From Pseudomonas lalkuanensis (GTDB lineage Bacteria; Pseudomonadota; Gammaproteobacteria; Pseudomonadales; Pseudomonadaceae), in contig NZ_CP043311.1 in assembly GCF_008807375.1 (NCBI RefSeq), positions 2,708,001-2,772,000 on the forward strand: a stretch of 64,000 bases of DNA, in the 5' to 3' direction. The notes below the pieces were generated by a model that made no database searches, had not been told where the DNA came from, and worked only from the letters and a program-made list of their open reading frames with translations. The position numbers were made by a program, and so were the translations under genes. Below, one piece after another: positions 1-64,000 of this stretch. The number at the start of each line of letters is the position of its first letter. Position 1 is the first letter of the stretch.

Positions 1-3000
1 CCGAATACCGGGCCCCGGAACCTTCCCATGACCTGCTCTGGCATCGCCAGGCAGCCACCGAAGCCGGGCGCCTGGAACTCTTCGAAAGCGCCCAGCGCAG
101 CCTGGACATCAAGCGGGGGCCGCTGTTGCGTGCCGTGCTCACTGAAGGTCCAGGCAGCGAACAGCGGCTGCTGCTGGCCATCCACCACCTGGCGGTGGAT
201 GGGGTGTCCTGGCGCGTCCTGCTGGAAGACCTGCAAGCCATCTATCGCCAACGAGCGGAGGGCCGCGATGCGCGATTGCCGCCCAAGACCAGCTCCCTGC
301 GTGATTGGAGCGGTCGCCTGGCGGCCTATGCCAGCAGCGAATCCCTGCGTGAGGAACAGGCCTGGTGGCAGGACCATCTCGACGGCCCGACGGCCGAGCC
401 GCCGCGCGACAACCCACAGGGCGCGAACACCGAACGCCATGCCCGCAGCGTCACCGTGCGGCTGGATGCCCCGCGCACCCGTGCGCTGCTGCAACAGGCG
501 CCAACGGCCTACCGCACCCGGGTCAACGACCTGCTGCTGACCGCACTGGCCCGCGTGCTCTGCCTCTGGACCGGCAGCCAGTCGGCCCTGGTGCAACTGG
601 AGGGTCATGGCCGCGAGGCGCTGTTCGATGAGATCGACCTGACCCGCAGCGTCGGCTGGTTCACCAGTACCTATCCGTTGCGCCTGACCCCGGCTGCCAC
701 GCCGGGTGAATCGATCAAGGCGATCAAGGAACAACTGCGCGCCGTGCCGCACAAGGGCCTCGGTCATGCTGTGCTCAGCTACCTTGCCGACGCCGGCCTG
801 CGCCAGGCGATGCAGGCGCTGCCACAGGCCAGGGTGACCTTCAACTACCTGGGCCAGTTCGACCAGAGCTTCGGCAGCGAAGCGCTGTTCCAACCGCTGG
901 AAGAGCCGGCCGGTGCCCAGCACGACAGCGACGCGCCACTCCCCAACTGGCTGAGCATCGATAGCCAGGTCTATGGCGGCGAGCTGCAACTGCGCTGGAC
1001 CTTCAGCGAGCAGGTATTCGACACGGCAAACATCGAACGCCTGGCCGCGGACTACCAGGCCGAGCTGGAAGGCCTGCTGGAGCATTGCCTGGCCGAGGGC
1101 AGTGGCGGCATCACACCGTCCGACTTTCCGCTGGCGCGTCTGTCCCAGGAACAGTTGGACAGCCTGTCCCTGGCCCCCGGCGAGATCGGCGACATCTACC
1201 CGCTGACCCCGATGCAGGAGGGGCTGCTGCTGCACACCCTGCTGGAGCCGCGTTCCGGCATCTACTTCATGCAGGATCGCTACACCATCAACAGCGCCAT
1301 CGACTTCGAGCGTTTCGCCACCGCCTGGCACGCGGTGGTCGACCGGCACGAAGCCCTGCGTGCTTCGTTCTGGTGGAACAGCGGCGAGAACATGCAGCAG
1401 ATCATCCATCGCCGCAGCACCGCCCGCATCGAGCTGCTGGACTGGAGCGCCCTGCCTGCGGCGGACCACGACCAGCGCCTGCGCAACCTGCTCAAGGCCG
1501 AGCGCGAGGCCGGCTTCAACCTGCTGGAAGAAGCACCGTTCCGCCTGCGGCTGATCCGCCTGGGCGCCGAGTGCCACTGGTTCATCATGAGCAACCACCA
1601 CATCCTCATCGATGCCTGGTGCCGTTCCCTGCTGATGGGCGACTTCCTGGAAATCTACGGCGCACTGGGCGAGGGCCGCGAGGCACGCCTGCCAACGCCA
1701 CCGCGCTACCGCGACTACATCGGCTGGCTGCAACAGCAGGACGCCCAGGCCGCCGCCGACTTCTGGCGCGACAACCTGCGCGGTTTCGAGCGGCCCAGCT
1801 ACATCCCCAGTGATCGCCCGTTCCTGCGCGATAACGGCGCCATGCTGGTGGGCGACCGCATCATCCGCCTGAAAGTGGAAGAGGGTGCTCGCCTGCGTGA
1901 GCTGGCGCAGCGTCATCAGCTGACCCTCAACACCTTCGCCCAGGCCGCATGGGCCCTGGTGCTGCGCTGCTACGGCAGCGAGCGTGACGTGCTCTTCGGC
2001 GTCACCGTGGCCGGGCGTCCGGTAGGCATGCCGGAAATGCAGCGTACGGTGGGCCTGTTCATCAACAGCATCCCGCTGCGGGTGCCGATGCCGGCGGTTG
2101 GCGAGCGCCAGAGCGTGCGCGACTGGCTGCAATCGCTGCTGGAACACAACCTGGCCCTGCGCGAGTACGAGTACCTGCCGCTGGTGAAGGTGCAGGAGTG
2201 CAGCGAGCTGCCGAAAGGTCAGCCGCTGTTCGACAGCCTCTTCGTGTTCGAGAACGCGCCGGTGGAGGTCTCGGTGCTGGACCGCGCCCAGAGCCTGTCC
2301 GCCAGTTCGGAGTCCGGTCGTACCCACACCAACTTCCCGCTCACCGTGGTCTGCTACCCGGGCGACGACCTCGGCCTGCACCTGTCCTACGACCGGCGCT
2401 TCTTCGAGCAAGCCACCATCGACAAGCTGCTGGCTGACTTCAAGCGCCTGCTGCTGGCCCTGGGCGAGCACATCGACAGCGACTTCTCCGAGCTGCCACT
2501 GCTGGGCTTTGATGAGCGCGGCTTCCTGCTGGACGACTGCAACCGCACCGAACAGGCCTATCCGCTGGAGCAGGGCTATGTGCGCCTGTTCGAAGCGAAG
2601 GTGGCGGAGCATCCGCAGCGGACCGTCGCCACCTGCCAGGGCGCCGCCTGGAACTATGCCGAGCTGAACCTTCGCGCCAACCGGCTGGGCCATGCCCTGG
2701 TGGCGGCCGGGGTGCGCATCGACCAGCCGGTGGCCCTGCTGGGTGATCGTGGCCTGGAGCTGCTGGGCATGATGGTTGGCGCCTTCAAGGCCGGTGGTGG
2801 TTACCTGCCGCTGGACCCGGCACATCCGCAGCCGCGACTGGTGGATGTGCTGGAGCGCAGCCGTGCTCCGGTGCTGGTTTGCACCCGTGCCTTCGAAGCC
2901 CGGGCCCGTGCCCTGCTCGACGAACTCAACTGCGCCCACCGCCCGCGCCTGCTGGTGTGGGAAAGCGTGCAGGCCGGCGAGGGCGATGGGCATGACCTCG

Positions 3001-4415
3001 GCATCTCCAGCGGCCCGGACAACCTCGCCTACATCATCTTCACCTCCGGCTCCACCGGGCAGCCGAAGGGCGTGATGGTCGAGCAGGCCGGCATGCTCAA
3101 CAACCAGTTGAGCAAGGTGCCTTACCTCGCGCTGAGCGAAGCGGACGTGATCGCCCAGACGGCTTCCCAGAGCTTCGACATCTCGGTGTGGCAGTTCCTC
3201 ACGGCGCCGCTCTGTGGCGCCCAGGTGGACATCGTGCCGAATGCCATCGCCCATGACCCGACGGCGCTGCTGACCCACGTGCGCGAACGCGGCATCACGG
3301 TGCTGGAAAGCGTGCCGTCGATGATCCAGGGCATGCTCGCCTTCGATGCCATGGACCTCGCCGGTCTTCGCTGGATGCTGCCCACCGGCGAGGCGATGCC
3401 GCCGGAACTGGCGCGCCAGTGGCTGCAGCGCTATCCGGCCATCGGCCTGGTGAACGCCTACGGCCCGGCGGAGTGCTCGGACGACGTGGCGCTGTTCCGC
3501 GTCGACGCGGCTTCCACCGAGGGCGCGTACCTGCCCATCGGCACGCCGACCGACAACAACCGCCTCTACCTGCTGGATACCGAGCTGCAACCGGTGCCGC
3601 TGGGCGCGGTGGGTGAGCTGTGCGTCGCCGGCATCGGCGTCGGTCGCGGCTATGTCGGCGATCCGCTGCGCAGCGCCCAGGTGTTCCTGCCGGACCCCTT
3701 CGGTGAGCCGGGGATGCGCCTGTACCGCACCGGCGACCTGGCGCGGCGCCGCTTCGATGGCGTGCTGGAGTACGTCGGCCGTGTGGACCACCAGGTGAAG
3801 ATTCGTGGCTTGCGCATCGAGCTCGGTGAGATCGAGGCGCGGCTGCATGCACACCCCGAGGTTCGCGATGGCGCGGTAGCCGTGCAGGACGGCGCCACCG
3901 GCAAACAGCTGGTGGGCTACGTGGTGCCGGTCGATCCGCTGGCCGATTCCGCCGGGTTGCGCGAACGCCTCAAGCAGGCACTCAAGGCCACGCTGCCGGA
4001 ATACATGGTGCCGCTGCACTGGCTGCAACTGGCCGAACTACCGCACAACGCCAACGGCAAGCTGGACCGCAAGGCCTTGCCGGCACTGGACATCGGCCAC
4101 ACCCGGGGCACCTTCCTGGCACCGCGCAATGAGCTGGAAGCAACCCTAGCGGGCATCTGGCGCGAAGTGCTGAAGGTGGAGCGGGTCGGGGTCACCGACG
4201 ACTTCTTCGAACTGGGCGGGCATTCCCTGCTGGCCACGCAGATCGCCTCCCGCGTGCAGAAAACCCTGCAACGCAATGTGCCGCTGCGGGCCATGTTCGA
4301 GTGCGCCACGGTTGAGGAACTCGCGCGCTACATCGAATCGCTGGAAGACAGCGCCATCAGTGAACAGAAGGCCAGCCGCCTGGACGACCTGATGGCGAGC
4401 CTGGAAGCGCTCTGA
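1..4415 (+). CDS. pvdL: Nonribosomal peptide synthetase, 3' part; PvdL-like, ends in a 2,4-diaminobutyrate module
   Basis: The reading frame is open from base 3, so the gene starts outside the window. Domains in order: an epimerization domain (HHLAVDG near 183, EGHGRE near 600, NYLGQFD near 843), a condensation domain (HHILIDAW near 1590), an adenylation domain ([11 protein letters not shown] near 3035, YRTGDL near 3723, [10 protein letters not shown] near 4051) and a carrier domain (LGGHSLL near 4210). There is no thioesterase; the protein ends about 60 residues after the carrier serine. Aligning the adenylation motifs to GrsA by eye gives the ten-residue code DIWELTADDK, which I recall as the code for L-2,4-diaminobutyrate. 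PvdL of pyoverdine synthesis ends in exactly this E-C-A(Dab)-T order after a D-Tyr module, and the next gene makes diaminobutyrate. A lipopeptide synthetase with a terminal Dab module is the main alternative. Confidence 0.8.
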
Positions 4416-4425
4416 TCACAAGAAA

Positions 4426-4454
4426 GCGCCGCCAGGCCACGCGCCCGGCGGCGC
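4426..4454. other. Hairpin between the synthetase and aminotransferase genes
   Basis: Perfect 8-bp arms GCGCCGCC and GGCGGCGC enclose a 13-base loop. No T-run follows on the plus strand, so it is not a classical terminator. It could be an mRNA-processing or attenuation structure inside the operon. Confidence 0.45.
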
Positions 4455-4484
4455 ATCGGAAAACACCAGTCAAGGGTAAGGACA

Positions 4485-5873
4485 ATGCAAGCCACCGCAG
4501 AGCAACTGATCACCGGAACCGAGGCGCTCTACAGCTTCGAGGAAAACCCCTTGCTGGAGCGCCAGAAACAGCAGGAATCCAACGCCCGCAGCTACCCGCG
4601 ACGCATCCCCCTGGCACTCAAGCGCGCCCGTGGCATCCATGTCGAAGACATCGAAGGCCGCACCTTCATCGACTGCCTCGCGGGTGCCGGCACCCTGGCC
4701 CTGGGTCACAACCACCCGGTGGTGGTGCAAGCCATCCAGAAGGTGCTGGCCGATGAGCTGCCGCTGCACACCCTGGACCTCACCACGCCGGTGAAGGATG
4801 CCTTCGTCCAGGACCTGTTCGCCGTGCTGCCACCGGCTTTCGCCCACAAGGCAAGGATCCAGTTCTGCGGCCCTACCGGCACCGACGCCGTGGAAGCGGC
4901 GCTGAAGCTGGTGCGCACCGCCACCGGGCGCGGCACGGTGCTGGCCTTCCAAGGCGGCTACCACGGCATGAGCCAGGGCGCGCTGTCGCTGATGGGCAAC
5001 CTCGGCCCGAAGAAGGCCATGGGCAGCCTGCTCAGCAACAACGTGCAGTTCCTGCCGTACCCCTATGACTACCGTTGCCCGTTCGGCCTTGGCGGCCAGG
5101 CGGGTGTCGAGGTCAACCTGCGCTATATCGAGAACCTGCTGACCGACCCGGAAGGGGGCGTGCTGCCGCCGGCGGCCATCATCGTCGAAGCCGTGCAGGG
5201 CGAGGGTGGCGTGATCCCGGCCCAGAGCGCCTGGCTGCGGGGCCTGCGCGAGCTGACGTCGCGCCTCGGCATCGCGCTCATAGTCGATGAAATCCAGAGC
5301 GGCTTCGCCCGTACCGGCAAGATGTTCGCCTTCGAGCACGCCAGCATCGATCCCGATGTGGTGGTGCTGTCCAAGGCCATCGGCGGTAGCCTGCCGCTGG
5401 CGGTGATGGTCTACCAGGACTGGCTGGACCAATGGAAACCGGGCGCCCACGCCGGCACCTTCCGGGGCAACCAGATGGCCATGGCCGCAGGCTCGGCGGT
5501 GATCCGCTACCTCGACCAGGAAAACATCCCGGCCCACGCCGAAACCATGGGCCAGCGCCTGCGCAGCCACCTGAAGAACCTCCAGTCCGACTACCCGCAG
5601 CTGGGCGATATCCGTGGCCGTGGCCTGATGCTCGGCGTGGAAGTGGTGGACCCGTCGGGCAATGCCGACCATCTCGGCCATCCGCCGGCGTTCGGCAGGC
5701 TGGCGTCATTCATCCAGAACGAGTGCCTCAAGCGCGGCCTGATCCTCGAACTGGGTGGCCGCCATGGCTGCGTGGTGCGCTTCCTGCCGCCGCTGATCAT
5801 CACCGCGGAACAGATCGACGAAGTGGCCGAGCGCTTTGCCGGTGCCGTGAGGGCAGCGGTGCAGCGGCTCTGA
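4485..5873 (+). CDS. pvdH: Diaminobutyrate--2-oxoglutarate aminotransferase
   Basis: A 462-residue class III PLP aminotransferase. It converts L-aspartate 4-semialdehyde plus glutamate to L-2,4-diaminobutyrate, the substrate predicted for the last module of the preceding synthetase. Visible signatures are DEIQSGFARTG (cofactor-binding aspartate region) and the PLP lysine K297 in SKAIGG. The length matches the Dat/PvdH family. The ATG lies 69 bases after the synthetase stop and is preceded by AAGGG at good spacing, so the two genes are probably co-transcribed. In pyoverdine loci the gene is called pvdH, elsewhere dat or ectB-like. An ectoine-type EctB is less likely because no ectA or ectC is adjacent. 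Confidence 0.85.
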   Translation: MQATAEQLITGTEALYSFEENPLLERQKQQESNARSYPRRIPLALKRARGIHVEDIEGRTFIDCLAGAGTLALGHNHPVVVQAIQKVLADELPLHTLDLTTPVKDAFVQDLFAVLPPAFAHKARIQFCGPTGTDAVEAALKLVRTATGRGTVLAFQGGYHGMSQGALSLMGNLGPKKAMGSLLSNNVQFLPYPYDYRCPFGLGGQAGVEVNLRYIENLLTDPEGGVLPPAAIIVEAVQGEGGVIPAQSAWLRGLRELTSRLGIALIVDEIQSGFARTGKMFAFEHASIDPDVVVLSKAIGGSLPLAVMVYQDWLDQWKPGAHAGTFRGNQMAMAAGSAVIRYLDQENIPAHAETMGQRLRSHLKNLQSDYPQLGDIRGRGLMLGVEVVDPSGNADHLGHPPAFGRLASFIQNECLKRGLILELGGRHGCVVRFLPPLIITAEQIDEVAERFAGAVRAAVQRL

Positions 5874-5892
5874 CGTGCGACACGTCGCCACT

Positions 5893-6004
5893 TGTGGGGG
5901 TGATTTCATTGACGAAGGAGGCCGCAGGCCTCCCGCAGGTTGGTCAGGGCGAAGCGAAACCCAACACAGCGGAGTTCGACTTCGCACGTTGGGCTTCGTG
6001 GCCT
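5893..6004. repeat. REP-like intergenic repeat
   Basis: It lies between two convergent genes and carries a hairpin (GGAGGCC, loop GCA, GGCCTCC at 5917-5933) followed by a GCAGGTTGG / CCCAACA pair. The same words (GAAGGAGGCCGC..., GCAGGTTGGGCTTCG) recur at 22.9-23.05 kb, and related units occur at 30.4, 50.7 and 54.4 kb. Because of its position it may also end transcription from both sides. Confidence 0.6.
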
Positions 6005-6023
6005 CAGCGGTAACGTCAGGCGG

Positions 6024-7208
6024 TCAGAACACCTCTAACAGGCCGGCGGCGCCCATGCCGCCGCCCACGCACATGGTCACGACGACGTACTTCACGCCAC
6101 GGCGCTTGCCCTCCAGCAGGGCGTGGCCGACCATCCGCGCGCCGCTCATGCCGTAGGGGTGGCCGATGGCGATGGCGCCGCCGTTGACGTTGTATCGCGC
6201 GTTGTCGATGCCCAGCCGGTCGCGGCAGTAGATGGCCTGGCAGGCGAAGGCTTCGTTGAGTTCCCACAGGCCGATATCGTCGACCTTCAGGCCGTGCTGC
6301 TTGAGCAGACGGGGCACGGCCAGTACCGGGCCGATGCCCATTTCTTCCGGCGCGAGGCCCACCACCGCCATGCCACGATAGGCCCCCAGCGGCTCCAGGT
6401 TGCGCTGTTCGGCGAGGCGGCCGTCCATCAGCACGCAGGCGCTGGCGCCGTCGGACAGCTGGCTGGCGTTGCCGGCGGTGATGCAGCCGCCTTCGATCAC
6501 CGGTTTGAGCCGGGCCAGGTCCTCGAGAGTGGTCTGCGGACGGTTGCCTTCGTCCTGGGCGAGGGTGACGTCTTCGAAGCTGATGGCGCCGCTGGCCTTG
6601 TCGACGATTTGCCGTGTGACCGTGACCGGGACGATTTCGCCCTCGAACAGGCCGGCCCCCTGGGCCGCCGCGGTACGCTGCTGGGATTGCAGGGAGTAGG
6701 CGTCCTGGGCCTCACGGCTGATGCCGTAGCGTTCGGCCACCAGTTCGGCGGTCTGCAGCATCGGCAGGTAGGCGTGGGGCACCTGCTTGATGACCTGGGA
6801 GTCGTGGTACTCGCCCACCCATTCCATGTGGCGGTTCTGCACCAGGCTGATGTGCTCCTGGCCGGCGCCGATGGTCACGGCCATGCCGTCCACCACGATC
6901 TGCTTGGCGGCGGTGGCGATGGCCATCAGGCCCGAGGCGCACTGGCGGTCGAGGGTCTGGCCGCCGACGCTAATCGGCAGGCCGGCGGCCAGCACGCTCA
7001 TGCGGCCGAGGTTCCAGCCGGCGGTGCCGGCGGGCATGCCGGTGCCCATCACCAGGTCTTCGATTTCTGCAGCGTCGATACCGGCGCGCTCGACGGCGGC
7101 GCGGATGGCGAAGGCGGCCATGGTCGGCGCGGTGGTGGCGTTGAAGGCACCGCGGAACGCCTTGCCGATGGGCGTGCGTGCGGTGGAGAGGATGACGGCT
7201 TCTTTCAT
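6024..7208 (-). CDS. Acetyl-CoA C-acyltransferase (thiolase)
   Basis: A 394-residue thiolase that should cleave 3-ketoacyl-CoA to acetyl-CoA and a shortened acyl-CoA (or run the reverse condensation). All family motifs are present: nucleophile C90 in DRQCASG, the [12 protein letters not shown] block from residue 340 with H350, and C380 in CVGGGMGAA near the C-terminus. It is the last gene of a minus-strand operon with DUF1329, DUF1302 and serine hydrolase genes, and starts 25 bases after the DUF1329 stop. That context suggests a role in breaking down a hydrophobic substrate, not general fatty-acid metabolism. It is a cytoplasmic enzyme with no signal peptide. The upstream Shine-Dalgarno sequence is weak, consistent with translation within a polycistronic message. 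Confidence 0.88.
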
Positions 7209-7233
7209 GGGGTATGTTCCGTGAAGGTTGCGA

Positions 7234-8580
7234 TTACTTGCCCAGGCGCTTGAGCTGCGCAGGGGTGAACTCGGCCTTGGAGACTTCCACGCCGTACCGC
7301 GCCTTGCTGGTCACTTCGTTGGTCATGTAGTTCACCGCGTAGCGGCCGGAAATCAGGTCGTAAGTGGCTTCTGCCACGGTGAGCGGCAGCTGGATGTCAT
7401 GCAGCATTGCCAGATGCGACTCGTAGTTGCGCCACAGTTCGCCACGGTTGTCGTACATATCTGCGGCGAGGATCTGCCAGCTGTCCTCGTCCAGGTAGAA
7501 ACGGCGCTTGCCGTAGACGTGACGGCTGTTCGGTTTGAGAGTGGCCTCCACTACCCACACGCGATGCTTCTCGTAGCGCGCGTGCTCGGGGTTGAGGAAA
7601 CCGGGTTTGAGCAGGTCGCTGTAGCGCACCTGCTTACTCGCCATGCGGTAGGCGTTGTAGGGCACCAGCATTTCGCGCTTGCCCAGGAGCTTCCAGTCGT
7701 AGCGGTCAGGAGCGCCGTTGTAGCCGTCGACGCTGTCGGCCACCACTTGGCCGAAGCTGTAGCGTGCGCTGCTGTCGTAGGCCACGGTGGGTGCGCGTCG
7801 AACGCGGCGCTGGCCGGGGTTGTACTGCCAGGCCGAGCGCGGACCGGAAACCTGGTTGATCGGCTCGTGCACCAGGGTCACCTCGCCGGCGTAGCGGGAG
7901 GGCGCGGTGGTACGTACGCGGTTGAAGAAGAGCAGGTTCTCACCCGGATCCAGGTCGCTGACCCGCTCGCGGAAGGCGGTCAGACCATCGGAGTTGACCA
8001 GGGTGTAGTCGCCCTTTTCCTGCACGGTGGCCGAGGCGAATTGGCGGCGGATGGAACCGCCGCGGTAGCGGGTCAGATGGTTCCACATCACTTCCAGTCC
8101 GTCGGTGGGCTGCGGGAAGGGCACGCCGAAGTTGTAGCCATCTAGGCCGTAGCCGGCGTCAGTCAGACTGACCTTGGCCAGGTTGGCGCGGGTCTCGTCG
8201 AGGTAGGCCTGGGGCAGGGTGGCGCTGCGATGGCTCGGGTACACGCGCATGCGGTACTCGGGGTAGCGGGCGAACATGCCTTGCTGGCCGGAGCTGAGCT
8301 GGTCGCGGTACTGCTCGAGGTTGGCCCGGGTAATCTCGTACAGTGGCTGTTCCGAGGCAAACGGGTCGCTGTAGTCGCCATTGCCGCTGACGGGCGCCGC
8401 GCCGGGCTTCATGCCGCCATCCCAGGCAGGGATGCTGCCGTCTGCATTGGCGGCGCGCTCGGCGCCCACCGGGGTGAGTGGGCCGTCCAGGCGCGCGCTG
8501 TCGGTTTCCTTGGCCTGCGCCAGGGAGGCGGCGGCCAGCAGGGCGATGGCGAGGGTGAGTTGCTTGAAGGCAAGAGTCAT
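7234..8580 (-). CDS. DUF1329 family envelope protein
   Basis: A 448-residue protein with a clear Sec signal peptide ([23 protein letters not shown]), followed by the GxxPAWDGG region typical of DUF1329. It is predicted to be periplasmic or outer-membrane associated, with a LolA/LolB-like lipid-binding fold. Its start lies 2 bases after the DUF1302 stop, so translation is probably coupled. DUF1302/DUF1329 pairs are widespread in pseudomonads and are often found beside genes for degrading steroids, terpenoids or alkanes; exact function is not established. Here the operon adds a serine hydrolase and a thiolase, which fits uptake or processing of a lipophilic compound. Confidence 0.82.
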
Positions 8581-8582
8581 GG

Positions 8583-10463
8583 TCAGAAGCTCGCTTTGAG
8601 GGTGACCGAGGCGAAGTCGCGGTCATCGATGACGGAGAACTCGTTCGAGCCGAAGAAGCTGTTGTAGGCAAGCTCGAGCGAGTAGTCGTTGCGGTAGTCG
8701 AAGGTCAGGGCGAGGCCCACGGCCTGCTGGCCTTCCTGGAAGTTGGGGCCGAAGCCCTCAACGTCGTGGCGCCAGTTGATCGAGGGCGTCACCACGGTCG
8801 CTGGCAACAGGTCCTCGAAGTTCAGGCCCATGCGCAGGCGGTAGCCCCAGGAGAAGGCGGTCATCACCCCGTGGGTGTTGCAGTGGGTGGCGGCGGCCAG
8901 TTCGGCGTCGGTGAGGCCAGCCGGGTTCTGCGTCGAGGGCGTCGAGCAAGGCGTGCCATCGGAGGTAGGCGTGCGTCCGAAGGCGCCGGAGCGGCCGAAG
9001 CGCTCGTCCTGCGGGTCCAGGGCGCCGATCCAGTTGGCGCCGGCTTCCAGGGCCCAGGCCAGGCGCTGGGCGCCGAGGACGTTGGACACGGTGTCGGTTG
9101 CGCCGAGGCTGAACTGCCAGACCTCCTTGCGCTTGTAGCCGTCTACCCGGCTGCCACGGGATGCGGCGAGCTGTGCGGAGGGCATGGGCATGATCCAGCT
9201 GTTGGTCTGGCCGGCGAGCAGGTTGATCAGGTCGGCGGAGTTGAGGTTGAGCGGCATGTTGGGGCGGTAGCTCAGCTCGCCGAACAGCGCGGTGCCACCC
9301 ACCACGCCGCTGATACTGGTGCCGAACAGGCGGATGTTCTCCGGGTAGGCCGTGAAGTAGTCGCCAGTATTCAGGTTAGCCCCGGGGTTGCCGCTGGAGT
9401 TCGGCGCCTGGCGGGCGATCACGCCGGACAGTATCGGTGTGCGGCTGTGGTAGTTGAGGTAATAGAAGCCGAGGTCGGCGTCATTGAGTGATTCGATCAG
9501 GTAGTGCATGGCCAGGCCATACTGGCCGGTGTCGCTGGCCCAGTCGGTGGCGGTACGTTGCAGATAGCGCTCGGCGGCTGGGCGCAGCGACGGAGGAGCG
9601 TCGAGGACGTTGCTCACGCTGGAGTTGGCGGTGATGGAAATGCCGCCGGCGATCAGCTTGTCGACCTGGCAGCCCTCCTGCAGCGAATCGTTGGAGCTGA
9701 AGAAGGTGCCGCAACCCTCCAGCACCGAGGGGCGGAAGTTGTACTGCCAGAAGCCCTCGAAGCTGACAGCGTCGGTCAGGTCGTAGTTGAAACTGACCAT
9801 CTCCACCGGCAACAGGCCTTCCTTGAGCTCGGTGCCCGGGCGGTTGAACGCCGACACGTCGAGGGGATTGATGGCATTCACCCCGTTCTGCAGGAAAAGC
9901 GCCTCGCCCCAGCTCAGGACCTGCTTGCCCAGCTTCACGCTGAGCGGGCGACCGTCCAATTCGAAGTCTTTCCACAAGTAGGCATCGAGCACCTCGAAGC
10001 CCTTGAACCGGGCCAGGTCCTGCCAGCCGGAGTCGTCGAACTTGCGAAAGTCGCCGTTGCCGGTCTCCATCGCATGGTCGTACCAGTATTTGAAGCGGAT
10101 GAAGGCGCCCTGGGAGCCATCGTTGAGATCGAAGTCGCTGAGGCCCTTGAACAGGGTGGAGATGGTGTCACCCTTGTCGAAGTTGAGCTTGCCGTCGTCA
10201 CCGTTGTAGTTGATGCCGGTGCCGACCTTGCCAATGCTGGTGGCGTCCGCCTTGTTTAGAAGGTGTTTGTCGGCATTCTCCAGCGACCAGCTAGTGCCAA
10301 GGGACAGGGTGGTGTTGCTGGCCAGGCTCCAGTCGTTGTTCAACTGCCAGGTGGCGGCCTGGGATATAGGGCCAACGGTGGCAAGGGCGATCCCCAGGGC
10401 CATGGCCGTAGGGCGGAAGGCGCGCTGGAGGGGGGAGCGGTTGGGCGAGGTCGTGCGGTTCAT
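8583..10463 (-). CDS. DUF1302 family outer-membrane protein
   Basis: A 626-residue protein with a signal peptide (hydrophobic stretch AMALGIALATVGPISQA) and the N-terminal WQLNNDWSLASNTTLSLG pattern of DUF1302. Long aromatic-rich alternating segments and a C-terminal residue F (ASVTLKASF) are typical of outer-membrane beta-barrels. It is probably a barrel that passes or binds a hydrophobic substrate together with the DUF1329 protein encoded immediately downstream. The ATG is preceded by GAGAGGG, and 12-20 bases further upstream by AACAACAA, the canonical Crc/Hfq motif. The gap to the upstream serine hydrolase gene is 114 bases, so an internal promoter is possible. Confidence 0.82.
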   Translation of the reverse strand: MNRTTSPNRSPLQRAFRPTAMALGIALATVGPISQAATWQLNNDWSLASNTTLSLGTSWSLENADKHLLNKADATSIGKVGTGINYNGDDGKLNFDKGDTISTLFKGLSDFDLNDGSQGAFIRFKYWYDHAMETGNGDFRKFDDSGWQDLARFKGFEVLDAYLWKDFELDGRPLSVKLGKQVLSWGEALFLQNGVNAINPLDVSAFNRPGTELKEGLLPVEMVSFNYDLTDAVSFEGFWQYNFRPSVLEGCGTFFSSNDSLQEGCQVDKLIAGGISITANSSVSNVLDAPPSLRPAAERYLQRTATDWASDTGQYGLAMHYLIESLNDADLGFYYLNYHSRTPILSGVIARQAPNSSGNPGANLNTGDYFTAYPENIRLFGTSISGVVGGTALFGELSYRPNMPLNLNSADLINLLAGQTNSWIMPMPSAQLAASRGSRVDGYKRKEVWQFSLGATDTVSNVLGAQRLAWALEAGANWIGALDPQDERFGRSGAFGRTPTSDGTPCSTPSTQNPAGLTDAELAAATHCNTHGVMTAFSWGYRLRMGLNFEDLLPATVVTPSINWRHDVEGFGPNFQEGQQAVGLALTFDYRNDYSLELAYNSFFGSNEFSVIDDRDFASVTLKASF

Positions 10464-10475
10464 GAAACCCTCTCG

Positions 10476-10483
10476 TTGTTGTT
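10476..10483 (-). promoter_or_regulatory. Crc/Hfq catabolite-repression (CA) motif, DUF1302 leader
   Basis: AACAACAA on the minus strand, about 12 bases upstream of the start codon at 10463 and just before the Shine-Dalgarno sequence. AAnAAnAA is the known Hfq/Crc target of pseudomonads. Confidence 0.55.
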
Positions 10484-10577
10484 GTCGGGTCGTTGCGCCT
10501 GGGACGGTTTCGCGGGCAATGCGCTGCCCGGACCGCGCAGTCGCCTGCGCAGCCGTTTCCCTGACTTTGGATGTCGC

Positions 10578-11924
10578 TTAGTGCGGCAGCTGGTCCAGCA
10601 GTGCGCTGACCAGGTTGTTGAAGGTGGCGGCCGAATCCATGGCACGGGTGCCGGAGCGGTCCTCGCCGCCGGCGCTGCTGGCGCGCCGGGCCTGGTCGGG
10701 GGTGGACGCCAGCTTGACGATCACCAGCTCGCGTCCGGGGTTGATGTAGATCTTCTGGCCGAAGCGACCGCTGGCCTCGATGGAGCCGTCACCGTCGTTC
10801 TTCTGGAACCAGTAGTTGCGGTAGGCGTAGCCCGGGCGTCCCGGGGCAAGGTTGCCGCGGGCGAAGACCGCCGCGTCGCCGGACTCGAAGAGGCTGTGTA
10901 CCGCCCGGTTGAAACTGTCATCCGAGGCCTTGCTGGCCAGTTCGCGGCGTACCAGCTCGGCAAAGCGCGCGGTGTCCCGCAGGTTGCCGCTGATGCCGCC
11001 GCTGGCCATCTCGGTGCCCAATTGGTCCACTTGGACGTAGGCGTCCTCCTCGGCGAAGCGCGACCAGATGCGCTCTTCCACCAGTTCCGCCCAAGTCTTC
11101 CCGGATATACGCCGCAACGCCCAGGCCAGGGCTTCGGGCGAGCCGTTCTGGTAGAAGAACGGCGGTTCGGAGGTGGCGTCGCCAGCGGGTTGCGCCATCT
11201 TCAGGAAGCTGTAGATGTCTTCCGGCATACCCGGCTGGCGCGGGATCAGGCCGGTTGCGGCAAAGAGGCCGAGGTCTGGCGGCACCTTCTCCGGGTACGC
11301 CACCGCGACGCGCATGTCGAGATTCGCGCGAACGCTGCTCTCGCCGAAGGGCGTGCCTTCCAGTTCCTGCACGTAGCTAGCCAGCCGTGCTTCCGGGTCG
11401 AGCTTGCCCTCGGCGATGAACTGCGCTGCTAGCAGACCCGTGACCGACTTCGTCATGGAGGCCCATATATGCGGCTGGCGGTCGCCGAAACCATCCAGGT
11501 AGCGCTCGTAGACCACGTTACCTCGGTGCAGGACGATCATGCCGTCGGTGACCGTCTCCTGCAGATAGCGTTCTAGCGTGAGGCTTTCCTCGCCCGCGTT
11601 GAACCTTAGCGTGCCAAGGTTTAGCGGCTGACCGGCGGGCAACGGCAGAGGGGCGCGTGCCCGGGCGAGGTTGCGGGTGGACGATACCTCGCGAGCGTGG
11701 GTCATGGTCCAGCGCAGGTAGGTGGGCAGGAAGGCGTTGACTTTATTCACGCGGAGCTCCGGGGCAGGGGGGAAGCCTTGCATGACGCCGACGCTGGGCG
11801 CCGCAGGGAACGCCTGTGCTGGCAGAAGGGCAGTGCCGAGCAGCAGGCTGGCGCTCAGCAGCAGACCGGAGGCGCGACGCTGGCGCGAAGGCGAGGCCAG
11901 GGTAGGAAAAGTGCATGGAGTCAT
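10578..11924 (-). CDS. Secreted serine hydrolase of the beta-lactamase/esterase (class C) family
   Basis: A 448-residue protein with an N-terminal export signal (hydrophobic LLLSASLLLGTALLPAQAF). It has the SxxK nucleophile motif S156-M-T-K159 in WASMTKSVTG and the YxN motif Y258-Q-N260. The family includes class C beta-lactamases, D-alanyl peptidases and esterases such as EstB. Next to DUF1302/DUF1329 and a thiolase, an esterase or lactonase that acts on the substrate in the periplasm is the likeliest role; antibiotic hydrolysis is not indicated. It is the first gene of the operon. The start codon overlaps an AACAACAA motif, with only a weak GGGA Shine-Dalgarno sequence. The divergent LysR gene begins 118 bases away. 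Confidence 0.8.
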   Translation of the reverse strand: MTPCTFPTLASPSRQRRASGLLLSASLLLGTALLPAQAFPAAPSVGVMQGFPPAPELRVNKVNAFLPTYLRWTMTHAREVSSTRNLARARAPLPLPAGQPLNLGTLRFNAGEESLTLERYLQETVTDGMIVLHRGNVVYERYLDGFGDRQPHIWASMTKSVTGLLAAQFIAEGKLDPEARLASYVQELEGTPFGESSVRANLDMRVAVAYPEKVPPDLGLFAATGLIPRQPGMPEDIYSFLKMAQPAGDATSEPPFFYQNGSPEALAWALRRISGKTWAELVEERIWSRFAEEDAYVQVDQLGTEMASGGISGNLRDTARFAELVRRELASKASDDSFNRAVHSLFESGDAAVFARGNLAPGRPGYAYRNYWFQKNDGDGSIEASGRFGQKIYINPGRELVIVKLASTPDQARRASSAGGEDRSGTRAMDSAATFNNLVSALLDQLPH

Positions 11925-11931
11925 TGTTGTT
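11924..11931 (-). promoter_or_regulatory. Crc/Hfq CA motif at the serine hydrolase start
   Basis: AACAACAA directly abuts and overlaps the ATG of the serine hydrolase gene (AACAACAATG on the minus strand), an ideal position for Hfq/Crc to block initiation. Confidence 0.6.
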
Positions 11932-11975
11932 ATCCCATTGAGGCGGGTTCGGGCCAGGGGCCTCTTTTCCGGATG

Positions 11976-11995
11976 CTATGCAGGGCCAGGCATAG
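11976..11995. promoter_or_regulatory. Candidate LysR operator between divergent genes
   Basis: Inverted arms CTATGC and GCATAG separated by 8 bases, inside the 118-base gap between the serine hydrolase operon and the LysR gene. Size and position fit a LysR-family T-N11-A site controlling both directions. Confidence 0.5.
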
Positions 11996-12042
11996 ATACA
12001 ATGAACTACTTCGTAAATAGTCATAACCAAGAGGAATGCCAT

Positions 12043-12966
12043 TTGGATACTCGCGATCTCGAATATGTCGTCGGGGTGCGCCAGGCCGGCTCCATCGGCA
12101 AGGCCGCCGAGGCCCTCGGCATTTCCCAGCCAGCGCTGACCAAGGCGGTGCGCCGGGTCGAGGAACAACTGGGTCTACAGCTGTTCGAACGGGTGCCCCA
12201 GGGAATGCGCCCGACGCAGGCTGGCGAGTTGTTCCTGGAGCGCGCGCAGAAACTGCGGCGCGACTACGATGACGCCATGGCGGAAATGCGCAGCCTGCTC
12301 ACCGGGGAGCAGGGCATGGTGCGCATCGGCTATTCGCTGACCTTTCCCGATGAACTGCTGCACACCGCCTGCAAGCGCCTGCTCCGCGAACGCCCCGCGG
12401 CCAAGCTCAAACTCTGCTGCCGGATGGCCCAGGAACTGCTGAGTGCCTTGCGCGCCGGGGACCTGGATATCGTCTTCGTGCCGATCCAGGCTTCCGAACC
12501 GGATCTGGACATTCAGCCGCTGTATCAGGACCGGCTGGTGGTGGCGGCCGATGCGGGCCACCCGCTCTGCAGCCGCGAGAAGCTGCGTCTTGACGACCTG
12601 GTGGGTGAGGATTGGGCCCTCCCGGCCGGGCACATCACTGTACGGATCATGCTCGATGAGGCGTTTCGTCGGCGCGGACTGCCTCCTCCCTCGACCCGGG
12701 TGGAGGCGGATTTCAGTAGCCCCAACGCCTACCAGCTGATTGTCGGCAGTCGCATGTTGACCCTGGCGCGCTTCAGCCGGGAATTCCTCGATACCGGCAT
12801 GGCGGCGCTAGACCTGGCGCCGGGGGAGATGGATCTGGACCGGCACATCGGCATGGTGACCCGCACCAACGGTTTCCTCTCGCCGGTTTGCTGCCGGGCG
12901 ATCGAGTTGTTCCAGGAGGAAATTTCGAAGGGCAACTTCGGCCTCGGGGTGATGTACCCGGACTGA
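12043..12966 (+). CDS. LysR-family transcriptional regulator
   Basis: A winged-helix LysR regulator of 307 residues: an N-terminal HTH (SIGKAAEALGISQPALTKAVRRVE) followed by a type 2 periplasmic-binding-like effector domain. I chose the TTG at 12043 because AAGAGG lies at good spacing before it and the protein then begins MDTRDLEYV, where LysR proteins usually begin. An in-frame ATG at 12001 would add 14 residues without a good ribosome site. It is transcribed divergently from the serine hydrolase/DUF1302/DUF1329/thiolase operon with a palindrome between them, so it most likely controls that operon and itself. The alkyl sulfatase gene 132 bases downstream, on the same strand, may also be a target. 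Confidence 0.85.
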   Translation: MDTRDLEYVVGVRQAGSIGKAAEALGISQPALTKAVRRVEEQLGLQLFERVPQGMRPTQAGELFLERAQKLRRDYDDAMAEMRSLLTGEQGMVRIGYSLTFPDELLHTACKRLLRERPAAKLKLCCRMAQELLSALRAGDLDIVFVPIQASEPDLDIQPLYQDRLVVAADAGHPLCSREKLRLDDLVGEDWALPAGHITVRIMLDEAFRRRGLPPPSTRVEADFSSPNAYQLIVGSRMLTLARFSREFLDTGMAALDLAPGEMDLDRHIGMVTRTNGFLSPVCCRAIELFQEEISKGNFGLGVMYPD

Positions 12967-13098
12967 CCCAGCCCGAGCCATGCAATCGCGTTATGGCTGG
13001 CATGCGCCTCTGGTATTGGCCTGGCGCGGGCTGCCTCCCTAGAGTCGCCACGGGCCTTTGCGTCCGCCCATTCCAACAAGACCAGAGCGATCCCCTGC

Positions 13099-15069
13099 AT
13101 GCCTAGTTTCCGCCTCAGCGCCATTCTCCTCGCGCTCATTGCCTCGGGCGCCGTCCAGGCCGAGCTGCCCACTCCCGGCAAGCCCGCCACCGCCATCACA
13201 AGCAACCTCAACCAGGCCTGGCTGCAGCGCTTGCCGTTCGAGGACAAGGCCGACTTCGCCAACGCCAGGCGTGGCCTGATCGAGGCCTTCGACGGGGTGG
13301 TGAAGAACGCCCAGGGCCAGCCGGTCTGGGACCGCGCGGCCTACAACTTCCTCGACGCCAACCAGGCGCCGGCCAGCGTCAATCCGAGCCTCTGGCGCAT
13401 CGCCCAGTTGAACAACCTCGCGGGTCTGTTCGAAGTACGCGAGCGCATCTACCAGGTTCGCGGAATGGACCTGTCGAACATGACCATCATCGAGGGCGAC
13501 AACGGCCTGATCCTGATCGACCCGCTGATAAGCACCGAAACCGCCCGCGCCGGACTTGAACTCTACTACCGACATCGCCCGCGCAAGCCGGTACTGGCAG
13601 TGATCTATAGCCACTCCCACGTCGACCACTTCGGCGGTGTGCGCGGGGTGATCGACGAAGCCGACGTGAAGGCCGGCAAGGTGCGGGTGTTTGCTCCCGA
13701 AGGCTTCTACGAGCACGCCGTCAGCGAGAATGTGCTGGCGGGTCCGGCGATGATGCGTCGCGCCCAGTACATGTACGGTTCGCTGCTGCCACGGGGCGAG
13801 CGCGGCCAGGTAGACGCCGGTCTCGGCAAGGGCACTCCGGTCAACGCCAGCGTCACCCTGATTGCGCCCACCGACCTGATTCGCGAACCCCTGGAAACCC
13901 GCAGCATCGACGGTGTCGAGATCAAGTTCCAGCTCACGCCGGGTACCGAGGCTCCGGCGGAAATGAACCTGTATTTCCCACAGTTCAGGACGCTGTGCAT
14001 GGCCGAGAACGCCACCCATACCCAGCACAACGTCCTCACCCTGCGCGGTGCCCTGGTGCGCGACGCCAAGGTCTGGGCACAGTATCTGGATGACGCGCTG
14101 GTGCGGTTCGGCGAGCAGGCCGAGGTACTGTTCGCCCAGCACCACTGGCCCACGTGGGGTGGCGAGGCAATTCGTGAATACCTGGCCGACCAGCGTGACA
14201 TGTACGCCTTCCTCGATAGCCAGACCCTGCGCCTGATCAACCAGGGGGCGACCCCCACCGAGATCGCCGCGCAGCTGAGCTCGCTGCCGCCGCGCCTTGC
14301 TGGCAAGTGGTACAGCCGCGACTACTACGGCTCCCTCAGCCACAACGTGCGCGCCGTTTACCAGCGGTACATGGGCTTCTACGATGGCAACCCGGCAAAC
14401 CTCGACCCACTGCCGCCGGTGCAGGCCGGGCAACGCTACGTGTTGGCCATGGGCGGCGCCGATGCCGTGCTGGCGACGGCGCGCGAGGCCTTCGCGGCGG
14501 GCGACTACCGCTGGGCGGCGCAGTTGCTCAACCACCTGGTGTTCGCCGAGCCTGACAACAAGGCTGCCCGCGACCTGCAGGCCGACACCCTGGAGCAGTT
14601 GGGCTACCAGAGCGAGAACGCCACCTGGCGCAACGTCTACCTCAGTGGCGCACTGGAACTGCGCGAGGGCGTGGCACAAGCCAAGGCACACAAGAGCGCC
14701 GCGCCGGATATGATCCGAGCGCTAACCCCCGGCATGTTCTTCGATTACTTGGCGGTGCGCATCGACGCCATGCAGGCCGCCGACGAGGACCTGCTGATCA
14801 ACTGGCGTTTCACCGACCTCGAAGAGGACTACGCGCTAACCCTGCGCAACGGCGTACTCACCTACCGCACCGGCATGCGTCACGCCAAGGCCGACGTGAA
14901 CCTCCGCATGAGCAAGGCGCTGCTGGACAGCATCGCCCTCAAGGAGACCGGTTTCCTCAAGGAATCCACCATCGGCGGCATCGATATCGAGGGCGGGCGC
15001 ATAAAGCTGCTGAAACTGCTGGCCGGCCTGGACGAGCCGAACCCGCAGTTCAACCTGGTCGAGCCTTGA
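13099..15069 (+). CDS. Alkyl sulfatase, metallo-beta-lactamase fold (SdsA1-like), copy 1
   Basis: A 656-residue secreted enzyme with signal peptide MPSFRLSAILLALIASGAVQA. It is expected to hydrolyse primary alkyl sulfates such as SDS to fatty alcohol and sulfate. The binuclear zinc site is visible: H172-S-H174-V-D176-H177 in YSHSHVDHFGG, then the AENATHTQHNVLTLRG block and HHWPTWGG. The C-terminal part (from about residue 530) matches the SCP2-like hydrophobic-binding domain of SdsA1. Length equals that of the family. It is one of three paralogues in this window. It faces the DUF1254 gene across a 213-base gap holding a strong hairpin. No clear Shine-Dalgarno sequence precedes the ATG. Confidence 0.88.
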   Translation: MPSFRLSAILLALIASGAVQAELPTPGKPATAITSNLNQAWLQRLPFEDKADFANARRGLIEAFDGVVKNAQGQPVWDRAAYNFLDANQAPASVNPSLWRIAQLNNLAGLFEVRERIYQVRGMDLSNMTIIEGDNGLILIDPLISTETARAGLELYYRHRPRKPVLAVIYSHSHVDHFGGVRGVIDEADVKAGKVRVFAPEGFYEHAVSENVLAGPAMMRRAQYMYGSLLPRGERGQVDAGLGKGTPVNASVTLIAPTDLIREPLETRSIDGVEIKFQLTPGTEAPAEMNLYFPQFRTLCMAENATHTQHNVLTLRGALVRDAKVWAQYLDDALVRFGEQAEVLFAQHHWPTWGGEAIREYLADQRDMYAFLDSQTLRLINQGATPTEIAAQLSSLPPRLAGKWYSRDYYGSLSHNVRAVYQRYMGFYDGNPANLDPLPPVQAGQRYVLAMGGADAVLATAREAFAAGDYRWAAQLLNHLVFAEPDNKAARDLQADTLEQLGYQSENATWRNVYLSGALELREGVAQAKAHKSAAPDMIRALTPGMFFDYLAVRIDAMQAADEDLLINWRFTDLEEDYALTLRNGVLTYRTGMRHAKADVNLRMSKALLDSIALKETGFLKESTIGGIDIEGGRIKLLKLLAGLDEPNPQFNLVEP

Positions 15070-15282
15070 ACAGGTCGGAGCAGGCTGGCAAATCGTAGGT
15101 CCTGTGTTCGTGCGCCAGCTTGTTGGCCGGCTCAGGGTGGATGTCGCTTTTCACATCCACCAACGGAACCCGCCAGCACTCCGGGAGGTGGACCGGTGAG
15201 GGTGCTCCACCCCATGGGTTGAGCGGCGCGATACCCGTCAGGGCCGGGTACCACGCCCCGAGGACGTGGTCGCCCAGCGCTC
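15070..15282. repeat. Intergenic repeat region with strong hairpin, between convergent genes
   Basis: Contains a 9-bp hairpin (GGTGGATGT / ACATCCACC, 15136-15161) with a T-rich loop. Further on are the words GGGTTGAGCG...GCGATACCC (about 15215-15231), which also occur in related form at 54.46-54.48 kb. The hairpin lies between the ends of two convergent genes and could end transcription from both sides. Confidence 0.5.
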
Positions 15283-16674
15283 TCACTGAACCAGGCGGAT
15301 CTGCGGCGGTAGCCATTGCCGCTGGAGCGCCTCGGGCTGCGGCCAATAGAGCCGCAGGAACAGGTTGAAGCGGCCATCCGGCGCGGGCAGCCAGTTTGCG
15401 CGCAACTGCTCGTCGTCCGGCGGTTGCCGCTGCACCAGCAGGTCCAGGGAACCGTCGGCGTTGTAGCGCAACGGATCGCGGTCGCCCAGTGCGTAGCGGT
15501 CGAGGGGGTTGGCGGACAGCAGCTGGCGGTCGTTGTACAGGGTCAGCGACCAGAAGGCGCGGGCCGGCGGCAGCTGGTCCTTGGCGAAATGCAGCAGGTA
15601 GCGCTTGTCGCCGCGCAGTGTCTGGCCCTGCGGGTCCTGGTGCAGGTTGGGGTAGATGGCGTCTTCCGGCGAGTTGGCGCCGAGGCCGAGCTTGGCCACC
15701 AGGGCGCGTTGCTGGTAGCGGGTGCCGTACTCACCCAATTCGTAGCCGATTCGCCAGCCATTGAAGGTGGGGCGCTTGCCGAGGAGTCGCTGGCTGTCCT
15801 CCAGTTCGGCCACGACCTTGCGATAGCCGAAGAAGCTGCCCAGGCGCTGCAGGGGCGATTGCTCCAGGCTGCAATCCGCGTCGAGCAGGCCCGCCGCCGC
15901 AATGCGTCGGAGCATGGTCTCGTCCTCGGCGCGGGGCGGGTTGTCCCGCAGCAGGCGGCAGAAGCTGCCGAAGAAGTCTTCACGGCTCCAACCGGCCAAC
16001 TGCTTGTCCGGCCCGCGCGCCGGGTCCAGCGGCGGCAGTTCGACCATGCCGGCGGGAGCCGAGGTGCGGGGCGCCCCTTGCCAGACACTCAGCGGCATCA
16101 GCTGGAATTGGTCCTGCAGGGTATGGACCTCGGCGTAATCCCGCGGCCCGGCGGAGCGGATGCGGCCGATCATCCAGGCCATCTCCGTGGGGATACGCAG
16201 CAGCTGCATGCCCTCGGGAAGCTGCCCCTTCCAGGACGGCCCGGCGACCAGGAAGATGCCGCCGCCGGAGCCGATGGTACGGGTGCCGGGACTGGCCACC
16301 ACATTGGTCCAGGCATCCATGATCGGCATCATGTAGTAGCGCTCGCCGGTTGGCGGGATGCTCATAACCACTGGCTCCTGGCGCAGGTCGAAGTGGGCGA
16401 TGCTGTAAAGCGTATCGACGTTGGGCGACACCACACTGTTGAAGCTCGCGTCGGGGAACCGGCGGCTATGGCGGAAGCCGTTGATGGCGGTGGTCCCGAG
16501 CAAAGCCTGATGCTGTCTGGTCAGTTCCATCAGCACCAGTGGATAGGCGAACAGGTATGCCTGGGCGGTCTCCCGGCCCTGTTCCACCACCTGTAGGGCA
16601 GAAACCGTAAGGCCCGCCGCCAGGGCGGTAGCACCCAGCCCGAGGCGCCAGCGCAATTTCCTCGTCAACGCCAT
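15283..16674 (-). CDS. DUF1254/DUF1214 family protein
   Basis: A 463-residue protein with an N-terminal hydrophobic segment (LGLGATALAAGLTVSALQVV) that acts as signal or anchor. A DUF1254 domain follows (about residues 35-190, with AYLFAYPLVLMELTRQ and SPNVDTLYSIAHFDL), then a C-terminal DUF1214 domain (LTLYNDRQLLSANPLDRYALGDRD). This two-domain architecture (COG5361) has no firmly assigned reaction. I placed the start at 16674 because GGGAGG lies 7 bases upstream and the signal segment follows; the frame is open further upstream but that stretch reads as low-complexity shadow. The start overlaps the end of the upstream DUF202 gene by 10 bases, implying coupling. Its location opposite an alkyl sulfatase hints at a role with amphiphiles, which is inference only. 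Confidence 0.8.
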   Translation of the reverse strand: MALTRKLRWRLGLGATALAAGLTVSALQVVEQGRETAQAYLFAYPLVLMELTRQHQALLGTTAINGFRHSRRFPDASFNSVVSPNVDTLYSIAHFDLRQEPVVMSIPPTGERYYMMPIMDAWTNVVASPGTRTIGSGGGIFLVAGPSWKGQLPEGMQLLRIPTEMAWMIGRIRSAGPRDYAEVHTLQDQFQLMPLSVWQGAPRTSAPAGMVELPPLDPARGPDKQLAGWSREDFFGSFCRLLRDNPPRAEDETMLRRIAAAGLLDADCSLEQSPLQRLGSFFGYRKVVAELEDSQRLLGKRPTFNGWRIGYELGEYGTRYQQRALVAKLGLGANSPEDAIYPNLHQDPQGQTLRGDKRYLLHFAKDQLPPARAFWSLTLYNDRQLLSANPLDRYALGDRDPLRYNADGSLDLLVQRQPPDDEQLRANWLPAPDGRFNLFLRLYWPQPEALQRQWLPPQIRLVQ

Positions 16675-17060
16675 GGCAAGCCCTCCCGCAATTGGCGGGT
16701 CAGGCATGGCGAACTCTGCGCGATCATTGTTGTTCTCCTGGTTGCAGTGTCGAAATGAGCGGATCGCCCGTTGGATGCCAGATCGGCAAGGGCGACCAGC
16801 GCCAGGGCCAGCGACGCCAGGCCGGTGGCCAGCACCATGCCCGGCCGCGCGTGGCCGCGCTCTTCCCGCAGCATCGCCAGGCTGCGTTGGTAGCGTCGGC
16901 GCTGGCCCAGCCACGGCACCGCCGCAGTGGCCAGGGCGAGGACGGCCAGCAGCGGCGACTGGCCGCGCAGGGCCAGGCAGGCGATCACCAGCAGCGACAG
17001 CTGGGTGCGACGCCAGGCCAGTTCGGTGCGCTCGGCCTGTAGGCCGGGATCGGGGACCAT
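16665..17060 (-). CDS. DUF202 membrane protein, second of a pair
   Basis: A 131-residue protein that begins MVPDPGLQAERTELAWRRT, the DUF202 signature (ERTxLAWxRT). Three hydrophobic segments follow, so it is a small inner-membrane protein. Its ATG is 1 base beyond the stop of the preceding DUF202 gene (TGAAATG). The last 20 residues, MIAQSSPCLTRQLREGLPWR, begin at an internal ATG (16727) that has its own CAGGAG ribosome site and an AACAACAA motif. That segment may therefore also be made as a leader peptide for the DUF1254 gene, whose start it overlaps. Function of the DUF202/YidG family is unknown. Confidence 0.72.
   Translation of the reverse strand: MVPDPGLQAERTELAWRRTQLSLLVIACLALRGQSPLLAVLALATAAVPWLGQRRRYQRSLAMLREERGHARPGMVLATGLASLALALVALADLASNGRSAHFDTATRRTTMIAQSSPCLTRQLREGLPWR
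16727..16734 (-). promoter_or_regulatory. Crc/Hfq CA motif with strong ribosome site upstream of DUF1254
   Basis: AACAACAA overlaps an ATG (16727) that is preceded by CAGGAG. From this ATG a 20-residue peptide is encoded that ends inside the start region of the DUF1254 gene. Confidence 0.5.
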
Positions 17061-17061
17061 T

Positions 17062-17451
17062 TCAGAATCCCCAGCGCGGCAGGAACAGCCAGGCCATGAC
17101 CAGTGCGGCCACCACGCAGCCCAGGGCCAGCAGTGGCACCAGAGGCGGCAGGGGCAGGGCTCGGCGATGCCGCAGGGCGCGTTCCACCGACAGCCAGCGC
17201 AGGCAGGCTCCGACGCTGACGAGGAGACTGAGGGACAGTAGGCAGAGGGTGATGACCAGCCGCAACGCGGGTTCGAAGGCGTGGCCCGCGAAGGTCTCGA
17301 TGGCGATGCCGCCACCCAGCAGGGCCAAGGCGGTACGCACCCAGGCAAGGAAGGTGCGCTCGTTGGCCAAGGTGAAGCGCGGGTCCGGCTCCTCGCCCCC
17401 CAGCAGCTTGCGGGCCAGCGCTGGGCGCCCGGTCGTTTGCGGCAGGCTCAT
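17062..17451 (-). CDS. DUF202 (YidH-like) membrane protein, first of a pair
   Basis: A 129-residue inner-membrane protein. The cytoplasmic N-terminus has the DUF202 motif DPRFTLANERTFLAWVRTALALLGGG. Three predicted membrane helices follow and it ends FLPRWGF. I start it at 17451 (MSLPQTTGRP) with AAGAG about 9 bases upstream; an ATG at 17481 would add 10 residues but has no ribosome site. It is coupled to the second DUF202 gene and then to DUF1254. Such DUF202 pairs (yidH-yidG order) are common in gamma-proteobacteria and uncharacterised. Confidence 0.75.
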   Translation of the reverse strand: MSLPQTTGRPALARKLLGGEEPDPRFTLANERTFLAWVRTALALLGGGIAIETFAGHAFEPALRLVITLCLLSLSLLVSVGACLRWLSVERALRHRRALPLPPLVPLLALGCVVAALVMAWLFLPRWGF

Positions 17452-17545
17452 TGCACGAAACTCTTCACTGGGGCCTCTCATCGTCTAGTGAAATCTGGTC
17501 GTCCCACGGAGCGTCGAAGGCGCTGCATTCGGCGAAATGGGTGGG

Positions 17546-17561
17546 AGATATTCGAATATCT
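17546..17561. promoter_or_regulatory. 16-bp perfect palindrome between DUF202 and LysR genes
   Basis: AGATATTCGAATATCT is perfectly self-complementary. It lies in the 270-base gap between the divergent DUF202 operon and the LysR gene at 17722, a natural place for an operator. Confidence 0.5.
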
Positions 17562-17721
17562 GATAGCCATGCTGTGTCGGGGATTACCGGACCTATCCAG
17601 TGTTTTGCGGATACTCCCTCTGCATGGGATTTTCAGGGATACTAGGCGGCCTCCGAAACGCCCCACAAATAGCGTCTTCGGATAGTTGCCATATCAGTTC
17701 GGCATAGCCAGAGAGACGTGC

Positions 17722-18687
17722 ATGACCCTCAAGCAGCTCCGTTACCTGATCGCCATCGCTGAGGCCGGCAGCTTCTCCGCGGCGGCCCGCCGGGCCTTCA
17801 TTGCCCAGCCCGCCCTGAGCCGACAGATCGGCCTGCTGGAGAGCGAACTGGAAATCCAGCTGCTGGAGCGCCAGCACGACGGAGTGGCGTTGACCGACGC
17901 GGGGCGCCGGCTTTACGAAGTGGCCCGCTCGGTGGTGCAGAAGCTCGATTCGGTGAAGGACGAACTGGCCTCCACCCGTGGCGATCCCAAGGGCCATGTG
18001 GCTATTTCCATTCCGGCCACCGCCTCGGCGCTGTTGTTGCCGCAGATCATCGCGCGGGCCGCCGAGAAATTTCCCAGCATCAATCTGACGGTGTGGGATG
18101 GCCTGACCCGCGAGGGTGGCCAGGCCATCGAGCTCGGCAAGGTGGACTTCGGTGTGGTGCCCAATGCCGAGGAGCTGGAACATGTGGCCGCCGAGCCGGT
18201 GTTCACCGAAGACCTCTACTGGGTGGGGCAGGCGTCAGAGAGCGAAGGCCCAATCAGCCTGGCTGAGGCGGGGGCGACGCGCCTGGTAATGGCGCCCCGG
18301 ACCCTGCACCTGCGCCGCCGCATCGAGCAGGCGGCGATGGAAGCCGGGGTTGTGCTCAACGTCGTCTATGAACAGCAGTCGGCGCCGGGCATCGCCAGTC
18401 TGGTGCGCGGTGGCCTGGCGGCGACCATCAGTAACTGGCCGCCGCTGGAGGGGCACTTCGAGCCCACCGCCGCGCGGCTGATTGTCGAGCCGCGCATCAC
18501 TCGCACCGTGTCCATCGCCCATTCGGTGCACAAGCCGCTGTCCTTTGCCGCCTCCTGCATGCGCGAGCTGGTGCACGGGCTGCTGCTGGAGGCGGTTCGC
18601 GAGGGCCGCTGGCGTGGCAGCCTCATTGAGCGCGGCTCGGAGGAAGAGTCTCAGGCGCTCGAGCAGGCGTCGCCGGCCTCGACCTGA
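17722..18687 (+). CDS. LysR-family transcriptional regulator (Nac/Cbl-like architecture)
   Basis: A 321-residue LysR regulator. The HTH lies near the N-terminus (GSFSAAARRAFIAQPALSRQIGLLE) and the rest is an effector domain. I chose the ATG at 17722, preceded by AGAGAGA, because it gives the typical LysR beginning MTLKQLRYLIAIAE; an upstream in-frame start would add 12 residues. It is divergent from the DUF202/DUF1254 operon. It is also convergent with the MFS-acyl-CoA dehydrogenase-ligase operon, overlapping the last 37 bases of the MFS gene. Either set could be its target; the divergent one has a palindrome in the gap. Confidence 0.83.
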   Translation: MTLKQLRYLIAIAEAGSFSAAARRAFIAQPALSRQIGLLESELEIQLLERQHDGVALTDAGRRLYEVARSVVQKLDSVKDELASTRGDPKGHVAISIPATASALLLPQIIARAAEKFPSINLTVWDGLTREGGQAIELGKVDFGVVPNAEELEHVAAEPVFTEDLYWVGQASESEGPISLAEAGATRLVMAPRTLHLRRRIEQAAMEAGVVLNVVYEQQSAPGIASLVRGGLAATISNWPPLEGHFEPTAARLIVEPRITRTVSIAHSVHKPLSFAASCMRELVHGLLLEAVREGRWRGSLIERGSEEESQALEQASPAST

Positions 18688-19949
18688 GCCAGGCGCTCAC
18701 GGGAGCGCTGCGGGTTCATCGCCAGCAGGCCGATCAGGCCAGCCGTCACCAGTACCCCGCCGCAGACCAGGAAGCCTTGGGCGTAGCCCTGCGGATGGTC
18801 CGCTCCGGCGCCGTGCACCAGCAGGCCGGTGACGATCGGCGCCGAGAGACCGGCCAGGGAGGCCACCGCGTTGCCGAGGGCGAGGATGCCGCCGCGCTGG
18901 CTGCTGGGGGTGAACTCCGCCAGCATCGCCGGCCCCACCGAATACATCACCAGCGCGAGGCCACCGCTCAGGGTCAGGGCGATGATGCGGGTGGTTACCG
19001 ACAGCTCCGGAAGGATCAGCGAAGCCGACAGCAGACCGCTGGCCACCAGGCACACCGAAACGAAGGCGCCGCGTGCCAGCCGCGAAGGCAGCCCGCGCAG
19101 TAGCAGGCGCTGGGACATCCAGGCCATGAACAGGCTGAGGGGCGTGGTCACCACCACGAACAGCACGAACATCCGCCCGGTGCTCAGCGGGTCCATGCCC
19201 AGGCCGATTTCCAGGTAGCTGGGTACCCAGGTCAGAGTCAGCGCCAAGGACCAGTTGGCGGCGAAGTGGCAGGCATAGTTGCCGAGCACGCTGGGGTCGC
19301 TCAGCAGGCGGCGGTAAGGCAGGCGCGTGGCGTCGGCCTTGAGCTGGCCGGCGCGCAGGTTGTCCAGGGTACCTTCGCGGCCCAGCAGCATCCACAGCGC
19401 GCACCAGACCAGGCCGATGGCCGCGAGCACCGCGAAGTTGGTCCGCCAGCCGTAGTTGAGGCTGATCCAGGGGATCATCGCCCCGGCTAGCAGCAGGCCC
19501 ATGGCGCTGCCGGAGTGGAGCAGGGCCACCGGTAGGCTGCGGCGGTCGTCAGGGAACCACTTGTAGATGGCGTGGGTGGCCACCGGGGAGGCGGGGCCCT
19601 CGCCGATTCCCAGCAGCACTCGGCAGGCGACGATCATCCAGAGCGAGCTGACGAACAGCATGGGCAGCTGGATCAGGGCCCAGAAGAGCCCCATCCCCAG
19701 CAGCAGGGTCCGGGTCGGCCGGCGGTTGGCAAGGAAGCCACCCACCACTGCGGAAATGGCGAACAGCCAGTGCAGCGCGCCGCCGATCAGGCCGAATTCG
19801 GTGGGGGAAAGGCCGAGTTCCTGGGTCATGGGTACCGCGACCAGGCCGATGACGACCTTGTCGAGGAAGTTCACCAGCATCATGAAGGCCAGCAGGAAGG
19901 CTATCGTCCAGGCCGTGGCCGGACGGAAGGCAGCGTCTTCGCGAGTCAT
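18651..19949 (-). CDS. Major facilitator superfamily transporter (ACS/anion:cation symporter-like)
   Basis: A 432-residue, 12-helix transporter. It shows MFS motif A-like GGFLANRRPTRTLLLGMGLFW, the charged segment RVLLGIGEGPASPVATHAIYKWFPDDRR typical of the ACS/phthalate permease group, and NFLDKVVIGL in helix 1. Substrates of this group are organic anions such as aromatic acids, hexuronates and dicarboxylates. It is the last gene of an operon with an acyl-CoA dehydrogenase and an acyl-CoA ligase, so it probably imports the carboxylate that the ligase activates. The start at 19949 was chosen because helix 1 follows at once. An AACAACAA motif lies about 20 bases upstream. Confidence 0.82.
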   Translation of the reverse strand: MTREDAAFRPATAWTIAFLLAFMMLVNFLDKVVIGLVAVPMTQELGLSPTEFGLIGGALHWLFAISAVVGGFLANRRPTRTLLLGMGLFWALIQLPMLFVSSLWMIVACRVLLGIGEGPASPVATHAIYKWFPDDRRSLPVALLHSGSAMGLLLAGAMIPWISLNYGWRTNFAVLAAIGLVWCALWMLLGREGTLDNLRAGQLKADATRLPYRRLLSDPSVLGNYACHFAANWSLALTLTWVPSYLEIGLGMDPLSTGRMFVLFVVVTTPLSLFMAWMSQRLLLRGLPSRLARGAFVSVCLVASGLLSASLILPELSVTTRIIALTLSGGLALVMYSVGPAMLAEFTPSSQRGGILALGNAVASLAGLSAPIVTGLLVHGAGADHPQGYAQGFLVCGGVLVTAGLIGLLAMNPQRSRERLAQVEAGDACSSA

Positions 19950-19966
19950 GGGGGCATCTCTGAATC

Positions 19967-19974
19967 TTGTTGTT
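19967..19974 (-). promoter_or_regulatory. Crc/Hfq CA motif, MFS transporter leader
   Basis: AACAACAA on the minus strand, 18-25 bases upstream of the MFS start codon, in the 68-base gap after the acyl-CoA dehydrogenase gene. Confidence 0.5.
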
Positions 19975-20017
19975 ATCAAAAAATGGGCCCGTCCCGCGAG
20001 GAGGACGGGCCTGCGCA

Positions 20018-21187
20018 TCAGCCCTGGCCGGGCATCAGTACGCCCTTGGCGATGGTGTTGCGCTGGATCTCGCTGGTTCCCGTGAGGATTCGCATCATAC
20101 GGGTTGCGCGGAAGATCCACTCCACCGGATGTCCCTTGATCAGACCCGCGCCGCCGTGGACCTGCACTGCCTTGTCGGCGATGCGGAAGGCGGTCTCCGA
20201 TGCATACAGCTTGCACATAGGGGCCTGGACCTTGATGTCGCCGCCGGCGTCGTTGTTGGCGGCGGTGGCGTACATCATGCTGCGCGCCGCGTAGAGCTCG
20301 GTGGCCATGTCGGCGATCATGTGGTTCACCGCCTGGAACATGGCGATGGGCTGGCCGAACTGCTTGCGGGTGCGGGCGTGTTCGACGGACAGCTTCAGCG
20401 ACAGGCCCGCCATGCCCAGCATGGTCGGGCAGTGAAGCAGACGGTTAAGGGTGATCCGGCCCATGGCCAGCTTGAAGCCGGCGCCTTCTTCGCCGATGCG
20501 GTTCTCTACCGGGACCCGGACTTCGTCCAGAAGGATGTCGCCGTGGCTGCCGCCGCCGGACATCACCGCGTAGTCGGTCTCGACGCGCACGCCGGGCGCG
20601 GTCAGGTCGACGAAGAACGCCGAAATGCCCTGGGCGCCACGGCCCGGTTCGGTCACTGCCAGCAGCACCGCGATGTCGGCATAGGGCGCGCCGGAGATGT
20701 AGCGCTTGCCGCCATTGAGCACGTAGTGGTTGCCTTCGCGGCGGGCGCGGGTCTGAATGGCCGTGGCGTCGGAGCCGGCCTCGACCTCGGTCAGGGCGAA
20801 GCACACCGTGCGCTCGGCGCGGCACACGGGCTGCAGGAAGTGCTCGATCTGGTAAGCGCTGGCGACCTTGAACAGGTGGCCTACCCGGGGCGGGCCGGAC
20901 AGCTCGCCGAGCACGTGGGGGGCCAGCACCGAGCCGGTGAGCACCGTGGCTTCCTTCACCGCGCAGAGGTCGGCGACCCCGAGGCCGCCGCCGCCCAGCG
21001 GAGCCGGCAGCATGACGTTGTAGAAACCCAGCTCGCAGGAGCGTTTCCACACGTCACTCAGCAGCGGCTTGGGATGGGGCTCGCCCCAGGTCAGGCCCTC
21101 GCGACGTTCCAGGGGCAGGATTTCGTCTCGGATGAAGCCCTCGATGGCGCCGATGATGTCGCGGGTCTTCTCGCTTGGTTGGAACAT
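20018..21187 (-). CDS. Acyl-CoA dehydrogenase family protein lacking the usual catalytic glutamate
   Basis: A 389-residue flavoprotein of the acyl-CoA dehydrogenase superfamily, expected to act on the CoA ester made by the ligase upstream. Family signatures: CFALTEVEAGSDATAIQTRA (FAD region), RKQFGQPIAMFQAV, QVHGGAGLIKGHPVEWIFRATR and GTSEIQRNTIA. In MCAD-type enzymes a Glu precedes GTSEIQ; here it is T369 (ILTGTSEIQ). The alternative helix position used by IVD/LCAD-type enzymes also seems not to be acidic (TLNRLLHC). It may use another base or act on an unusual CoA ester. It is co-transcribed with the ligase (18-base gap to its stop) and has an AGGAGAT ribosome site. Confidence 0.82.
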   Translation of the reverse strand: MFQPSEKTRDIIGAIEGFIRDEILPLERREGLTWGEPHPKPLLSDVWKRSCELGFYNVMLPAPLGGGGLGVADLCAVKEATVLTGSVLAPHVLGELSGPPRVGHLFKVASAYQIEHFLQPVCRAERTVCFALTEVEAGSDATAIQTRARREGNHYVLNGGKRYISGAPYADIAVLLAVTEPGRGAQGISAFFVDLTAPGVRVETDYAVMSGGGSHGDILLDEVRVPVENRIGEEGAGFKLAMGRITLNRLLHCPTMLGMAGLSLKLSVEHARTRKQFGQPIAMFQAVNHMIADMATELYAARSMMYATAANNDAGGDIKVQAPMCKLYASETAFRIADKAVQVHGGAGLIKGHPVEWIFRATRMMRILTGTSEIQRNTIAKGVLMPGQG

Positions 21188-21205
21188 GCTGCAAATCTCC
21201 TCTGC

Positions 21206-22753
21206 TCAGATGCGGCGCTCTTGGCCCTTCCAGTACGCGTCGCGTATCAGGCGACGCACCACCTTGCCGTTAGGGTTCTTCGGCAGCTCGGCGACGAAGT
21301 CCACTGCGCGCGGCTTCTTGAATCCGGCCAGGGTGCGCCCGCAGTGGTCGATGATGTCCTCGGCGCTGAGCTGTTCGCCCGGCTTGAGCACCACCACGGC
21401 GCGCACGGCCTCGCCCCATTGCTCGTCGGGTACGCCCACCACTGCCGCCTCGAATACCTGCGGCAGGCTGTAGAGCACCTGCTCCACTTCCGTCGGATAG
21501 ATGTTGAAACCGCCGGAGATGATCATTTCCTTCTTGCGGTCGACGATGAACACGTAGCCGCGCTCGTCCACCGTGGCCAGGTCCCCGGTGAGGTAGTAGC
21601 CGTCGCGCATCACCTCGGCGGTCAGCTCCGGGGCCTGCCAGTAGCCCTTCATGATGTCCGGGCCCTTGACCACGATCTCGCCGATCTCCCCGGGGCGCAC
21701 ATCCACGAAGTCCTCGTTCACCACCCGCAGGTCGGTTTCGAAGTAGCAGCGTCCGCAGGAGGCCAGGCGACCTTCCTCGCCGTCTTCGACCAAGTGATCC
21801 TGTTCGGTGAGCACCGTTACCAGGGAGCAGGTCTCGCCGGCGCCGTAACCCTGGGCGAGGATCGGTCCGAACACCTCGATGGCGCGCTTGACCAGAGCCG
21901 GGGCCATGGGCGCGGCGCCGTACATCACCAGGCGCAGGCTGCCCAGGTCGTAGTCCTCGACACCGGGTAAATTCACCAGGCGGTTGATCATCGCCGGCAC
22001 CAGGAACAGTCGGGTGACCCGCTCGCGCTGGATGATCTCCAGCAGCAGGCGGTCGTCATAGCGCTCCAGCAGCAGGTTGCAGGCGCCCACTGCCAGCAGC
22101 GGCATGATCTGCATGCCACTGGCATGGGTAATCGGCCCGACATGGGCCATGACGTCGCCGGGCGCGGCGCGGCGGGTGGGGCTGGCGATGCTCTTGCGGA
22201 TCAGTGCCTTGCGGTTGCCGAAGGAGAGCATCGCGGCCTTGAGCACGCCGGAGCTGCCGGAGGTGTAGTGCAGCACCGCCAACTGGTCGTCGGCGGGATC
22301 GCCATTCACCGGTACCTCGTTGCCGCGCTCCAGTATCCCGAGGTAAGGCATCTCGCCTTCGTCGTTATCGAGGGAAATGATGAAGCGCAGTCGCGGCGCT
22401 TCCGCGCGTCGGGCGTGGAGAGCAGCGGCGAAGCGGCCATCGGCGATGACCGCCTGGCTATGGGAATCGTTAAGCACCTGGAGGACTTCATCCAGGGACA
22501 GGCGGGCATTGATCGGGACCTTGACCATGCCCGCCTTGTAGAAGGCGATTTCCGCTTCCACCAACTCGACCCGGTTCAACGCCAGGATGGCCACGTGTGC
22601 CCCCTCGGTGAGACCGATCGCGGCAAGTCCAGAGGCCAGCCGATTGGTGCGTCTTTCCAGCTCCAAGAAGGTGACGCGCTGGCGAGCGTCGACAAGCGCC
22701 TCATGCTCCGGCCAGTAGAGCGCGCTTCGGCTGATGATCTTTCCTAGGTTCAT
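21206..22753 (-). CDS. AMP-forming acyl-CoA ligase (long-chain or aryl type)
   Basis: A 515-residue member of the ANL superfamily. It activates a carboxylate to acyl-AMP and then to acyl-CoA. Motifs: P-loop YTSGSSGVLKAAM, YGAGETCS, LTGDLATVDERGY, the hinge IVDRKKEMIISGGFNIYPTEVE and the catalytic lysine in PNGKVVRR near the C-terminus. It resembles FadD13/FcsA-like ligases more than ribosomal-length FadD. I use the ATG at 22753 (MNLGKIISR); a start at 22765 adds four residues. It leads the operon ligase-dehydrogenase-MFS. The ATG overlaps AACAAAAA, a match to the Crc/Hfq consensus AAnAAnAA. Its substrate cannot be read from sequence. Confidence 0.85.
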   Translation of the reverse strand: MNLGKIISRSALYWPEHEALVDARQRVTFLELERRTNRLASGLAAIGLTEGAHVAILALNRVELVEAEIAFYKAGMVKVPINARLSLDEVLQVLNDSHSQAVIADGRFAAALHARRAEAPRLRFIISLDNDEGEMPYLGILERGNEVPVNGDPADDQLAVLHYTSGSSGVLKAAMLSFGNRKALIRKSIASPTRRAAPGDVMAHVGPITHASGMQIMPLLAVGACNLLLERYDDRLLLEIIQRERVTRLFLVPAMINRLVNLPGVEDYDLGSLRLVMYGAAPMAPALVKRAIEVFGPILAQGYGAGETCSLVTVLTEQDHLVEDGEEGRLASCGRCYFETDLRVVNEDFVDVRPGEIGEIVVKGPDIMKGYWQAPELTAEVMRDGYYLTGDLATVDERGYVFIVDRKKEMIISGGFNIYPTEVEQVLYSLPQVFEAAVVGVPDEQWGEAVRAVVVLKPGEQLSAEDIIDHCGRTLAGFKKPRAVDFVAELPKNPNGKVVRRLIRDAYWKGQERRI

Positions 22754-22760
22754 TTTTGTT
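22753..22760 (-). promoter_or_regulatory. Crc/Hfq-type motif (AAnAAnAA) at the ligase start
   Basis: AACAAAAA runs into the ATG of the acyl-CoA ligase gene. It matches AAnAAnAA but is not the exact AACAACAA word. Confidence 0.4.
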
Positions 22761-22894
22761 CTCATCGGCAGGACAACTGTGGCCGATGCTAGCCAAGCGA
22801 AATCTCCGGGAACTAATACAACAGTACGATGCGCGCCATGCCGATATGGAATGGCCGGCGCAGGAAGAGGGCAGCCAAGCAGCCGCGAGGGGCT

Positions 22895-23050
22895 TGAATG
22901 GCGAACCTGCGGTCCGCTTGGCGATTGAAATCGCCCCTACAGGTTTTGCGCCGATCATGGCTTTGGCTTGTGGGAGCGAATTCATTCGCGAAGGAGGCCG
23001 CGGGCCGCTCGCAGGTTGGGCTTCGCGGGCTCAGCCGCAGGCTACGGACA
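22895..23050. repeat. REP-like intergenic repeats, two units
   Basis: Unit one (near 22900-22940) reads GGCGAACCTGCGG...GCGATTGAAATCGCCCC. Unit two (near 22969-23045) reads TGTGGGAGCGAATTCATTCGCGAAGGAGGCCGC...GCAGGTTGGGCTTCGCGGGC. The core GCGAATTCATTCGC is an imperfect palindrome typical of Pseudomonas REP sequences. The 392 bases upstream of the ligase gene hold these repeats, the ligase leader and the near end of the IS200-type element. Confidence 0.7.
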
Positions 23051-23059
23051 TGGCGAGTA

Positions 23060-23575
23060 AACATCCACGTTCGTAGAACGTGGACTTGCATTTGGCCCCC
23101 TAGAAGGGGGCACGGCCAGCCCTCAAAGAAGGCTGGCCGTCCGTATCAAGCCACAGTTCCGTGTAAAGCCAGTTCGAGACGCACCTGACGGTGCTCCTCT
23201 TTCTCCTGATACTTCACATATTTGCGGATCATCTCCGCATCTATCCCAACCGTATCCACGCAGTAACCTTTGGCCCAGAAATGGTTGCCCCAGTAAGGCT
23301 TCTGCTTCAGGTGTGGGAAACGCGTAAACACTCGCAACGCGCTCTTGCCCTTGATCGTGCCCATCAGCTGTGACACCGAGATCTTCGGCACCCAAACAAT
23401 GTGGTACTGGCAGCGCCAAATAACGTGCGATAGCTTCTCAAACCGGCTCATGTTTCTTCCTTTGGTTGGTTGTGGGGACAACTCAACCGAGGACTAAACA
23501 TGAGCCTCCTCAAATCGTCACAGGCAGCGCCGGTGACTCATGACCACGTCCTAAGAACGTGGCTTCCCGAGTTCA
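23060..23575 (-). mobile_element. Decayed IS200/IS605-family insertion sequence
   Basis: A short element with matching terminal hairpins instead of inverted repeats: CCACGTT-CGTAG-AACGTGG at 23065-23083 and CCACGTC-CTAAG-AACGTGG at 23544-23562. It contains one minus-strand tnpA-like gene. Two further hairpins (CCCCCTAGAAGGGGG near 23096-23110 and ACGGCCAGCC/GGCTGGCCGT near 23112-23140) lie downstream of tnpA. Single-strand hairpin ends are the hallmark of IS200/IS605 elements, which insert without target duplication. End coordinates are approximate. It sits directly beside REP-like repeats. The transposase lacks its catalytic HUH motif, so the copy should be immobile on its own. Confidence 0.75.
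23146..23451 (-). pseudogene. tnpA: IS200-type transposase TnpA with internal in-frame deletion
   Basis: 101 residues from the ATG at 23451, which has AGGAAG upstream. The N-terminus (MSRFEKLSHVIWRCQYHIVWVPK) and C-terminus (PYWGNHFWAKGYCVDTVG, KYVKYQEKE with the catalytic Tyr region) are typical of IS200 TnpA, normally about 140-150 residues. The middle is missing: VWVPK runs straight into ISVSQLMG. The lost stretch of roughly 45 residues contains the DHxHLL (HUH) metal-binding motif needed for catalysis. In intact relatives a second ...PPK precedes this SVSxLMG segment, so deletion between two short VPK-coding repeats is plausible. The frame is intact, but the protein cannot be a functional transposase. 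Confidence 0.8.
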
Positions 23576-23600
23576 AATGAATCAGCCGCCAGCCGAAGTC

Positions 23601-24134
23601 TCAGAGCGGCCCTATTTCCACCTTGCCGTCGTGGCGGTCGTTCATCCAGCGCAGCACCTGTTCGCCGAATTCGGGCGGGGCCTTGCGTGCGACGCGGCGG
23701 ACCAGGTCGAGCACGGTCTGTTGGGCGAGGGCTTCTTCCATGCGTTGCTGCGCCTGCAGCATCACAGCGTGAATGGCACAGGGGTCGGCGACGGCCCAGT
23801 TCGGCGCGGGGCAATCGCTCCCGAAGATCGCGCAGCGCTCGCGTACTCCCCGGCATTCGAAAATCTGCTTGTCGCCGTCGATGGCACGGACGATGTCCAG
23901 CACCGTGATCTCGTCGGCTGGCCGCGCCAGGCGGAAACCGCCGCGCACGCCTTCGGTGGCCGCCACCAGTCCTGCCTTGGCCAGGCGGGTGAACACCTTG
24001 GCCAGCAGTTCCGGCGGCACGCCCTGCAGTTCGGCCAGGGCGCGCACGCTGGCTTCGCGGCCATTGCCTTTTTCATCTGCGAGATAGAGGAGGCAGTGGA
24101 TTCCGTACTCCACGCCTGCGCTGTACAACGCCAT
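23601..24134 (-). CDS. Rrf2-family transcriptional regulator, probable iron-sulfur sensor
   Basis: A 177-residue Rrf2 protein with an N-terminal winged helix (YSAGVEYGIHCLLYLA, RALAELQGVPPELLAKVFTRLAKAGLV, GVRGGFRLARP). Four cysteines lie in the sensing region: C94, C101, C108 and C119. Cysteines here bind Fe-S clusters in NsrR, IscR and RsrR, though this spacing does not clearly match any one of them. It is about 180 residues long with a C-terminal extension. It is divergent from the NAD(P)H/FAD oxidoreductase gene across 332 bases, so control of that flavoenzyme by redox, NO or iron state is a reasonable guess. Confidence 0.83.
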   Translation of the reverse strand: MALYSAGVEYGIHCLLYLADEKGNGREASVRALAELQGVPPELLAKVFTRLAKAGLVAATEGVRGGFRLARPADEITVLDIVRAIDGDKQIFECRGVRERCAIFGSDCPAPNWAVADPCAIHAVMLQAQQRMEEALAQQTVLDLVRRVARKAPPEFGEQVLRWMNDRHDGKVEIGPL

Positions 24135-24314
24135 GGTTAACTCCGACTAAGTGTGTCGCCGTTGTGGCGGCCTTTCTCTATTGCGTTTCCTGTGTCACCA
24201 GCTTCGCAGCGGAAGCTTTCCTTCACTTCAGACGCCCCAATGCTAAAGGATTTAAGCCTTGACGCCGATATTTGTCGCCGTTTGAAGGGCATGATGGCGA
24301 CGAGCGGCATGACC

Positions 24315-24336
24315 CGGCAAGAAAAAATGCTTGCCG
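24315..24336. other. Hairpin in the gap between Rrf2 and flavoprotein genes
   Basis: Arms CGGCAAG and CTTGCCG with an A-rich 8-base loop, in an intergenic stretch (24135-24466) that is visibly less GC-rich than its surroundings. It could be an operator or an mRNA leader structure. Nothing else stands out in this gap; a 67-codon frame at 24153 lacks coding character. Confidence 0.35.
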
Positions 24337-24466
24337 AAAATAACTACGACAAATAGAGTCGCAGTTATCCGGAGTGGATAGGGGCGATGACCTCACCCCC
24401 CCCGGTCTATGACGCTCGGGTGTAGCCGCCCGGAACAACCTCGCTTTTCGCCTTGTGGAGAGAATT

Positions 24467-25669
24467 ATGAAACAACGCATCCTGATCGTCGGCGCCGGCT
24501 TCGGTGGTATGTGGAGCGCCCTGAGTGCGACTCGCCTGCTGGACCAGCATGGCCGCAATGACGTCGAAGTGGTGGTGCTCGCACCCCAGGCCGAGCTGCG
24601 CGTACGTCCGCGCTTCTATGAGCCCGAAGTGCACAAGATGGTGGCGCCGCTGGGCGACCTGTTCGACGCGGTGGGCGTGACCTTCATCAAGGGCTTCGCT
24701 GAGCGCATCGACGTGGAAGGCAAGCGCGTGGGCTATCGCAATGCCGCAGGCGAGTTCGCCGAGCTGGCCTACGACCGCCTGGTACTGGCTTCCGGCAGCC
24801 AGGTGGTTCGCCCGGCGATGGCCGGTATCGAGCATGCCTTCGACGTGGACAACCTCGAAGAAGCCGTGCGCCTGGAGCGCCACCTGAACGCTCTGGCGGA
24901 GCGCCCTGCAACCGCCAGCCGTAACACCGTGGTCGTGGCCGGTGGCGGCTTCACCGGTATCGAAACCGCCGCTGAAATGCCGGCCCGCCTGCGTGCGGTA
25001 CTGGGTGATGACGCGGACGTGCGGGTGATCGTGGTCGACCGTGGCCACCAGATCGGTGCTGCCCTGGGCGAGGGGCCGCGTGCCGCCATTGCCGAGGCGT
25101 CCGCCGAACTGGGTATCGAATGGCGCCTGAACAGTGGCGTGGCCTCGGTAGATGCCGCCGGCGTGACCCTGGCCAACGGCGAGCGCATCGAGGCGGATAC
25201 CGTGGTCTGGACCGTCGGCGTGCGTGCCCACCCGCTGACCGAGCAGGTCCCGGCCGAGCGTGACGCCCAGGGCCGCCTCCACGTCGACGCCAATCTGCAG
25301 GTGCATGGGCATGACGGCGTATTCGCCACCGGCGACGTCGCCCGCGCGGCATGCGACGACCAGGGCAACCATGCGTTGATGTCCTGCCAGCATGCGATCG
25401 CCCTGGGCCGCTCCGCCGGCAACAACGTGGCGGCCAGCCTGCTGGGCGTGTCACCGATCCCCTACAGCCAGCCCAAGTACGTTACCTGCCTGGACCTCGG
25501 TGCCTGGGGGGCCGTGTTCACCGAAGGCTGGGACCGTCAGATCAAGTTCGAGCGTCAGGAAGGCAAGTCCATCAAGCAGCAGATCAACTCCGTGTGGATC
25601 TACCCGCCGGCGGCTGATCGCGCCACCGCACTGGCTGCCGCCGACCCGCTGATCCCGGTCGTCGCCTGA
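24467..25669 (+). CDS. FAD-dependent pyridine nucleotide-disulfide oxidoreductase (type II NADH dehydrogenase-like)
   Basis: A 400-residue flavoprotein with two dinucleotide-binding motifs: ILIVGAGFGGMWSA at the N-terminus for FAD and VVVAGGGFTGIETAAEM near residue 155 for NAD(P)H. The FAD motif FATGDVA lies near residue 287. It has no signal peptide and lacks the redox-active CxxxxC of disulfide reductases. The C-terminus has no long membrane-anchor helix but a hydrophobic stretch, as in Ndh-2-like quinone reductases. The ATG at 24467 is preceded by GGAG at 6 bases; a GTG at 24455 would add four residues. The divergent Rrf2 gene is a likely regulator. Confidence 0.8.
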   Translation: MKQRILIVGAGFGGMWSALSATRLLDQHGRNDVEVVVLAPQAELRVRPRFYEPEVHKMVAPLGDLFDAVGVTFIKGFAERIDVEGKRVGYRNAAGEFAELAYDRLVLASGSQVVRPAMAGIEHAFDVDNLEEAVRLERHLNALAERPATASRNTVVVAGGGFTGIETAAEMPARLRAVLGDDADVRVIVVDRGHQIGAALGEGPRAAIAEASAELGIEWRLNSGVASVDAAGVTLANGERIEADTVVWTVGVRAHPLTEQVPAERDAQGRLHVDANLQVHGHDGVFATGDVARAACDDQGNHALMSCQHAIALGRSAGNNVAASLLGVSPIPYSQPKYVTCLDLGAWGAVFTEGWDRQIKFERQEGKSIKQQINSVWIYPPAADRATALAAADPLIPVVA

Positions 25670-25754
25670 CATCCCCAATCGCTAGCCCATCGCCTGGGTC
25701 GCCCGTCCTGTGACGGGTGGCCCCAGGCCCCGATTCCCATGCCCGGAGCCTGCC

Positions 25755-26027
25755 ATGAGCCTGACGGTCATGATTTCCACCCGCCCCCTGGCTGCCGCCG
25801 CCATCGAACGGATCATCCACCAGTGCCTGCCCGGCGTCGCCTGGACCCTTGAGTCGATATCGGCCGATGGCAGCTCCTGGCGCCTGCACCTCGCCATCGA
25901 CCCGTGCTCCGACCCGGCGTCCGATATGTTCTCGTCGATCATGGCCAACGGCTGGCTGACAGGCATCGAATTCGTGTCACCGGCACCGACCCATTGCGGG
26001 CTGTCGAAGGCAACGGCTTCCCAGTAG
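25755..26027 (+). CDS. Small protein of unknown function
   Basis: A 90-residue frame starting MSLTVMISTRPLAAAAIERII, with GGAG 8 bases before the ATG, 85 bases after the flavoprotein gene. It has no signal peptide or membrane helix. The alternating hydrophobic pattern suggests a small alpha/beta fold of ACT-like size, but I recognise no family. It could be co-transcribed with the flavoprotein gene. The main alternative is a chance frame in GC-rich DNA; the ribosome site and reasonable amino-acid composition favour a gene. Confidence 0.5.
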   Translation: MSLTVMISTRPLAAAAIERIIHQCLPGVAWTLESISADGSSWRLHLAIDPCSDPASDMFSSIMANGWLTGIEFVSPAPTHCGLSKATASQ

Positions 26028-26145
26028 CGCTCTCGTGGGCGGGCGACACCTTCGCGATTCCATGCTTTTGGATAGTTCGGAAAGCGGCTTGTTGGAACCA
26101 TAGTCCAGCTCTAGCCTCTAGCATGGCTTCGTCAGCCGTGGTCCG

Positions 26146-26153
26146 AACAACAA
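26146..26153 (+). promoter_or_regulatory. Crc/Hfq CA motif, monooxygenase leader
   Basis: AACAACAA 16-23 bases upstream of the monooxygenase ATG, immediately before its AAGGA ribosome site. Confidence 0.55.
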
Positions 26154-26168
26154 GCACAAGGAACCGCC

Positions 26169-27689
26169 ATGACCGCCCAATCGAACCCCTCCCGGGACAT
26201 CCTCGATGTACTGATCGTCGGCGCCGGACTTTCCGGTATCGGCGCCGCCTGTTACCTGAAGCGCGACCGCCCGGGCAAAAGCTTCCAGGTCCTGGAGGCA
26301 CGTGACAGCCTGGGCGGCACCTGGGACCTGTTCCGCTACCCCGGCATCCGCTCCGACTCCGACCTCTACACCTTCGGCTTCGAGTTCAAGCCCTGGAAGG
26401 ACGAGAAGGCCATTGCCGATGCCAGCGCGATCATGAGCTACCTGCGGGAAACCGTGGTCGAGCACCAGATCGAGCGGCACATTCGCTACGGCCAGCGCGT
26501 GGTGTCGGCGGACTGGCGCAGCGAGCAGGCCTGCTGGGAAGTGCTGGTGGAAGACGCGGCCAGTGGCCAGCGCAGCGTGGTGCCGTGCCGCTGGCTGTTC
26601 TCCGCCGGCGGCTACTACCGCTATGACCAGGGTTTCACCCCGGATTTCGAAGGTGCCGAACGCTTCCGCGGGCAACTGATCCATCCGCAGCACTGGCCGG
26701 AAAACCTGGACTACGGCGGCAAGCGGGTCCTGGTCATCGGCAGCGGGGCCACAGCGGTGACGCTGGTGCCGGCCATGGCCGACAAGGCGGCTCATGTCAC
26801 CATGCTGCAACGCACCCCGAGCTACGTGATCCCGCTGCCGGCGAAGGACCCGATCGCGCTGCTGTTGCGCAAGCTGCTGCCGGAAAAGACCGCCTACGCT
26901 CTCGTGCGCTACAAGAACGCCAAGGTGGCGCTGGGCCTGTGGCGCTTCTGCCAGCGCTTCCCCAACGCCGCGCGGCGCATCATCCGCTTCGTCAACCAGC
27001 GCGCGCTGCCCAGGGGCTATCCGGTGGACGTGCACTTCAACCCGCCCTACAACCCCTGGGACCAGCGTCTGTGCGTGGTGCCCGACAGCGACCTGTTCAA
27101 GGCACTGCGCAGCGGCAAGGCGTCCATCGTCACTGACCATATCGACAGCTTCACCGAACAGGGCGTGAGGCTGAAATCCGGCGACGTGCTGGAGGCCGAC
27201 ATCGTCATCACCGCTACCGGCCTCAACGTGCAGGTGTTCGGCGGCGTGCAACTGTCGCGCGACGGCCAGCCCATCGCCTGGAACGAGACCGTGGCCTACA
27301 AGGGCATGATGCTCTCCGGTATCCCCAACTTCGCCTTTGCGGTGGGCTATACCAACGCTTCCTGGACGCTGAAGGTGAGCCTGCTCTGCGAGCACTTCTG
27401 CCGACTGCTGGGCTATATGGATGACCACGGTCATGCCGTCTGCCAGCCGTTGGCTCCAATCGGCATGGAGACCCGGCCGCTGCTGGATTTCGGCGCCGGT
27501 TACGTGCAGCGTGTCCTGGCCAACCTGCCACGCCAGGGCCCGGGCATGCCCTGGGTCATGTCCATGGACTACTTCAGCGATGTGAAGCTGCTGCGCAAGG
27601 GGCCTGTGGCCGATGCCTGTCTGCGGTTCTCCAGCGGGCCGGTGCAGCGGGCGGAATCTCCCGCCACGGTGGGAGAAGCACTGGGCTGA
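26169..27689 (+). CDS. Flavin-containing (Baeyer-Villiger type) monooxygenase
   Basis: A 506-residue class B flavoprotein monooxygenase that inserts oxygen into a ketone using NADPH, FAD and O2. It has the N-terminal FAD motif [12 protein letters not shown], the NADPH motif [13 protein letters not shown] and, between them, the Baeyer-Villiger fingerprint FxGxxxHxxxW(P/D) as [12 protein letters not shown] (residues 166-177). Sequence style resembles the EthA group, which oxidises aliphatic and aromatic ketones and thioamides. It has an AAGGA ribosome site and a CA motif upstream. Nearby short-chain dehydrogenases could supply ketones from alcohols. A remnant of a medium-chain dehydrogenase follows directly. 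Confidence 0.88.
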
Positions 27690-27750
27690 GTCCTGCACCC
27701 TGGGTTCCAGATCGGCGTGGTGTTCAGGTCATCGATGGATTGGCGTCGGG

Positions 27751-27858
27751 TGGCTGAAGCCGGTGATCGCCCGCACCTTCGGCTTCGAGCAGAGGGCCGA
27801 GGCCCATCGTTTCCTGGAGTCGAACCAGCAATTCGGCAAGATCCTGGTGACGCTCTGA
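27751..27858 (+). pseudogene. C-terminal remnant of a zinc-type alcohol dehydrogenase/quinone oxidoreductase
   Basis: About 35 codons read WLKPVIARTFGFEQRAEAH..., continuing RFLESNQQFGKILVTL and ending in TGA. This is the characteristic last segment of medium-chain (MDR) oxidoreductases of the quinone-oxidoreductase group (xxxPVIDRVFPLEEAxEAHxxLESGxxFGKIVL). No start, catalytic domain or Rossmann fold precedes it; the monooxygenase stop lies just 61 bases upstream. It is therefore a leftover of a deleted neighbouring gene. Confidence 0.75.
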
Positions 27859-27865
27859 CGGCGGT

Positions 27866-28768
27866 TCAGGCCCTGCGGGGCTCGGCATCGAGTTGCTCGC
27901 GCATCAGTTCCAGGTAGCGTGCGGCACCGAGTCCGAGGGGGCGATTCTTGATCCAGATGATGTCCACCCAGAGCCGCAGCTGGCTGGCCATGTTGTCGAA
28001 GGCGACTTCGGTGAGCGCACCGGTTGCCAGCAGCGGCTGGACCAGCGGTTGCGGGAGGTAGGCCCAGCCGAGGCCGGCCTGGACCAGATCGAGGGTCGCC
28101 AGGTAGCTGTCGGAGAGCCAGACCCGGTGCGACAGCACGATCTGCGGATCGGACGCGGTGGGCTCGCCGGTGCCGACGATGATCTGCCGGGTATCCGCCA
28201 TCTGCGCCTCGCCCAAGGGACATGAATCGTTTGCGGCGGCGAACCCCGGTGCGGCTACGGCCGTCAGCAACTGGCTGCCGGCCTCCAGGAATGCCTCGCG
28301 CTCATCGATGCCCGGCCGCTCGAACACCAGGGCCAGCTGCACGCTGCCTTCATGCAGCATGCGCACGGCCTCGGCCTGCGAGGCGGAGCGCACTTCGATC
28401 TGCAGCGTTGGAAACTCGCGGGCCAGGATCGCCAGCGGACGGCTCCAGGCACCGGTCTGCAGCTCCGGCGCCATCGCCAGCACCAGGCGTGCTTCCAGGC
28501 CCTGGTGCAATTGCAGGGCATGGGCATCCAGCAGGTTCAACTGGCTGGCGGCCTGCCGCGCCTGGGGTTCCAGTGCGTGGGCGGCGGCAGTGGGCAGGGC
28601 CTTGCGGGTGGAGCGGTCGAAGAGCTCCAGGTCCAGCTCGGCTTCCAGTTGCGAGATCGCCATGCTGACGGCGGAGGGTACGCGGCCGAGCTTGCGGGCG
28701 GCGGCGGAGAAGGAGCCGGCTTCGAGGACGGCGAGGAACACTCTCAGGGATTCGCTGGTGAAGGCCAT
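27866..28768 (-). CDS. LysR-family transcriptional regulator
   Basis: A 300-residue LysR regulator. The HTH spans residues 13-35 (LEAGSFSAAARKLGRVPSAVSMAISQLE) and a substrate-binding domain follows. I start it at the ATG 28768 (MAFTSESLRVFLAVLE) by family comparison; no strong ribosome site is seen, and a GTG at 28822 would add 18 residues. It is divergent from two short-chain dehydrogenase genes, with 95 bases between, so it probably regulates them. It ends 7 bases from the dehydrogenase remnant. Confidence 0.82.
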   Translation of the reverse strand: MAFTSESLRVFLAVLEAGSFSAAARKLGRVPSAVSMAISQLEAELDLELFDRSTRKALPTAAAHALEPQARQAASQLNLLDAHALQLHQGLEARLVLAMAPELQTGAWSRPLAILAREFPTLQIEVRSASQAEAVRMLHEGSVQLALVFERPGIDEREAFLEAGSQLLTAVAAPGFAAANDSCPLGEAQMADTRQIIVGTGEPTASDPQIVLSHRVWLSDSYLATLDLVQAGLGWAYLPQPLVQPLLATGALTEVAFDNMASQLRLWVDIIWIKNRPLGLGAARYLELMREQLDAEPRRA

Positions 28769-28863
28769 GGCGATTGTCAGTTTTGCTGATGACGGTCGTC
28801 TTTTTCTATCAGGCTCGTGCACCTAATTTCTACTCCAACGACAACACGCGTGAGGAGCAGGAA

Positions 28864-29643
28864 ATGACGAACAGGAGTTGGCAGGGCCAGGTGGCACTGG
28901 TCAGCGGGGCCGGCAGCGAACTGGGCATCGGCATGGCCATTGCCCGCAGGCTCGGCGCTGCCGGGGTGAAACTGGTGGTCACCGCCAGCAGCGCGCGAAT
29001 CGCCGAACGGGTGGCCGAGCTGCGCGCCGAGGGCTTCGAAGCCGAGGGCAGGGCAGCGGACCTTACCGACGAAACCCAGGTTCGCGAGCTTGCCGCTTGG
29101 GCCGAATCGCTCTGGGGCCGCATCGACATTCTGGTGAACAACGCCGGCATGGCCATGCAAGGCAGCCCCGAACCTTTTGCCGAGGTTGCCGGCATGGACC
29201 TCGCCACCTGGAATCTTTCCATTGCACGCAACCTGACCACCGCCTTTCTGCTCACCCGCGCCGTGCTGCCGGGCATGCAGGCGCGGGGATACGGCCGCAT
29301 CGTGCAGATCAGCTCGACTACCGGCACCCGTGGCAGCAATCCGGGCGAAGCCGCATACAGCGCCGCCAAGGCCGGCCTGGTCGGGTTGAACATGGGCCTT
29401 GCGCTGGAAGTGGCGCGCCAGGGCATCACCGTGAACAGTGTTGCACCGGGCTGGATCGGCACTGGTTCCAGCACGGACGAGGAGCGCCATGCGGCCAGCT
29501 ACGTGCCGGTGGGGCGGGCAGGGCGCCCGGAGGAGGTGGCGGCGGCGGTGGCCTTCCTCGCATCGCCGGAAGCCAGCTACATCACCGGTGAGCTGCTGGT
29601 GGTGGACGGCGGCAATTGCCTGATCGAGAACAAGGCGCCGTGA
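28864..29643 (+). CDS. Short-chain dehydrogenase/reductase (3-oxoacyl-ACP reductase-like)
   Basis: A 259-residue classical SDR. It has a cofactor motif SGAGSELGIGMA (slightly longer than the usual TGxxxGxG), NNAG, catalytic S in ISSTTG, and YSAAK. It should interconvert an alcohol and ketone using NAD(P)H. The ATG at 28864 has GAGGAGCAGG upstream; the frame is open further 5' but that region is the LysR promoter. It is followed 17 bases after its stop by a second SDR gene, which makes a two-gene operon divergent from LysR. FabG-like proteins in such settings serve catabolic, not fatty-acid-synthesis, roles. Confidence 0.85.
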   Translation: MTNRSWQGQVALVSGAGSELGIGMAIARRLGAAGVKLVVTASSARIAERVAELRAEGFEAEGRAADLTDETQVRELAAWAESLWGRIDILVNNAGMAMQGSPEPFAEVAGMDLATWNLSIARNLTTAFLLTRAVLPGMQARGYGRIVQISSTTGTRGSNPGEAAYSAAKAGLVGLNMGLALEVARQGITVNSVAPGWIGTGSSTDEERHAASYVPVGRAGRPEEVAAAVAFLASPEASYITGELLVVDGGNCLIENKAP

Positions 29644-29660
29644 GCCGGAGGGTCGTCGCC

Positions 29661-30419
29661 ATGAACAGTCCCGTTGTCCTGATCACGGGTGCGGCCGGCG
29701 GAGTCGGCCGGGCGCTGGTCCAGCGCTTCATCCAGGGCGGCTGGCAGGTCTTTGCCACCGACCTCTCCGCCGAGGGCCTGGCGCGCTTGCAGGTGGATCA
29801 TCTGGCCTGCGCCATCCTGGCCGGCGATATCCGGCGCCCGTCCACCTGCGCCGAGGCAGTGGCCGGCGCATTGGCTGCCTTCGGCCGGTTGGATGCGCTG
29901 GTCAACGCCGCTGGCGTCTGGCGTGAAGGCCCGGTGGACACCTTCAGCGAGGAAGACTTCGACCTGGTGCTGGATGTGAACCTGAAGGCCACCTTCTTCA
30001 TGTGCTCGGCGGCCATCCCGCACCTGAAGGTGTCCGGGGGAAGCATCGTCAACATCTCCAGCGATGCCGGCCGCCAGGGCAACAGGAATGCCGCTGCCTA
30101 TTGCGCGAGCAAGGGCGGCGTGACACTGCTGACCAAGACCCTGGCGCTGGACCTGGCGCCCTTCGGCGTGCGCTGCAATGCGGTGTCGCCCGGTGATATC
30201 GAAACCCCGATGCTGAAGTTCCAGGCCGAGCAGTACGGCGGGGGCGATCCCAAGGGGTATTACCGCGAGCTGCTGGCGAAGTATCCGCAGGGTGACCGGG
30301 CGTGCTTCATCCAGCCGGAGGAAGTGGCCGAATTGGTGTATTTCCTCTCTCAGCCGGGAGCGCGCTCCATCACGGGGGCGGATATGGCCATTGACCGGGG
30401 TGTGTCGGCGGGGAATTGA
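29661..30419 (+). CDS. Short-chain dehydrogenase/reductase
   Basis: A 252-residue classical SDR with TGAAGGVGRA (cofactor), a NAAG-type motif, NISSDAG and the catalytic YCASK. The ATG at 29661 is chosen because the Rossmann beta-strand begins there at once (MNSPVVLITG); upstream in-frame codons overlap the previous gene. It is co-transcribed with the preceding SDR and shares its probable LysR regulator. With two SDRs and a Baeyer-Villiger enzyme close by, oxidation of a secondary alcohol to a ketone and then an ester is a plausible scheme. Confidence 0.85.
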   Translation: MNSPVVLITGAAGGVGRALVQRFIQGGWQVFATDLSAEGLARLQVDHLACAILAGDIRRPSTCAEAVAGALAAFGRLDALVNAAGVWREGPVDTFSEEDFDLVLDVNLKATFFMCSAAIPHLKVSGGSIVNISSDAGRQGNRNAAAYCASKGGVTLLTKTLALDLAPFGVRCNAVSPGDIETPMLKFQAEQYGGGDPKGYYRELLAKYPQGDRACFIQPEEVAELVYFLSQPGARSITGADMAIDRGVSAGN

Positions 30420-30529
30420 GCCTGGCGAGCCTGCGGCCCGCTTGGCGAATGAATTCGCCTCCACAGGAAGGGGGCGGAGTTCGTAGGTTGTGGCTGAGCG
30501 ACGCGAAGCCCAACGAAGCGAGCACGCGC
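30420..30529. repeat. REP-like intergenic repeat between convergent genes
   Basis: Contains GGCGAGCCTGCGGCCCGCTTGGCGAATGAATTCGCCTCCACAGG-type sequence near 30424-30468, the reverse orientation of the GCGAATTCATTCGC unit at 22.97 kb. A GTAGGTTG...AAGCCCAAC pair follows. Confidence 0.65.
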
Positions 30530-32629
30530 TCAGAACCCGCTTTCCCTGAGCACCACCGCCGCCACATGGGTGAAAGCCTCGGCCAGCAGGCTGCGGCGAT
30601 TGCCTTCGATCTGCAGGTGGCCGCGGGTTTCGCGCAGGGTGGGCGGGGCGCTGTCCAGTTGCACCAGCACATGGAACAGCGGCGGGGTTGGTACCAGTTC
30701 CTTGCCGTGGCTGGCCACGCTCAGCGGGCCGCCGTAGCGGGAGGCGAGCATCGGGTGTTCGAGCTGGCTGACTCGGGTGCTGCCGATGGTCACCACTGTG
30801 CCGGTGATGGGCGTCGGCAGGCCTTCCGGATAGAAGCGCACGCTGCCGCCTTGCACCAGCCTCTGTACGTCGTCCTGGTCCACATAGGCATCTACCTGCC
30901 AGCGGCTCGGGTCCACCAGCATCCCGATGGGATCGCGGCTGTGCACCCACTGGCCGGGGCGCCAGTCCGGGTCGAGGTCCAGCCACTGCCCGGCGAAGGG
31001 CGCCTGGAGCCTGAGCCGGGCGATTTCCGAACGGGCTGCACGGGCTTCCTCGAACTGCACGCCGAGGCGCTGGCGGGTGGCCAGGGCCTGCTCGGCGCCG
31101 GTGGGGTCGGCGATCAGCCCGCCCAGGCGCGCTTCGTAGCTCTTCACGCTGGCTTCGCTGCTGGACACGCGCGAGGCGATGTCCGGCTCTTCCAGCGCCA
31201 CCAGGGTCGCACCGGCTTCCACGGTGCCGGTGGGGTGGATGGCCTGCAGGCGGGCCGGGTAGGGCGCGAAGACCCGCAGCTGGTGTTCGGCGCGCGCTAC
31301 GCCCAGGGCATGGATCTGGCTGCGCCAGGGCACGGCGAGCAGCAGCAGGAGCGTGGCCAGCACGCCCCACCAGAAGACGCGGCGGCTGCGGCGGATGGCG
31401 GCCCGGTTGGCCCACCAGTGTTTCAGTTCGCGCCAGACCGGCATGAGGATGAACCAGGAGATTTCCACGGCGAACAGGAGTATCCCGAGCAGTTTGAAAA
31501 AGAGCAGGTAGACCGCCACGGCGATGCCGAGGAACAGCACCAGGCGGTAGACCCAGGTCACCATGGCGAAGGCCACCAGGGCGCGGCGTCTGCCGGGACT
31601 GAAGACCTCCGGCCAGTCCTCTTCGAGGCCAAGCAGCACGCGCCGCAAGGTGGTCCGGGCAAGGGCCGAGGAGCGTTCGTGGAGGTTGGGGAAGTCCAGC
31701 AGGTCCGAGAGGATGAAATAGCCGTCGAAACGCATGAAGGGGCTTGCGTTCAACGCCAGGGACAGCACCCAGCTGGTGGTGGCCAGGTAGAGCAGGGCGT
31801 TGCGCAGGGGGCCAGGGTCCGACAACGCCCAGCCAAGGGTGGCCAGGCCCGCCAGGGCCAGTTCGGTGAGGATGCCGGCCGAGGCGATGGCCAGGCGTTG
31901 CCGCGAGCTTCGCAACTTCCAGCTCTCTCCGGTATCGGTGTAGAGCATCGGCCAGAGCACCACGAAGGCGATGCCCATGTGACCCACCCGCAGTCCCAGG
32001 CGCGTCGCCACCAGGGCATGCCCCATTTCGTGGAGTGTCTTGGCCAGGATCAGCGCCATGGCGAAGCTGACCAGCCCGGACGCGGAGAAGGACTCGACCA
32101 CAGCCGTGGTGAAGCTATCCCATTGCTGCAGCACCAGTAGTATCCCCAACACGCCGAGTGCCACCACCAGCACCCCGGTGAGCGGCCGGAACAGCCAGTC
32201 CAACTGCCCGGCCAGGCGCTCGAGGTGCCGCTGCGGGCGCAGCAGCGGGACGCGGAAGAACAGGTAGTGATGCAGCCACCAGCGCCAGTCCAGCCACGCA
32301 TTGCCTTCGCTGCGCCTGGCCATGCGCGACGTGGCGTCCGGGCTGGGGCGCAACAACTGGTGCTGTTCGAGGAACTGGCGAAAATCCAGCACCTGCCCTA
32401 CATCCGGGCGCAGTGGCGTCTGCTCCTGGATGGCCTGGCAGATTCGCGCCGGCGTGCCTTCCCAGCGCAGCAGGCATTCGAACTCCAGCCAGCCGATGCG
32501 ATAGAAGCGGTTCACCACCGTGTCCTGGATTACCCAGGCCGGCTCGCCGTCGCTACCCGGTGCGGTTTCCAGCAGGCGCAGGTCTTCCCGCAAGGCCGGC
32601 AGCGGCAGCTCGGCGGCATCGATCGTCAC
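30530..32629 (-). CDS. M50-type membrane metalloprotease fused to a HlyD-like adaptor domain
   Basis: A 699-residue polytopic inner-membrane protein. Residues 1-100 form a PqqD-like cytoplasmic region. Several membrane helices lie between 150 and 440 and carry the zinc motif H200-E-M-G-H204 and the second signature MRFDGYFILSDLLD, as in S2P/YydH-type peptidases. From about 450 a periplasmic barrel-sandwich region follows (APYPARLQAIHPTGTVEAGATLVALEEP) with a coiled-coil part and the adaptor-like APFAGQWLDLDPDWRPGQWV. It is the last gene of a tightly overlapping operon (4-base ATGA overlap with the upstream adaptor gene). It probably takes the place of the inner-membrane exporter for the giant protein encoded upstream, or processes it; that is inference. 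Confidence 0.82.
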   Translation of the reverse strand: MTIDAAELPLPALREDLRLLETAPGSDGEPAWVIQDTVVNRFYRIGWLEFECLLRWEGTPARICQAIQEQTPLRPDVGQVLDFRQFLEQHQLLRPSPDATSRMARRSEGNAWLDWRWWLHHYLFFRVPLLRPQRHLERLAGQLDWLFRPLTGVLVVALGVLGILLVLQQWDSFTTAVVESFSASGLVSFAMALILAKTLHEMGHALVATRLGLRVGHMGIAFVVLWPMLYTDTGESWKLRSSRQRLAIASAGILTELALAGLATLGWALSDPGPLRNALLYLATTSWVLSLALNASPFMRFDGYFILSDLLDFPNLHERSSALARTTLRRVLLGLEEDWPEVFSPGRRRALVAFAMVTWVYRLVLFLGIAVAVYLLFFKLLGILLFAVEISWFILMPVWRELKHWWANRAAIRRSRRVFWWGVLATLLLLLAVPWRSQIHALGVARAEHQLRVFAPYPARLQAIHPTGTVEAGATLVALEEPDIASRVSSSEASVKSYEARLGGLIADPTGAEQALATRQRLGVQFEEARAARSEIARLRLQAPFAGQWLDLDPDWRPGQWVHSRDPIGMLVDPSRWQVDAYVDQDDVQRLVQGGSVRFYPEGLPTPITGTVVTIGSTRVSQLEHPMLASRYGGPLSVASHGKELVPTPPLFHVLVQLDSAPPTLRETRGHLQIEGNRRSLLAEAFTHVAAVVLRESGF

Positions 32630-33966
32630 AGGCCGGTCCAGGCGCGCAGCGCGGCGAAGGGACGGCGCAGCAGGTAGTAACCGAGCACTACCCGTTCGCC
32701 ATAGAGCTTGGCGGTGCCGTGCAGGCCGAGGCGGGCGTGCTCCGGCTGGCCCTGGACGCTGGCCAGCAGCCGGTAGGCCACCACGCCCTCATCGTTGGCG
32801 CGGGCCTGGTAGCTGGTTTCCAGCACCTCGCCCTTGAGCGGCGAGAGGGGGTAGGCGGTGAGGAACAGGGTGACCTCGGCGCCCGGTTCCAGGGCGATGG
32901 CATCGGCCACGGGCAGCTGGATCAGCATTGCCGGCTGTGCCGGGTCGGCCACCTGGAGGATGCGCTCCCCGGTCACCACCGGCTTGCCCAGCCAGTCATT
33001 GGGGTCGCTGAATACCGCCACTCCGGCGCGCGGTGAACGCACGCGGGTGCGTTGCAGCTGGGCCTGCACCGCCGCCAGTTCGGCGCGGCGCTGCTGGGCA
33101 CGGCCATTGAGCAGGGTCAGCTCGCTCTTGCTCTGGGGGTTATCGAAGGCGCGTTGGCTGGCCGCCATCAGCTCGGCGTCGGCCACCGCCACTTCCTTGC
33201 CGAGGACCTCGGCACGGCTCTTGAGCGTGGTTTCGTCGAGACTGAACAGCAGGGTGCCCGCTTCCACCGGCTGGTTCGGCCGCACCTGCATGCGCTCGAT
33301 CACCCCATCGATGGGCGAACTGACGATCTCCGCCTGGCGCGAGACGATTTCGGCGGGGGCGAGGGCTGTCTGCCGAACCGGTATCAGCATCAGCGCTCCG
33401 GCCACCGCCAGCGCTACCAGCAGCTGACGCTTGCTGGGCCGCCAGGCCAGCAGGCGTCGTTGGCCACCGAAGGCCGCCCAGCAGTGGGCCCAGGTCTGCC
33501 AGAGGCCATCCATCAGCGGCAGCAGGGTTTCCGCCGGCGGGGCTTCCAGGAGGAACAGCACCAGCCCGAGGCGCTTGCCGTCGCGGTCATGCAGGGGAAT
33601 GCACCAGATTCCGCTGGGCCACCATTCGGCCCAGCCTTCGGCGATGTCCTCGGGCGGTTCCACGGCATCGCGGGCCAGCCAGCGAGGCGTCGCATCGGGC
33701 AACTGGCCGGCGAGCCAGCGGCTGGCGCGGCGCAGCCAGACCAGATAGGGCGAATCCTCGCTGGGCCGCGCCAGGCCGGAGACGCAGAGCAACTCCAGGT
33801 CCTCGCCGCGCTGGGCCAGCACCAGGCCCTGGTGGTAGCGCAGGAGCGCGTAAGGGTCGTTGGCGATGGAAAACGCCAGGGCGTTCAGAGAATCGGCGGC
33901 CAGGGCACGGTCGCGCAGGGCGGCCAGTCCCAGCAGCAATTGCGGATGTGGCAGACGATCAGTCAT
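32626..33966 (-). CDS. HlyD-family adaptor with N-terminal GAF-like cytoplasmic domain
   Basis: A 446-residue protein in three parts. Residues 1-165 lack a signal and read like a small GAF-type sensor or docking domain (ALLRYHQGLVLAQRGEDLELLCVSGLA, WCIPLHDRDGKRLGLVLFLLE). One membrane helix follows near 185-200 (LLVALAVAGALMLIPV), then a periplasmic HlyD-like adaptor (IVSSPIDGVIERMQVRPNQPVEAGTLL, coiled coil, RSPRAGVAVF). It overlaps the M50-adaptor gene by 4 bases and the next adaptor gene by 8 bases, so all are made together. It is expected to bridge inner membrane and TolC-like protein. Confidence 0.8.
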   Translation of the reverse strand: MTDRLPHPQLLLGLAALRDRALAADSLNALAFSIANDPYALLRYHQGLVLAQRGEDLELLCVSGLARPSEDSPYLVWLRRASRWLAGQLPDATPRWLARDAVEPPEDIAEGWAEWWPSGIWCIPLHDRDGKRLGLVLFLLEAPPAETLLPLMDGLWQTWAHCWAAFGGQRRLLAWRPSKRQLLVALAVAGALMLIPVRQTALAPAEIVSRQAEIVSSPIDGVIERMQVRPNQPVEAGTLLFSLDETTLKSRAEVLGKEVAVADAELMAASQRAFDNPQSKSELTLLNGRAQQRRAELAAVQAQLQRTRVRSPRAGVAVFSDPNDWLGKPVVTGERILQVADPAQPAMLIQLPVADAIALEPGAEVTLFLTAYPLSPLKGEVLETSYQARANDEGVVAYRLLASVQGQPEHARLGLHGTAKLYGERVVLGYYLLRRPFAALRAWTGL

Positions 33967-34738
33967 TGGCTTGCGGGAAGTGTGCGGTGCCGCTCATGCC
34001 GGCGATCAGTTCCGGGGGCTCGGCGTCGAGCCGGGCCTCCAGTTCCACGGTCTGGGCCACGGCGTCCACCCGCGAGTTGATGGCGCTGATATGGGCGCCA
34101 TAGGACTTGCCCGTTTCCAGGATGCTCACTTCCAGCGGCAGGCCCGGCTTGAGCCTGGGCAGCAGGCTGGAGGGCACGTTGAGGCGGACCTTGAGGGCGC
34201 CGTCGCTGACCAGGTCGAACAGCGGCGTACCGGCGGCCACGGTCTGGTAGGGCTTCACGTGGACCTTGGCCACCCGCCCGGCGAAGGGCGCCTGTACCTG
34301 GCAGTAGCCGCTCTGGGCCTGGGCCAGGGCGCGGGCGCCTTCGGCCTTTTGCACCTCGGTACTGGCCATGGCCACTTCCAGGTCGCCCACCGCATCCAGC
34401 TTGCGCAGGTTGCGTTTAGCGTCGAGGTTCTGCTTCGCCATGGTCAGCTCGGCCACGGCCACCTTGGCGCGGGCCTGGGCTTCTTCGCAGTTGAGTTGGG
34501 CCAGCAGGGCGTTCTTCGCCACCTGCTGGCCGAGGGAGGCCTTGAGTTCGCCGAGTGTGCCGTTCATCTGGCTGGAGAGGGTGGTCTCCAGGTCGGCCGC
34601 GAGCAGCACGCGAATGGCGCCGGGGTCCCCGAGGGGACTGGCCGCCGGCGTGTCATCGGCCTGGGCGGCGGGGAGTGCAAGCAAAGGGACAAGGGACAGC
34701 AAAAATGCGAGCAGACGGCGCTCAGCGTTGTACGACAT
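33959..34738 (-). CDS. Periplasmic membrane-fusion (HlyD/RND-type adaptor) protein
   Basis: A 259-residue exported adaptor: signal peptide (MSYNAERRLLAFLLSLVPLLALPAAQA), a lipoyl-like half (SSQMNGTLGELKASLGQQVAKNALLAQLNC), a helical hairpin (about residues 85-140) and the second half (QVQAPFAGRVAKVHVKPYQTVAAGTPLFDL). It is shorter than RND adaptors and has no membrane-proximal domain beyond about residue 250. It overlaps the upstream TolC-like gene by 17 bases and the next adaptor gene by 8 bases. It probably links the outer-membrane channel to the two membrane-bound adaptor proteins. Confidence 0.84.
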   Translation of the reverse strand: MSYNAERRLLAFLLSLVPLLALPAAQADDTPAASPLGDPGAIRVLLAADLETTLSSQMNGTLGELKASLGQQVAKNALLAQLNCEEAQARAKVAVAELTMAKQNLDAKRNLRKLDAVGDLEVAMASTEVQKAEGARALAQAQSGYCQVQAPFAGRVAKVHVKPYQTVAAGTPLFDLVSDGALKVRLNVPSSLLPRLKPGLPLEVSILETGKSYGAHISAINSRVDAVAQTVELEARLDAEPPELIAGMSGTAHFPQAND

Positions 34739-36254
34739 GCGGTGTTCCTTGTTGGTTGGCGAGGAGTTTGTCGCGTTGCTGCTCTTCCAGGGTGCGCTGG
34801 ATTTCGCGGGCCAGGGTCGGGATGTCGTGCTTCTCGATCTGCTCCGGGAGGATGTCCAGGCCGATGGAGTTGTACAGCCGGCCCCAGGCCGCCTGGGCGC
34901 TGGAGTAAGCCGCTTCGCGCTGGTAACGGGACAGCAGGTAGCGGCCTTCGGCGCGGATCAGCTCCAGTTCCGAGCCATAGGAGGTGTTGCGCGCTGCCTG
35001 GGCGTAGTCCAGCAGGCTCTGGTCCACCCGCAGGCTCTGGTCGGCGAACTCCACTTCCTGGCGCGCCAGCTGGTAGCGCAGGGTGCCGACGCGCACCTGG
35101 GTGAGGATGGCCATGGACAGCGCCACTCGGCGCATGTCGTCAGTTTTCGCCTGGGACTCGGTGGCGTTGTTGAGCGACGGCAGTTGCAAGAGGCGCAGCA
35201 GGTTCAGGGACACCTGCAGCCCGGTTTCGGTCCAGTGGCTGTTGTAGAGGAACTTGTTGGAGTCGTACTTGTAACCGAAGTCTAGGCTGACGTTCGGCCA
35301 GAGCTGGGCCTTGGCGATCTTCAGGTCGTTCTCGTTGACCCGCTTGCGGTACCACTCTTCCATGATCTCCGGTCGGTTCTCCAGGGAGAGCTGTTCCAGC
35401 CGGTTGATGTCCTGCTTCAGCTCCGGCAGCGGCTGTTCGGCCTGGTCGGCGAGGACCAGCTTCGAACCCGGCGGCAGCGACATCAGCGCCGACAGCTCGG
35501 CCTGGGCGAACTCCAGGTCCTGGCGGCGCACGGTGAGCAGGTAGATGGAGTCCAGCAGGGCCCGCTGGTAGGCCAGCACTTCCTGGCGCGGCAACAGGCC
35601 TTTGGACTCTGCTTCCTGGGCGGAGAGCAGGGCCCGGTGGGTGCGCATCAGCAGGCGGTCCACCTGGGGCATCAGGCGCTGGGCGCCCACGGCGCGCCAG
35701 TACGCGTTGCGCACATCCTGCAGGACGTTCTGCGCCACCTTGCGACGGCGTTCCTCGGCCATGAGGATCTGGTCGCTCTTCTGCTGGGTGCGGTAGTAGG
35801 CCACGCCGAAGTCCAGCAGGCTCCAGGACAGGCCCAGGCCGTAGAGCTCGCGGTAACGCTCTTCGGAGGTGGATGCCCGCAGGCTTTCCTCGCGGTCCTC
35901 GATGCCGATGGAGGTGCCGCCGGAGTCGTTGTTACGCCCGGCATAGCCGGCCGAGGCCACCAGGCGCGGCAGCATCTCGTGGCTGGATACGTCCCGCAGG
36001 TCGCTGGACAGGGCGCTTTCCATCAGCTTGAGGCGGTAGTCCAGGTTGTACTTCAGGGCACGCGCGGCGGCTTCGTAGAAGGTGATGGGCGCGGTTACCG
36101 GCTCCTGGTCGGCGTACATCTGCGCCTGGTCCTGGACGATGCGCTGTCGGCTTTCCTCTTCCGTATACACGTGGGGCTTCATGGCCGAACAGGCACCTAG
36201 CAGGAGGCTGGAGGCGATGGCGGCGCTGAGGAGGGTGAGGGGCGTTCTTGGCAT
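34722..36254 (-). CDS. TolC-family outer-membrane efflux lipoprotein
   Basis: A 510-residue outer-membrane factor. The N-terminus is a lipoprotein signal with lipobox LLGAC, followed by two OEP domains rich in heptad helices (for example RKVAQNVLQDVRNAYWRAVGAQRL and FADQSLRVDQSLLDYAQAARNTSYGSELELIRAEGRYL). The start at 36254 has AAGGA at 7 bases. An ATG at 36278 that overlaps the stop of the giant-protein gene (ATGA) is the alternative and would add 8 residues. It forms the outer-membrane exit duct of the putative export system, with the adaptor genes following directly. Confidence 0.86.
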   Translation of the reverse strand: MPRTPLTLLSAAIASSLLLGACSAMKPHVYTEEESRQRIVQDQAQMYADQEPVTAPITFYEAAARALKYNLDYRLKLMESALSSDLRDVSSHEMLPRLVASAGYAGRNNDSGGTSIGIEDREESLRASTSEERYRELYGLGLSWSLLDFGVAYYRTQQKSDQILMAEERRRKVAQNVLQDVRNAYWRAVGAQRLMPQVDRLLMRTHRALLSAQEAESKGLLPRQEVLAYQRALLDSIYLLTVRRQDLEFAQAELSALMSLPPGSKLVLADQAEQPLPELKQDINRLEQLSLENRPEIMEEWYRKRVNENDLKIAKAQLWPNVSLDFGYKYDSNKFLYNSHWTETGLQVSLNLLRLLQLPSLNNATESQAKTDDMRRVALSMAILTQVRVGTLRYQLARQEVEFADQSLRVDQSLLDYAQAARNTSYGSELELIRAEGRYLLSRYQREAAYSSAQAAWGRLYNSIGLDILPEQIEKHDIPTLAREIQRTLEEQQRDKLLANQQGTPHVVQR

Positions 36255-36274
36255 GGTCAGTCCTTGATTCCTGC

Positions 36275-39200
36275 TCATTCGGGGGTGCCGTTGCCGAGGG
36301 CGCGCAGGCGCTCGGCGGCCTCGCGCAACTGGGCGCGGAAACCGGGGGCGGTACGGGTGTCGGAAGGCGGTGGCAACTGTGCATCGCCCTGGGTGAGGTT
36401 CTCCGCGCCGGGGGCGAATACCGAGGGATCGGCCAGCAGGCCATCTGCGCTGAGGTTGATCCGGCCATGACGGCCGAGGATCCACGCCAGGTCCAGGTCG
36501 CTGTCCACACGGCTTTCGCGCACCGCGCGGGAAACGAACTGGCCGGGTGTCTGGCCAAGGCGGTTGCCGAGGGTATCGCTCTGGATTTCCGGTACCCGGC
36601 CCAGGGCCAGGTTGCTGCCGTCGGCCTCCCAGCTGGACAGGGTGAGAAGCCGGTCGTTGCGTTCCACCACCGGGCCCACGAAGACCACCGGGTCCACCAC
36701 GGGCAGCGTCGGGCGGCGGAAGGGATCGCGGTCACCACGGTCGAAATGCGGGTCGATCAGGTTGCTTTCCGGGGCGGGGATGAAGGGGGCGGCGATGTCC
36801 AGGTCGATGACCAGTTGCGCCCGGTCCGTCGCCCCGGCACGGTCGCCAAGGGTGTAGGTGAAAACGTCCTGCAGCACGCGGCCGAGGCCGGCGGCACGCA
36901 GCACTTCGGGGTTGGTGAGGTCGATGCTGTACGTGTAGCTGCCGTCGGCATTGATCACCAGGGTGCCGAAGCGGCCCTGGATGGCCTGGCCGACCACGCC
37001 AGCCGTACCGCTGCCGGTCTCGGCGCCGGTGCGGATGCCCACCACCTGCAACTGCTCGCCGCCGTCCACATCCGAGTCGTTGGGCAGGACATTCCCACTG
37101 GCCTGTGGGGCCGGGGTCTGGTCGCTGGCCACATTGCTGTCGTCACGGGCGACGGGGTTGTCGTTGGCGCCCTGGATCAGCAGGTTCAGGCGTGCTTCGG
37201 ACTCGGCGCCGCTGGTGTCGCGCATGCGGTAGGTGAAGACCTCACGCAGCGTCTCGCCGGCGGTGCGCAGGGCCTGTACCGTCGGATTGCTGTTATCCAG
37301 CACATAGGTGTAGCTGCCATCGGCGTTGAGGGTCAGGGTGCCGTAGCGGCCCGCCAGGGCCACGCCGGCACCGGCGCTGTTGCCCAATTCGCTGGTGGCC
37401 GAGAGCACTTGTCGGGTTTCGCCGTTGGCGACGCTGTCCACGTCCTGGTCGTTGCTCAGGACGTTGCCGGACGGATCGCTGCCGGGGATGTTGTTGCCCA
37501 CGCCGCCAGCCTCCACCGCGGTACTGTCGTCATCCTGGGCGATCGGAGTGTCATTGCGGCCATCGATGGTGATGCGCAGCTCGGCGGTGTCGGTGGCCAG
37601 GTGCGTGTCGGCCAGGGTGTAGGTGAAGGTGTCCAGCAGGGTCTGGCCGCTGATGCGCAACGCCTGCACCTCGGCCAGGCTGTTGTCGACCACATAGGTC
37701 CAGCTGCCGTCGGCGTTCATCGTCAGGTCGCCATAGCGGCCGCGCAGCACCGTGCCGACGGTCCCGCTGGTGCCGCTGCCGGTTTCCGTGCCGGTGCGAA
37801 TGCCGGTCACCGACAGCGGCTGCCCTTCCAGGTCGAAGTCGTTGTCCAGGACATTGCCGCTGGGGTTCACACCGGGGGCATTGTTGTTCAGGCCGCCCGC
37901 CTCGACGGCGGTGGCCTCGTCGTCGAAACCGTCCGGAGCGTCGTTGCGACCGACGACGATGATCGACAGCTGGGCCAGGTCGGTGAGCCCGCCGAGGTCC
38001 GTCACTTCATAGGTGAAGTGGTCCACCAGGGTGTCCAGCAGGTCGAGGGCGAGCACCTCCGGGTTGGAGATGTCGATGGTGTAGTGGTAGCTGCCGTCGG
38101 CATTGATCACCAGCGTGCCGTACTGGCCGACCAGCACGCTGCCGACGGCGCCAGCGGTGCCGCTGCCGTCTTCCGGCCCGGTGCGGATGCCGGTGACGGT
38201 GAGCTGGTCGCCCTGGTCGACGTCGCTGTCGTTGGGCAGGACGTTGCCGGTGGGGTTGAGTACCAGGCCGTCGCCGTTGTCGGTGACGCCGATGTTCAGG
38301 TCGTCCTCGGCGACCGGAGCGTCCCAGGCACCCTGGATGGTGATGGTGATGCGGGCAATGCTCAGGGCACTGGCGGTGTCGCGCATGCGGTAGGAGAAGA
38401 CTTCCTGCAGCGTGTCGCCAGGCTTGAGTGCCTGGACCGCCGCGAGGGCGTTGTTCACCACGTAGTGCGACTCGCCATTGGGCTGCACGATCAATGTGCC
38501 GTACAGCCCGGCGATGCTCTGGCTGCCGGTGACCAGGGTGAATCCGTTGCCCCCCAGTTCATCACCGACGCGAATGCCGATGAGCGTCTTGGTATCGCCC
38601 GCGTCGACGTCAGTGTCGTTCGCCATGACATTGAGGCGCGGGTCGATGCCGAGGGTGCTGTTGTTGGTGCCGCCAGCCTCCACGGCGACCAGGTCTACGC
38701 GGATGGCATGCGGGTTGTCGTTGCGGCCCTGGATGGTGATGGTGAGGGTGGCGGTGCTGGCGGCGCCCGCAAGATCGCGAACGGTGTAGGTGAAGCGTTC
38801 ACTCAGCGTGTCGCCAATGATGCGCAGGGCCTCCACCCGTGGATCGTCGTTATCGACGATGTAGGTGTAGCTGCCGTCGGCGTTCAGGGTCAGGGTGCCG
38901 TACTCGCCAACCAAGGCGCTGCCGATGGTGCCGATGTTGGCGCCCTGGCGTACATCGACCACGGTGAGCGTCTCGCCGAACTGGTCGACATCGGTGTCGT
39001 TGGCCAGGACGTTGCCGCTTGGGTCGACGCCGGCGAGGATGTTGTCGAGACCACCGGCTTCCACGGCGATAGCACTGTCGTCGTTGGCCACGGGGTTATC
39101 GTTGGCGCCTTCGATGGTGATGTTCAGCAGCGCAATGTCGGTGGCGCCGGCGGTGTCGATGACGCTGTAGTTGAAGGTGTCGATCAGCGTATTGCCGGCA

Positions 39201-42200
39201 CGCAGGGCCTGCACGGCGGCCAGGCTGTTGTCCAGCCGATAGCTGTAGCTGCCATCGGCGTTCAGGGTCAGCCAGCCATACTGGCCGCGCAGTTCGCTGC
39301 CCAGGGTGCCCGCCGAACCTATGCCTTCCACGGCACCGGTCCGCACGGATTCCACCGCCTGGGTTTCACCGTAGTCGATGCTGTCGAGGGCTCCGCCGTC
39401 GATGTCGGTGTCGTTGTCCAGCACATTGCCGCTCGGGTCCACACCGGCGCTGCCATTGTTAACGCCGCCGGCCTCCACGGCCGTGGCGTCGTCGTCGGTG
39501 GCCACCGGGTTGTCGTTGCGGCCAAGGATGAGGATCACCAGCTGCGCTGACTGGGGCGCTTCCTGACCATCGGAAATCTCGTAGGTGAAGCGCTCGAGGA
39601 GGAAGTCCGACAGTTGGCGCAGGGCTTCGACTTCCGGGTTGCTGTTGTCCAGGACGTAGGTATAGGTCCCGTCGGCGTTCAGCGTCAGGGTGCCGTACTG
39701 GCCGGCGAAGGCCTGGCCGATCACGCCATTGGTACTCAGGGTGTCGTTGCTGATCGAGATCACGCTCAGCGGGTCGCCGTCCGGATCGACGTCGAACAGC
39801 AGGGCGTCGCCAGAGGGATCGATGCCCGCCTGGCCGTTGGCCACGCCACCGCGTTCAACAGCAATATTGAAGTGGTCCTGGGCAATGGGCGGATCGTTGA
39901 CCCCACGGACGGTGATCACCAGTTGCGCCTGGTCGGTCAGGCCGTTGGTATCGACGATCTGGTAGGTGAATGTCTCGGTCAGGGTCTGGCCGGCCTGCAG
40001 GGCCTGCACCGTGGGGTTGGCGCTGTCCACGTCGTAGGTGAAGGAACCATCGGCGCCGATGCGCAACAGGCCGAAATTGCCAACCAGCAGGGTCGCGTTG
40101 GTGCCGCTGGTGGAGCCTGCGGCCACGCCGATCAGCACGCCGCCTGCGGTTTCCAGGCCCGAGCGCACGCCGTTGACCCTGAGCTGGGTGTTGGGTCGGT
40201 CGGCGGCGTCGACGTCGTTGTCCACGCCGTTACCTCCGGGCTGGGTGACCGGGCCGGGTCGGCTGGGGAAGCGGATGACGTTGCCGCTGGGGTTGCTCTC
40301 GCCAATGGCGCTGGGGCCGGAACCGGCCTGGGCCACGGCACGGTCATCGCTGGCGACGGGGTTGTCGTAATTGCCGCGCACGGTGATGCGCAGCTCGGCA
40401 AGGTCGTTCAGGCCCGCCGCATCGGTGACCTGATAGGTGAAGATGTCGGACAGCGTGTCGTTGGGGCCCAGCCGTTGCACAGCGGTGCTGTTCTCGTTGA
40501 TCGCATAGCTGTAGTTGCCATCGGAACCGATGGTCAGGGTGCCGTAGGTGCCATTGATGCTGATGCTGCCGCCAGTGGGCACGATGATCATCAGGCCGGG
40601 TACGATCTCGCGCAGGGCGCGAATGCCACTGACTCGCTTGGTTTCGCCGTAGTCGATCGGGTCCGCCGGGTTCTCGCCGCCGTCCACATCCAGGTCGTTG
40701 TCCAGGACATTGCCGGTGGCGTTGGCGCCGGGAACCGGGAATCCGGGCGGAGGGTTGTCGCCGGGGTTGGCGATGTCGGTGTTGTTGACGCCGCCTTTCT
40801 CGATGGCCGTACCCGCGTCATTGATGCCTGTCGGGGTGTCGTTGGCACCCTGGATGACCACCGAGAGAGTGGCCGAGGATTGCAGCGGCGGCCCGCCGAT
40901 GCCGATGTCCGAGATCACGTAGGTGAAGTTCTCGGTCAACTGCTGGGAGGCCAGGCGGAGCGCCTGCACCTCGGGATAGGCGTTGTCGACGATGTACTGG
41001 TAGGCGCCGTTGGCCTGGATCACCAGCTTGCCGTAGCGACCGAGCACTTCCACCGGGCCAAGCGCTGGAACCGTGACCACCACGCCAAGCGGAGAGGTGA
41101 CCGATATGACGTTGAGCTGGTCGCCGTTGGTGGCGATATCGATATCGGTATCGTTGTCCAGCAGGTTACCGCGCGGGTCGATGCCCGCAATGATGTTGGC
41201 GGTGCCGCCGGCTTCCAGCGCCGTGGCGTCATCGTTCACGGCGTTCGGCGCGTCGTTCACCGGGTCGAGGCGAATCACCAGGAAGTCGCGGTCGGTGCGT
41301 GCGTCGGCCAGTTCGCCGGGAATGCCGTTGCCGTTGAAGTCGCCATAGTTGCCCAGGTCGTTGGTCACCACTTCGAGGAAGTCGACGCCATTGAAATCCT
41401 GGTTGCCCAGGTAACGAAGGCCGGCGAGGGCGGCGTTGATGTCGGCGATCCGGCCCACCAGCACCAGGTTCGCGGTACCGGCGCCGGTGACCGTCACCCC
41501 GGTGGTTGCGCCGGTGAACGACAGGGTTCCGCGCAGCACTTGGAGGCTGACCTGGATGGCGCGACCGTTGACATTGGGATCGCGCTCGGCGTCGACGTCG
41601 CTGACGCTGATACCCGGAATGGCCAGCGGCGTGTCCTCCAGGCCCTGCTGGAAGCCCGGCAGGCTGTTGACCGGTGCATCGTTGATTTCCACATAGCCGG
41701 AGTTGGCCTGCTGAGTCGCGCCTTCACCGAGGGTCACCCGGACCTGGCCGAGGGTGCCGCCGTCGGTGTCGATGCGTACGCGCAGCTCACCGAACTGGGC
41801 GATGCTGTTCACCGTGGTGGGCGCATCGATGCGGTACAGCCCTGAAGGCAACACGCCGAAGCTGAAGCGGCCATTGGCATTGGTGGTCGTGGTAAACGTC
41901 TTGTCGTCGCCATTGCCGAGCACACCGTCTTTACCGGCCCAGATCAGGTTGATGGTCTGGTTGGCGATGGCCAGCTCGTAGGCCGGGGTGCCGGGAACCG
42001 GGTCGGGGTCGGGCGTCCTGTCATTGGGGGCGGTGGCGGCCGTGTCCGTGTCGTTCCACAGGGTTCCGCTGATGATTCCGAGGCCGGCGCCTTCGCGAAG
42101 CACGTAGTTGTTCAGGGTCGTACCGTCCGGACCGGGGCCGTCCGCGCCGGTACGCTCGCCCGCAGCGGTGCCGTCGGCGCCGACTGCCGTGCCACCCCAA

Positions 42201-45200
42201 CTGGTGAAGGTTTCCGGCAGGCTGCTCCAGCTCAGGGTGGCATCGGTGCTGGCGATGGTCGCGCTGTTCGGCACCTGCACGCTGTAGACCACGCTGACGC
42301 TGGTGCCGGGGTTGATTTGCGCAATGTCCACCGTCACGCCGCCCGTGGTGCTGAAGCTGACGCCGGCCGGCAGGTTGCCCGGCGTGTAGGTGGTGCCGCC
42401 GATGGTGATGCTCAGCAGGCTGTAGTTGCTGCCGGTGGGGAAGCCATCTGTGAGGTGCACGTCGTAGGCCGGCAGGCTGCCGTTGGAGGTGAAACCGACC
42501 GTAACCGTGGCGGTGCCGAGAGTACCGCCGGGGTTGGCGTTGAAGTCGGTGACCGTCTTGTCCAGGTTGGTGAAACCGGGTTCGACGATGCGCTCGAACA
42601 GGGTATCGCTGGTGGTGCGGACAATGCCGTTGACGCGGTCATGCACCGTGACGCCAAGCTGCTTGGCGCTCTGGTTGCCGAGGCTGTTGTCCACCCGGGC
42701 GTTGAACTCGAAGACCACGCCTTCGAGGTCGTCGTCGTTGCTGTCGTTACCGGTGCCAAAGGGGCCGTTGGTGAGGTTGCCGAGGTTGAGGGTCACGATC
42801 TGGCGACCGTTGGCGTCAGTGTCGAGCACCACGTAGATCGGGTTGATCACGCCGCCAGGGGCAGCGCCGGAAAGGTCGGGCGTAATCAGCTGGGCTTGCG
42901 GGCTGTCCTCGTTGCCGATGATATGCAAGGTGCCGCCGATGATCAGGTCCCCCAGGCTGGTCACCAGCCCGCCATCGGATATGAAACCGATGCGCATGGT
43001 GCTGAGGTCATCCACCGTCAGGCCATCGTCCAGGGTGATGATCAGCTGGTAGTTGGGGTTGCTGCCCTCGGGCACCAGCACGGCGGCACGGTAGCGGATG
43101 ATCTCGCCGATGCTCACGTTCTCCACGAGCGCGTCGGTCGGGTTGGGCGCGGCGGTGTCGGATAGGCCGCCGACACGGGAGAAGCGGATGGCCTGGGCCA
43201 CCGGGATGATCAGGGCGCTGCTGCGCTGGTAGTCGTTCAGGACACCGCTATTGAGCAGGCCGTCGAGGCCGGTGCGTTCGCCGGCGGGGTCGGCGGCGCC
43301 GTTGATGTTGCTGCCGTTGAGGCTGCTCCAGCGGACGTTGGCGAGGTTGTCGAACTCGGCCACGGAGGCGCCGGTGGCGTTCACCACGCCGGTCACGCGG
43401 ATGACGAGGGTACCGCCCTTGGCGATGTCGACATTGCCGGTGTTGATCAGCGTGCGGCCGGTCGGGTCGAGCCTGAAGCTGGCGCTGATATCGGTACTGA
43501 CCCCGCCCAGGGTATAGATCGCGCTGACCACAGTGAGCTGGTCCATTTCGGTGGGCAGCTGGCTGGAGAAGGCGATGTCGAAGGCGTCGTAGTCACTGCC
43601 GGCATTGCCATTGGCGATGGTGATGCTGAAGTCGACCCGGTCGCCCTCGTCGAAGCCCAGGCCAGGGTTGGTGATCAGCTGCTGGGTGAGCTGCAGGGTC
43701 GGTTCCTGGATGGTGATCGACGGCTTGGTACCGGTCAGGTTCACATCGCGATTCAGCGGCGTGGCGCCGTTCGGAGTATTGCCGTCCGGGTCGCTGTAGC
43801 TCAGCCGGGCGTCGTTCTGGCGCACGCCGCCGGCCTGGTTGCCAATCACGTTGCTGGCCACCAGGCGCACGCGGATGACGAAGCTGTTGTTGCCGGTGTT
43901 GTTGTCGCCCGCAGCACCGGCGGCGGTGAAGGTGAAGCGCGCGTCGACGCCGTCGGCCCCCAGGGTTCCGCTCGGGGCAGTGAGGCTGCCGATGGTGACG
44001 GTGCCGGCGAAGTTGGCGGTCAGCGCGCCACCAGCCGTGGTGATCAGCTGATAGCCCTGGTTGGCGTTGAAGCTGGTGTCCAGGCGCAGGCCGTTGGGGA
44101 TCAGGTCGTCGATGCGCAGGCTCTGGGTGGTGCCTTCGGGCAGGGTGACGATGATGTCGTAGAGCATGCTCTCGCCGACCACCAGGTTCGCGCCCGTGGT
44201 GTGGGTGGCGCTGGAGTCGCTGTTGTCCAGGCTGCCGCCGGCGAAGTTCTTGCTGATGACCGGGGCGCTGACCTGCTGGTTGGCGATGTCGGAGAGCGGG
44301 GCGGGAACGAAGTTCTGTCCGCCTTCGGCGCTGGCGTAGTGGGTGAGCTGGGCGGTGGTCTGCAGGGATGCGCTGGCACCGATGTTCGCCGCCACCTGCA
44401 CGTCGTAGGTGATCACCACGACATTGGCGCCGCTGTTGTCGGCGGCAGTGCCCGGGCGGCCGGCGAGCAGGGCGCCAGCGCCGGGGGCGTCGATGAAGGT
44501 GACGGTGTTGGTGGCGTTGTCCACCGTGAAATGGGTGCCGGCCACCAGTTGCGTGCCGTCGCCGCGATAGATCAGCAGGTTGGCGGCGGAAAGGTTGCCG
44601 CCAACGAAGGACAGGCCCGGCGGGAGGGTGATGCGAGTGCTGACGTCGTAGGCGCTGCCGCCGCCACGGTTCTCGATGGCAGTGGCCAGGCGCAGGCGGT
44701 CGCTGGCATCGATGCCGGTGACGTTGCCATTGACCGCCAGGATGTCGGTGATGCTGCCGCTGAAGGGCCTGCCGGCGGTACCCGGTGCGTTCCAGGTGCC
44801 GGTGGTGCCGGTCACCGTGCCGTGGCTGGCGGACACCACACCGTGGCTCATGTTCAGCACCGGCTCGGCCACCGAGGCGATCAGGGTCACGTCGTCGGTG
44901 GTGAGCAGGACGCTCTTGTCCAGGGTGCGGGTCTGGCTCGATTCACCCAGCACGTTGAAGGCGCGCTGGTCAGCGAAAGGCTGGTCGCTGACGGTCAGGG
45001 TGAAGTCGATGGCGATGCGGCTGCCGTCGATGCCGGGGTTGACGTAGTCGGCAAAGGTGAACACCAGGGAGTTGCCCGGGCCGATGGTGACCGATGTGGG
45101 GCTGTTCGGGTTGGTGTTGCCGGTGGCCAGACGCCAGATGGTGTTGGGGTCGATGCCGGTCAGGTCGAACAGTGGCAGCGGCAGGTACGCAGTGAGCTTG

Positions 45201-47737
45201 AAGTTCTCGTAGTCGCCGGTGACCAGGTCATAGCTGAGGCGGAAGGTGACCGAGTCGCCGGGCCGCAATTCGGTGCCAGGTGCCGGAGCGCCGCCACCAT
45301 TGAGGTCGGCCAGGTCTATCTGCACCTGGCTGGTGGGAATGGTGCTGAGGGTACTGGAGCCGTCGCTCTCGTCGAAGCCGCTGAGGTTGTTCGGGTCGAA
45401 CAGCACAGTGGCCGTGACCGTGGCGTTGTTGCCGAAGGAGTCGCCTTCATTGATCTCGCTGTGAGGGGCGCCCGCCGGGGGTGTGTAGCTCTGGGCGACG
45501 CGCGCCTGGTAGGCGATCACCGCCAGGGTGGCGCCTTCCAGGAGGTTATCGAACGCCAGGTCACCGTTGAGCCACTGACGGGCACCGAAAGCATTGGCCA
45601 GGGAGGCGCCGACATCGAAGACGATGGACGTACTGCCATCGGCATTGACGATGGTTTGAGAAAGCAGGGCGATCGTCTGTGTAGCGCCGTTCTGGCTGAT
45701 GGTCAGGGTGGCGGTGCCGGGAATCAGGCTCTGGCCGTCGCCGAGGCGGTCGAAGACCGCAAAGTCACCGGAACCGTGGAAGGTCTTGCCGAAGGCGAAA
45801 TAGTCGGAGAGGGCGATGTTCAGGTTGTAGTTCAGGATGTCGCCCGGACTGAGGCCGGTCGTGCCGAGATCGGTACGTACGCTGACCTGCTTCTGCAGGG
45901 TGATGGACTTGGCGACGAAACTGACGTCGTCTCCGCTTCCATTGAAGATGATCTGGCCGTTGGTGGCGTCGCGCGGGTCCAGGGGTTGCCAGCTGCCGGC
46001 GGCCGTGGGGGCGTCAAAGGTGATGGTGACGTCGTCGCCGGTGGCGGCGTTGAGTACCGGGACGCCGTCGGCATCGGATTCCGGGACGAAGAAATTCACG
46101 CTGGTGGTCGTGGCGCCGGTCAGCGTCGGGTAGCGGACGGTGAACTCACGGATATAAAGGTCGTTGCTGAGGTCGCCGTCGTTGTTCTGCGCGAGGATGC
46201 GCTGGATGAATGTCGGGTCGGTGATGGCACGGCCGTCGTAAAGGGTGATCGAGGTGATGGTGCCGCCGCCACCGGGCGAGATGGCGGTCACTATGACGTT
46301 GTCCGGAACCGGCTGGACCAGCACCACGTCGGTCAGGGTCTGGGAGTCGGCCGGGGTGATGATGACGTCCAGTTCGCGGCCATGGTTCGGGCCGGTCGCG
46401 GTTTCGCCTTCGGGCGTGGTGATGACCTGGTCGAAGGTGATCACCGTCGGGTGCACCACATAGCTGTCGGCGTTGGCCGAGGGCTCGAGGATACTGGGGT
46501 CGGTCGCCGGGTTGTTCAGAGAGTCGTTGCCGTACTGGAAGCCGCTGCGCGCACGGATGGTCAGGTCCGGCGTAGTTCCGGAGAAGGAAAAGTCGGTGTC
46601 GGCCAGATCGCTCAAGGACGCAGTCACCTGCACGGTGATGGGGGGCTGGCCCTGGGATACGCTGGCGAAGGGCAGTTCGACCACCACCATCTGGTCGCCC
46701 GCCTGCATGCCGAAATCGGCGGCGTTGATGATCAGCGGCTTGCCGTCGGTGCCCACCGCCAGTGGGTGGCTGGCCTGGCCATTGGCGTCGAAGGTCAGCA
46801 CATGCGCGGTAAGGTTCTGCCCGAGGTAGGTGGCGGAGACGAAGGTGATGCCATCGTCGATTTCCGCGCCCGCACCGTCCTTGCCGGTGGCGGGGAAGAA
46901 CAGGTCGATGAAGGGCGCGTAGCCGGCGTCGGCGCTGATGTTGTTGAAGGTGACGTCGAAAGCGAAGGTGTCGCCCAGCAACACATCCGCACCGCCGGTA
47001 AGGGTGGTGCTGGGGCCGGCAGCCAGCAGGCGGTCGTAGGCCGCTGTGGCGCTGGCGGCGAGGGCAATGGGCCTGTCGATGTCACCGCTGGTGACTTCCA
47101 GGTCCCAGTCGCCGCCGGCATGGGTGCTGCCGGTATCGTCGCTGGAGGCCGCGACATCGGCGCCGGTCCAGCGTGCCAGTTCGTTGACCAGGGTGCGCCC
47201 GGCGCTGCCTTCACCCACCTTGCAACCGTACAGCTGAATGTCGGCCCCTTCGCTGAGGGACTGGCTCCATTGGCTGAGGGGCTGGGCGAACTGGTCGATG
47301 TTGTCGGCAGTGAGGGTCGTCTTGCCGAGGGTGAACTCGCCGGACGCGCCGTGTGACAGGATCTGGATGGAGTCGACCTGGCCAAGTTTCGCGAGAGCGG
47401 CGGAGATGGCCGCCAGTCCATCCTGATTGGCCTCTACCACCAGCACGTCGACATCGCCGGGGAGTTGCGCGGTCAGTTGTTCGCGGCCTTCGATGCGGCT
47501 GTCCAGCACCAGCAGGTGCCGGCTGGCGGACTGCTGCTGACCGGGTTCGCTGCGGGCATCGTTGGGGGTGGCATGGTCGGTGGTGGCCTTGCCGGCATCA
47601 CCGTTGTCCTGGTGCTGCTGGTCAACCGCTGCGGCGGCGGCACCGTCGAACAGAATGCGCGGCTCCAGGGCCATGGCGCGGCGCTGGGGCCTGAATACGG
47701 GCGGCACGCGCGCGCCGGTCTTGGTATCGATATCCAT
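36275..47737 (-). CDS. Giant (3820-residue) secreted or surface protein: LEPR-type N-terminus, DUF4347, DUF11-like and VCBS-type repeats
   Basis: One uninterrupted frame. Near the N-terminus stands MALEPRILFDGA (residues 22-33), matching the LEPR-XLL sorting-type motif seen at the start of very large repeat proteins; there is no Sec signal. Residues 75-240 are a DUF4347 domain (LLVLDSRIEG, QILSHGASGEFTLG, IQLYGCKVGEG). Residues about 240-1880 are many immunoglobulin-like DUF11-type domains. Around 1890-1985 is an SdrD-B-like domain (ISGTLWNDTDT, NGRFSFGVLPSGLYRI). Residues about 2160-3645 hold 11 VCBS/cadherin-like repeats. The C-terminal 170 residues are proline-rich then helical and contain no RTX nonapeptides. 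It is probably an adhesin or biofilm matrix protein, exported by the four proteins encoded downstream. Confidence 0.85.
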   Translation of the reverse strand: MDIDTKTGARVPPVFRPQRRAMALEPRILFDGAAAAAVDQQHQDNGDAGKATTDHATPNDARSEPGQQQSASRHLLVLDSRIEGREQLTAQLPGDVDVLVVEANQDGLAAISAALAKLGQVDSIQILSHGASGEFTLGKTTLTADNIDQFAQPLSQWSQSLSEGADIQLYGCKVGEGSAGRTLVNELARWTGADVAASSDDTGSTHAGGDWDLEVTSGDIDRPIALAASATAAYDRLLAAGPSTTLTGGADVLLGDTFAFDVTFNNISADAGYAPFIDLFFPATGKDGAGAEIDDGITFVSATYLGQNLTAHVLTFDANGQASHPLAVGTDGKPLIINAADFGMQAGDQMVVVELPFASVSQGQPPITVQVTASLSDLADTDFSFSGTTPDLTIRARSGFQYGNDSLNNPATDPSILEPSANADSYVVHPTVITFDQVITTPEGETATGPNHGRELDVIITPADSQTLTDVVLVQPVPDNVIVTAISPGGGGTITSITLYDGRAITDPTFIQRILAQNNDGDLSNDLYIREFTVRYPTLTGATTTSVNFFVPESDADGVPVLNAATGDDVTITFDAPTAAGSWQPLDPRDATNGQIIFNGSGDDVSFVAKSITLQKQVSVRTDLGTTGLSPGDILNYNLNIALSDYFAFGKTFHGSGDFAVFDRLGDGQSLIPGTATLTISQNGATQTIALLSQTIVNADGSTSIVFDVGASLANAFGARQWLNGDLAFDNLLEGATLAVIAYQARVAQSYTPPAGAPHSEINEGDSFGNNATVTATVLFDPNNLSGFDESDGSSTLSTIPTSQVQIDLADLNGGGAPAPGTELRPGDSVTFRLSYDLVTGDYENFKLTAYLPLPLFDLTGIDPNTIWRLATGNTNPNSPTSVTIGPGNSLVFTFADYVNPGIDGSRIAIDFTLTVSDQPFADQRAFNVLGESSQTRTLDKSVLLTTDDVTLIASVAEPVLNMSHGVVSASHGTVTGTTGTWNAPGTAGRPFSGSITDILAVNGNVTGIDASDRLRLATAIENRGGGSAYDVSTRITLPPGLSFVGGNLSAANLLIYRGDGTQLVAGTHFTVDNATNTVTFIDAPGAGALLAGRPGTAADNSGANVVVITYDVQVAANIGASASLQTTAQLTHYASAEGGQNFVPAPLSDIANQQVSAPVISKNFAGGSLDNSDSSATHTTGANLVVGESMLYDIIVTLPEGTTQSLRIDDLIPNGLRLDTSFNANQGYQLITTAGGALTANFAGTVTIGSLTAPSGTLGADGVDARFTFTAAGAAGDNNTGNNSFVIRVRLVASNVIGNQAGGVRQNDARLSYSDPDGNTPNGATPLNRDVNLTGTKPSITIQEPTLQLTQQLITNPGLGFDEGDRVDFSITIANGNAGSDYDAFDIAFSSQLPTEMDQLTVVSAIYTLGGVSTDISASFRLDPTGRTLINTGNVDIAKGGTLVIRVTGVVNATGASVAEFDNLANVRWSSLNGSNINGAADPAGERTGLDGLLNSGVLNDYQRSSALIIPVAQAIRFSRVGGLSDTAAPNPTDALVENVSIGEIIRYRAAVLVPEGSNPNYQLIITLDDGLTVDDLSTMRIGFISDGGLVTSLGDLIIGGTLHIIGNEDSPQAQLITPDLSGAAPGGVINPIYVVLDTDANGRQIVTLNLGNLTNGPFGTGNDSNDDDLEGVVFEFNARVDNSLGNQSAKQLGVTVHDRVNGIVRTTSDTLFERIVEPGFTNLDKTVTDFNANPGGTLGTATVTVGFTSNGSLPAYDVHLTDGFPTGSNYSLLSITIGGTTYTPGNLPAGVSFSTTGGVTVDIAQINPGTSVSVVYSVQVPNSATIASTDATLSWSSLPETFTSWGGTAVGADGTAAGERTGADGPGPDGTTLNNYVLREGAGLGIISGTLWNDTDTAATAPNDRTPDPDPVPGTPAYELAIANQTINLIWAGKDGVLGNGDDKTFTTTTNANGRFSFGVLPSGLYRIDAPTTVNSIAQFGELRVRIDTDGGTLGQVRVTLGEGATQQANSGYVEINDAPVNSLPGFQQGLEDTPLAIPGISVSDVDAERDPNVNGRAIQVSLQVLRGTLSFTGATTGVTVTGAGTANLVLVGRIADINAALAGLRYLGNQDFNGVDFLEVVTNDLGNYGDFNGNGIPGELADARTDRDFLVIRLDPVNDAPNAVNDDATALEAGGTANIIAGIDPRGNLLDNDTDIDIATNGDQLNVISVTSPLGVVVTVPALGPVEVLGRYGKLVIQANGAYQYIVDNAYPEVQALRLASQQLTENFTYVISDIGIGGPPLQSSATLSVVIQGANDTPTGINDAGTAIEKGGVNNTDIANPGDNPPPGFPVPGANATGNVLDNDLDVDGGENPADPIDYGETKRVSGIRALREIVPGLMIIVPTGGSISINGTYGTLTIGSDGNYSYAINENSTAVQRLGPNDTLSDIFTYQVTDAAGLNDLAELRITVRGNYDNPVASDDRAVAQAGSGPSAIGESNPSGNVIRFPSRPGPVTQPGGNGVDNDVDAADRPNTQLRVNGVRSGLETAGGVLIGVAAGSTSGTNATLLVGNFGLLRIGADGSFTYDVDSANPTVQALQAGQTLTETFTYQIVDTNGLTDQAQLVITVRGVNDPPIAQDHFNIAVERGGVANGQAGIDPSGDALLFDVDPDGDPLSVISISNDTLSTNGVIGQAFAGQYGTLTLNADGTYTYVLDNSNPEVEALRQLSDFLLERFTYEISDGQEAPQSAQLVILILGRNDNPVATDDDATAVEAGGVNNGSAGVDPSGNVLDNDTDIDGGALDSIDYGETQAVESVRTGAVEGIGSAGTLGSELRGQYGWLTLNADGSYSYRLDNSLAAVQALRAGNTLIDTFNYSVIDTAGATDIALLNITIEGANDNPVANDDSAIAVEAGGLDNILAGVDPSGNVLANDTDVDQFGETLTVVDVRQGANIGTIGSALVGEYGTLTLNADGSYTYIVDNDDPRVEALRIIGDTLSERFTYTVRDLAGAASTATLTITIQGRNDNPHAIRVDLVAVEAGGTNNSTLGIDPRLNVMANDTDVDAGDTKTLIGIRVGDELGGNGFTLVTGSQSIAGLYGTLIVQPNGESHYVVNNALAAVQALKPGDTLQEVFSYRMRDTASALSIARITITIQGAWDAPVAEDDLNIGVTDNGDGLVLNPTGNVLPNDSDVDQGDQLTVTGIRTGPEDGSGTAGAVGSVLVGQYGTLVINADGSYHYTIDISNPEVLALDLLDTLVDHFTYEVTDLGGLTDLAQLSIIVVGRNDAPDGFDDEATAVEAGGLNNNAPGVNPSGNVLDNDFDLEGQPLSVTGIRTGTETGSGTSGTVGTVLRGRYGDLTMNADGSWTYVVDNSLAEVQALRISGQTLLDTFTYTLADTHLATDTAELRITIDGRNDTPIAQDDDSTAVEAGGVGNNIPGSDPSGNVLSNDQDVDSVANGETRQVLSATSELGNSAGAGVALAGRYGTLTLNADGSYTYVLDNSNPTVQALRTAGETLREVFTYRMRDTSGAESEARLNLLIQGANDNPVARDDSNVASDQTPAPQASGNVLPNDSDVDGGEQLQVVGIRTGAETGSGTAGVVGQAIQGRFGTLVINADGSYTYSIDLTNPEVLRAAGLGRVLQDVFTYTLGDRAGATDRAQLVIDLDIAAPFIPAPESNLIDPHFDRGDRDPFRRPTLPVVDPVVFVGPVVERNDRLLTLSSWEADGSNLALGRVPEIQSDTLGNRLGQTPGQFVSRAVRESRVDSDLDLAWILGRHGRINLSADGLLADPSVFAPGAENLTQGDAQLPPPSDTRTAPGFRAQLREAAERLRALGNGTPE
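36790..41260 (-). repeat. Eleven tandem VCBS-type repeats inside the giant protein gene
   Basis: Units of about 125-160 codons each contain NPVAxDDxxxAVEAGG, GNVLxNDxDVD, a G-x-YGTLTLNADGSYTYxLDNSNPxVQALR block and FTYxxxDxxGxxDxAxLxIxIxGxND. Approximate boundaries: 41260, 40840, 40360, 39890, 39510, 39100, 38720, 38310, 37930, 37540, 37150, 36790. DNA of the units has diverged, so recent expansion is not evident. Confidence 0.8.
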
Positions 47738-47929
47738 ATGTTCACCAAGGGACCTGCCGCGCTGGGCAGGCCGTTGCAGTTGAAATTTCAGTGCTACCGA
47801 CTTCCTGTCCGGAAGTGCCAGACAAGGTCTTTGTTCAATCGGCGATGAATCCGAACGACGCTTTTCCCTGCCCCGAAGGAGCCGCAGGGCGGCGAGTCAG
47901 GGGAGGGCGCTTGAGTGTGTCGGGTTCGT

Positions 47930-48043
47930 CCAGAAAATCTGGTGTTGCTGACAGAACTCCAATTTCTGTCAGAAATTTCTGACCCTGAGCCTATCCACGA
48001 GATAAACGAAAATCCAGCCCACTTGTCGTTCCTGTGACAGGAA
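47930..48043. promoter_or_regulatory. Palindrome-rich regulatory region between the giant protein and MscS genes
   Basis: The 576-base gap (47738-48313) contains, in order: CCAGA-AAA-TCTGG (47930-47942), CTGACAG...CTGTCAG (47948-47972), the perfect 16-bp palindrome GTCAGAAATTTCTGAC (47968-47983) and TTCCTGT-G-ACAGGAA (48029-48043). The word TTTCTG or its complement CAGAAA occurs seven times between 47931 and 48121. The area is AT-richer than its surroundings. It probably holds the promoter and operator sites of the giant-protein operon, which starts about 190 bases away. Confidence 0.55.
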
Positions 48044-48313
48044 TGTGTGCCTATTGCGGGCCTTCTGAAAGATTTCTGTGACGTGCTGGGAATTTCCTGT
48101 GCACCTTTCTGGCGTCAGAAAATTCGTACGGAGATCACCTTTGTGAATGCCGGCATCGGGAGCTGTTGAAGTCCTGCGCGCCATCCTCTTCCGGTTGGCA
48201 TGCATCCGTCCGCTGACCCGCATCGAACTGGTCTAGGCTGCATCTGGCCGGCCCCGCGCTGCAGGTACAGCGCAGACCTGGCAGACACCGAAGCGATAGG
48301 CGGAGCACGATGC

Positions 48314-49948
48314 ATGGGTAAACGGATCTACGGGTGGGGCGCCACGATTTTCTGGGTTCTTTCGATGGCGCTTGGCGTCGCGCAGGCGGCGATGGAGGAG
48401 ACCGAGCCGGTAGCGGCGGCCCCCGCCGAGCTGAAGATCGCCAATCGCAGCATCTTCGTCTTTCGCGGCACCATCCTCGGCGAGTCCCCGGAGGCCCGCG
48501 TCAGCCGTGCCCGCGCGGTGATCGGCGAAATGCTCGACGGCACCGAGGAGCCCAAGGTCGGGCTGGATACCATCCAGGACAGCTACCTGGTGTTGCTGGG
48601 CGACCGCCGTGCCTTCATCGTTTCGCCGAAGGACGTCGACGCAACCGCGGGCGATGTGCGCGAGGCGGCCGAAGACGCGGCGCAGCGTCTGCGGCAGGTG
48701 GTGGCGGAGTCCGCCGAGGCCCGCAGCCTGCGCTTCCTGCTCACCGCCGGTGGCTACTCGGTGCTGGCCACCTTGCTCTACCTGGGGCTGTTGCGGCTGC
48801 TGACGCGGGGTCACCAAAAGGCGCTGGCCTGGTTGCCCAAGCGCATGCGCAAGCACACCAGCGCACTGAAGATCGGCCAGACGCAACTGGTGGACTCCAG
48901 CAACCTGTTTCCGCTGGTGCGGCGCCTGCTGGCCCTGGTCTACTGGGCCGTGGTGTTGCTGCTCACCTATGAATGGCTGAGCTTCGTGCTGCAGCGTTTC
49001 CCCTATACGCGGCCCTGGGGCGAGAGCCTCAACCAGTACCTGATCGAACTGGTGCGCTACCTGCTGGATGCGGTGGTCAGCGCCATCCCTGGCCTCATCA
49101 TCGCCCTGCTGATCTTCTTCATCGCGCGGGGCTTCAGCGCCTTCGTCAAACGCCTGCTGGGGCGGCTCTCCAGACCCGGCACCATCAAGTGGCTCAACGA
49201 TGAAACACTGCAGCCCACCACCCGGCTGACCTCCCTGGCCATCTGGCTGTTCGCGCTGGCCATGGCCTACCCGTACCTGCCCGGTGCCGGCACGGAAGCC
49301 TTCAAGGGGCTGTCGGTGCTGATCGGCCTGATGATTTCCCTGGGAGCATCCAGCGTGGTGGGGCAGGCCGCCGCCGGGCTGATCGTCACCTACACCCGTA
49401 CCCTGCGGCCGGGCGAGTACGTGCGCATCGGCGACAACGAAGGCACGGTCACCGAACTCGGCATGTTCACCACCAGCATCCGCACCGGCCTGGGCGAGGT
49501 GCTGACCATTCCCAATTCCATGATCACCGGCTCGGTGACGCGCAACTATTCCCGCGTGGTGCAAGGCGTCGGCTACGTCGTGGATACCACCGTGACCATC
49601 GGCTACGACACGCCCTGGCGCCAGGTGGAGGCCATGCTGCTGGAAGCCGCACGGCGCACGCCCGGCATCCTGCAATTGCCCCGGCCACAGGTGTTCCAGA
49701 CCGCGCTGTCGGACTTCTACCCCGAGTACAGGCTGGTGGCCCAGGCCGTGCCCAGCGAACCGCGTCCACGCGCCGAACTGCTGACCATGCTGCACGCCAA
49801 TATCCAGGACGTGTTCAACGAGTACGGCGTCCAGATCATGTCGCCGCACTACCTGGGAGACCCCTCCCACGAGAAGCTGGTGCCCCGGGAGAACTGGTAT
49901 GCGGCGCCGGCCAGGGCGCCGGAACAAAAGCAGGATGGCGAGTTCTGA
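48314..49948 (+). CDS. Mechanosensitive channel, MscS family, with extended N-terminus
   Basis: A 544-residue membrane protein with a signal sequence (IFWVLSMALGVAQA), a periplasmic region to about 175, and several helices. The MscS pore and beta domain follow (GASSVVGQAAAGLIVTYTRTLRPGEYVRIGDNEGTVTELGMFTTSIRT, LTIPNSMI). Longer than E. coli MscS (286 residues), it is similar to YbdG/MscM-like medium homologues. It should open under membrane tension and release osmolytes. The ATG at 48314 was chosen because the signal peptide follows; GGAG stands 11 bases upstream. It is divergent from the giant-protein operon. Confidence 0.85.
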   Translation: MGKRIYGWGATIFWVLSMALGVAQAAMEETEPVAAAPAELKIANRSIFVFRGTILGESPEARVSRARAVIGEMLDGTEEPKVGLDTIQDSYLVLLGDRRAFIVSPKDVDATAGDVREAAEDAAQRLRQVVAESAEARSLRFLLTAGGYSVLATLLYLGLLRLLTRGHQKALAWLPKRMRKHTSALKIGQTQLVDSSNLFPLVRRLLALVYWAVVLLLTYEWLSFVLQRFPYTRPWGESLNQYLIELVRYLLDAVVSAIPGLIIALLIFFIARGFSAFVKRLLGRLSRPGTIKWLNDETLQPTTRLTSLAIWLFALAMAYPYLPGAGTEAFKGLSVLIGLMISLGASSVVGQAAAGLIVTYTRTLRPGEYVRIGDNEGTVTELGMFTTSIRTGLGEVLTIPNSMITGSVTRNYSRVVQGVGYVVDTTVTIGYDTPWRQVEAMLLEAARRTPGILQLPRPQVFQTALSDFYPEYRLVAQAVPSEPRPRAELLTMLHANIQDVFNEYGVQIMSPHYLGDPSHEKLVPRENWYAAPARAPEQKQDGEF

Positions 49949-50090
49949 AGCCTCTGCGGGTGAAGCTGGACGAACTCGGATTTGAAAGAGCCGCCAGCGT
50001 CGCCTAGACATTCTGGTAGCCGCGTGTCGTTCAGTGGGGAAGTCGTCCGAACGCGCGCCCATGAAGTTCAATGACCAAGGAACACAGGAC

Positions 50091-50597
50091 ATGACCAAAA
50101 AACTGATTGGCAAAGCGCTGATCCTCGGCCTGCTGGGCGCAGCCGGCGTTATGGCCCAAGCCGCCGAGGGTAAAGGCGGTGGTTGCGGCTGGGGCAACAT
50201 GGTGTTCGACGGCCAGCGTGGCCTGGCTCCGCACCTGCTGGCCACCACCACCAACGGCACCTCGGGCAACGCCACCTTCGGCCTGACCTCCGGTACCAAC
50301 GGCTGCGACTCCAGCGTGACCATCCGCTATGGCGGCCGTTCGCTGTTCGCCATGAACGGCATGCTCGACAACATCGCCGAAGACATGGCCCAGGGCCAGG
50401 GTGAGGCGCTGGATGCCTATGCCACCCTGCTGGGTATCGAACAGGGCGACCGCGCCCACTTCGCCCAGGTCGCCCAGGCCAACTTCTCCAGCATCTTCGC
50501 CACCCCTGACGCCACCGGTGATCAGGTGCTCGCCAATACCCTGGAGGTGATGAGCCGCGACCAGCAGCTGGCCCGCTACGTCAAGCAGCCGAGCTGA
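50091..50597 (+). CDS. DUF3015 family exported protein
   Basis: A 168-residue protein with signal peptide (MTKKLIGKALILGLLGAAGVMAQA), followed by GCGWGNMVFDGQRGLAPHLLATTTNGTSGN, typical of the DUF3015 family common in gamma-proteobacteria. It is small, soluble and periplasmic, and its function is unknown. CAGGA lies before the ATG; an earlier in-frame start would add 19 residues without a better site. A strong intrinsic terminator follows 15 bases after the stop, so it is probably a monocistronic, well-expressed gene. Confidence 0.82.
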   Translation: MTKKLIGKALILGLLGAAGVMAQAAEGKGGGCGWGNMVFDGQRGLAPHLLATTTNGTSGNATFGLTSGTNGCDSSVTIRYGGRSLFAMNGMLDNIAEDMAQGQGEALDAYATLLGIEQGDRAHFAQVAQANFSSIFATPDATGDQVLANTLEVMSRDQQLARYVKQPS

Positions 50598-50612
50598 TAC
50601 CACGGATACGCG

Positions 50613-50641
50613 AAAATGCCCTCTTCGGAGGGCATTTTTTT
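50613..50641 (+). terminator. Rho-independent terminator after the DUF3015 gene
   Basis: AAAATGCCCTC-TTCG-GAGGGCAT followed by a run of eight T: a stable stem with a UUCG tetraloop and a U-tract. Confidence 0.92.
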
Positions 50642-50653
50642 GGGGTGGCGGAA

Positions 50654-50759
50654 AACTGTAGGAGCGAGCTCTGCTCGCGAAGAGCTCCGTTCCGTTGGGC
50701 CTCGTACCTCGGACCAACCTACGGCAGGACTGCGTCCTGCCTGGCGAATGAATTCAGCC
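50654..50759. repeat. REP-like intergenic repeat
   Basis: Begins AACTGTAGGAGCGAGCTCTGCTCGCGAA, the classic Pseudomonas REP core (about 50655-50682). Then come a GTTGGGCCTCG...ACCAACCTAC pair and GGCGAATGAATTC. It lies between convergent DUF3015 and FadL-type genes. Confidence 0.75.
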
Positions 50760-52046
50760 TCAGAAGCGCCACACTGCGCCGCCGCCGATAGCGTGGATGG
50801 CGGCGTTCTCGTAGGTGCCCGAGAGGGTGGTGCCCGAGCGGCGCTTGGTCTGGTCCACCTCCATGTCGCCCAGCCAGATCAGGGTGTAGGCCAGGTGCAG
50901 GTCGAGCCCTTCTTCCACGGTGTAATTGACGCCCGTGGCGAACCGCCAGGTCTCCGCTGTGGGCAGGTCCACGGTGCGGTCGCTGTCGTCGACCATGGAG
51001 CTGTCGTAGGCCACCCCCATGTTCCAGCGCACCTGGCGCGAGAGCTGGTATTGCGCGCCCACGGAGACGTGCCAGGTGTCCTTGTACTGGCGGTCGACCG
51101 AACGGCTGGCGTCGACGTTGTCCGCATCCACCTCGACGCCGATCTTGCCGAACTGGCTCCACTGCTGCCAGCCAAGGCTGGAGAGCAGCTTCCATTGCGA
51201 GTCCAGGTCGTAGGCGGCACTCAGCAGCACCGTCTGCGGCACCTCCATGTCCACTTCCAGGTCGTTCACGTTGATGCGGTTCAGCGCCACGTTCAGCAGC
51301 GGATTGCTGATGTCGTCCAGCTTCGGACGATCCTTGAATTCCAGGTCCACCTTGCTGGTGTAGGCGAGGCCCAGCACGGTGCGTTCGTTCAGGCGGTAGA
51401 GCAGCCCCAGGTTCACCCCGGTGCCGACGTCGGTGTCCTTGTACTCCAGCTGGCCATCGGGCCGGTCCGCCAGCCCCAGCAGGTTGTTGTTGATGCCCAC
51501 TTCGGTGCGGTAGTAGGCGTACATCAGGCGCGGCCCGATGCCCACGGAAAGGTCGTCGGTGATCTTGTAGGCGTAGGTCGGCTGCAGCGATACGCCGATG
51601 ATGGCTGCCTCCTGGGTGAAGTAGCGGCCGGCCCAGTCGTCGTCATAGTCCAGCGCCAGGCCGAAGTTGCCATAGCTGCCAAAACCGATGCTGGAACGCT
51701 CGTCGAGCTGATGGCTGATGAAGAAGCTGGCGCCCGGCAGGTACTGCAGGGCATTACCGCCTTCATTGCCGTCGAACTGGTTGCCGCTGTCTCGGGAAAA
51801 ACGGATATGGCCCAGCAGCACCTGGCCGTTGGCGTTGATCTGGGTGCCGGGTAGTTGGGAAAGGCCCGCAGGGTTGTTCATCAGCACGCTGGGGTCGGTG
51901 GCCAGGGCTGCAGCACCGGCATTGGCAAGGCCCATGCCTTCCTGGCCCGCCTCGTAGATGAAGATGCCGCCAGCCCGGGCGACTTCCGAGACCAGGCCGA
52001 GGGCGAGCAGGCAGGTGAGACGAGGCAGATGGCTGGAATGAGTCAT
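50760..52046 (-). CDS. FadL/OmpP1-type outer-membrane transporter for hydrophobic compounds
   Basis: A 428-residue beta-barrel protein. It has a signal peptide (LTCLLALGLVSEVARA), the FadL N-terminal plug motif GMGLANAGAAALATDPSVLMNNPAGLSQLPG and a final aromatic residue (GGGAVWRF) for barrel assembly. It takes up long-chain fatty acids or other hydrophobic molecules. The ATG at 52046 has AAGGA at good spacing; the in-frame start at 52097 adds 17 residues without signal character. It is co-oriented with an alkyl sulfatase gene 105 bases upstream, so the two may handle the same amphiphiles: sulfate ester outside, alcohol or fatty acid imported. Confidence 0.85.
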   Translation of the reverse strand: MTHSSHLPRLTCLLALGLVSEVARAGGIFIYEAGQEGMGLANAGAAALATDPSVLMNNPAGLSQLPGTQINANGQVLLGHIRFSRDSGNQFDGNEGGNALQYLPGASFFISHQLDERSSIGFGSYGNFGLALDYDDDWAGRYFTQEAAIIGVSLQPTYAYKITDDLSVGIGPRLMYAYYRTEVGINNNLLGLADRPDGQLEYKDTDVGTGVNLGLLYRLNERTVLGLAYTSKVDLEFKDRPKLDDISNPLLNVALNRINVNDLEVDMEVPQTVLLSAAYDLDSQWKLLSSLGWQQWSQFGKIGVEVDADNVDASRSVDRQYKDTWHVSVGAQYQLSRQVRWNMGVAYDSSMVDDSDRTVDLPTAETWRFATGVNYTVEEGLDLHLAYTLIWLGDMEVDQTKRRSGTTLSGTYENAAIHAIGGGAVWRF

Positions 52047-52112
52047 GGAGCATCCTTCTCTTCGAATCGATCCTGGTGCGGGGAGGACCGGAATCACTCA
52101 ATAAGGCGGGGA

Positions 52113-52144
52113 GGGCAAGGCAAGCCTTCTGGCTTGCCTTGCCC
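52113..52144 (-). terminator. Strong hairpin after alkyl sulfatase copy 2
   Basis: 14-bp perfect arms GGGCAAGGCAAGCC and GGCTTGCCTTGCCC with a 4-base loop, 7 bases after the sulfatase stop. No long T-run follows on the minus strand, so it may only partly terminate, attenuating FadL-type gene expression or stabilising the sulfatase mRNA. Confidence 0.6.
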
Positions 52145-52151
52145 CGGGTTG

Positions 52152-54176
52152 CTACGGCGTGACGATGTTGAACCAGAAGTCGAACTCATCCAGGTACGAC
52201 ACGAGTTCTTCCAGCTTGCCTTCGGCGCCACTGACCTTGATGTCACCCTTGGCAATCGCATCCTTCAGCGTGGTTTCCTTCAGGACGATCTTGTTCAGGG
52301 TGTCGCGGGTCAAGGTGACGGTGGCATCGGCATCCTTGGCCTGGACACCTTCGGTGTGGTTGAGCACACCGTGCACCATTTCCAGGGCGTACTTCTGCTT
52401 GAGATCGGTGAAGTCGACGTTGAGGGTGATCTTCTTGCCCTCGGCTTTCGGCCCGTTCAAGCGCATGGCCAGGAAATCGAAGAACAGGTCCAGGTCCATC
52501 GCCCGCACGGTATCCGGGCTGGCGGTGTTGGGCGTGGGCAGCTTGGCGACGCCGTTACGCAGTTCCTGGGCACCGGTGAGGTAGAAGTTGCGCCACGGTC
52601 CGCTTTCAGCCTGGTAACCCAACTGTTCCAGTGCATCGGCCTGCAGGTTCTTCGCTGCCTGGTTGCCCGGATTGGCGAAGACCACGTGGTTCACCACCTC
52701 GGCGACCCAGCGGTAGTCGCCCTTGTCGTAGTACTCCTTGGCCTTCTTCAGCACGGCGTCCTCGCCGCCCATCATGTCCACGTAACGCTTGGCCTGCTCC
52801 TCCGGCGGCCATTCGTTCAGCGTGGCCGGGTTACCGATGAACCAGCCCAGGTGGAGCACATAGGTGGCCTTCACGTTGTGGTTCAGCGAGCCGTAGTAAC
52901 CGCGGTTGGAGAACTTGCTGGCGATTTCCTTCGGCAGTTTCACCTGCTCGCCGATCTCCGTCATGGTGTAGCCCTTGTTGGCCAGACGCAGGGTCTCGTC
53001 GTTGATGTAGCGGTACATGTCGCGCTGCGAAGACAGCTGCTCACGCACCTCCTTGTTCCCCCAGACCGGCCAGTGGTGCATGGCGTACATCACCTGGACG
53101 TCGTCGCCCCAGAGTTTGATCGCCTCGTTGAGGTACTTCGACCAGGGCAGCGGTTCGCGGATCTTGGCGCCGCGCAGCGAGTAGGTGTTGTGCAGGGTGT
53201 GGGTCGAGTCCTCGGCCGTGTTGAGGGCCTTTTTCTCCTTGATGTAATAGAGCATCTCGGCCGGTGCCTCGCTGCCAGGGGCATAGAGGAACTCGTAGGT
53301 CAGGCCGTCGATCACGTGCTTCTCGCCGGTCTTCTGGATGATGTCGGTGGGCGGAATCAGCGTCACCGTACCGGCCGAGGTGGTCGTGCCCAGGCCCGCA
53401 CCCAGCTGGCCTTCAGGGCTCGGCGGCAGCAGGTTGCCGTACATGTAGCTGGCGCGGCGGCTCATGGCGGTACCGGCCATCACGTTCTCGGCCACGGCAT
53501 GCTCCAGGAAGCCGAGCGGTGCGTAGATCTTCACCTTGCCGGCCTTCACGTCGGCCTCGTCCACCACACCGCGCACGCCACCGTAGTGGTCCACGTGACT
53601 GTGGGTGTAGATGACCGCTACCACCGGCTTCTTCGGCCGATGCTTGTAGTAGAGGTCCAGCGCCGCCTTGGCGGTTTCCGAGGAAATCAGCGGGTCCATG
53701 ATGGTGATCCCGCTCTTGCCCTCGACGATGGTCATGTTAGACAGGTCGTAGTTGCGCACCTGGTAGATGCCATCGGTGACTTCGAAAAGGCCGGAGATGT
53801 TGATCAGCTGGGATTGCCGCCAGAGGCTCGGGTTGGTGGTGTCAGGCGCCGCTTCGCCTTCCTTGATGAAGGCGTACTTGGCCGGGTCCCAGATCATGTT
53901 GCCCTGGGCGCCCTTGATCGGCTCACTCGGCAGCGGGGCGATGAAACCCTTGTGGGCCAGCTCGAAAGAAGTCTTGTCGTTGAACGGCAGCTCAGTCATC
54001 AACGCGGCGTTGGCCGCCTTGGTGGCGTCAGTCGCGGGCTTGGGCTTGTCCGCTGCCATCGCATTCGCAGAAAGGGCCATTGCGGCGACCAGAGAACACA
54101 AAGTGCTGGCCATTCTGGATGGGGTGGCGTTTTTGATGGCAAGGGAAATGGTCGCTGGTTGGGTGTGTGGCGTCAT
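52152..54176 (-). CDS. Alkyl sulfatase, metallo-beta-lactamase fold (SdsA1-like), copy 2
   Basis: A 674-residue exported enzyme; the signal is long (residues 1-37, hydrophobic STLCSLVAAMALSANAMA). Zinc motif H192-S-H194-V-D196-H197 lies in YTHSHVDHYGG, followed by TAEDSTHTLHNTYSLRG and MHHWPVWGN, then a C-terminal SCP2-like domain. It is expected to cleave primary alkyl sulfates. The ATG at 54176 is chosen with AAGGAG about 8 bases upstream. Two short inverted repeats stand in its leader. Compared with copies 1 and 3 the motif reads DHYGG instead of DHFGG, and the middle has more lysines. It forms a unit with the FadL-type gene downstream. Confidence 0.88.
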   Translation of the reverse strand: MTPHTQPATISLAIKNATPSRMASTLCSLVAAMALSANAMAADKPKPATDATKAANAALMTELPFNDKTSFELAHKGFIAPLPSEPIKGAQGNMIWDPAKYAFIKEGEAAPDTTNPSLWRQSQLINISGLFEVTDGIYQVRNYDLSNMTIVEGKSGITIMDPLISSETAKAALDLYYKHRPKKPVVAVIYTHSHVDHYGGVRGVVDEADVKAGKVKIYAPLGFLEHAVAENVMAGTAMSRRASYMYGNLLPPSPEGQLGAGLGTTTSAGTVTLIPPTDIIQKTGEKHVIDGLTYEFLYAPGSEAPAEMLYYIKEKKALNTAEDSTHTLHNTYSLRGAKIREPLPWSKYLNEAIKLWGDDVQVMYAMHHWPVWGNKEVREQLSSQRDMYRYINDETLRLANKGYTMTEIGEQVKLPKEIASKFSNRGYYGSLNHNVKATYVLHLGWFIGNPATLNEWPPEEQAKRYVDMMGGEDAVLKKAKEYYDKGDYRWVAEVVNHVVFANPGNQAAKNLQADALEQLGYQAESGPWRNFYLTGAQELRNGVAKLPTPNTASPDTVRAMDLDLFFDFLAMRLNGPKAEGKKITLNVDFTDLKQKYALEMVHGVLNHTEGVQAKDADATVTLTRDTLNKIVLKETTLKDAIAKGDIKVSGAEGKLEELVSYLDEFDFWFNIVTP

Positions 54177-54206
54177 ACACAAGCTCCTTCTTCGTGGGGA
54201 CCGCCG

Positions 54207-54235
54207 TACCGTGAACGGTAACTACCAGCAGGTAG
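54207..54235. promoter_or_regulatory. Two adjacent inverted repeats upstream of alkyl sulfatase copy 2
   Basis: TACCGT-GA-ACGGTA (54207-54220) and CTACC-AGCA-GGTAG (54222-54235) stand back to back, 31-59 bases upstream of the start codon: a plausible operator overlapping the promoter or leader. The rest of the 327-base gap (54177-54503) holds a T/A-richer stretch near 54265-54290 and REP-like repeats. Confidence 0.45.
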
Positions 54236-54382
54236 AAATGTAGTGCGCTTTCATGGGGCGTCTAGAAATTGCAGTTTTTTGACGGGGAAAATCCGCCCGG
54301 CGGTGGCTTGTATCTTGGGGCTTTTCAGTCGGTTCCGTGGGCCGAAATGGCAGCCGTGTAGAGCGATGGTTGTAGGGAAGAA

Positions 54383-54492
54383 GAAGGGGCAACTGCGTTG
54401 TCTATCGCGAATGAATTCGCCCCAACAGAAAAGCGCTTGGCCTTCGTCGCAGCGGAGGATGGGTTGAGCGAAGCGATACCCATCAATCATCC
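54383..54492. repeat. REP-like intergenic repeat plus GGGTTGAGCGAAGCGATACCC unit
   Basis: ATCGCGAATGAATTCGCCCCAACAG (near 54405-54430) is related to the units at 22.97 and 30.45 kb. It is followed by a self-complementary GATGGGTTGAGCGAAGCGATACCCATC unit (near 54459-54485) related to the word at 15.2 kb. Confidence 0.65.
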
Positions 54493-54503
54493 CCGTGGCG
54501 TTT

Positions 54504-55520
54504 TCACTCGACCGTCAGGCGCTGTTCGAGCAATTGCCGGCGGCGGGCGCTGGGCGTCATGTCGAACCAGCGGCGGCAGGCGCGGTTGAACACGCTCTGC
54601 TCGCTATAGCCGAGCATGCCGGCGACCTGCGTCATGGGGATGTCGCGCTGGACCAGGTAGAAATCGGCGCGCTCGCGGCGGATGTCTTCCACCAATACTT
54701 CGAAGGTGCGCCCCAGTTCGGCCAGTTGCCGTTGCAGAGTGCGCTCGTGCAGGCCGAGCTGTTCTGCCACCAGTGGCAGGCGGCATTGCTGCGTCGGCAG
54801 CAGGCGCTGTACCAGGCGGCGGATCTGGTCCAGCAGGTCGGGAGAGTCCAGGTGGTGGATCTGGCTGAGGTACTGCTCCAGGGCGCGGTGCATGGCCGGT
54901 TCATGGCGTTCGATGCGCTGGGCCAGTTGGCGCTCGGTGATCACCAGGGCGTTGCAGGGCTGGCCGAGGTAGGTCTCGCAGCCGAAGTGACGACGGTAGC
55001 GCGACAGCGGGAGCGGGCTGCTGCCCGACAGCAGCACCGCCCTGGCGCTGAAGGTGGGGCCGCAGAGCAGCTTCATGGTGCTCTGCGCCACGCCCATGGC
55101 CAGTTCCACCATTTGCCGCTGGGGGCCGGGCATGCGCAGTTCGATGACCAGACGCGGCGCATCCGGCTCGCTGCGGTCCAGGTCCAACTGGATGCCGGAG
55201 CTGTGGTAGCCGATGAAACGGACGATCTCCGTCAGTGCGTGGCCCACCGTTTCCGCGTTACGCGCGATCAGTGCGATTGGGCCGAGCACGGCGAGGTTCT
55301 GGTAGTCGGACATGCGCAGGCCGAAATCAGCGCAGTGCAGCTCCTCGGCGGCACTTTCCAGCAGGGCGATGAGCGAGCGGAAGGGCACTCGTGCGTCTTC
55401 GTCGTCCAGCAACTCCGGGCGGATGCGAAAGCGGGCGAGGAGCGGATGCGGGTCTTGCCCGAGTTGGGTGACGAGCTCGCGGAAGCCGCCGAACGAAGTG
55501 GTTCTGATGAAAGGTTCCAT
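54504..55520 (-). CDS. AraC-family regulator with N-terminal arabinose-binding-like domain (OruR/ArgR type)
   Basis: A 338-residue regulator. The C-terminal AraC/XylS domain has two HTH motifs (VAEQLGLHERTLQRQLAELGRTF and VAGMLGYSEQSVFNRACRRWFDMTP). The N-terminal about 200 residues match the PF12625-type domain found in OruR and related regulators. The ATG at 55520 (MEPFIRTTSF) is preferred to a TTG at 55535. It is divergent from the GMC dehydrogenase/alkyl sulfatase operon, 95 bases away, with GTCA direct repeats between. It is probably the activator of that operon in response to alkyl sulfate or fatty alcohol. Confidence 0.85.
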   Translation of the reverse strand: MEPFIRTTSFGGFRELVTQLGQDPHPLLARFRIRPELLDDEDARVPFRSLIALLESAAEELHCADFGLRMSDYQNLAVLGPIALIARNAETVGHALTEIVRFIGYHSSGIQLDLDRSEPDAPRLVIELRMPGPQRQMVELAMGVAQSTMKLLCGPTFSARAVLLSGSSPLPLSRYRRHFGCETYLGQPCNALVITERQLAQRIERHEPAMHRALEQYLSQIHHLDSPDLLDQIRRLVQRLLPTQQCRLPLVAEQLGLHERTLQRQLAELGRTFEVLVEDIRRERADFYLVQRDIPMTQVAGMLGYSEQSVFNRACRRWFDMTPSARRRQLLEQRLTVE

Positions 55521-55540
55521 GTCGTCAAAAATCAATTAAC

Positions 55541-55555
55541 TGTCAGGAAATGTCA
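55541..55555. promoter_or_regulatory. Direct repeats upstream of the GMC/sulfatase operon; candidate AraC-type site
   Basis: TGTCA at 55541-55545 and again at 55551-55555, one helical turn apart, with a further CGTCA at 55523-55527. Direct repeats spaced by about 10 bases are typical binding half-sites for AraC-family proteins. Confidence 0.5.
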
Positions 55556-55615
55556 ATTTTTGTTCCTTGACCTCGGCGAAGAATTCCCGGGCTACTCGCC
55601 ACTTCGGAGCGTCCC

Positions 55616-57202
55616 ATGGAATTCGATTACATCGTCGTCGGCGCCGGTTCGGCCGGCTGCGTGCTGGCCAACCGGCTGAGTGCCGATCCCGCAGTATCCG
55701 TGTGCCTGCTCGAAGCGGGGCCGCGCGACTGGTCGCCGCTGGTTCATGCGCCGGCCGGCGTCGCCGCCATCCTGCCCACGCGTCACGTCAACTGGGCCTT
55801 CGACACGGTGCCCCAGCCCGGACTGGGCGGCCGTCGCGGGTACCAGCCGCGCGGCAAGGTGCTCGGCGGCAGCAGCTCGATCAACGGCATGATCTACATC
55901 CGTGGCCACCAGAGCGACTACGACGAATGGGCCGCCCTGGGTAATGCCGGCTGGTCCTTCAACGAGGTGCTGCCGTATTTCCGCAAGAGCCAGATGCACC
56001 ATCGCGGCGCCAGCGAGTTCCATGGTGGCGACGGCGAACTCTACGTCGGCCAGATCGAAGCACACACTGCAACTCGAGCCTTCATCGAGGCCGGACAGAA
56101 GGCTGGCTACCGCTATAACGACGACTTCAACGGCGCCGAGCAGGAAGGCATCGGCCAATACGACGTAACCATTCGCGAAGGCCGTCGCTGGAGCACGGCC
56201 ACGGCCTTCCTCACGCCCATTCGTGGCTCCCGCAGCAACCTCACCGTACTGACGGGCGCTTATGCCGAGCGCATCCTGCTGCAGGGCAAGCGGGCCACTG
56301 GCGTGCAGGTGCGCGTCAAGGGGCGTTCGCAGAACCTCAAGGCCCGCCGGGAGGTGCTGGTAGCCGCCGGTGCCTTCGGCAGCCCGCAGTTGCTCATGCT
56401 TTCCGGCATCGGTCCGGAATCCGAACTCAAGCCCCAGGGCATTCCCGTGCAGCATGAGCTGCCGGGCGTGGGGCAGAACCTGCAGGATCATCCTGACGTG
56501 GTGCTCGGCTACCAGAGCACTGACAACTCGCTGATGGGCTATTCCCTGGGCGGCAGCCTCAAGCTGGGCGCTGCGCTGGTGCAGTACCTGGCGTCGCGTC
56601 GTGGTGCGCTGGCCACCAACTTTGCCGAGGCGGGCGGCTTTCTCCGGACCCGTCCGGAGCTGGTTCGCCCGGATGTCCAGTTGCACTCGGTGGTCAGCCT
56701 GCTCGACGACCACAACCGCAAGTTGCACTGGGGCCACGGCTTCAGCTGCCACGTTTGTGTGCTGCGGCCCAAGAGCATCGGCAGCGTGGGTCTGCAGTCA
56801 TCCGATCCAGCCGCGCCGCCGCGCATCGACCCGAACTTCCTGGGCCATGACGATGACGTACAGACCCTGCTCAAGGGCTACCGCATGGCCCGCGAGATCG
56901 TCGCCCAGGCGCCGATGGCGCGCTTCGGCCTGAAGGACAAGTTCAGCGACGGCCTGCACAGTGATGAACAGCTGATCGAGCTGCTGCGCAGGCGCACCGA
57001 CTCCATCTACCACCCCGTGGGCACCTGCCGCATGGGCAACGACGAGCACGCGGTGGTGGACAGCCAGCTGCGCGTGCATGGTACCCAGGGCCTGCGGGTC
57101 GTGGATGCCTCGATCATGCCGACCCTGGTCGGCGGCAATACCAACGCGCCCACCATCATGATCGCCGAGCGAGCGGCGGAGTGGATCGCGAGCGGCCAAT
57201 AA
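55616..57202 (+). CDS. GMC-family alcohol dehydrogenase (AlkJ/choline dehydrogenase-like)
   Basis: A 528-residue FAD enzyme. It has the N-terminal VVGAGSAGCVLANRL motif, the GMC signature GKVLGGSSSINGMIYIRG, a second signature GAFGSPQLLMLSGIGP, the catalytic His in YHPVGTCRMG and NTNAPTIMIAERAAE at the C-terminus. It has no signal peptide. It should oxidise an aliphatic alcohol to the aldehyde with electrons passed to the quinone pool, as AlkJ does. The next gene encodes an alkyl sulfatase that would release just such alcohols. It is the first gene of a three-gene operon divergent from an AraC regulator. Confidence 0.87.
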   Translation: MEFDYIVVGAGSAGCVLANRLSADPAVSVCLLEAGPRDWSPLVHAPAGVAAILPTRHVNWAFDTVPQPGLGGRRGYQPRGKVLGGSSSINGMIYIRGHQSDYDEWAALGNAGWSFNEVLPYFRKSQMHHRGASEFHGGDGELYVGQIEAHTATRAFIEAGQKAGYRYNDDFNGAEQEGIGQYDVTIREGRRWSTATAFLTPIRGSRSNLTVLTGAYAERILLQGKRATGVQVRVKGRSQNLKARREVLVAAGAFGSPQLLMLSGIGPESELKPQGIPVQHELPGVGQNLQDHPDVVLGYQSTDNSLMGYSLGGSLKLGAALVQYLASRRGALATNFAEAGGFLRTRPELVRPDVQLHSVVSLLDDHNRKLHWGHGFSCHVCVLRPKSIGSVGLQSSDPAAPPRIDPNFLGHDDDVQTLLKGYRMAREIVAQAPMARFGLKDKFSDGLHSDEQLIELLRRRTDSIYHPVGTCRMGNDEHAVVDSQLRVHGTQGLRVVDASIMPTLVGGNTNAPTIMIAERAAEWIASGQ

Positions 57203-57208
57203 CAACAA
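57201..57208 (+). promoter_or_regulatory. Crc/Hfq CA motif before alkyl sulfatase copy 3
   Basis: AACAACAA overlaps the GMC gene stop codon and lies 15-22 bases upstream of the sulfatase start used here (57223), beside its GAGGA ribosome site. Confidence 0.55.
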
Positions 57209-57222
57209 TGAGGAAGCAACAG

Positions 57223-59202
57223 ATGCACCTGTCCCTGAAACGAATTTCTGCCGCCGGGCTCAGCCTGGCACTGCTTGCCAGCGCAGTCGCCCAGGCGGCG
57301 CCGGTACCCGCCAAGCCGGCCAGCGAAGCAACCCGTGCGGCCAACCGGGCCGTGCTGGACAAGCTGCCTTTCGCCGATCGCCAGGACTTCGCCAACGCCG
57401 AGCGGGGCTTCATCGCCAAGCCCGACACCCTGACCATCAAGGATGCCAACGGCAAGGTGGTCTGGGACCTGGAGAGCTACAAGCAGTACATCGCGCAGGA
57501 CAGGCCGGCGCCCGATACGGTCAACCCGAGCCTCTGGCGCATCGCCCAGTTGAACGTGGAGTACGGCTTGTACAAGGTCAGTGACCGCATCTATCAGGTG
57601 CGCGGCTATGACGTGTCGAACATCACCTTCATCCAGGGCGACAGCGGCTGGATCGTGTTCGACCCGCTGCTCAGCGAGGAAACCGCCAAGGCCGCCTATG
57701 ACCTGGTGAGCCAGCACCTGGGCAAGAAGCCGGTGGTGGGCGTGGTCTACAGCCACTCGCACATCGACCACTTCGGCGGGGTGCGCGGCATCGTCGACGA
57801 AGCGGACGTGAAGGCCGGCAAGGTCAGAATCGTCGCTCCCGAAGACTTCTCCGAGTTTGCGGTGAGTGAAAACGTCATCGCCGGCAACGCCATGGCCCGT
57901 CGCGCGGTGTACATGTTCGGCGCGCTGCTGCCGCGCAACCCCCAGGGCAGCGTTGGCTCTGGCCTCGGGCTCACCGTGTCGGCCGGCACCACGACCCTGA
58001 TCCAGCCCACCGAGTTCGTCACGAAGACGGGCCAGGAAGTGACCATCGACGGCGTCGAGATGGTGTTCCAGATGACGCCGGGTACCGAGGCTCCGGTGGA
58101 GATGCACACCTGGTTCCCGCAATTCAAGGCGCTGTGGATGGCGGAGAACACCACCAATACCCTGCACAACGTCCTCACCCTGCGCGGGGCGCAGGTGCGC
58201 GATGCGCTGCAGTGGTCCAAGTACATTGGCGAGGCCCAGGCACTGTATGGCGACCAGGCCGAGGTGAAGTTCCAGAGCCACCACTGGCCGCTGTGGGGCA
58301 AGGCCGAGATCCAGGATTACCTGAAGAAGCAGCGCGCGCTGTACAAGTACATCCACGACCAGACCGTGCACATGATGAACCAGGGCATGACCGGTGAAGA
58401 GATCGCCGAGGCGATCAAGCTGCCGCCGGAACTGGAAGCCTTCTGGCCGGGGCGTGGCTACTACGGCACCCTCAAGCACAACGCCAAGGCGGTCTACCAG
58501 CGCTACATGGGCTGGTACGACGGCAACCCGGTCAACCTGGACAAGCTGCCGCCGCAACCGGCGGCCAAGAAATACGTCGAATACATGGGCGGTTCCGCCG
58601 CTGTGCTGAAACGCGCGCGGGCCGACTTCGACAAGGGTGAGTACCGCTGGGTGGCCGAGGCGACCAAGCAGGTGGTGTTCGCCGAACCGGACAACGTTGA
58701 AGCGAAGAACCTGATGGCCGATGCCTTCGAGCAGATGGGCTACCAGGCCGAGTCCGGTCCCTGGCGTTCGGTCTATCTGCAGGGGGCCTACGAGCTGCGC
58801 AATGGTGTGCCCAGCATGGGCAGCACGGTGACCGCCAGCCCGGACGTGATCCGCGCCATGACCCCGGAAATGCTCTTCGACTACCTGGCGGTGCGTCTCA
58901 ACGGCGAGCGGGCGGCAGGCAAGAAGCTGGTGCTCAACTTCAACTTCACCGACCTGGGCCAGAGCTACGCCGTCACCGTGGAGAACGCCGTGCTCACCTA
59001 CGAGCCCAAGGCCAGCGACAAGGCGGACGTCGGCCTGACCATGAGCAAGGGCACGCTGGAAGACATCCAGTTGGGCAGGGCCACCCTGGAGCAGAAGGTG
59101 ACGTCCGGCGAGTTGAAGTTCGACGGTCGCCAGCAGGCATTCGGCGAGTTCATGGGGCTGATGGACAAGTTCGACTTCTGGTTCGACATCGTCACGCCAT
59201 GA
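57223..59202 (+). CDS. Alkyl sulfatase, metallo-beta-lactamase fold (SdsA1-like), copy 3
   Basis: A 659-residue exported enzyme with signal peptide (MHLSLKRISAAGLSLALLAS...). Zinc motif H178-S-H180-I-D182-H183 lies in YSHSHIDHFGG, followed by MAENTTNTLHNVLTLRG, SHHWPLWG and a C-terminal SCP2-like domain that ends FWFDIVTP, as copy 2 ends FWFNIVTP. The ATG at 57223 has GAGGA 8 bases upstream; 57208 is an alternative that adds five residues. One motif residue differs: NTTNT in place of the THT of the other two copies. It follows the GMC dehydrogenase gene directly (20 bases), which makes a sulfate ester to alcohol to aldehyde unit. Confidence 0.88.
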   Translation: MHLSLKRISAAGLSLALLASAVAQAAPVPAKPASEATRAANRAVLDKLPFADRQDFANAERGFIAKPDTLTIKDANGKVVWDLESYKQYIAQDRPAPDTVNPSLWRIAQLNVEYGLYKVSDRIYQVRGYDVSNITFIQGDSGWIVFDPLLSEETAKAAYDLVSQHLGKKPVVGVVYSHSHIDHFGGVRGIVDEADVKAGKVRIVAPEDFSEFAVSENVIAGNAMARRAVYMFGALLPRNPQGSVGSGLGLTVSAGTTTLIQPTEFVTKTGQEVTIDGVEMVFQMTPGTEAPVEMHTWFPQFKALWMAENTTNTLHNVLTLRGAQVRDALQWSKYIGEAQALYGDQAEVKFQSHHWPLWGKAEIQDYLKKQRALYKYIHDQTVHMMNQGMTGEEIAEAIKLPPELEAFWPGRGYYGTLKHNAKAVYQRYMGWYDGNPVNLDKLPPQPAAKKYVEYMGGSAAVLKRARADFDKGEYRWVAEATKQVVFAEPDNVEAKNLMADAFEQMGYQAESGPWRSVYLQGAYELRNGVPSMGSTVTASPDVIRAMTPEMLFDYLAVRLNGERAAGKKLVLNFNFTDLGQSYAVTVENAVLTYEPKASDKADVGLTMSKGTLEDIQLGRATLEQKVTSGELKFDGRQQAFGEFMGLMDKFDFWFDIVTP

Positions 59203-59717
59203 GGCTCGCGACCTTCAGCCTGGCGGCGCTGCTGTGCGGCGCCGCCCCGGCCAGCCTCGCGTGCGGCTACGACGGCATGGCAATGGACCTGGCCCTGGCT
59301 CACCCGGCGTCGCTGGAGGTGTCCCTGGCCATCCACCGGGCTTACCAGGACAAGCTGATGGCGCCGCCGCTGCCATTGCCCGGAGCCTTTGGCATGCGCC
59401 GCGCGCTGAAGGCGATGGACCGCCTGGCTGCCATGCTGCCAGCCGATGGCGAGCGCTTCAGCCTGTTGCTGGTGGAACCGGGGTTGTGGACGCGGTTCGA
59501 GAAACGCGATGGCCACTGGCAGCCGACGCCGCACACAACCGGCCCCGCCGAGGGTGAGGACGTGGTGATCGTGGGTGAGGGTGCATTGCTGGCGATGCTC
59601 GGAGGGAAGCTGAGTACCCGGCAGGCGCTGGAGCATGGCCTGCTGCATGTTGAAGGCGGCACGCAGCAGGCCGGGCTCTGGCAATCAGTTGATCTCAGTC
59701 ACGGTACCCGGCAGTAG
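59199..59717 (+). CDS. Small exported protein coupled to alkyl sulfatase copy 3
   Basis: A 172-residue protein with signal peptide (MRLATFSLAALLCGAAPASLACG). Its ATG overlaps the sulfatase stop (ATGA), so the two are translated together. The C-terminal half (GEDVVIVGEGALLAMLGGKLSTRQALEHGLLHVEGG) has the rhythm of the end of an SCP2-type sterol/lipid-binding domain, the same fold as the sulfatase C-terminus, but it is short. A lipid- or alcohol-binding helper in the periplasm is possible; I do not recognise a named family. Confidence 0.65.
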   Translation: MRLATFSLAALLCGAAPASLACGYDGMAMDLALAHPASLEVSLAIHRAYQDKLMAPPLPLPGAFGMRRALKAMDRLAAMLPADGERFSLLLVEPGLWTRFEKRDGHWQPTPHTTGPAEGEDVVIVGEGALLAMLGGKLSTRQALEHGLLHVEGGTQQAGLWQSVDLSHGTRQ

Positions 59718-59781
59718 GGTGAGCCATGCGCACCTGGGGCAGCGGGCCTGTTTCCCGGTGCGCGCGGCGCACCCTGTGGGT
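59716..59781. repeat. Intergenic GGGTG...CGCACC repeat (family B)
   Basis: TAGGGTGAGCCATGCGCACC...GGTGCGCGCGGCGCACCCTGTGGG resembles the common Pseudomonas GGGTGCGCCATGCGCACC intergenic unit. Further copies stand near 60.40-60.49 and 63.21-63.26 kb. Confidence 0.6.
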
Positions 59782-59822
59782 CGGGGATCTTCCTTATGGT
59801 TTCCCCGCGGAAATCAGCCCGA

Positions 59823-60206
59823 TCAGGGCTTGGCCACATGCCAGACCTGATTCACGCCATCTCCCGTGGTGTCGCCGGGCCTGGTGTCCTTGACCCAGGT
59901 GTAGAGCGGCTTGCCCAGGTAGGCCCATTGGCGGCTGCCATCCTGGCGGACGACGACGCTGTAGCCGTTCCCTTCTTTCGCATTGGCCGGGGCCATGAAG
60001 GGCGGCCAGTTCCTGGCGCACTGGTCATTGCAGGCGGACGTGCCATCGGCGTCCTTGTCGAAGGTGTAGAGCGTCATGCCCCGCTCATCGGCCAGAGTCG
60101 GACCAAGTGCGGTGGCGACCGCCTTGGTCGGGGCATCGGCCAGGACCACATGGGACAGGCCGCAAAGGCTCAGGGCAACGGCAGGAACCAGCATTCTCTT
60201 CAGCAT
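59823..60206 (-). CDS. Secreted repeat protein of the COG4315 family
   Basis: A 127-residue exported protein with signal peptide (MLKRMLVPAVALSLCGLSHVVLA). Two copies of the short repeat type described for this family are visible: GMTLYTFDKDADGTSACNDQC followed by ARNWPP, and QWAYLGKPLYTWVKDTRPGDTTGDG with a final WHVAKP. Two cysteines (in ACNDQCARNWPP) are typical. Members are found across bacteria; function is unknown. GAGAGA precedes the ATG. It is flanked by intergenic repeats on both sides. Confidence 0.85.
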   Translation of the reverse strand: MLKRMLVPAVALSLCGLSHVVLADAPTKAVATALGPTLADERGMTLYTFDKDADGTSACNDQCARNWPPFMAPANAKEGNGYSVVVRQDGSRQWAYLGKPLYTWVKDTRPGDTTGDGVNQVWHVAKP

Positions 60207-60395
60207 GGTGAGTCTCTCTCGTCAGGGGGGCGATCCGGCAATCGCCAATGGGCATGAGTGCGTGAAGCTGTGGCGGACGGGTCTGTAGCGCGGCAAGGAA
60301 CCCGTGACTGCGGAGGAGAGACGACCCACGAGCGGGTTTATTCCCTGCCCTGAGTAGAAAGATCGAAGGCGGTTACGCCCGAAGCGACCTGGCAT

Positions 60396-60485
60396 GCAGA
60401 GACGGGCAGGGTGCGCCGTGCGTTCCGGCGGATTATTGCGGTGCCAGGGGCAGGCACCGGAATCGGTGCGCATGGAGCACCCTAC
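60396..60485. repeat. Intergenic repeat, family B
   Basis: GGGCAGGGTGCGCCGTGCGTTCC...CGGAATCGGTGCGCATGGAGCACCCTACGAT forms a long imperfect hairpin. The rest of the 281-base gap 60207-60487 shows no gene. Confidence 0.6.
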
Positions 60486-60487
60486 GA

Positions 60488-60913
60488 TCAGCCATTGGCT
60501 GCATTCCCCCGGCGCTCCCGCATTCCGGCGAGCACGCGCTGGGCGTTTTCCTCGCAGCCCATGCCCTCGGGCTTGCCCTCGATATCGGCGATGAGGGCCA
60601 ACAATTGCGCGCGGTTTTGCGTCAGGCGCTCCTGCAGGGCGTCGATTTCGACGACCTTGCGGCGAAGGCTTTCCAGCAGGCGATCATGGTGGCCGCCGGG
60701 CTCGTTCGGGGCGGGCATGAGATTGCGCATTTCCTCAAGGCTGAATCCGGCCTGCTGGCCGCAGGTAATCACCTCCAGCGTGTGCAACGCCTCCTCGGGA
60801 TAATCGCGATAGCCGTTGCCCAGGCGCTGGGCGCTGATCAGGCCGCTGGCTTCATAGAACCGGATGCGCGATGCGGTCAGGCCACTGCGGCGGGCGAGTT
60901 CGCCGATCTTCAT
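60488..60913 (-). CDS. MerR-family transcriptional regulator
   Basis: A 141-residue MerR protein with the N-terminal HTH MKIGELARRSGLTASRIRFYEASGLI, wing region GYRDYPEEALHTLEVITCGQQAGFSLEEM and a coiled coil (LLESLRRKVVEIDALQERLTQNRAQLLALIADIE). One cysteine is in CGQQAG and another in GMGCEENA; no metal-binding pattern is obvious, so an organic or redox inducer is likelier. The ATG at 60913 has GAGGAG upstream. It is divergent from the old-yellow-enzyme gene 121 bases away, with an MerR-type dyad between, so it very probably controls that gene. Confidence 0.85.
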   Translation of the reverse strand: MKIGELARRSGLTASRIRFYEASGLISAQRLGNGYRDYPEEALHTLEVITCGQQAGFSLEEMRNLMPAPNEPGGHHDRLLESLRRKVVEIDALQERLTQNRAQLLALIADIEGKPEGMGCEENAQRVLAGMRERRGNAANG

Positions 60914-60937
60914 TGAATGAAACTCCTCTATTGACCT

Positions 60938-60957
60938 TAAGGTTGACTTTAACCTTA
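60938..60957. promoter_or_regulatory. MerR-type operator between divergent genes
   Basis: TAAGGTT, a 6-base centre, then AACCTTA: a dyad of the style bound by MerR/SoxR proteins, which sits between -35 and -10. A TTGACC (60931-60936) stands at its left edge as a possible -35 for the plus-strand gene. Confidence 0.6.
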
Positions 60958-61034
60958 GGCTCTCCGTAACCCAACCGCGCCGTCGTTCAGCGATCTCCCA
61001 TCCGACGCACGGCGCCAACCTTCCGGAGAGCCTC

Positions 61035-62270
61035 ATGTCGCCCTTCCAGCCCCTGCAGTTGCCCAATGGCGCCGTCATTCCCAACCGCATCGCCAAGGCG
61101 GCGATGGAAGAGAACCTCGCCAATCAGGACCAGACCCCATCGAACCAGTTGCTGCGTCTCTACCAGGCCTGGGCCGAGGGTGGTGCCGGGCTGCTGCTGA
61201 CCGGCAACGTGATGGTGGACGCCCGCGCGATGACCGGGCCCGGCGGCGTGGTGCTGGAGGAAGGCCAGCCGTTGGAGCGCTTCCGCGAATGGGCACGAAT
61301 CGGCCGTGCGCAGGGCGCGCAGTTCTGGATGCAGATCAACCATCCCGGCCGACAGATGCAGGCCAATCTTGGCCAGCCCACAGTCGCGCCTTCCGCCGTG
61401 GCACTGGAGATGGGCGGGCTCTCCAGGATGTTCCCGGTGCCCCGCGCACTGAGTGAGGACGAGATCGCCGAGCTGATCCGGCGTTTCGCCCGCACGGCAG
61501 CATTGGCCGAGCAGGCGGGTTTCAGCGGCGTGCAGGTGCATGCCGCCCACGGCTACTTGCTGAGCCAGTTCCTGTCGCCCCTGAGCAATCGCCGCCAGGA
61601 CCGCTGGGGCGGTTCCATCGAGAACCGCGCGCGCCTGCTGCTGGAGGTGGTGAAGGCCGTACGTGCCGAGGTTTCTCCGAGTTTTTGCGTGGCCGTGAAG
61701 CTGAATTCTGCGGACTTCCAGCGCGGTGGCTTCGAGACGAACGACGCGCGTCAGGTGGTGCTCTGGCTCAACGAGCTTTCCGTGGACCTGGTGGAGCTTT
61801 CCGGCGGCAGTTACGAGGCGCCGGCCATGCAGGGCGATGCACGTGACGGCCGTACCCTGGCCCGCGAAGCCTACTTCCTGGAGTTCGCCGAGGAGATCGC
61901 CACCATCGCGCGCATGCCGGTGATGGTCACCGGTGGCATCCGCCGCCTGCCAGTGGTGGAGCAGGTGCTCTCGGGCGGTGTGGCAATGGCAGGCATCGCT
62001 ACCGCGCTGGCGGTCAATCCGGCGCTGCCGAACCTCTGGCAGTCAGGCGAGGAGCAGGCCAGCGCGGAATTGCCGTCGATCCGCTGGAAGCGCAAGGCCC
62101 TTGCCGCGCTGGCCTACATGTCCCTGGTGAAGCACCAGATGCGTCGCCTGGCCGACGGCACCCATCCAGAGCCGGAGGCCTCGCCGCTGCGGACGTTGCT
62201 GCAGGAACAGTGGAGCACCTTTCGTCGTGCGCGGCAGTACCGGCGGATGATGAGCAGCCGGGCGGGTTGA
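61035..62270 (+). CDS. NADH:flavin oxidoreductase (old yellow enzyme family)
   Basis: A 411-residue TIM-barrel FMN enzyme. Signatures are MQINHPGRQ, the VHAAHGYLLSQFLSPLSNRRQDRWGGSIENRARLLLEV block (H169, H172, Y174) and VMVTGGIRR near the FMN phosphate site. Substrates of the family are enones, nitroesters and other electrophiles. Its length is slightly over that of typical OYEs, with a C-terminal helical tail. GGAG stands upstream of the ATG, and a MerR regulator is divergent, which suggests induction by electrophiles. Confidence 0.86.
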   Translation: MSPFQPLQLPNGAVIPNRIAKAAMEENLANQDQTPSNQLLRLYQAWAEGGAGLLLTGNVMVDARAMTGPGGVVLEEGQPLERFREWARIGRAQGAQFWMQINHPGRQMQANLGQPTVAPSAVALEMGGLSRMFPVPRALSEDEIAELIRRFARTAALAEQAGFSGVQVHAAHGYLLSQFLSPLSNRRQDRWGGSIENRARLLLEVVKAVRAEVSPSFCVAVKLNSADFQRGGFETNDARQVVLWLNELSVDLVELSGGSYEAPAMQGDARDGRTLAREAYFLEFAEEIATIARMPVMVTGGIRRLPVVEQVLSGGVAMAGIATALAVNPALPNLWQSGEEQASAELPSIRWKRKALAALAYMSLVKHQMRRLADGTHPEPEASPLRTLLQEQWSTFRRARQYRRMMSSRAG

Positions 62271-62374
62271 GGCGCCCGGGCAAGAGGGCGGATGGACTCA
62301 TGGGAAAGGCGCTTGTTCGCAGCATCCGGCTTGCCTAAGCTCGGTGCCCTCTGCGAACGGAGGCCTCAGTCATC

Positions 62375-63172
62375 ATGGAATTCATCAAGTACCACGCTGC
62401 CAGTAACGATTACCTGGTTTACACGGGCGCGCTGCCCTTCGGCCTTTCTTCGGCGGAGATCTCGAGAACCTGCGACCGGCACAGGGGATTGGGAGCCGAC
62501 GGTATTCTCGTGCCGGTGCTCGCGCCGGCCGAAATGCCTTCGGTGATCATCTACAACACCGACGGCTCCCAGGCTGAGAAAAGCGGCAATGGGCTGCGAA
62601 TCTTCTGCCGCTTTCTCTGGGATCGTGGCCATGTGTCGGCAGGAGAATTCCAGGTGCGTACCGCTGGCGGTGTGGTGTCGTGCCAGGTCCTGGACGAAGG
62701 CCGGAGCGTTGCCATCCACATGGGGCGTGCCCAGTTTCCCGACAAGGACTTGCCGGAATTGACTGTCGAGGGGCGTGCGCTTCAGCTGAATCCGGTTTCC
62801 ATGGGAAATCCTCACTGTGTGATCTTCGTCCAGCAGCCCGATGAGCTGGTCGCGCGCTCGCTGGGCCCGATCATCGAACACCTCGAACACTTTCCGAACC
62901 GCACCAATGTGCAGTTCGTCCAGGTGATCGACCGCAACAACCTGGAGGTCCGCATCTGGGAGCGCGGAGTGGGTTATACGCAGTCCTCGGGTACCAGCAG
63001 TTGTGCGGCGGCGGCAGTCAGTCGGCGGCTGGGGCTGGTCGATCCCGAGGTGAATGTTCATATGCCGGGCGGAGTAATCCAGATCGTTCTGGATGACGAT
63101 TACGAGATCCTGATGCAAGGGCCGGTGTGCCGTGTGGGCAGCTACAGCCTGGATCCGGAGTGCCTGGTCTGA
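62375..63172 (+). CDS. Diaminopimelate epimerase-like protein with serines at both catalytic cysteine positions
   Basis: A 265-residue DapF-fold protein. Family segments are recognisable: KYHAASNDYLVY, RHRGLGADGILV, NTDGSQAEKSGNGLRIFCRF, VSMGNPHCVIFV and WERGVGYTQSSGTSSCAAAAVS. In true DapF two cysteines catalyse proton transfer, in the CGNGxR and ACGTGAC motifs. Here they are S70 and S205, with C210 five residues further on. An epimerase of the normal type is therefore unlikely; PrpF-like isomerases also lack this pair. It stands alone after the oxidoreductase gene with a GGAGGCC ribosome site. It should not be called dapF. Confidence 0.8.
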   Translation: MEFIKYHAASNDYLVYTGALPFGLSSAEISRTCDRHRGLGADGILVPVLAPAEMPSVIIYNTDGSQAEKSGNGLRIFCRFLWDRGHVSAGEFQVRTAGGVVSCQVLDEGRSVAIHMGRAQFPDKDLPELTVEGRALQLNPVSMGNPHCVIFVQQPDELVARSLGPIIEHLEHFPNRTNVQFVQVIDRNNLEVRIWERGVGYTQSSGTSSCAAAAVSRRLGLVDPEVNVHMPGGVIQIVLDDDYEILMQGPVCRVGSYSLDPECLV

Positions 63173-63204
63173 TCCGGACATGAGGGGCGGCGCCGCGGCT
63201 TCGA

Positions 63205-63260
63205 TCGGAACCGTGCCATGCCGGAGTCGATCGCCGAAGCGGTGCGCGTGGCGCACCCAG
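63205..63260. repeat. Intergenic repeat, family B
   Basis: GGAACCGTGCCATGCCGG...GCGGTGCGCGTGGCGCACCC: partial copy of the GGGTGCGCCATGCGCACC-type unit in reverse orientation. Confidence 0.45.
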
Positions 63261-63280
63261 CAGGGGGGGAGTAAGGGAGG

Positions 63281-63592
63281 TCACCTGGCGGGGCGTTCGA
63301 TCCTTTTCTTGCGGCCCCTGATCGGCTCGATCTGCCAGGTTGCAACGATCTCTTCACCGTACTCGGCCACCCAGGCCCGGTAGGTCAGGTTGCGGCAGAC
63401 CCGCACCTGTATGGACTGCAGCGTGTACGGATTGAGATAGGTCTTCAGGGGTTGGGGCGTCGGACCGGGAATCACCCGCCGGGTGTTTCGATCCAGCATG
63501 GCGAGCAGCTGCGATCGGCTGATGTCGTATTCACGCATCAGCGTATGGACGGCGGAGATGAATTGGCGGTCAATTTCGGAGAGGGCAGGCAT
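63281..63592 (-). CDS. Small protein of unknown function
   Basis: A 103-residue protein, MPALSEIDRQFISAVHTLM.... The start at 63592 is set by AGGAGG 6 bases upstream; other in-frame ATGs at 63598 and 63637 are worse placed. It is rich in charged residues, with no signal or membrane segment. A short helical N-terminus (residues 3-35, with YDISRSQLLAML like a small DNA-binding helix-turn) is followed by a tail ending in basic residues (RGRKKRIERPAR). It may be a DNA- or RNA-binding protein, but no family is recognised. Confidence 0.6.
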   Translation of the reverse strand: MPALSEIDRQFISAVHTLMREYDISRSQLLAMLDRNTRRVIPGPTPQPLKTYLNPYTLQSIQVRVCRNLTYRAWVAEYGEEIVATWQIEPIRGRKKRIERPAR

Positions 63593-63807
63593 GGGCATCC
63601 TCCTGAAAAACGCTGCCACAGCGACACGGAACGCCATGGCAGCTAGGGGAACATCATGCGTTGCACTCTAGAGTGTAGGCCTGTTCATGGGTTATCCGCG
63701 CCCGACACCTTGCAGTGCAGGGGCGCCACGTTCGGCACGCGCGGCGAGGATTGGCGTTTCCCGATGGCGGGGATCACATGCTTCGCCCAATATGGCGGCC
63801 GTTCGGG

Positions 63808-64000
63808 TCAGCCGATGGCCTTGGACATTTCCGCGCTGGCCGCCCAGCCCAACTCTTCATATACCGGCCTGCCGGCCTGGGTCGCGTGCAGCACGGCAAA
63901 GCTCACGCCACGATGAGCAAACTCGGCTTCCGCCAACTTCATGAGTGCCGATGCCAGGCCCCGGCGTCGATAGCCAGGGTCGACGAAGACGTTGAGCACA
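63808..64000 (-). CDS. GNAT-family N-acetyltransferase, C-terminal part (cut by window end)
   Basis: The frame is open to the right edge, so the start lies outside. The visible 64 residues contain the acetyl-CoA-binding motif NVFVDPGYRRRGLASALMKLAEAEF (Q/RxxGxG/A type) and YEELGWAASAEMSKAIG, typical of the end of GNAT enzymes. Substrate cannot be told. Confidence 0.78.
   Translation of the reverse strand, partial: VLNVFVDPGYRRRGLASALMKLAEAEFAHRGVSFAVLHATQAGRPVYEELGWAASAEMSKAIG

Follow-up and report, generated by a model that had tools for sequence, protein, structure and literature searches.

The analyzed window, a 64,000-nucleotide stretch of the Pseudomonas lalkuanensis genome (a single contig of 6.06 Mb), contains an operon of five minus-strand ORFs that encode a giant protein, a TolC-type lipoprotein, a small adaptor, a GAF-adaptor fusion, and an M50-adaptor fusion (Table 1). 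The positions and domains of these ORFs confirm the five-gene set described in the first-pass annotation. Adjacent genes overlap at all four of the four junctions, two of which read ATGA and GTGA. No ATPase gene was found among the five. The M50 protein is 88% identical to a protein of Metapseudomonas resinovorans and 95% identical to one of Pseudomonas sp. JM0905a. Alkylsulfatase genes flank the operon on both sides (window 13099-15066 and 57181-59199), and a nonribosomal peptide synthetase module lies at window 126-4412.

Table 1. Genes and features of the operon, in window coordinates.
Feature	Position	Strand	Remarks
Giant protein (proposed substrate), 3820 aa	36275..47737	-	LEPR N-terminus, DUF4347, VCBS/cadherin-like repeats (11 stretches matched), conserved C-terminal tail
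LEPR-XLL motif of giant, LEPRILFDGA	47621..47671	-	NF012209, 18.0 bits vs cut-off 17; marginal: over the curated cut-off, yet absent from a profile listing at E<=0.1
DUF4347 domain of giant	47024..47515	-	
C-terminal tail of giant, GFRAQLR motif	36278..36343	-	
TolC/OEP outer-membrane lipoprotein	34722..36278	-	lipobox LLGAC, by eye; alternative ATG at 36254
Small adaptor, HlyD/RND-MFP type	33959..34738	-	N-terminal signal by eye
GAF-adaptor fusion	32626..33966	-	
M50-adaptor fusion	30530..32629	-	GTG start
Recognition-element (PqqD-like) domain of M50 protein, residues 9-95	32345..32605	-	modelled fold
Site-2-protease core of M50 protein, residues 182-379	31493..32086	-	RseP-like
HExxH of M50 protein	32018-32032	-	
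MacA-like adaptor part of M50 protein, residues 433-686	30572..31333	-	modelled fold

The giant protein matches the NCBIfam BapA/Bap/LapF adhesin model over its cut-off through its repeats. The VCBS/cadherin-type repeats are putatively calcium-binding. Adaptors, TolC, and a giant repetitive cargo are common to the operon and to type I secretion, including the HlyB-HlyD-TolC system and the LapA- and BapA-type adhesins. Unlike type I systems, however, the locus has no ABC exporter, its cargo has an N-terminal LEPR leader, and two of its adaptors are fused to M50 and GAF domains. The HlyD-type adaptor and TolC are present, and the stricter NCBIfam models type_I_hlyD and type_I_sec_TolC matched below cut-off. 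The giant also differs from type I cargo in that no RTX family appears in its Pfam list at E<=0.01. A Vibrio with a LEPR-XLL giant that ends in RTX has been reported (PMC10868602). Compared with RND or MFS tripartite pumps, the operon contains the adaptor and TolC and no adjoining RND or MFS pump.

The M50 protein is predicted to begin with a winged-helix fold bearing three N-terminal strands, as in RiPP recognition elements, and to continue into an RseP-like core and a MacA-like adaptor part. Within the membrane core, the HExxH motif and the distal Asp302 (FDGYF), the pair that marks site-2 proteases, are invariant in 48/48 aligned proteins. The GAF-adaptor fusion is modelled as a GAF fold (approximately residues 3-171), a helix, and a MacA-like adaptor (approximately residues 191-429). 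The best 50 Foldseek rows for both models are adaptors throughout; the recognition-element, RseP, and GAF matches come from a second structural aligner restricted to Foldseek’s own candidates, and its middling Z-scores may reflect a common arrangement, chiefly of helical parts, as in the RseP match.

An M50 core is also found in RiPP maturation proteins (daptide_HExxH NF041824 and YydH/LiaK). The NF041824 model aligns with residues 29-393 of the window protein at E 1.1e-46 and 159.7 bits, well below its 300-bit cut-off. Unlike them, the window M50 protein carries a fused adaptor and has a giant protein as its partner. The recognition elements of lasso-peptide systems (6jx3, 5v1u, 5v1v) are short separate chains of 84-88 residues whose structures include leader peptides, whereas the window domain is fused to a membrane protease and its leader binding is putative. 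On the modelled fold, this domain is the likely, if putative, leader-reader. The M50 core may serve as a channel, a leader protease, or both.

Conservation and a second locus in the host genome

A scan of named genomes returned at least 80 loci. The four partners are adjacent in 72/80 among the loci listed, and several of the other eight are truncated at contig ends. In 53 of the 56 listed loci with more than 3.2 kb available upstream of TolC, an ORF of 900 aa or more on the same strand terminates at TolC. Co-occurrence was assessed in a sample of 377 gammaproteobacterial genomes, with the best three M50 candidates and the best four type I adaptor candidates scored per genome. The M50 protein is present in 59 genomes, DUF4347 in 57 (55 over cut-off), and LEPR-XLL in 37 (E<=0.01), or in 52 when all over-cut-off matches are counted, some of which lie in short frames and may be chance. 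M50 and DUF4347 occur together in 44 of the 377 genomes (Fisher 8.5e-33), and M50 accompanies LEPR-XLL in 34/37 genomes at E<=0.01 (Fisher 6.6e-29) and in 43/52 over cut-off; these p-values overstate independence because the sampled genomes are mutually related. Neither LEPR-XLL (E<=0.1) nor DUF4347 was found in 9/59 M50 genomes, two of which (L183, L195) still have a LEPR-like ORF at the locus.

LEPR-type proteins occur with no M50 gene found in G171 (a LEQRLLLS giant in a 7373-aa frame), G193 (LEKRIVFDA), and G059 (LEQRVLLSA, in a fragmentary genome). A few kilobases from the LEQRLLLS giant, at G171:C57:21725-21784 (L227), are an ORF resembling an adaptor and a 1046-aa ORF of pump-like size. 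Very long LEPR frames (14112, 13848, and 10477 aa) are found at G190 (C84:83224, C56, C44), G043:C1, and G222:C56; LEPR matches number five in G190 and two in G043.

Another DUF4347 giant, 3,569 aa long, is encoded in the host genome along with its own diverged four-partner set, whose members are 36-42% identical to those of the window. At this locus, the small adaptor, GAF-adaptor, and M50-adaptor genes lie upstream of the giant gene, and the TolC gene lies downstream. The second giant has the leader LEPRMMFDGA, where the window giant has LEPRILFDGA. The interval between the second M50 gene and its giant contains, among others, aspartyl-hydroxylase-like and sulfotransferase-like genes (L003:15143-16908), the products of which may modify the giant before export. 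By eye, a sulfotransferase-like ORF occupies the same place at L161:11039-11920. Directly before the second giant, on the opposite strand, L003:16896-19006 encodes a GNAT acetyltransferase, a phage-tail-collar protein, and a third protein that resembles the latter by eye.

A midpoint-rooted tree of 128 M50 proteins divides into clade A (96 proteins, including that of the window) and clade B (32 proteins), with support of 0.999 and 1.0.

LEPR leader and C-terminal motif

The window giant carries the LEPR-XLL motif (NF012209) in an Asp-Gly flavor. In open-licence PMC text, papers that use the term LEPR-XLL name it in passing, and no account of the export route of such proteins was found. N-termini were compared in a subset of genomes, beginning with 20 fetched DUF4347 proteins and the host’s own and adding others later; the DUF4347 matches in G053 and G366, which fall below cut-off, were excluded. 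A LExR motif is present in 20/20 of the N-termini fetched in the first round from DUF4347 proteins of M50 genomes.

DUF4347 is over cut-off in 11 genomes in which M50 was initially unmatched. G094 was rejected as an M50-less exception, as a GAF gene, an adaptor, and the start of an M50 gene were found at a contig end. In the ten M50-less DUF4347 genomes, four proteins begin directly with DUF4347, five have Sec-like hydrophobic N-termini, and one begins with LEKRIVFDA. One passenger domain therefore apparently rides on different termini, with the LEPR terminus accompanying the M50 set. DUF4347 itself was rejected as the export signal because DUF4347 proteins without M50 carry these other N-termini and because none of the eight inspected has the C-terminal motif described below. 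The co-occurrence of LEPR-XLL with M50 and the signal swap on DUF4347 proteins support the first-pass proposal for LEPR, which, by this comparison of sequences, is likely the recognition signal of the M50 machine.

Several DUF4347 proteins occur in other settings. In G196, where the giant starts directly with DUF4347, an ABC and a type I adaptor lie approximately 15-17 kb from the giant start. At L152 and L159, DUF4347 proteins with Sec-like N-termini have C-termini that appear barrel-like (outer-membrane) by eye and are perhaps autotransporters. The DUF4347 protein BTH_II1339 is in a table of the top stationary-phase-raised proteins of Burkholderia thailandensis (PMC12322963).

The leader occurs in two flavors that follow the M50 clades. 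The residue after its hydrophobic pair is Asp in 25/25 clade-A proteins and Ser or Ala in 39/40 clade-B proteins, the exception being G143. This count sets aside G045 (LENRIVLDA, of unclear type), G155 (N-terminus off contig), the Ser-type giant of G238, and the M50-less G171, G193, and G059; genomes with no protein in the tree were assigned a type from their score against the first M50 model, and G094 from its GAF gene. G238 contains both machines and both leader flavors.

The conserved tail of the giant defines a second shared element. The pattern F.[^P]Q[LVI] occurs within the last 60 residues of 58/74 kept ORFs beside TolC, 17/1244 control ORFs, and approximately 1.2/74 shuffled tails; five of 79 rows (L065, L067, L170, L173, L183) are omitted because the ORF beside TolC there was not the substrate, and with them the count is 58/79. 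A looser form, [FL].[^P]Q[LVIM], is found in 71/74 ORFs beside TolC versus 74/1244 controls. When loci are clustered by M50 at 60% identity, the strict motif is present in 12/19 clusters and the loose motif in 17/19; at 50% identity, the values are 3/9 and 7/9. The C-terminal motif is present in 0/8 inspected M50-less DUF4347 proteins, three of which are masked near the end. Three complete clade-B substrates (L162, L176, L187) instead have a common hydrophobic C-terminal region with DPLPV, DPLPI, or DPTPI, a possible membrane anchor.

ABC exporters and SecA at related loci

An ABC-profile search of the window and the second locus gave no match. The 20 frames neighboring the operon include no ABC and no RND at E<=1e-5, and the sole MFS is more than 10 kb away, in line with the earlier statement that neither an ABC nor an RND protein is encoded in the operon or nearby. 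Across 143 stretches, 132 of them with a called M50 gene, the ABC profile matched ORFs in 15; 13 of these 15 score at or below 155 bits, against 509-733 bits for control exporters. Exporter-level matches occur only at L161 (667 bits, 613 aa, opposite strand) and L187 (423 bits, 614 aa, approximately 3 kb before the GAF gene). With exporter-level matches in 2/143 stretches and no recurrence, no co-occurring ABC exporter just outside the gene set speaks against the first-pass proposal. A motif-only ABC scan marked 11/143 stretches and would miss one of the host’s own type I ABCs. The 622-aa ORF directly after the M50 gene at L183 is by eye an ABC-F type ATPase. At L081, a fragment of a type I adaptor lies approximately 10 kb from the M50 gene.

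A SecA-type ATPase gene is present at 21/32 clade-B loci versus 0/96 clade-A loci of the tree; the absence of a dedicated ATPase is not supported as a general rule for these machines. The two clades arose by a single split, and the associations with SecA and with leader flavor are thus not independent events. The one dedicated clade-B SecA that was scanned (L166:3869-5854) contains DEAD, preprotein-binding, and P-loop domains and has no scaffold or wing Pfam match. The window operon is a member of the SecA-less branch. The host genome has one SecA, at C1:1052362, and exactly one SecA match is found in 20/22 sampled genomes of the window’s clade, with G238 set apart; G186 has none, and G348 has one plus two weak matches inside large frames. 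These weak SecA_DEAD matches lie at C43:5742-6854 and C61:218488-218934, within frames of 3610 and 2746 aa. Transport in this clade, if active, would thus have to draw on the housekeeping SecA or on the proton-motive force.

Kamneva, Poudel and Ward (2015; PMC4452313) described a secondary SecA_DEAD locus with M50/HlyD, GAF/HlyD, HlyD, and sometimes OEP genes. They proposed SecA as the ATPase and M50 as a possible pore, and termed the broader role of the locus “completely unknown”; PMC5313232 cites this work. The M50/HlyD, GAF/HlyD, and HlyD genes are common to that locus and the window, and both lack an ABC gene, but the SecA_DEAD gene is missing from the window’s clade. Clades A and B join in one M50 alignment and tree. 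The notion of an M50 pore without an ABC protein had thus been published earlier for relatives that carry SecA (PMC4452313), and the window system is a SecA-less variant of that predicted export system, with a substrate and signal now proposed. The consulted parts of PMC4452313 leave the substrate, signal, and recognition domain unnamed, and no earlier report of the substrate link, recognition fold, signal swap, or SecA-less branch was found in open-licence PMC text. The elements newly proposed here are the substrate, the leader, its likely reader, and the C-terminal motif.

Proposed export mechanism and alternatives

The explanation favored overall, and judged somewhat probable, is that the operon supplies both a dedicated export machine without an ABC protein and the giant substrate of that machine, with a SecA-type motor as the driving force. 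In the cytoplasm, the recognition-element domain of the M50 protein would bind the LEPR N-terminus of the giant as a leader. Inner-membrane passage would take place at the M50 core itself or at SecYEG docked on that core, with leader cleavage by the intact HExxH site. A periplasmic ring, built from the adaptor parts of the M50 and GAF proteins and from the small adaptor, would meet the operon’s TolC, so that the chain exits without folding, and the VCBS/cadherin-type repeats would fold outside the cell. Gating of this ring may depend on a cytoplasmic cue received by the GAF domain. Transport would be driven by a SecA-type ATPase, dedicated in much of clade B and probably the housekeeping SecA for this operon; this energy source is the weakest step of the proposed mechanism. 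Of the dedicated export machine put forward in the first-pass annotation, the absence of an ABC protein and the inner-membrane position of M50 are supported by comparison, whereas a general absence of dedicated ATPases is not supported.

A stronger form of this explanation has slightly less than an even chance of being correct. It describes a distinct route in which a leader-reading site-2 protease fused to an adaptor replaces the ABC exporter and carries LEPR-tagged proteins of approximately 800 to 14,000 residues from the cytoplasm to the exterior; one branch often has a dedicated SecA, and the window’s branch has no dedicated ATPase.

Export could instead occur in two steps. SecYEG and housekeeping SecA would use LEPR as an odd signal peptide, M50 would only clip it as RseP does, and the adaptors and TolC would finish export from the periplasm. 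The RseP-like core, the SecA genes at many clade-B loci, and the stretch preceding the motif, which is net positive in 20/22 listed motif-bearing proteins, are consistent with this pathway. However, LEPR N-termini are mostly less hydrophobic than those of the five Sec-like relatives (hydropathy 0.67-1.61 vs 1.54-2.73, ranges that barely overlap), and the recognition element and three adaptors would be superfluous. Two-step export is judged unlikely.

Large adhesins of LapA-type systems are under proteolytic control, and this precedent, the invariant HExxH, and the GAF sensor fold would all suit a GAF-switched M50 protease whose cut at the N-terminus anchors or frees a giant exported by other means. 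Retention has no need of the operon’s own TolC and three adaptors, which stay together in most of the listed loci, and no other exporter is recurrently linked to them. A role confined to processing or retention is judged improbable.

It is very doubtful that the operon’s adaptors and TolC draw their power from a type I ABC exporter located elsewhere in the genome. The host genome does encode two LssB-type ABCs and one further type I-like ABC, but each lies beside its own adaptor, and this pairing led to the rejection of an ABC exporter in trans as the main reading. Type I adaptors (E<=1e-40) occur in 134/377 genomes and are enriched among those with M50 (33/59 versus 101/318 others), so an ABC protein could help in trans there. 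The other 26/59 M50 genomes lack both a type I adaptor at E<=1e-40 and an over-cut-off LssB ABC, yet 17/26 have DUF4347. One of these 26, G131, a member of the same family as the host with a listed completeness of 100%, encodes a LEPR giant next to the gene set. Finally, chance linkage to neighbors that perform unrelated efflux is scarcely credible: the adaptor and TolC families are generic, but the overlapping genes, the conserved adjacency of the partners, the second copy in the genome, and the genome-wide co-occurrence all argue against it.

If the dedicated ABC-free machine is real, it would account for the exit from the cell of many bacterial giant proteins bearing the LEPR N-terminal tag. 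It would also add a protein exporter with a protease core in place of the expected ABC pump. Now that a signal and a likely reader domain are paired with a machine, the export of LEPR giants becomes directly testable.
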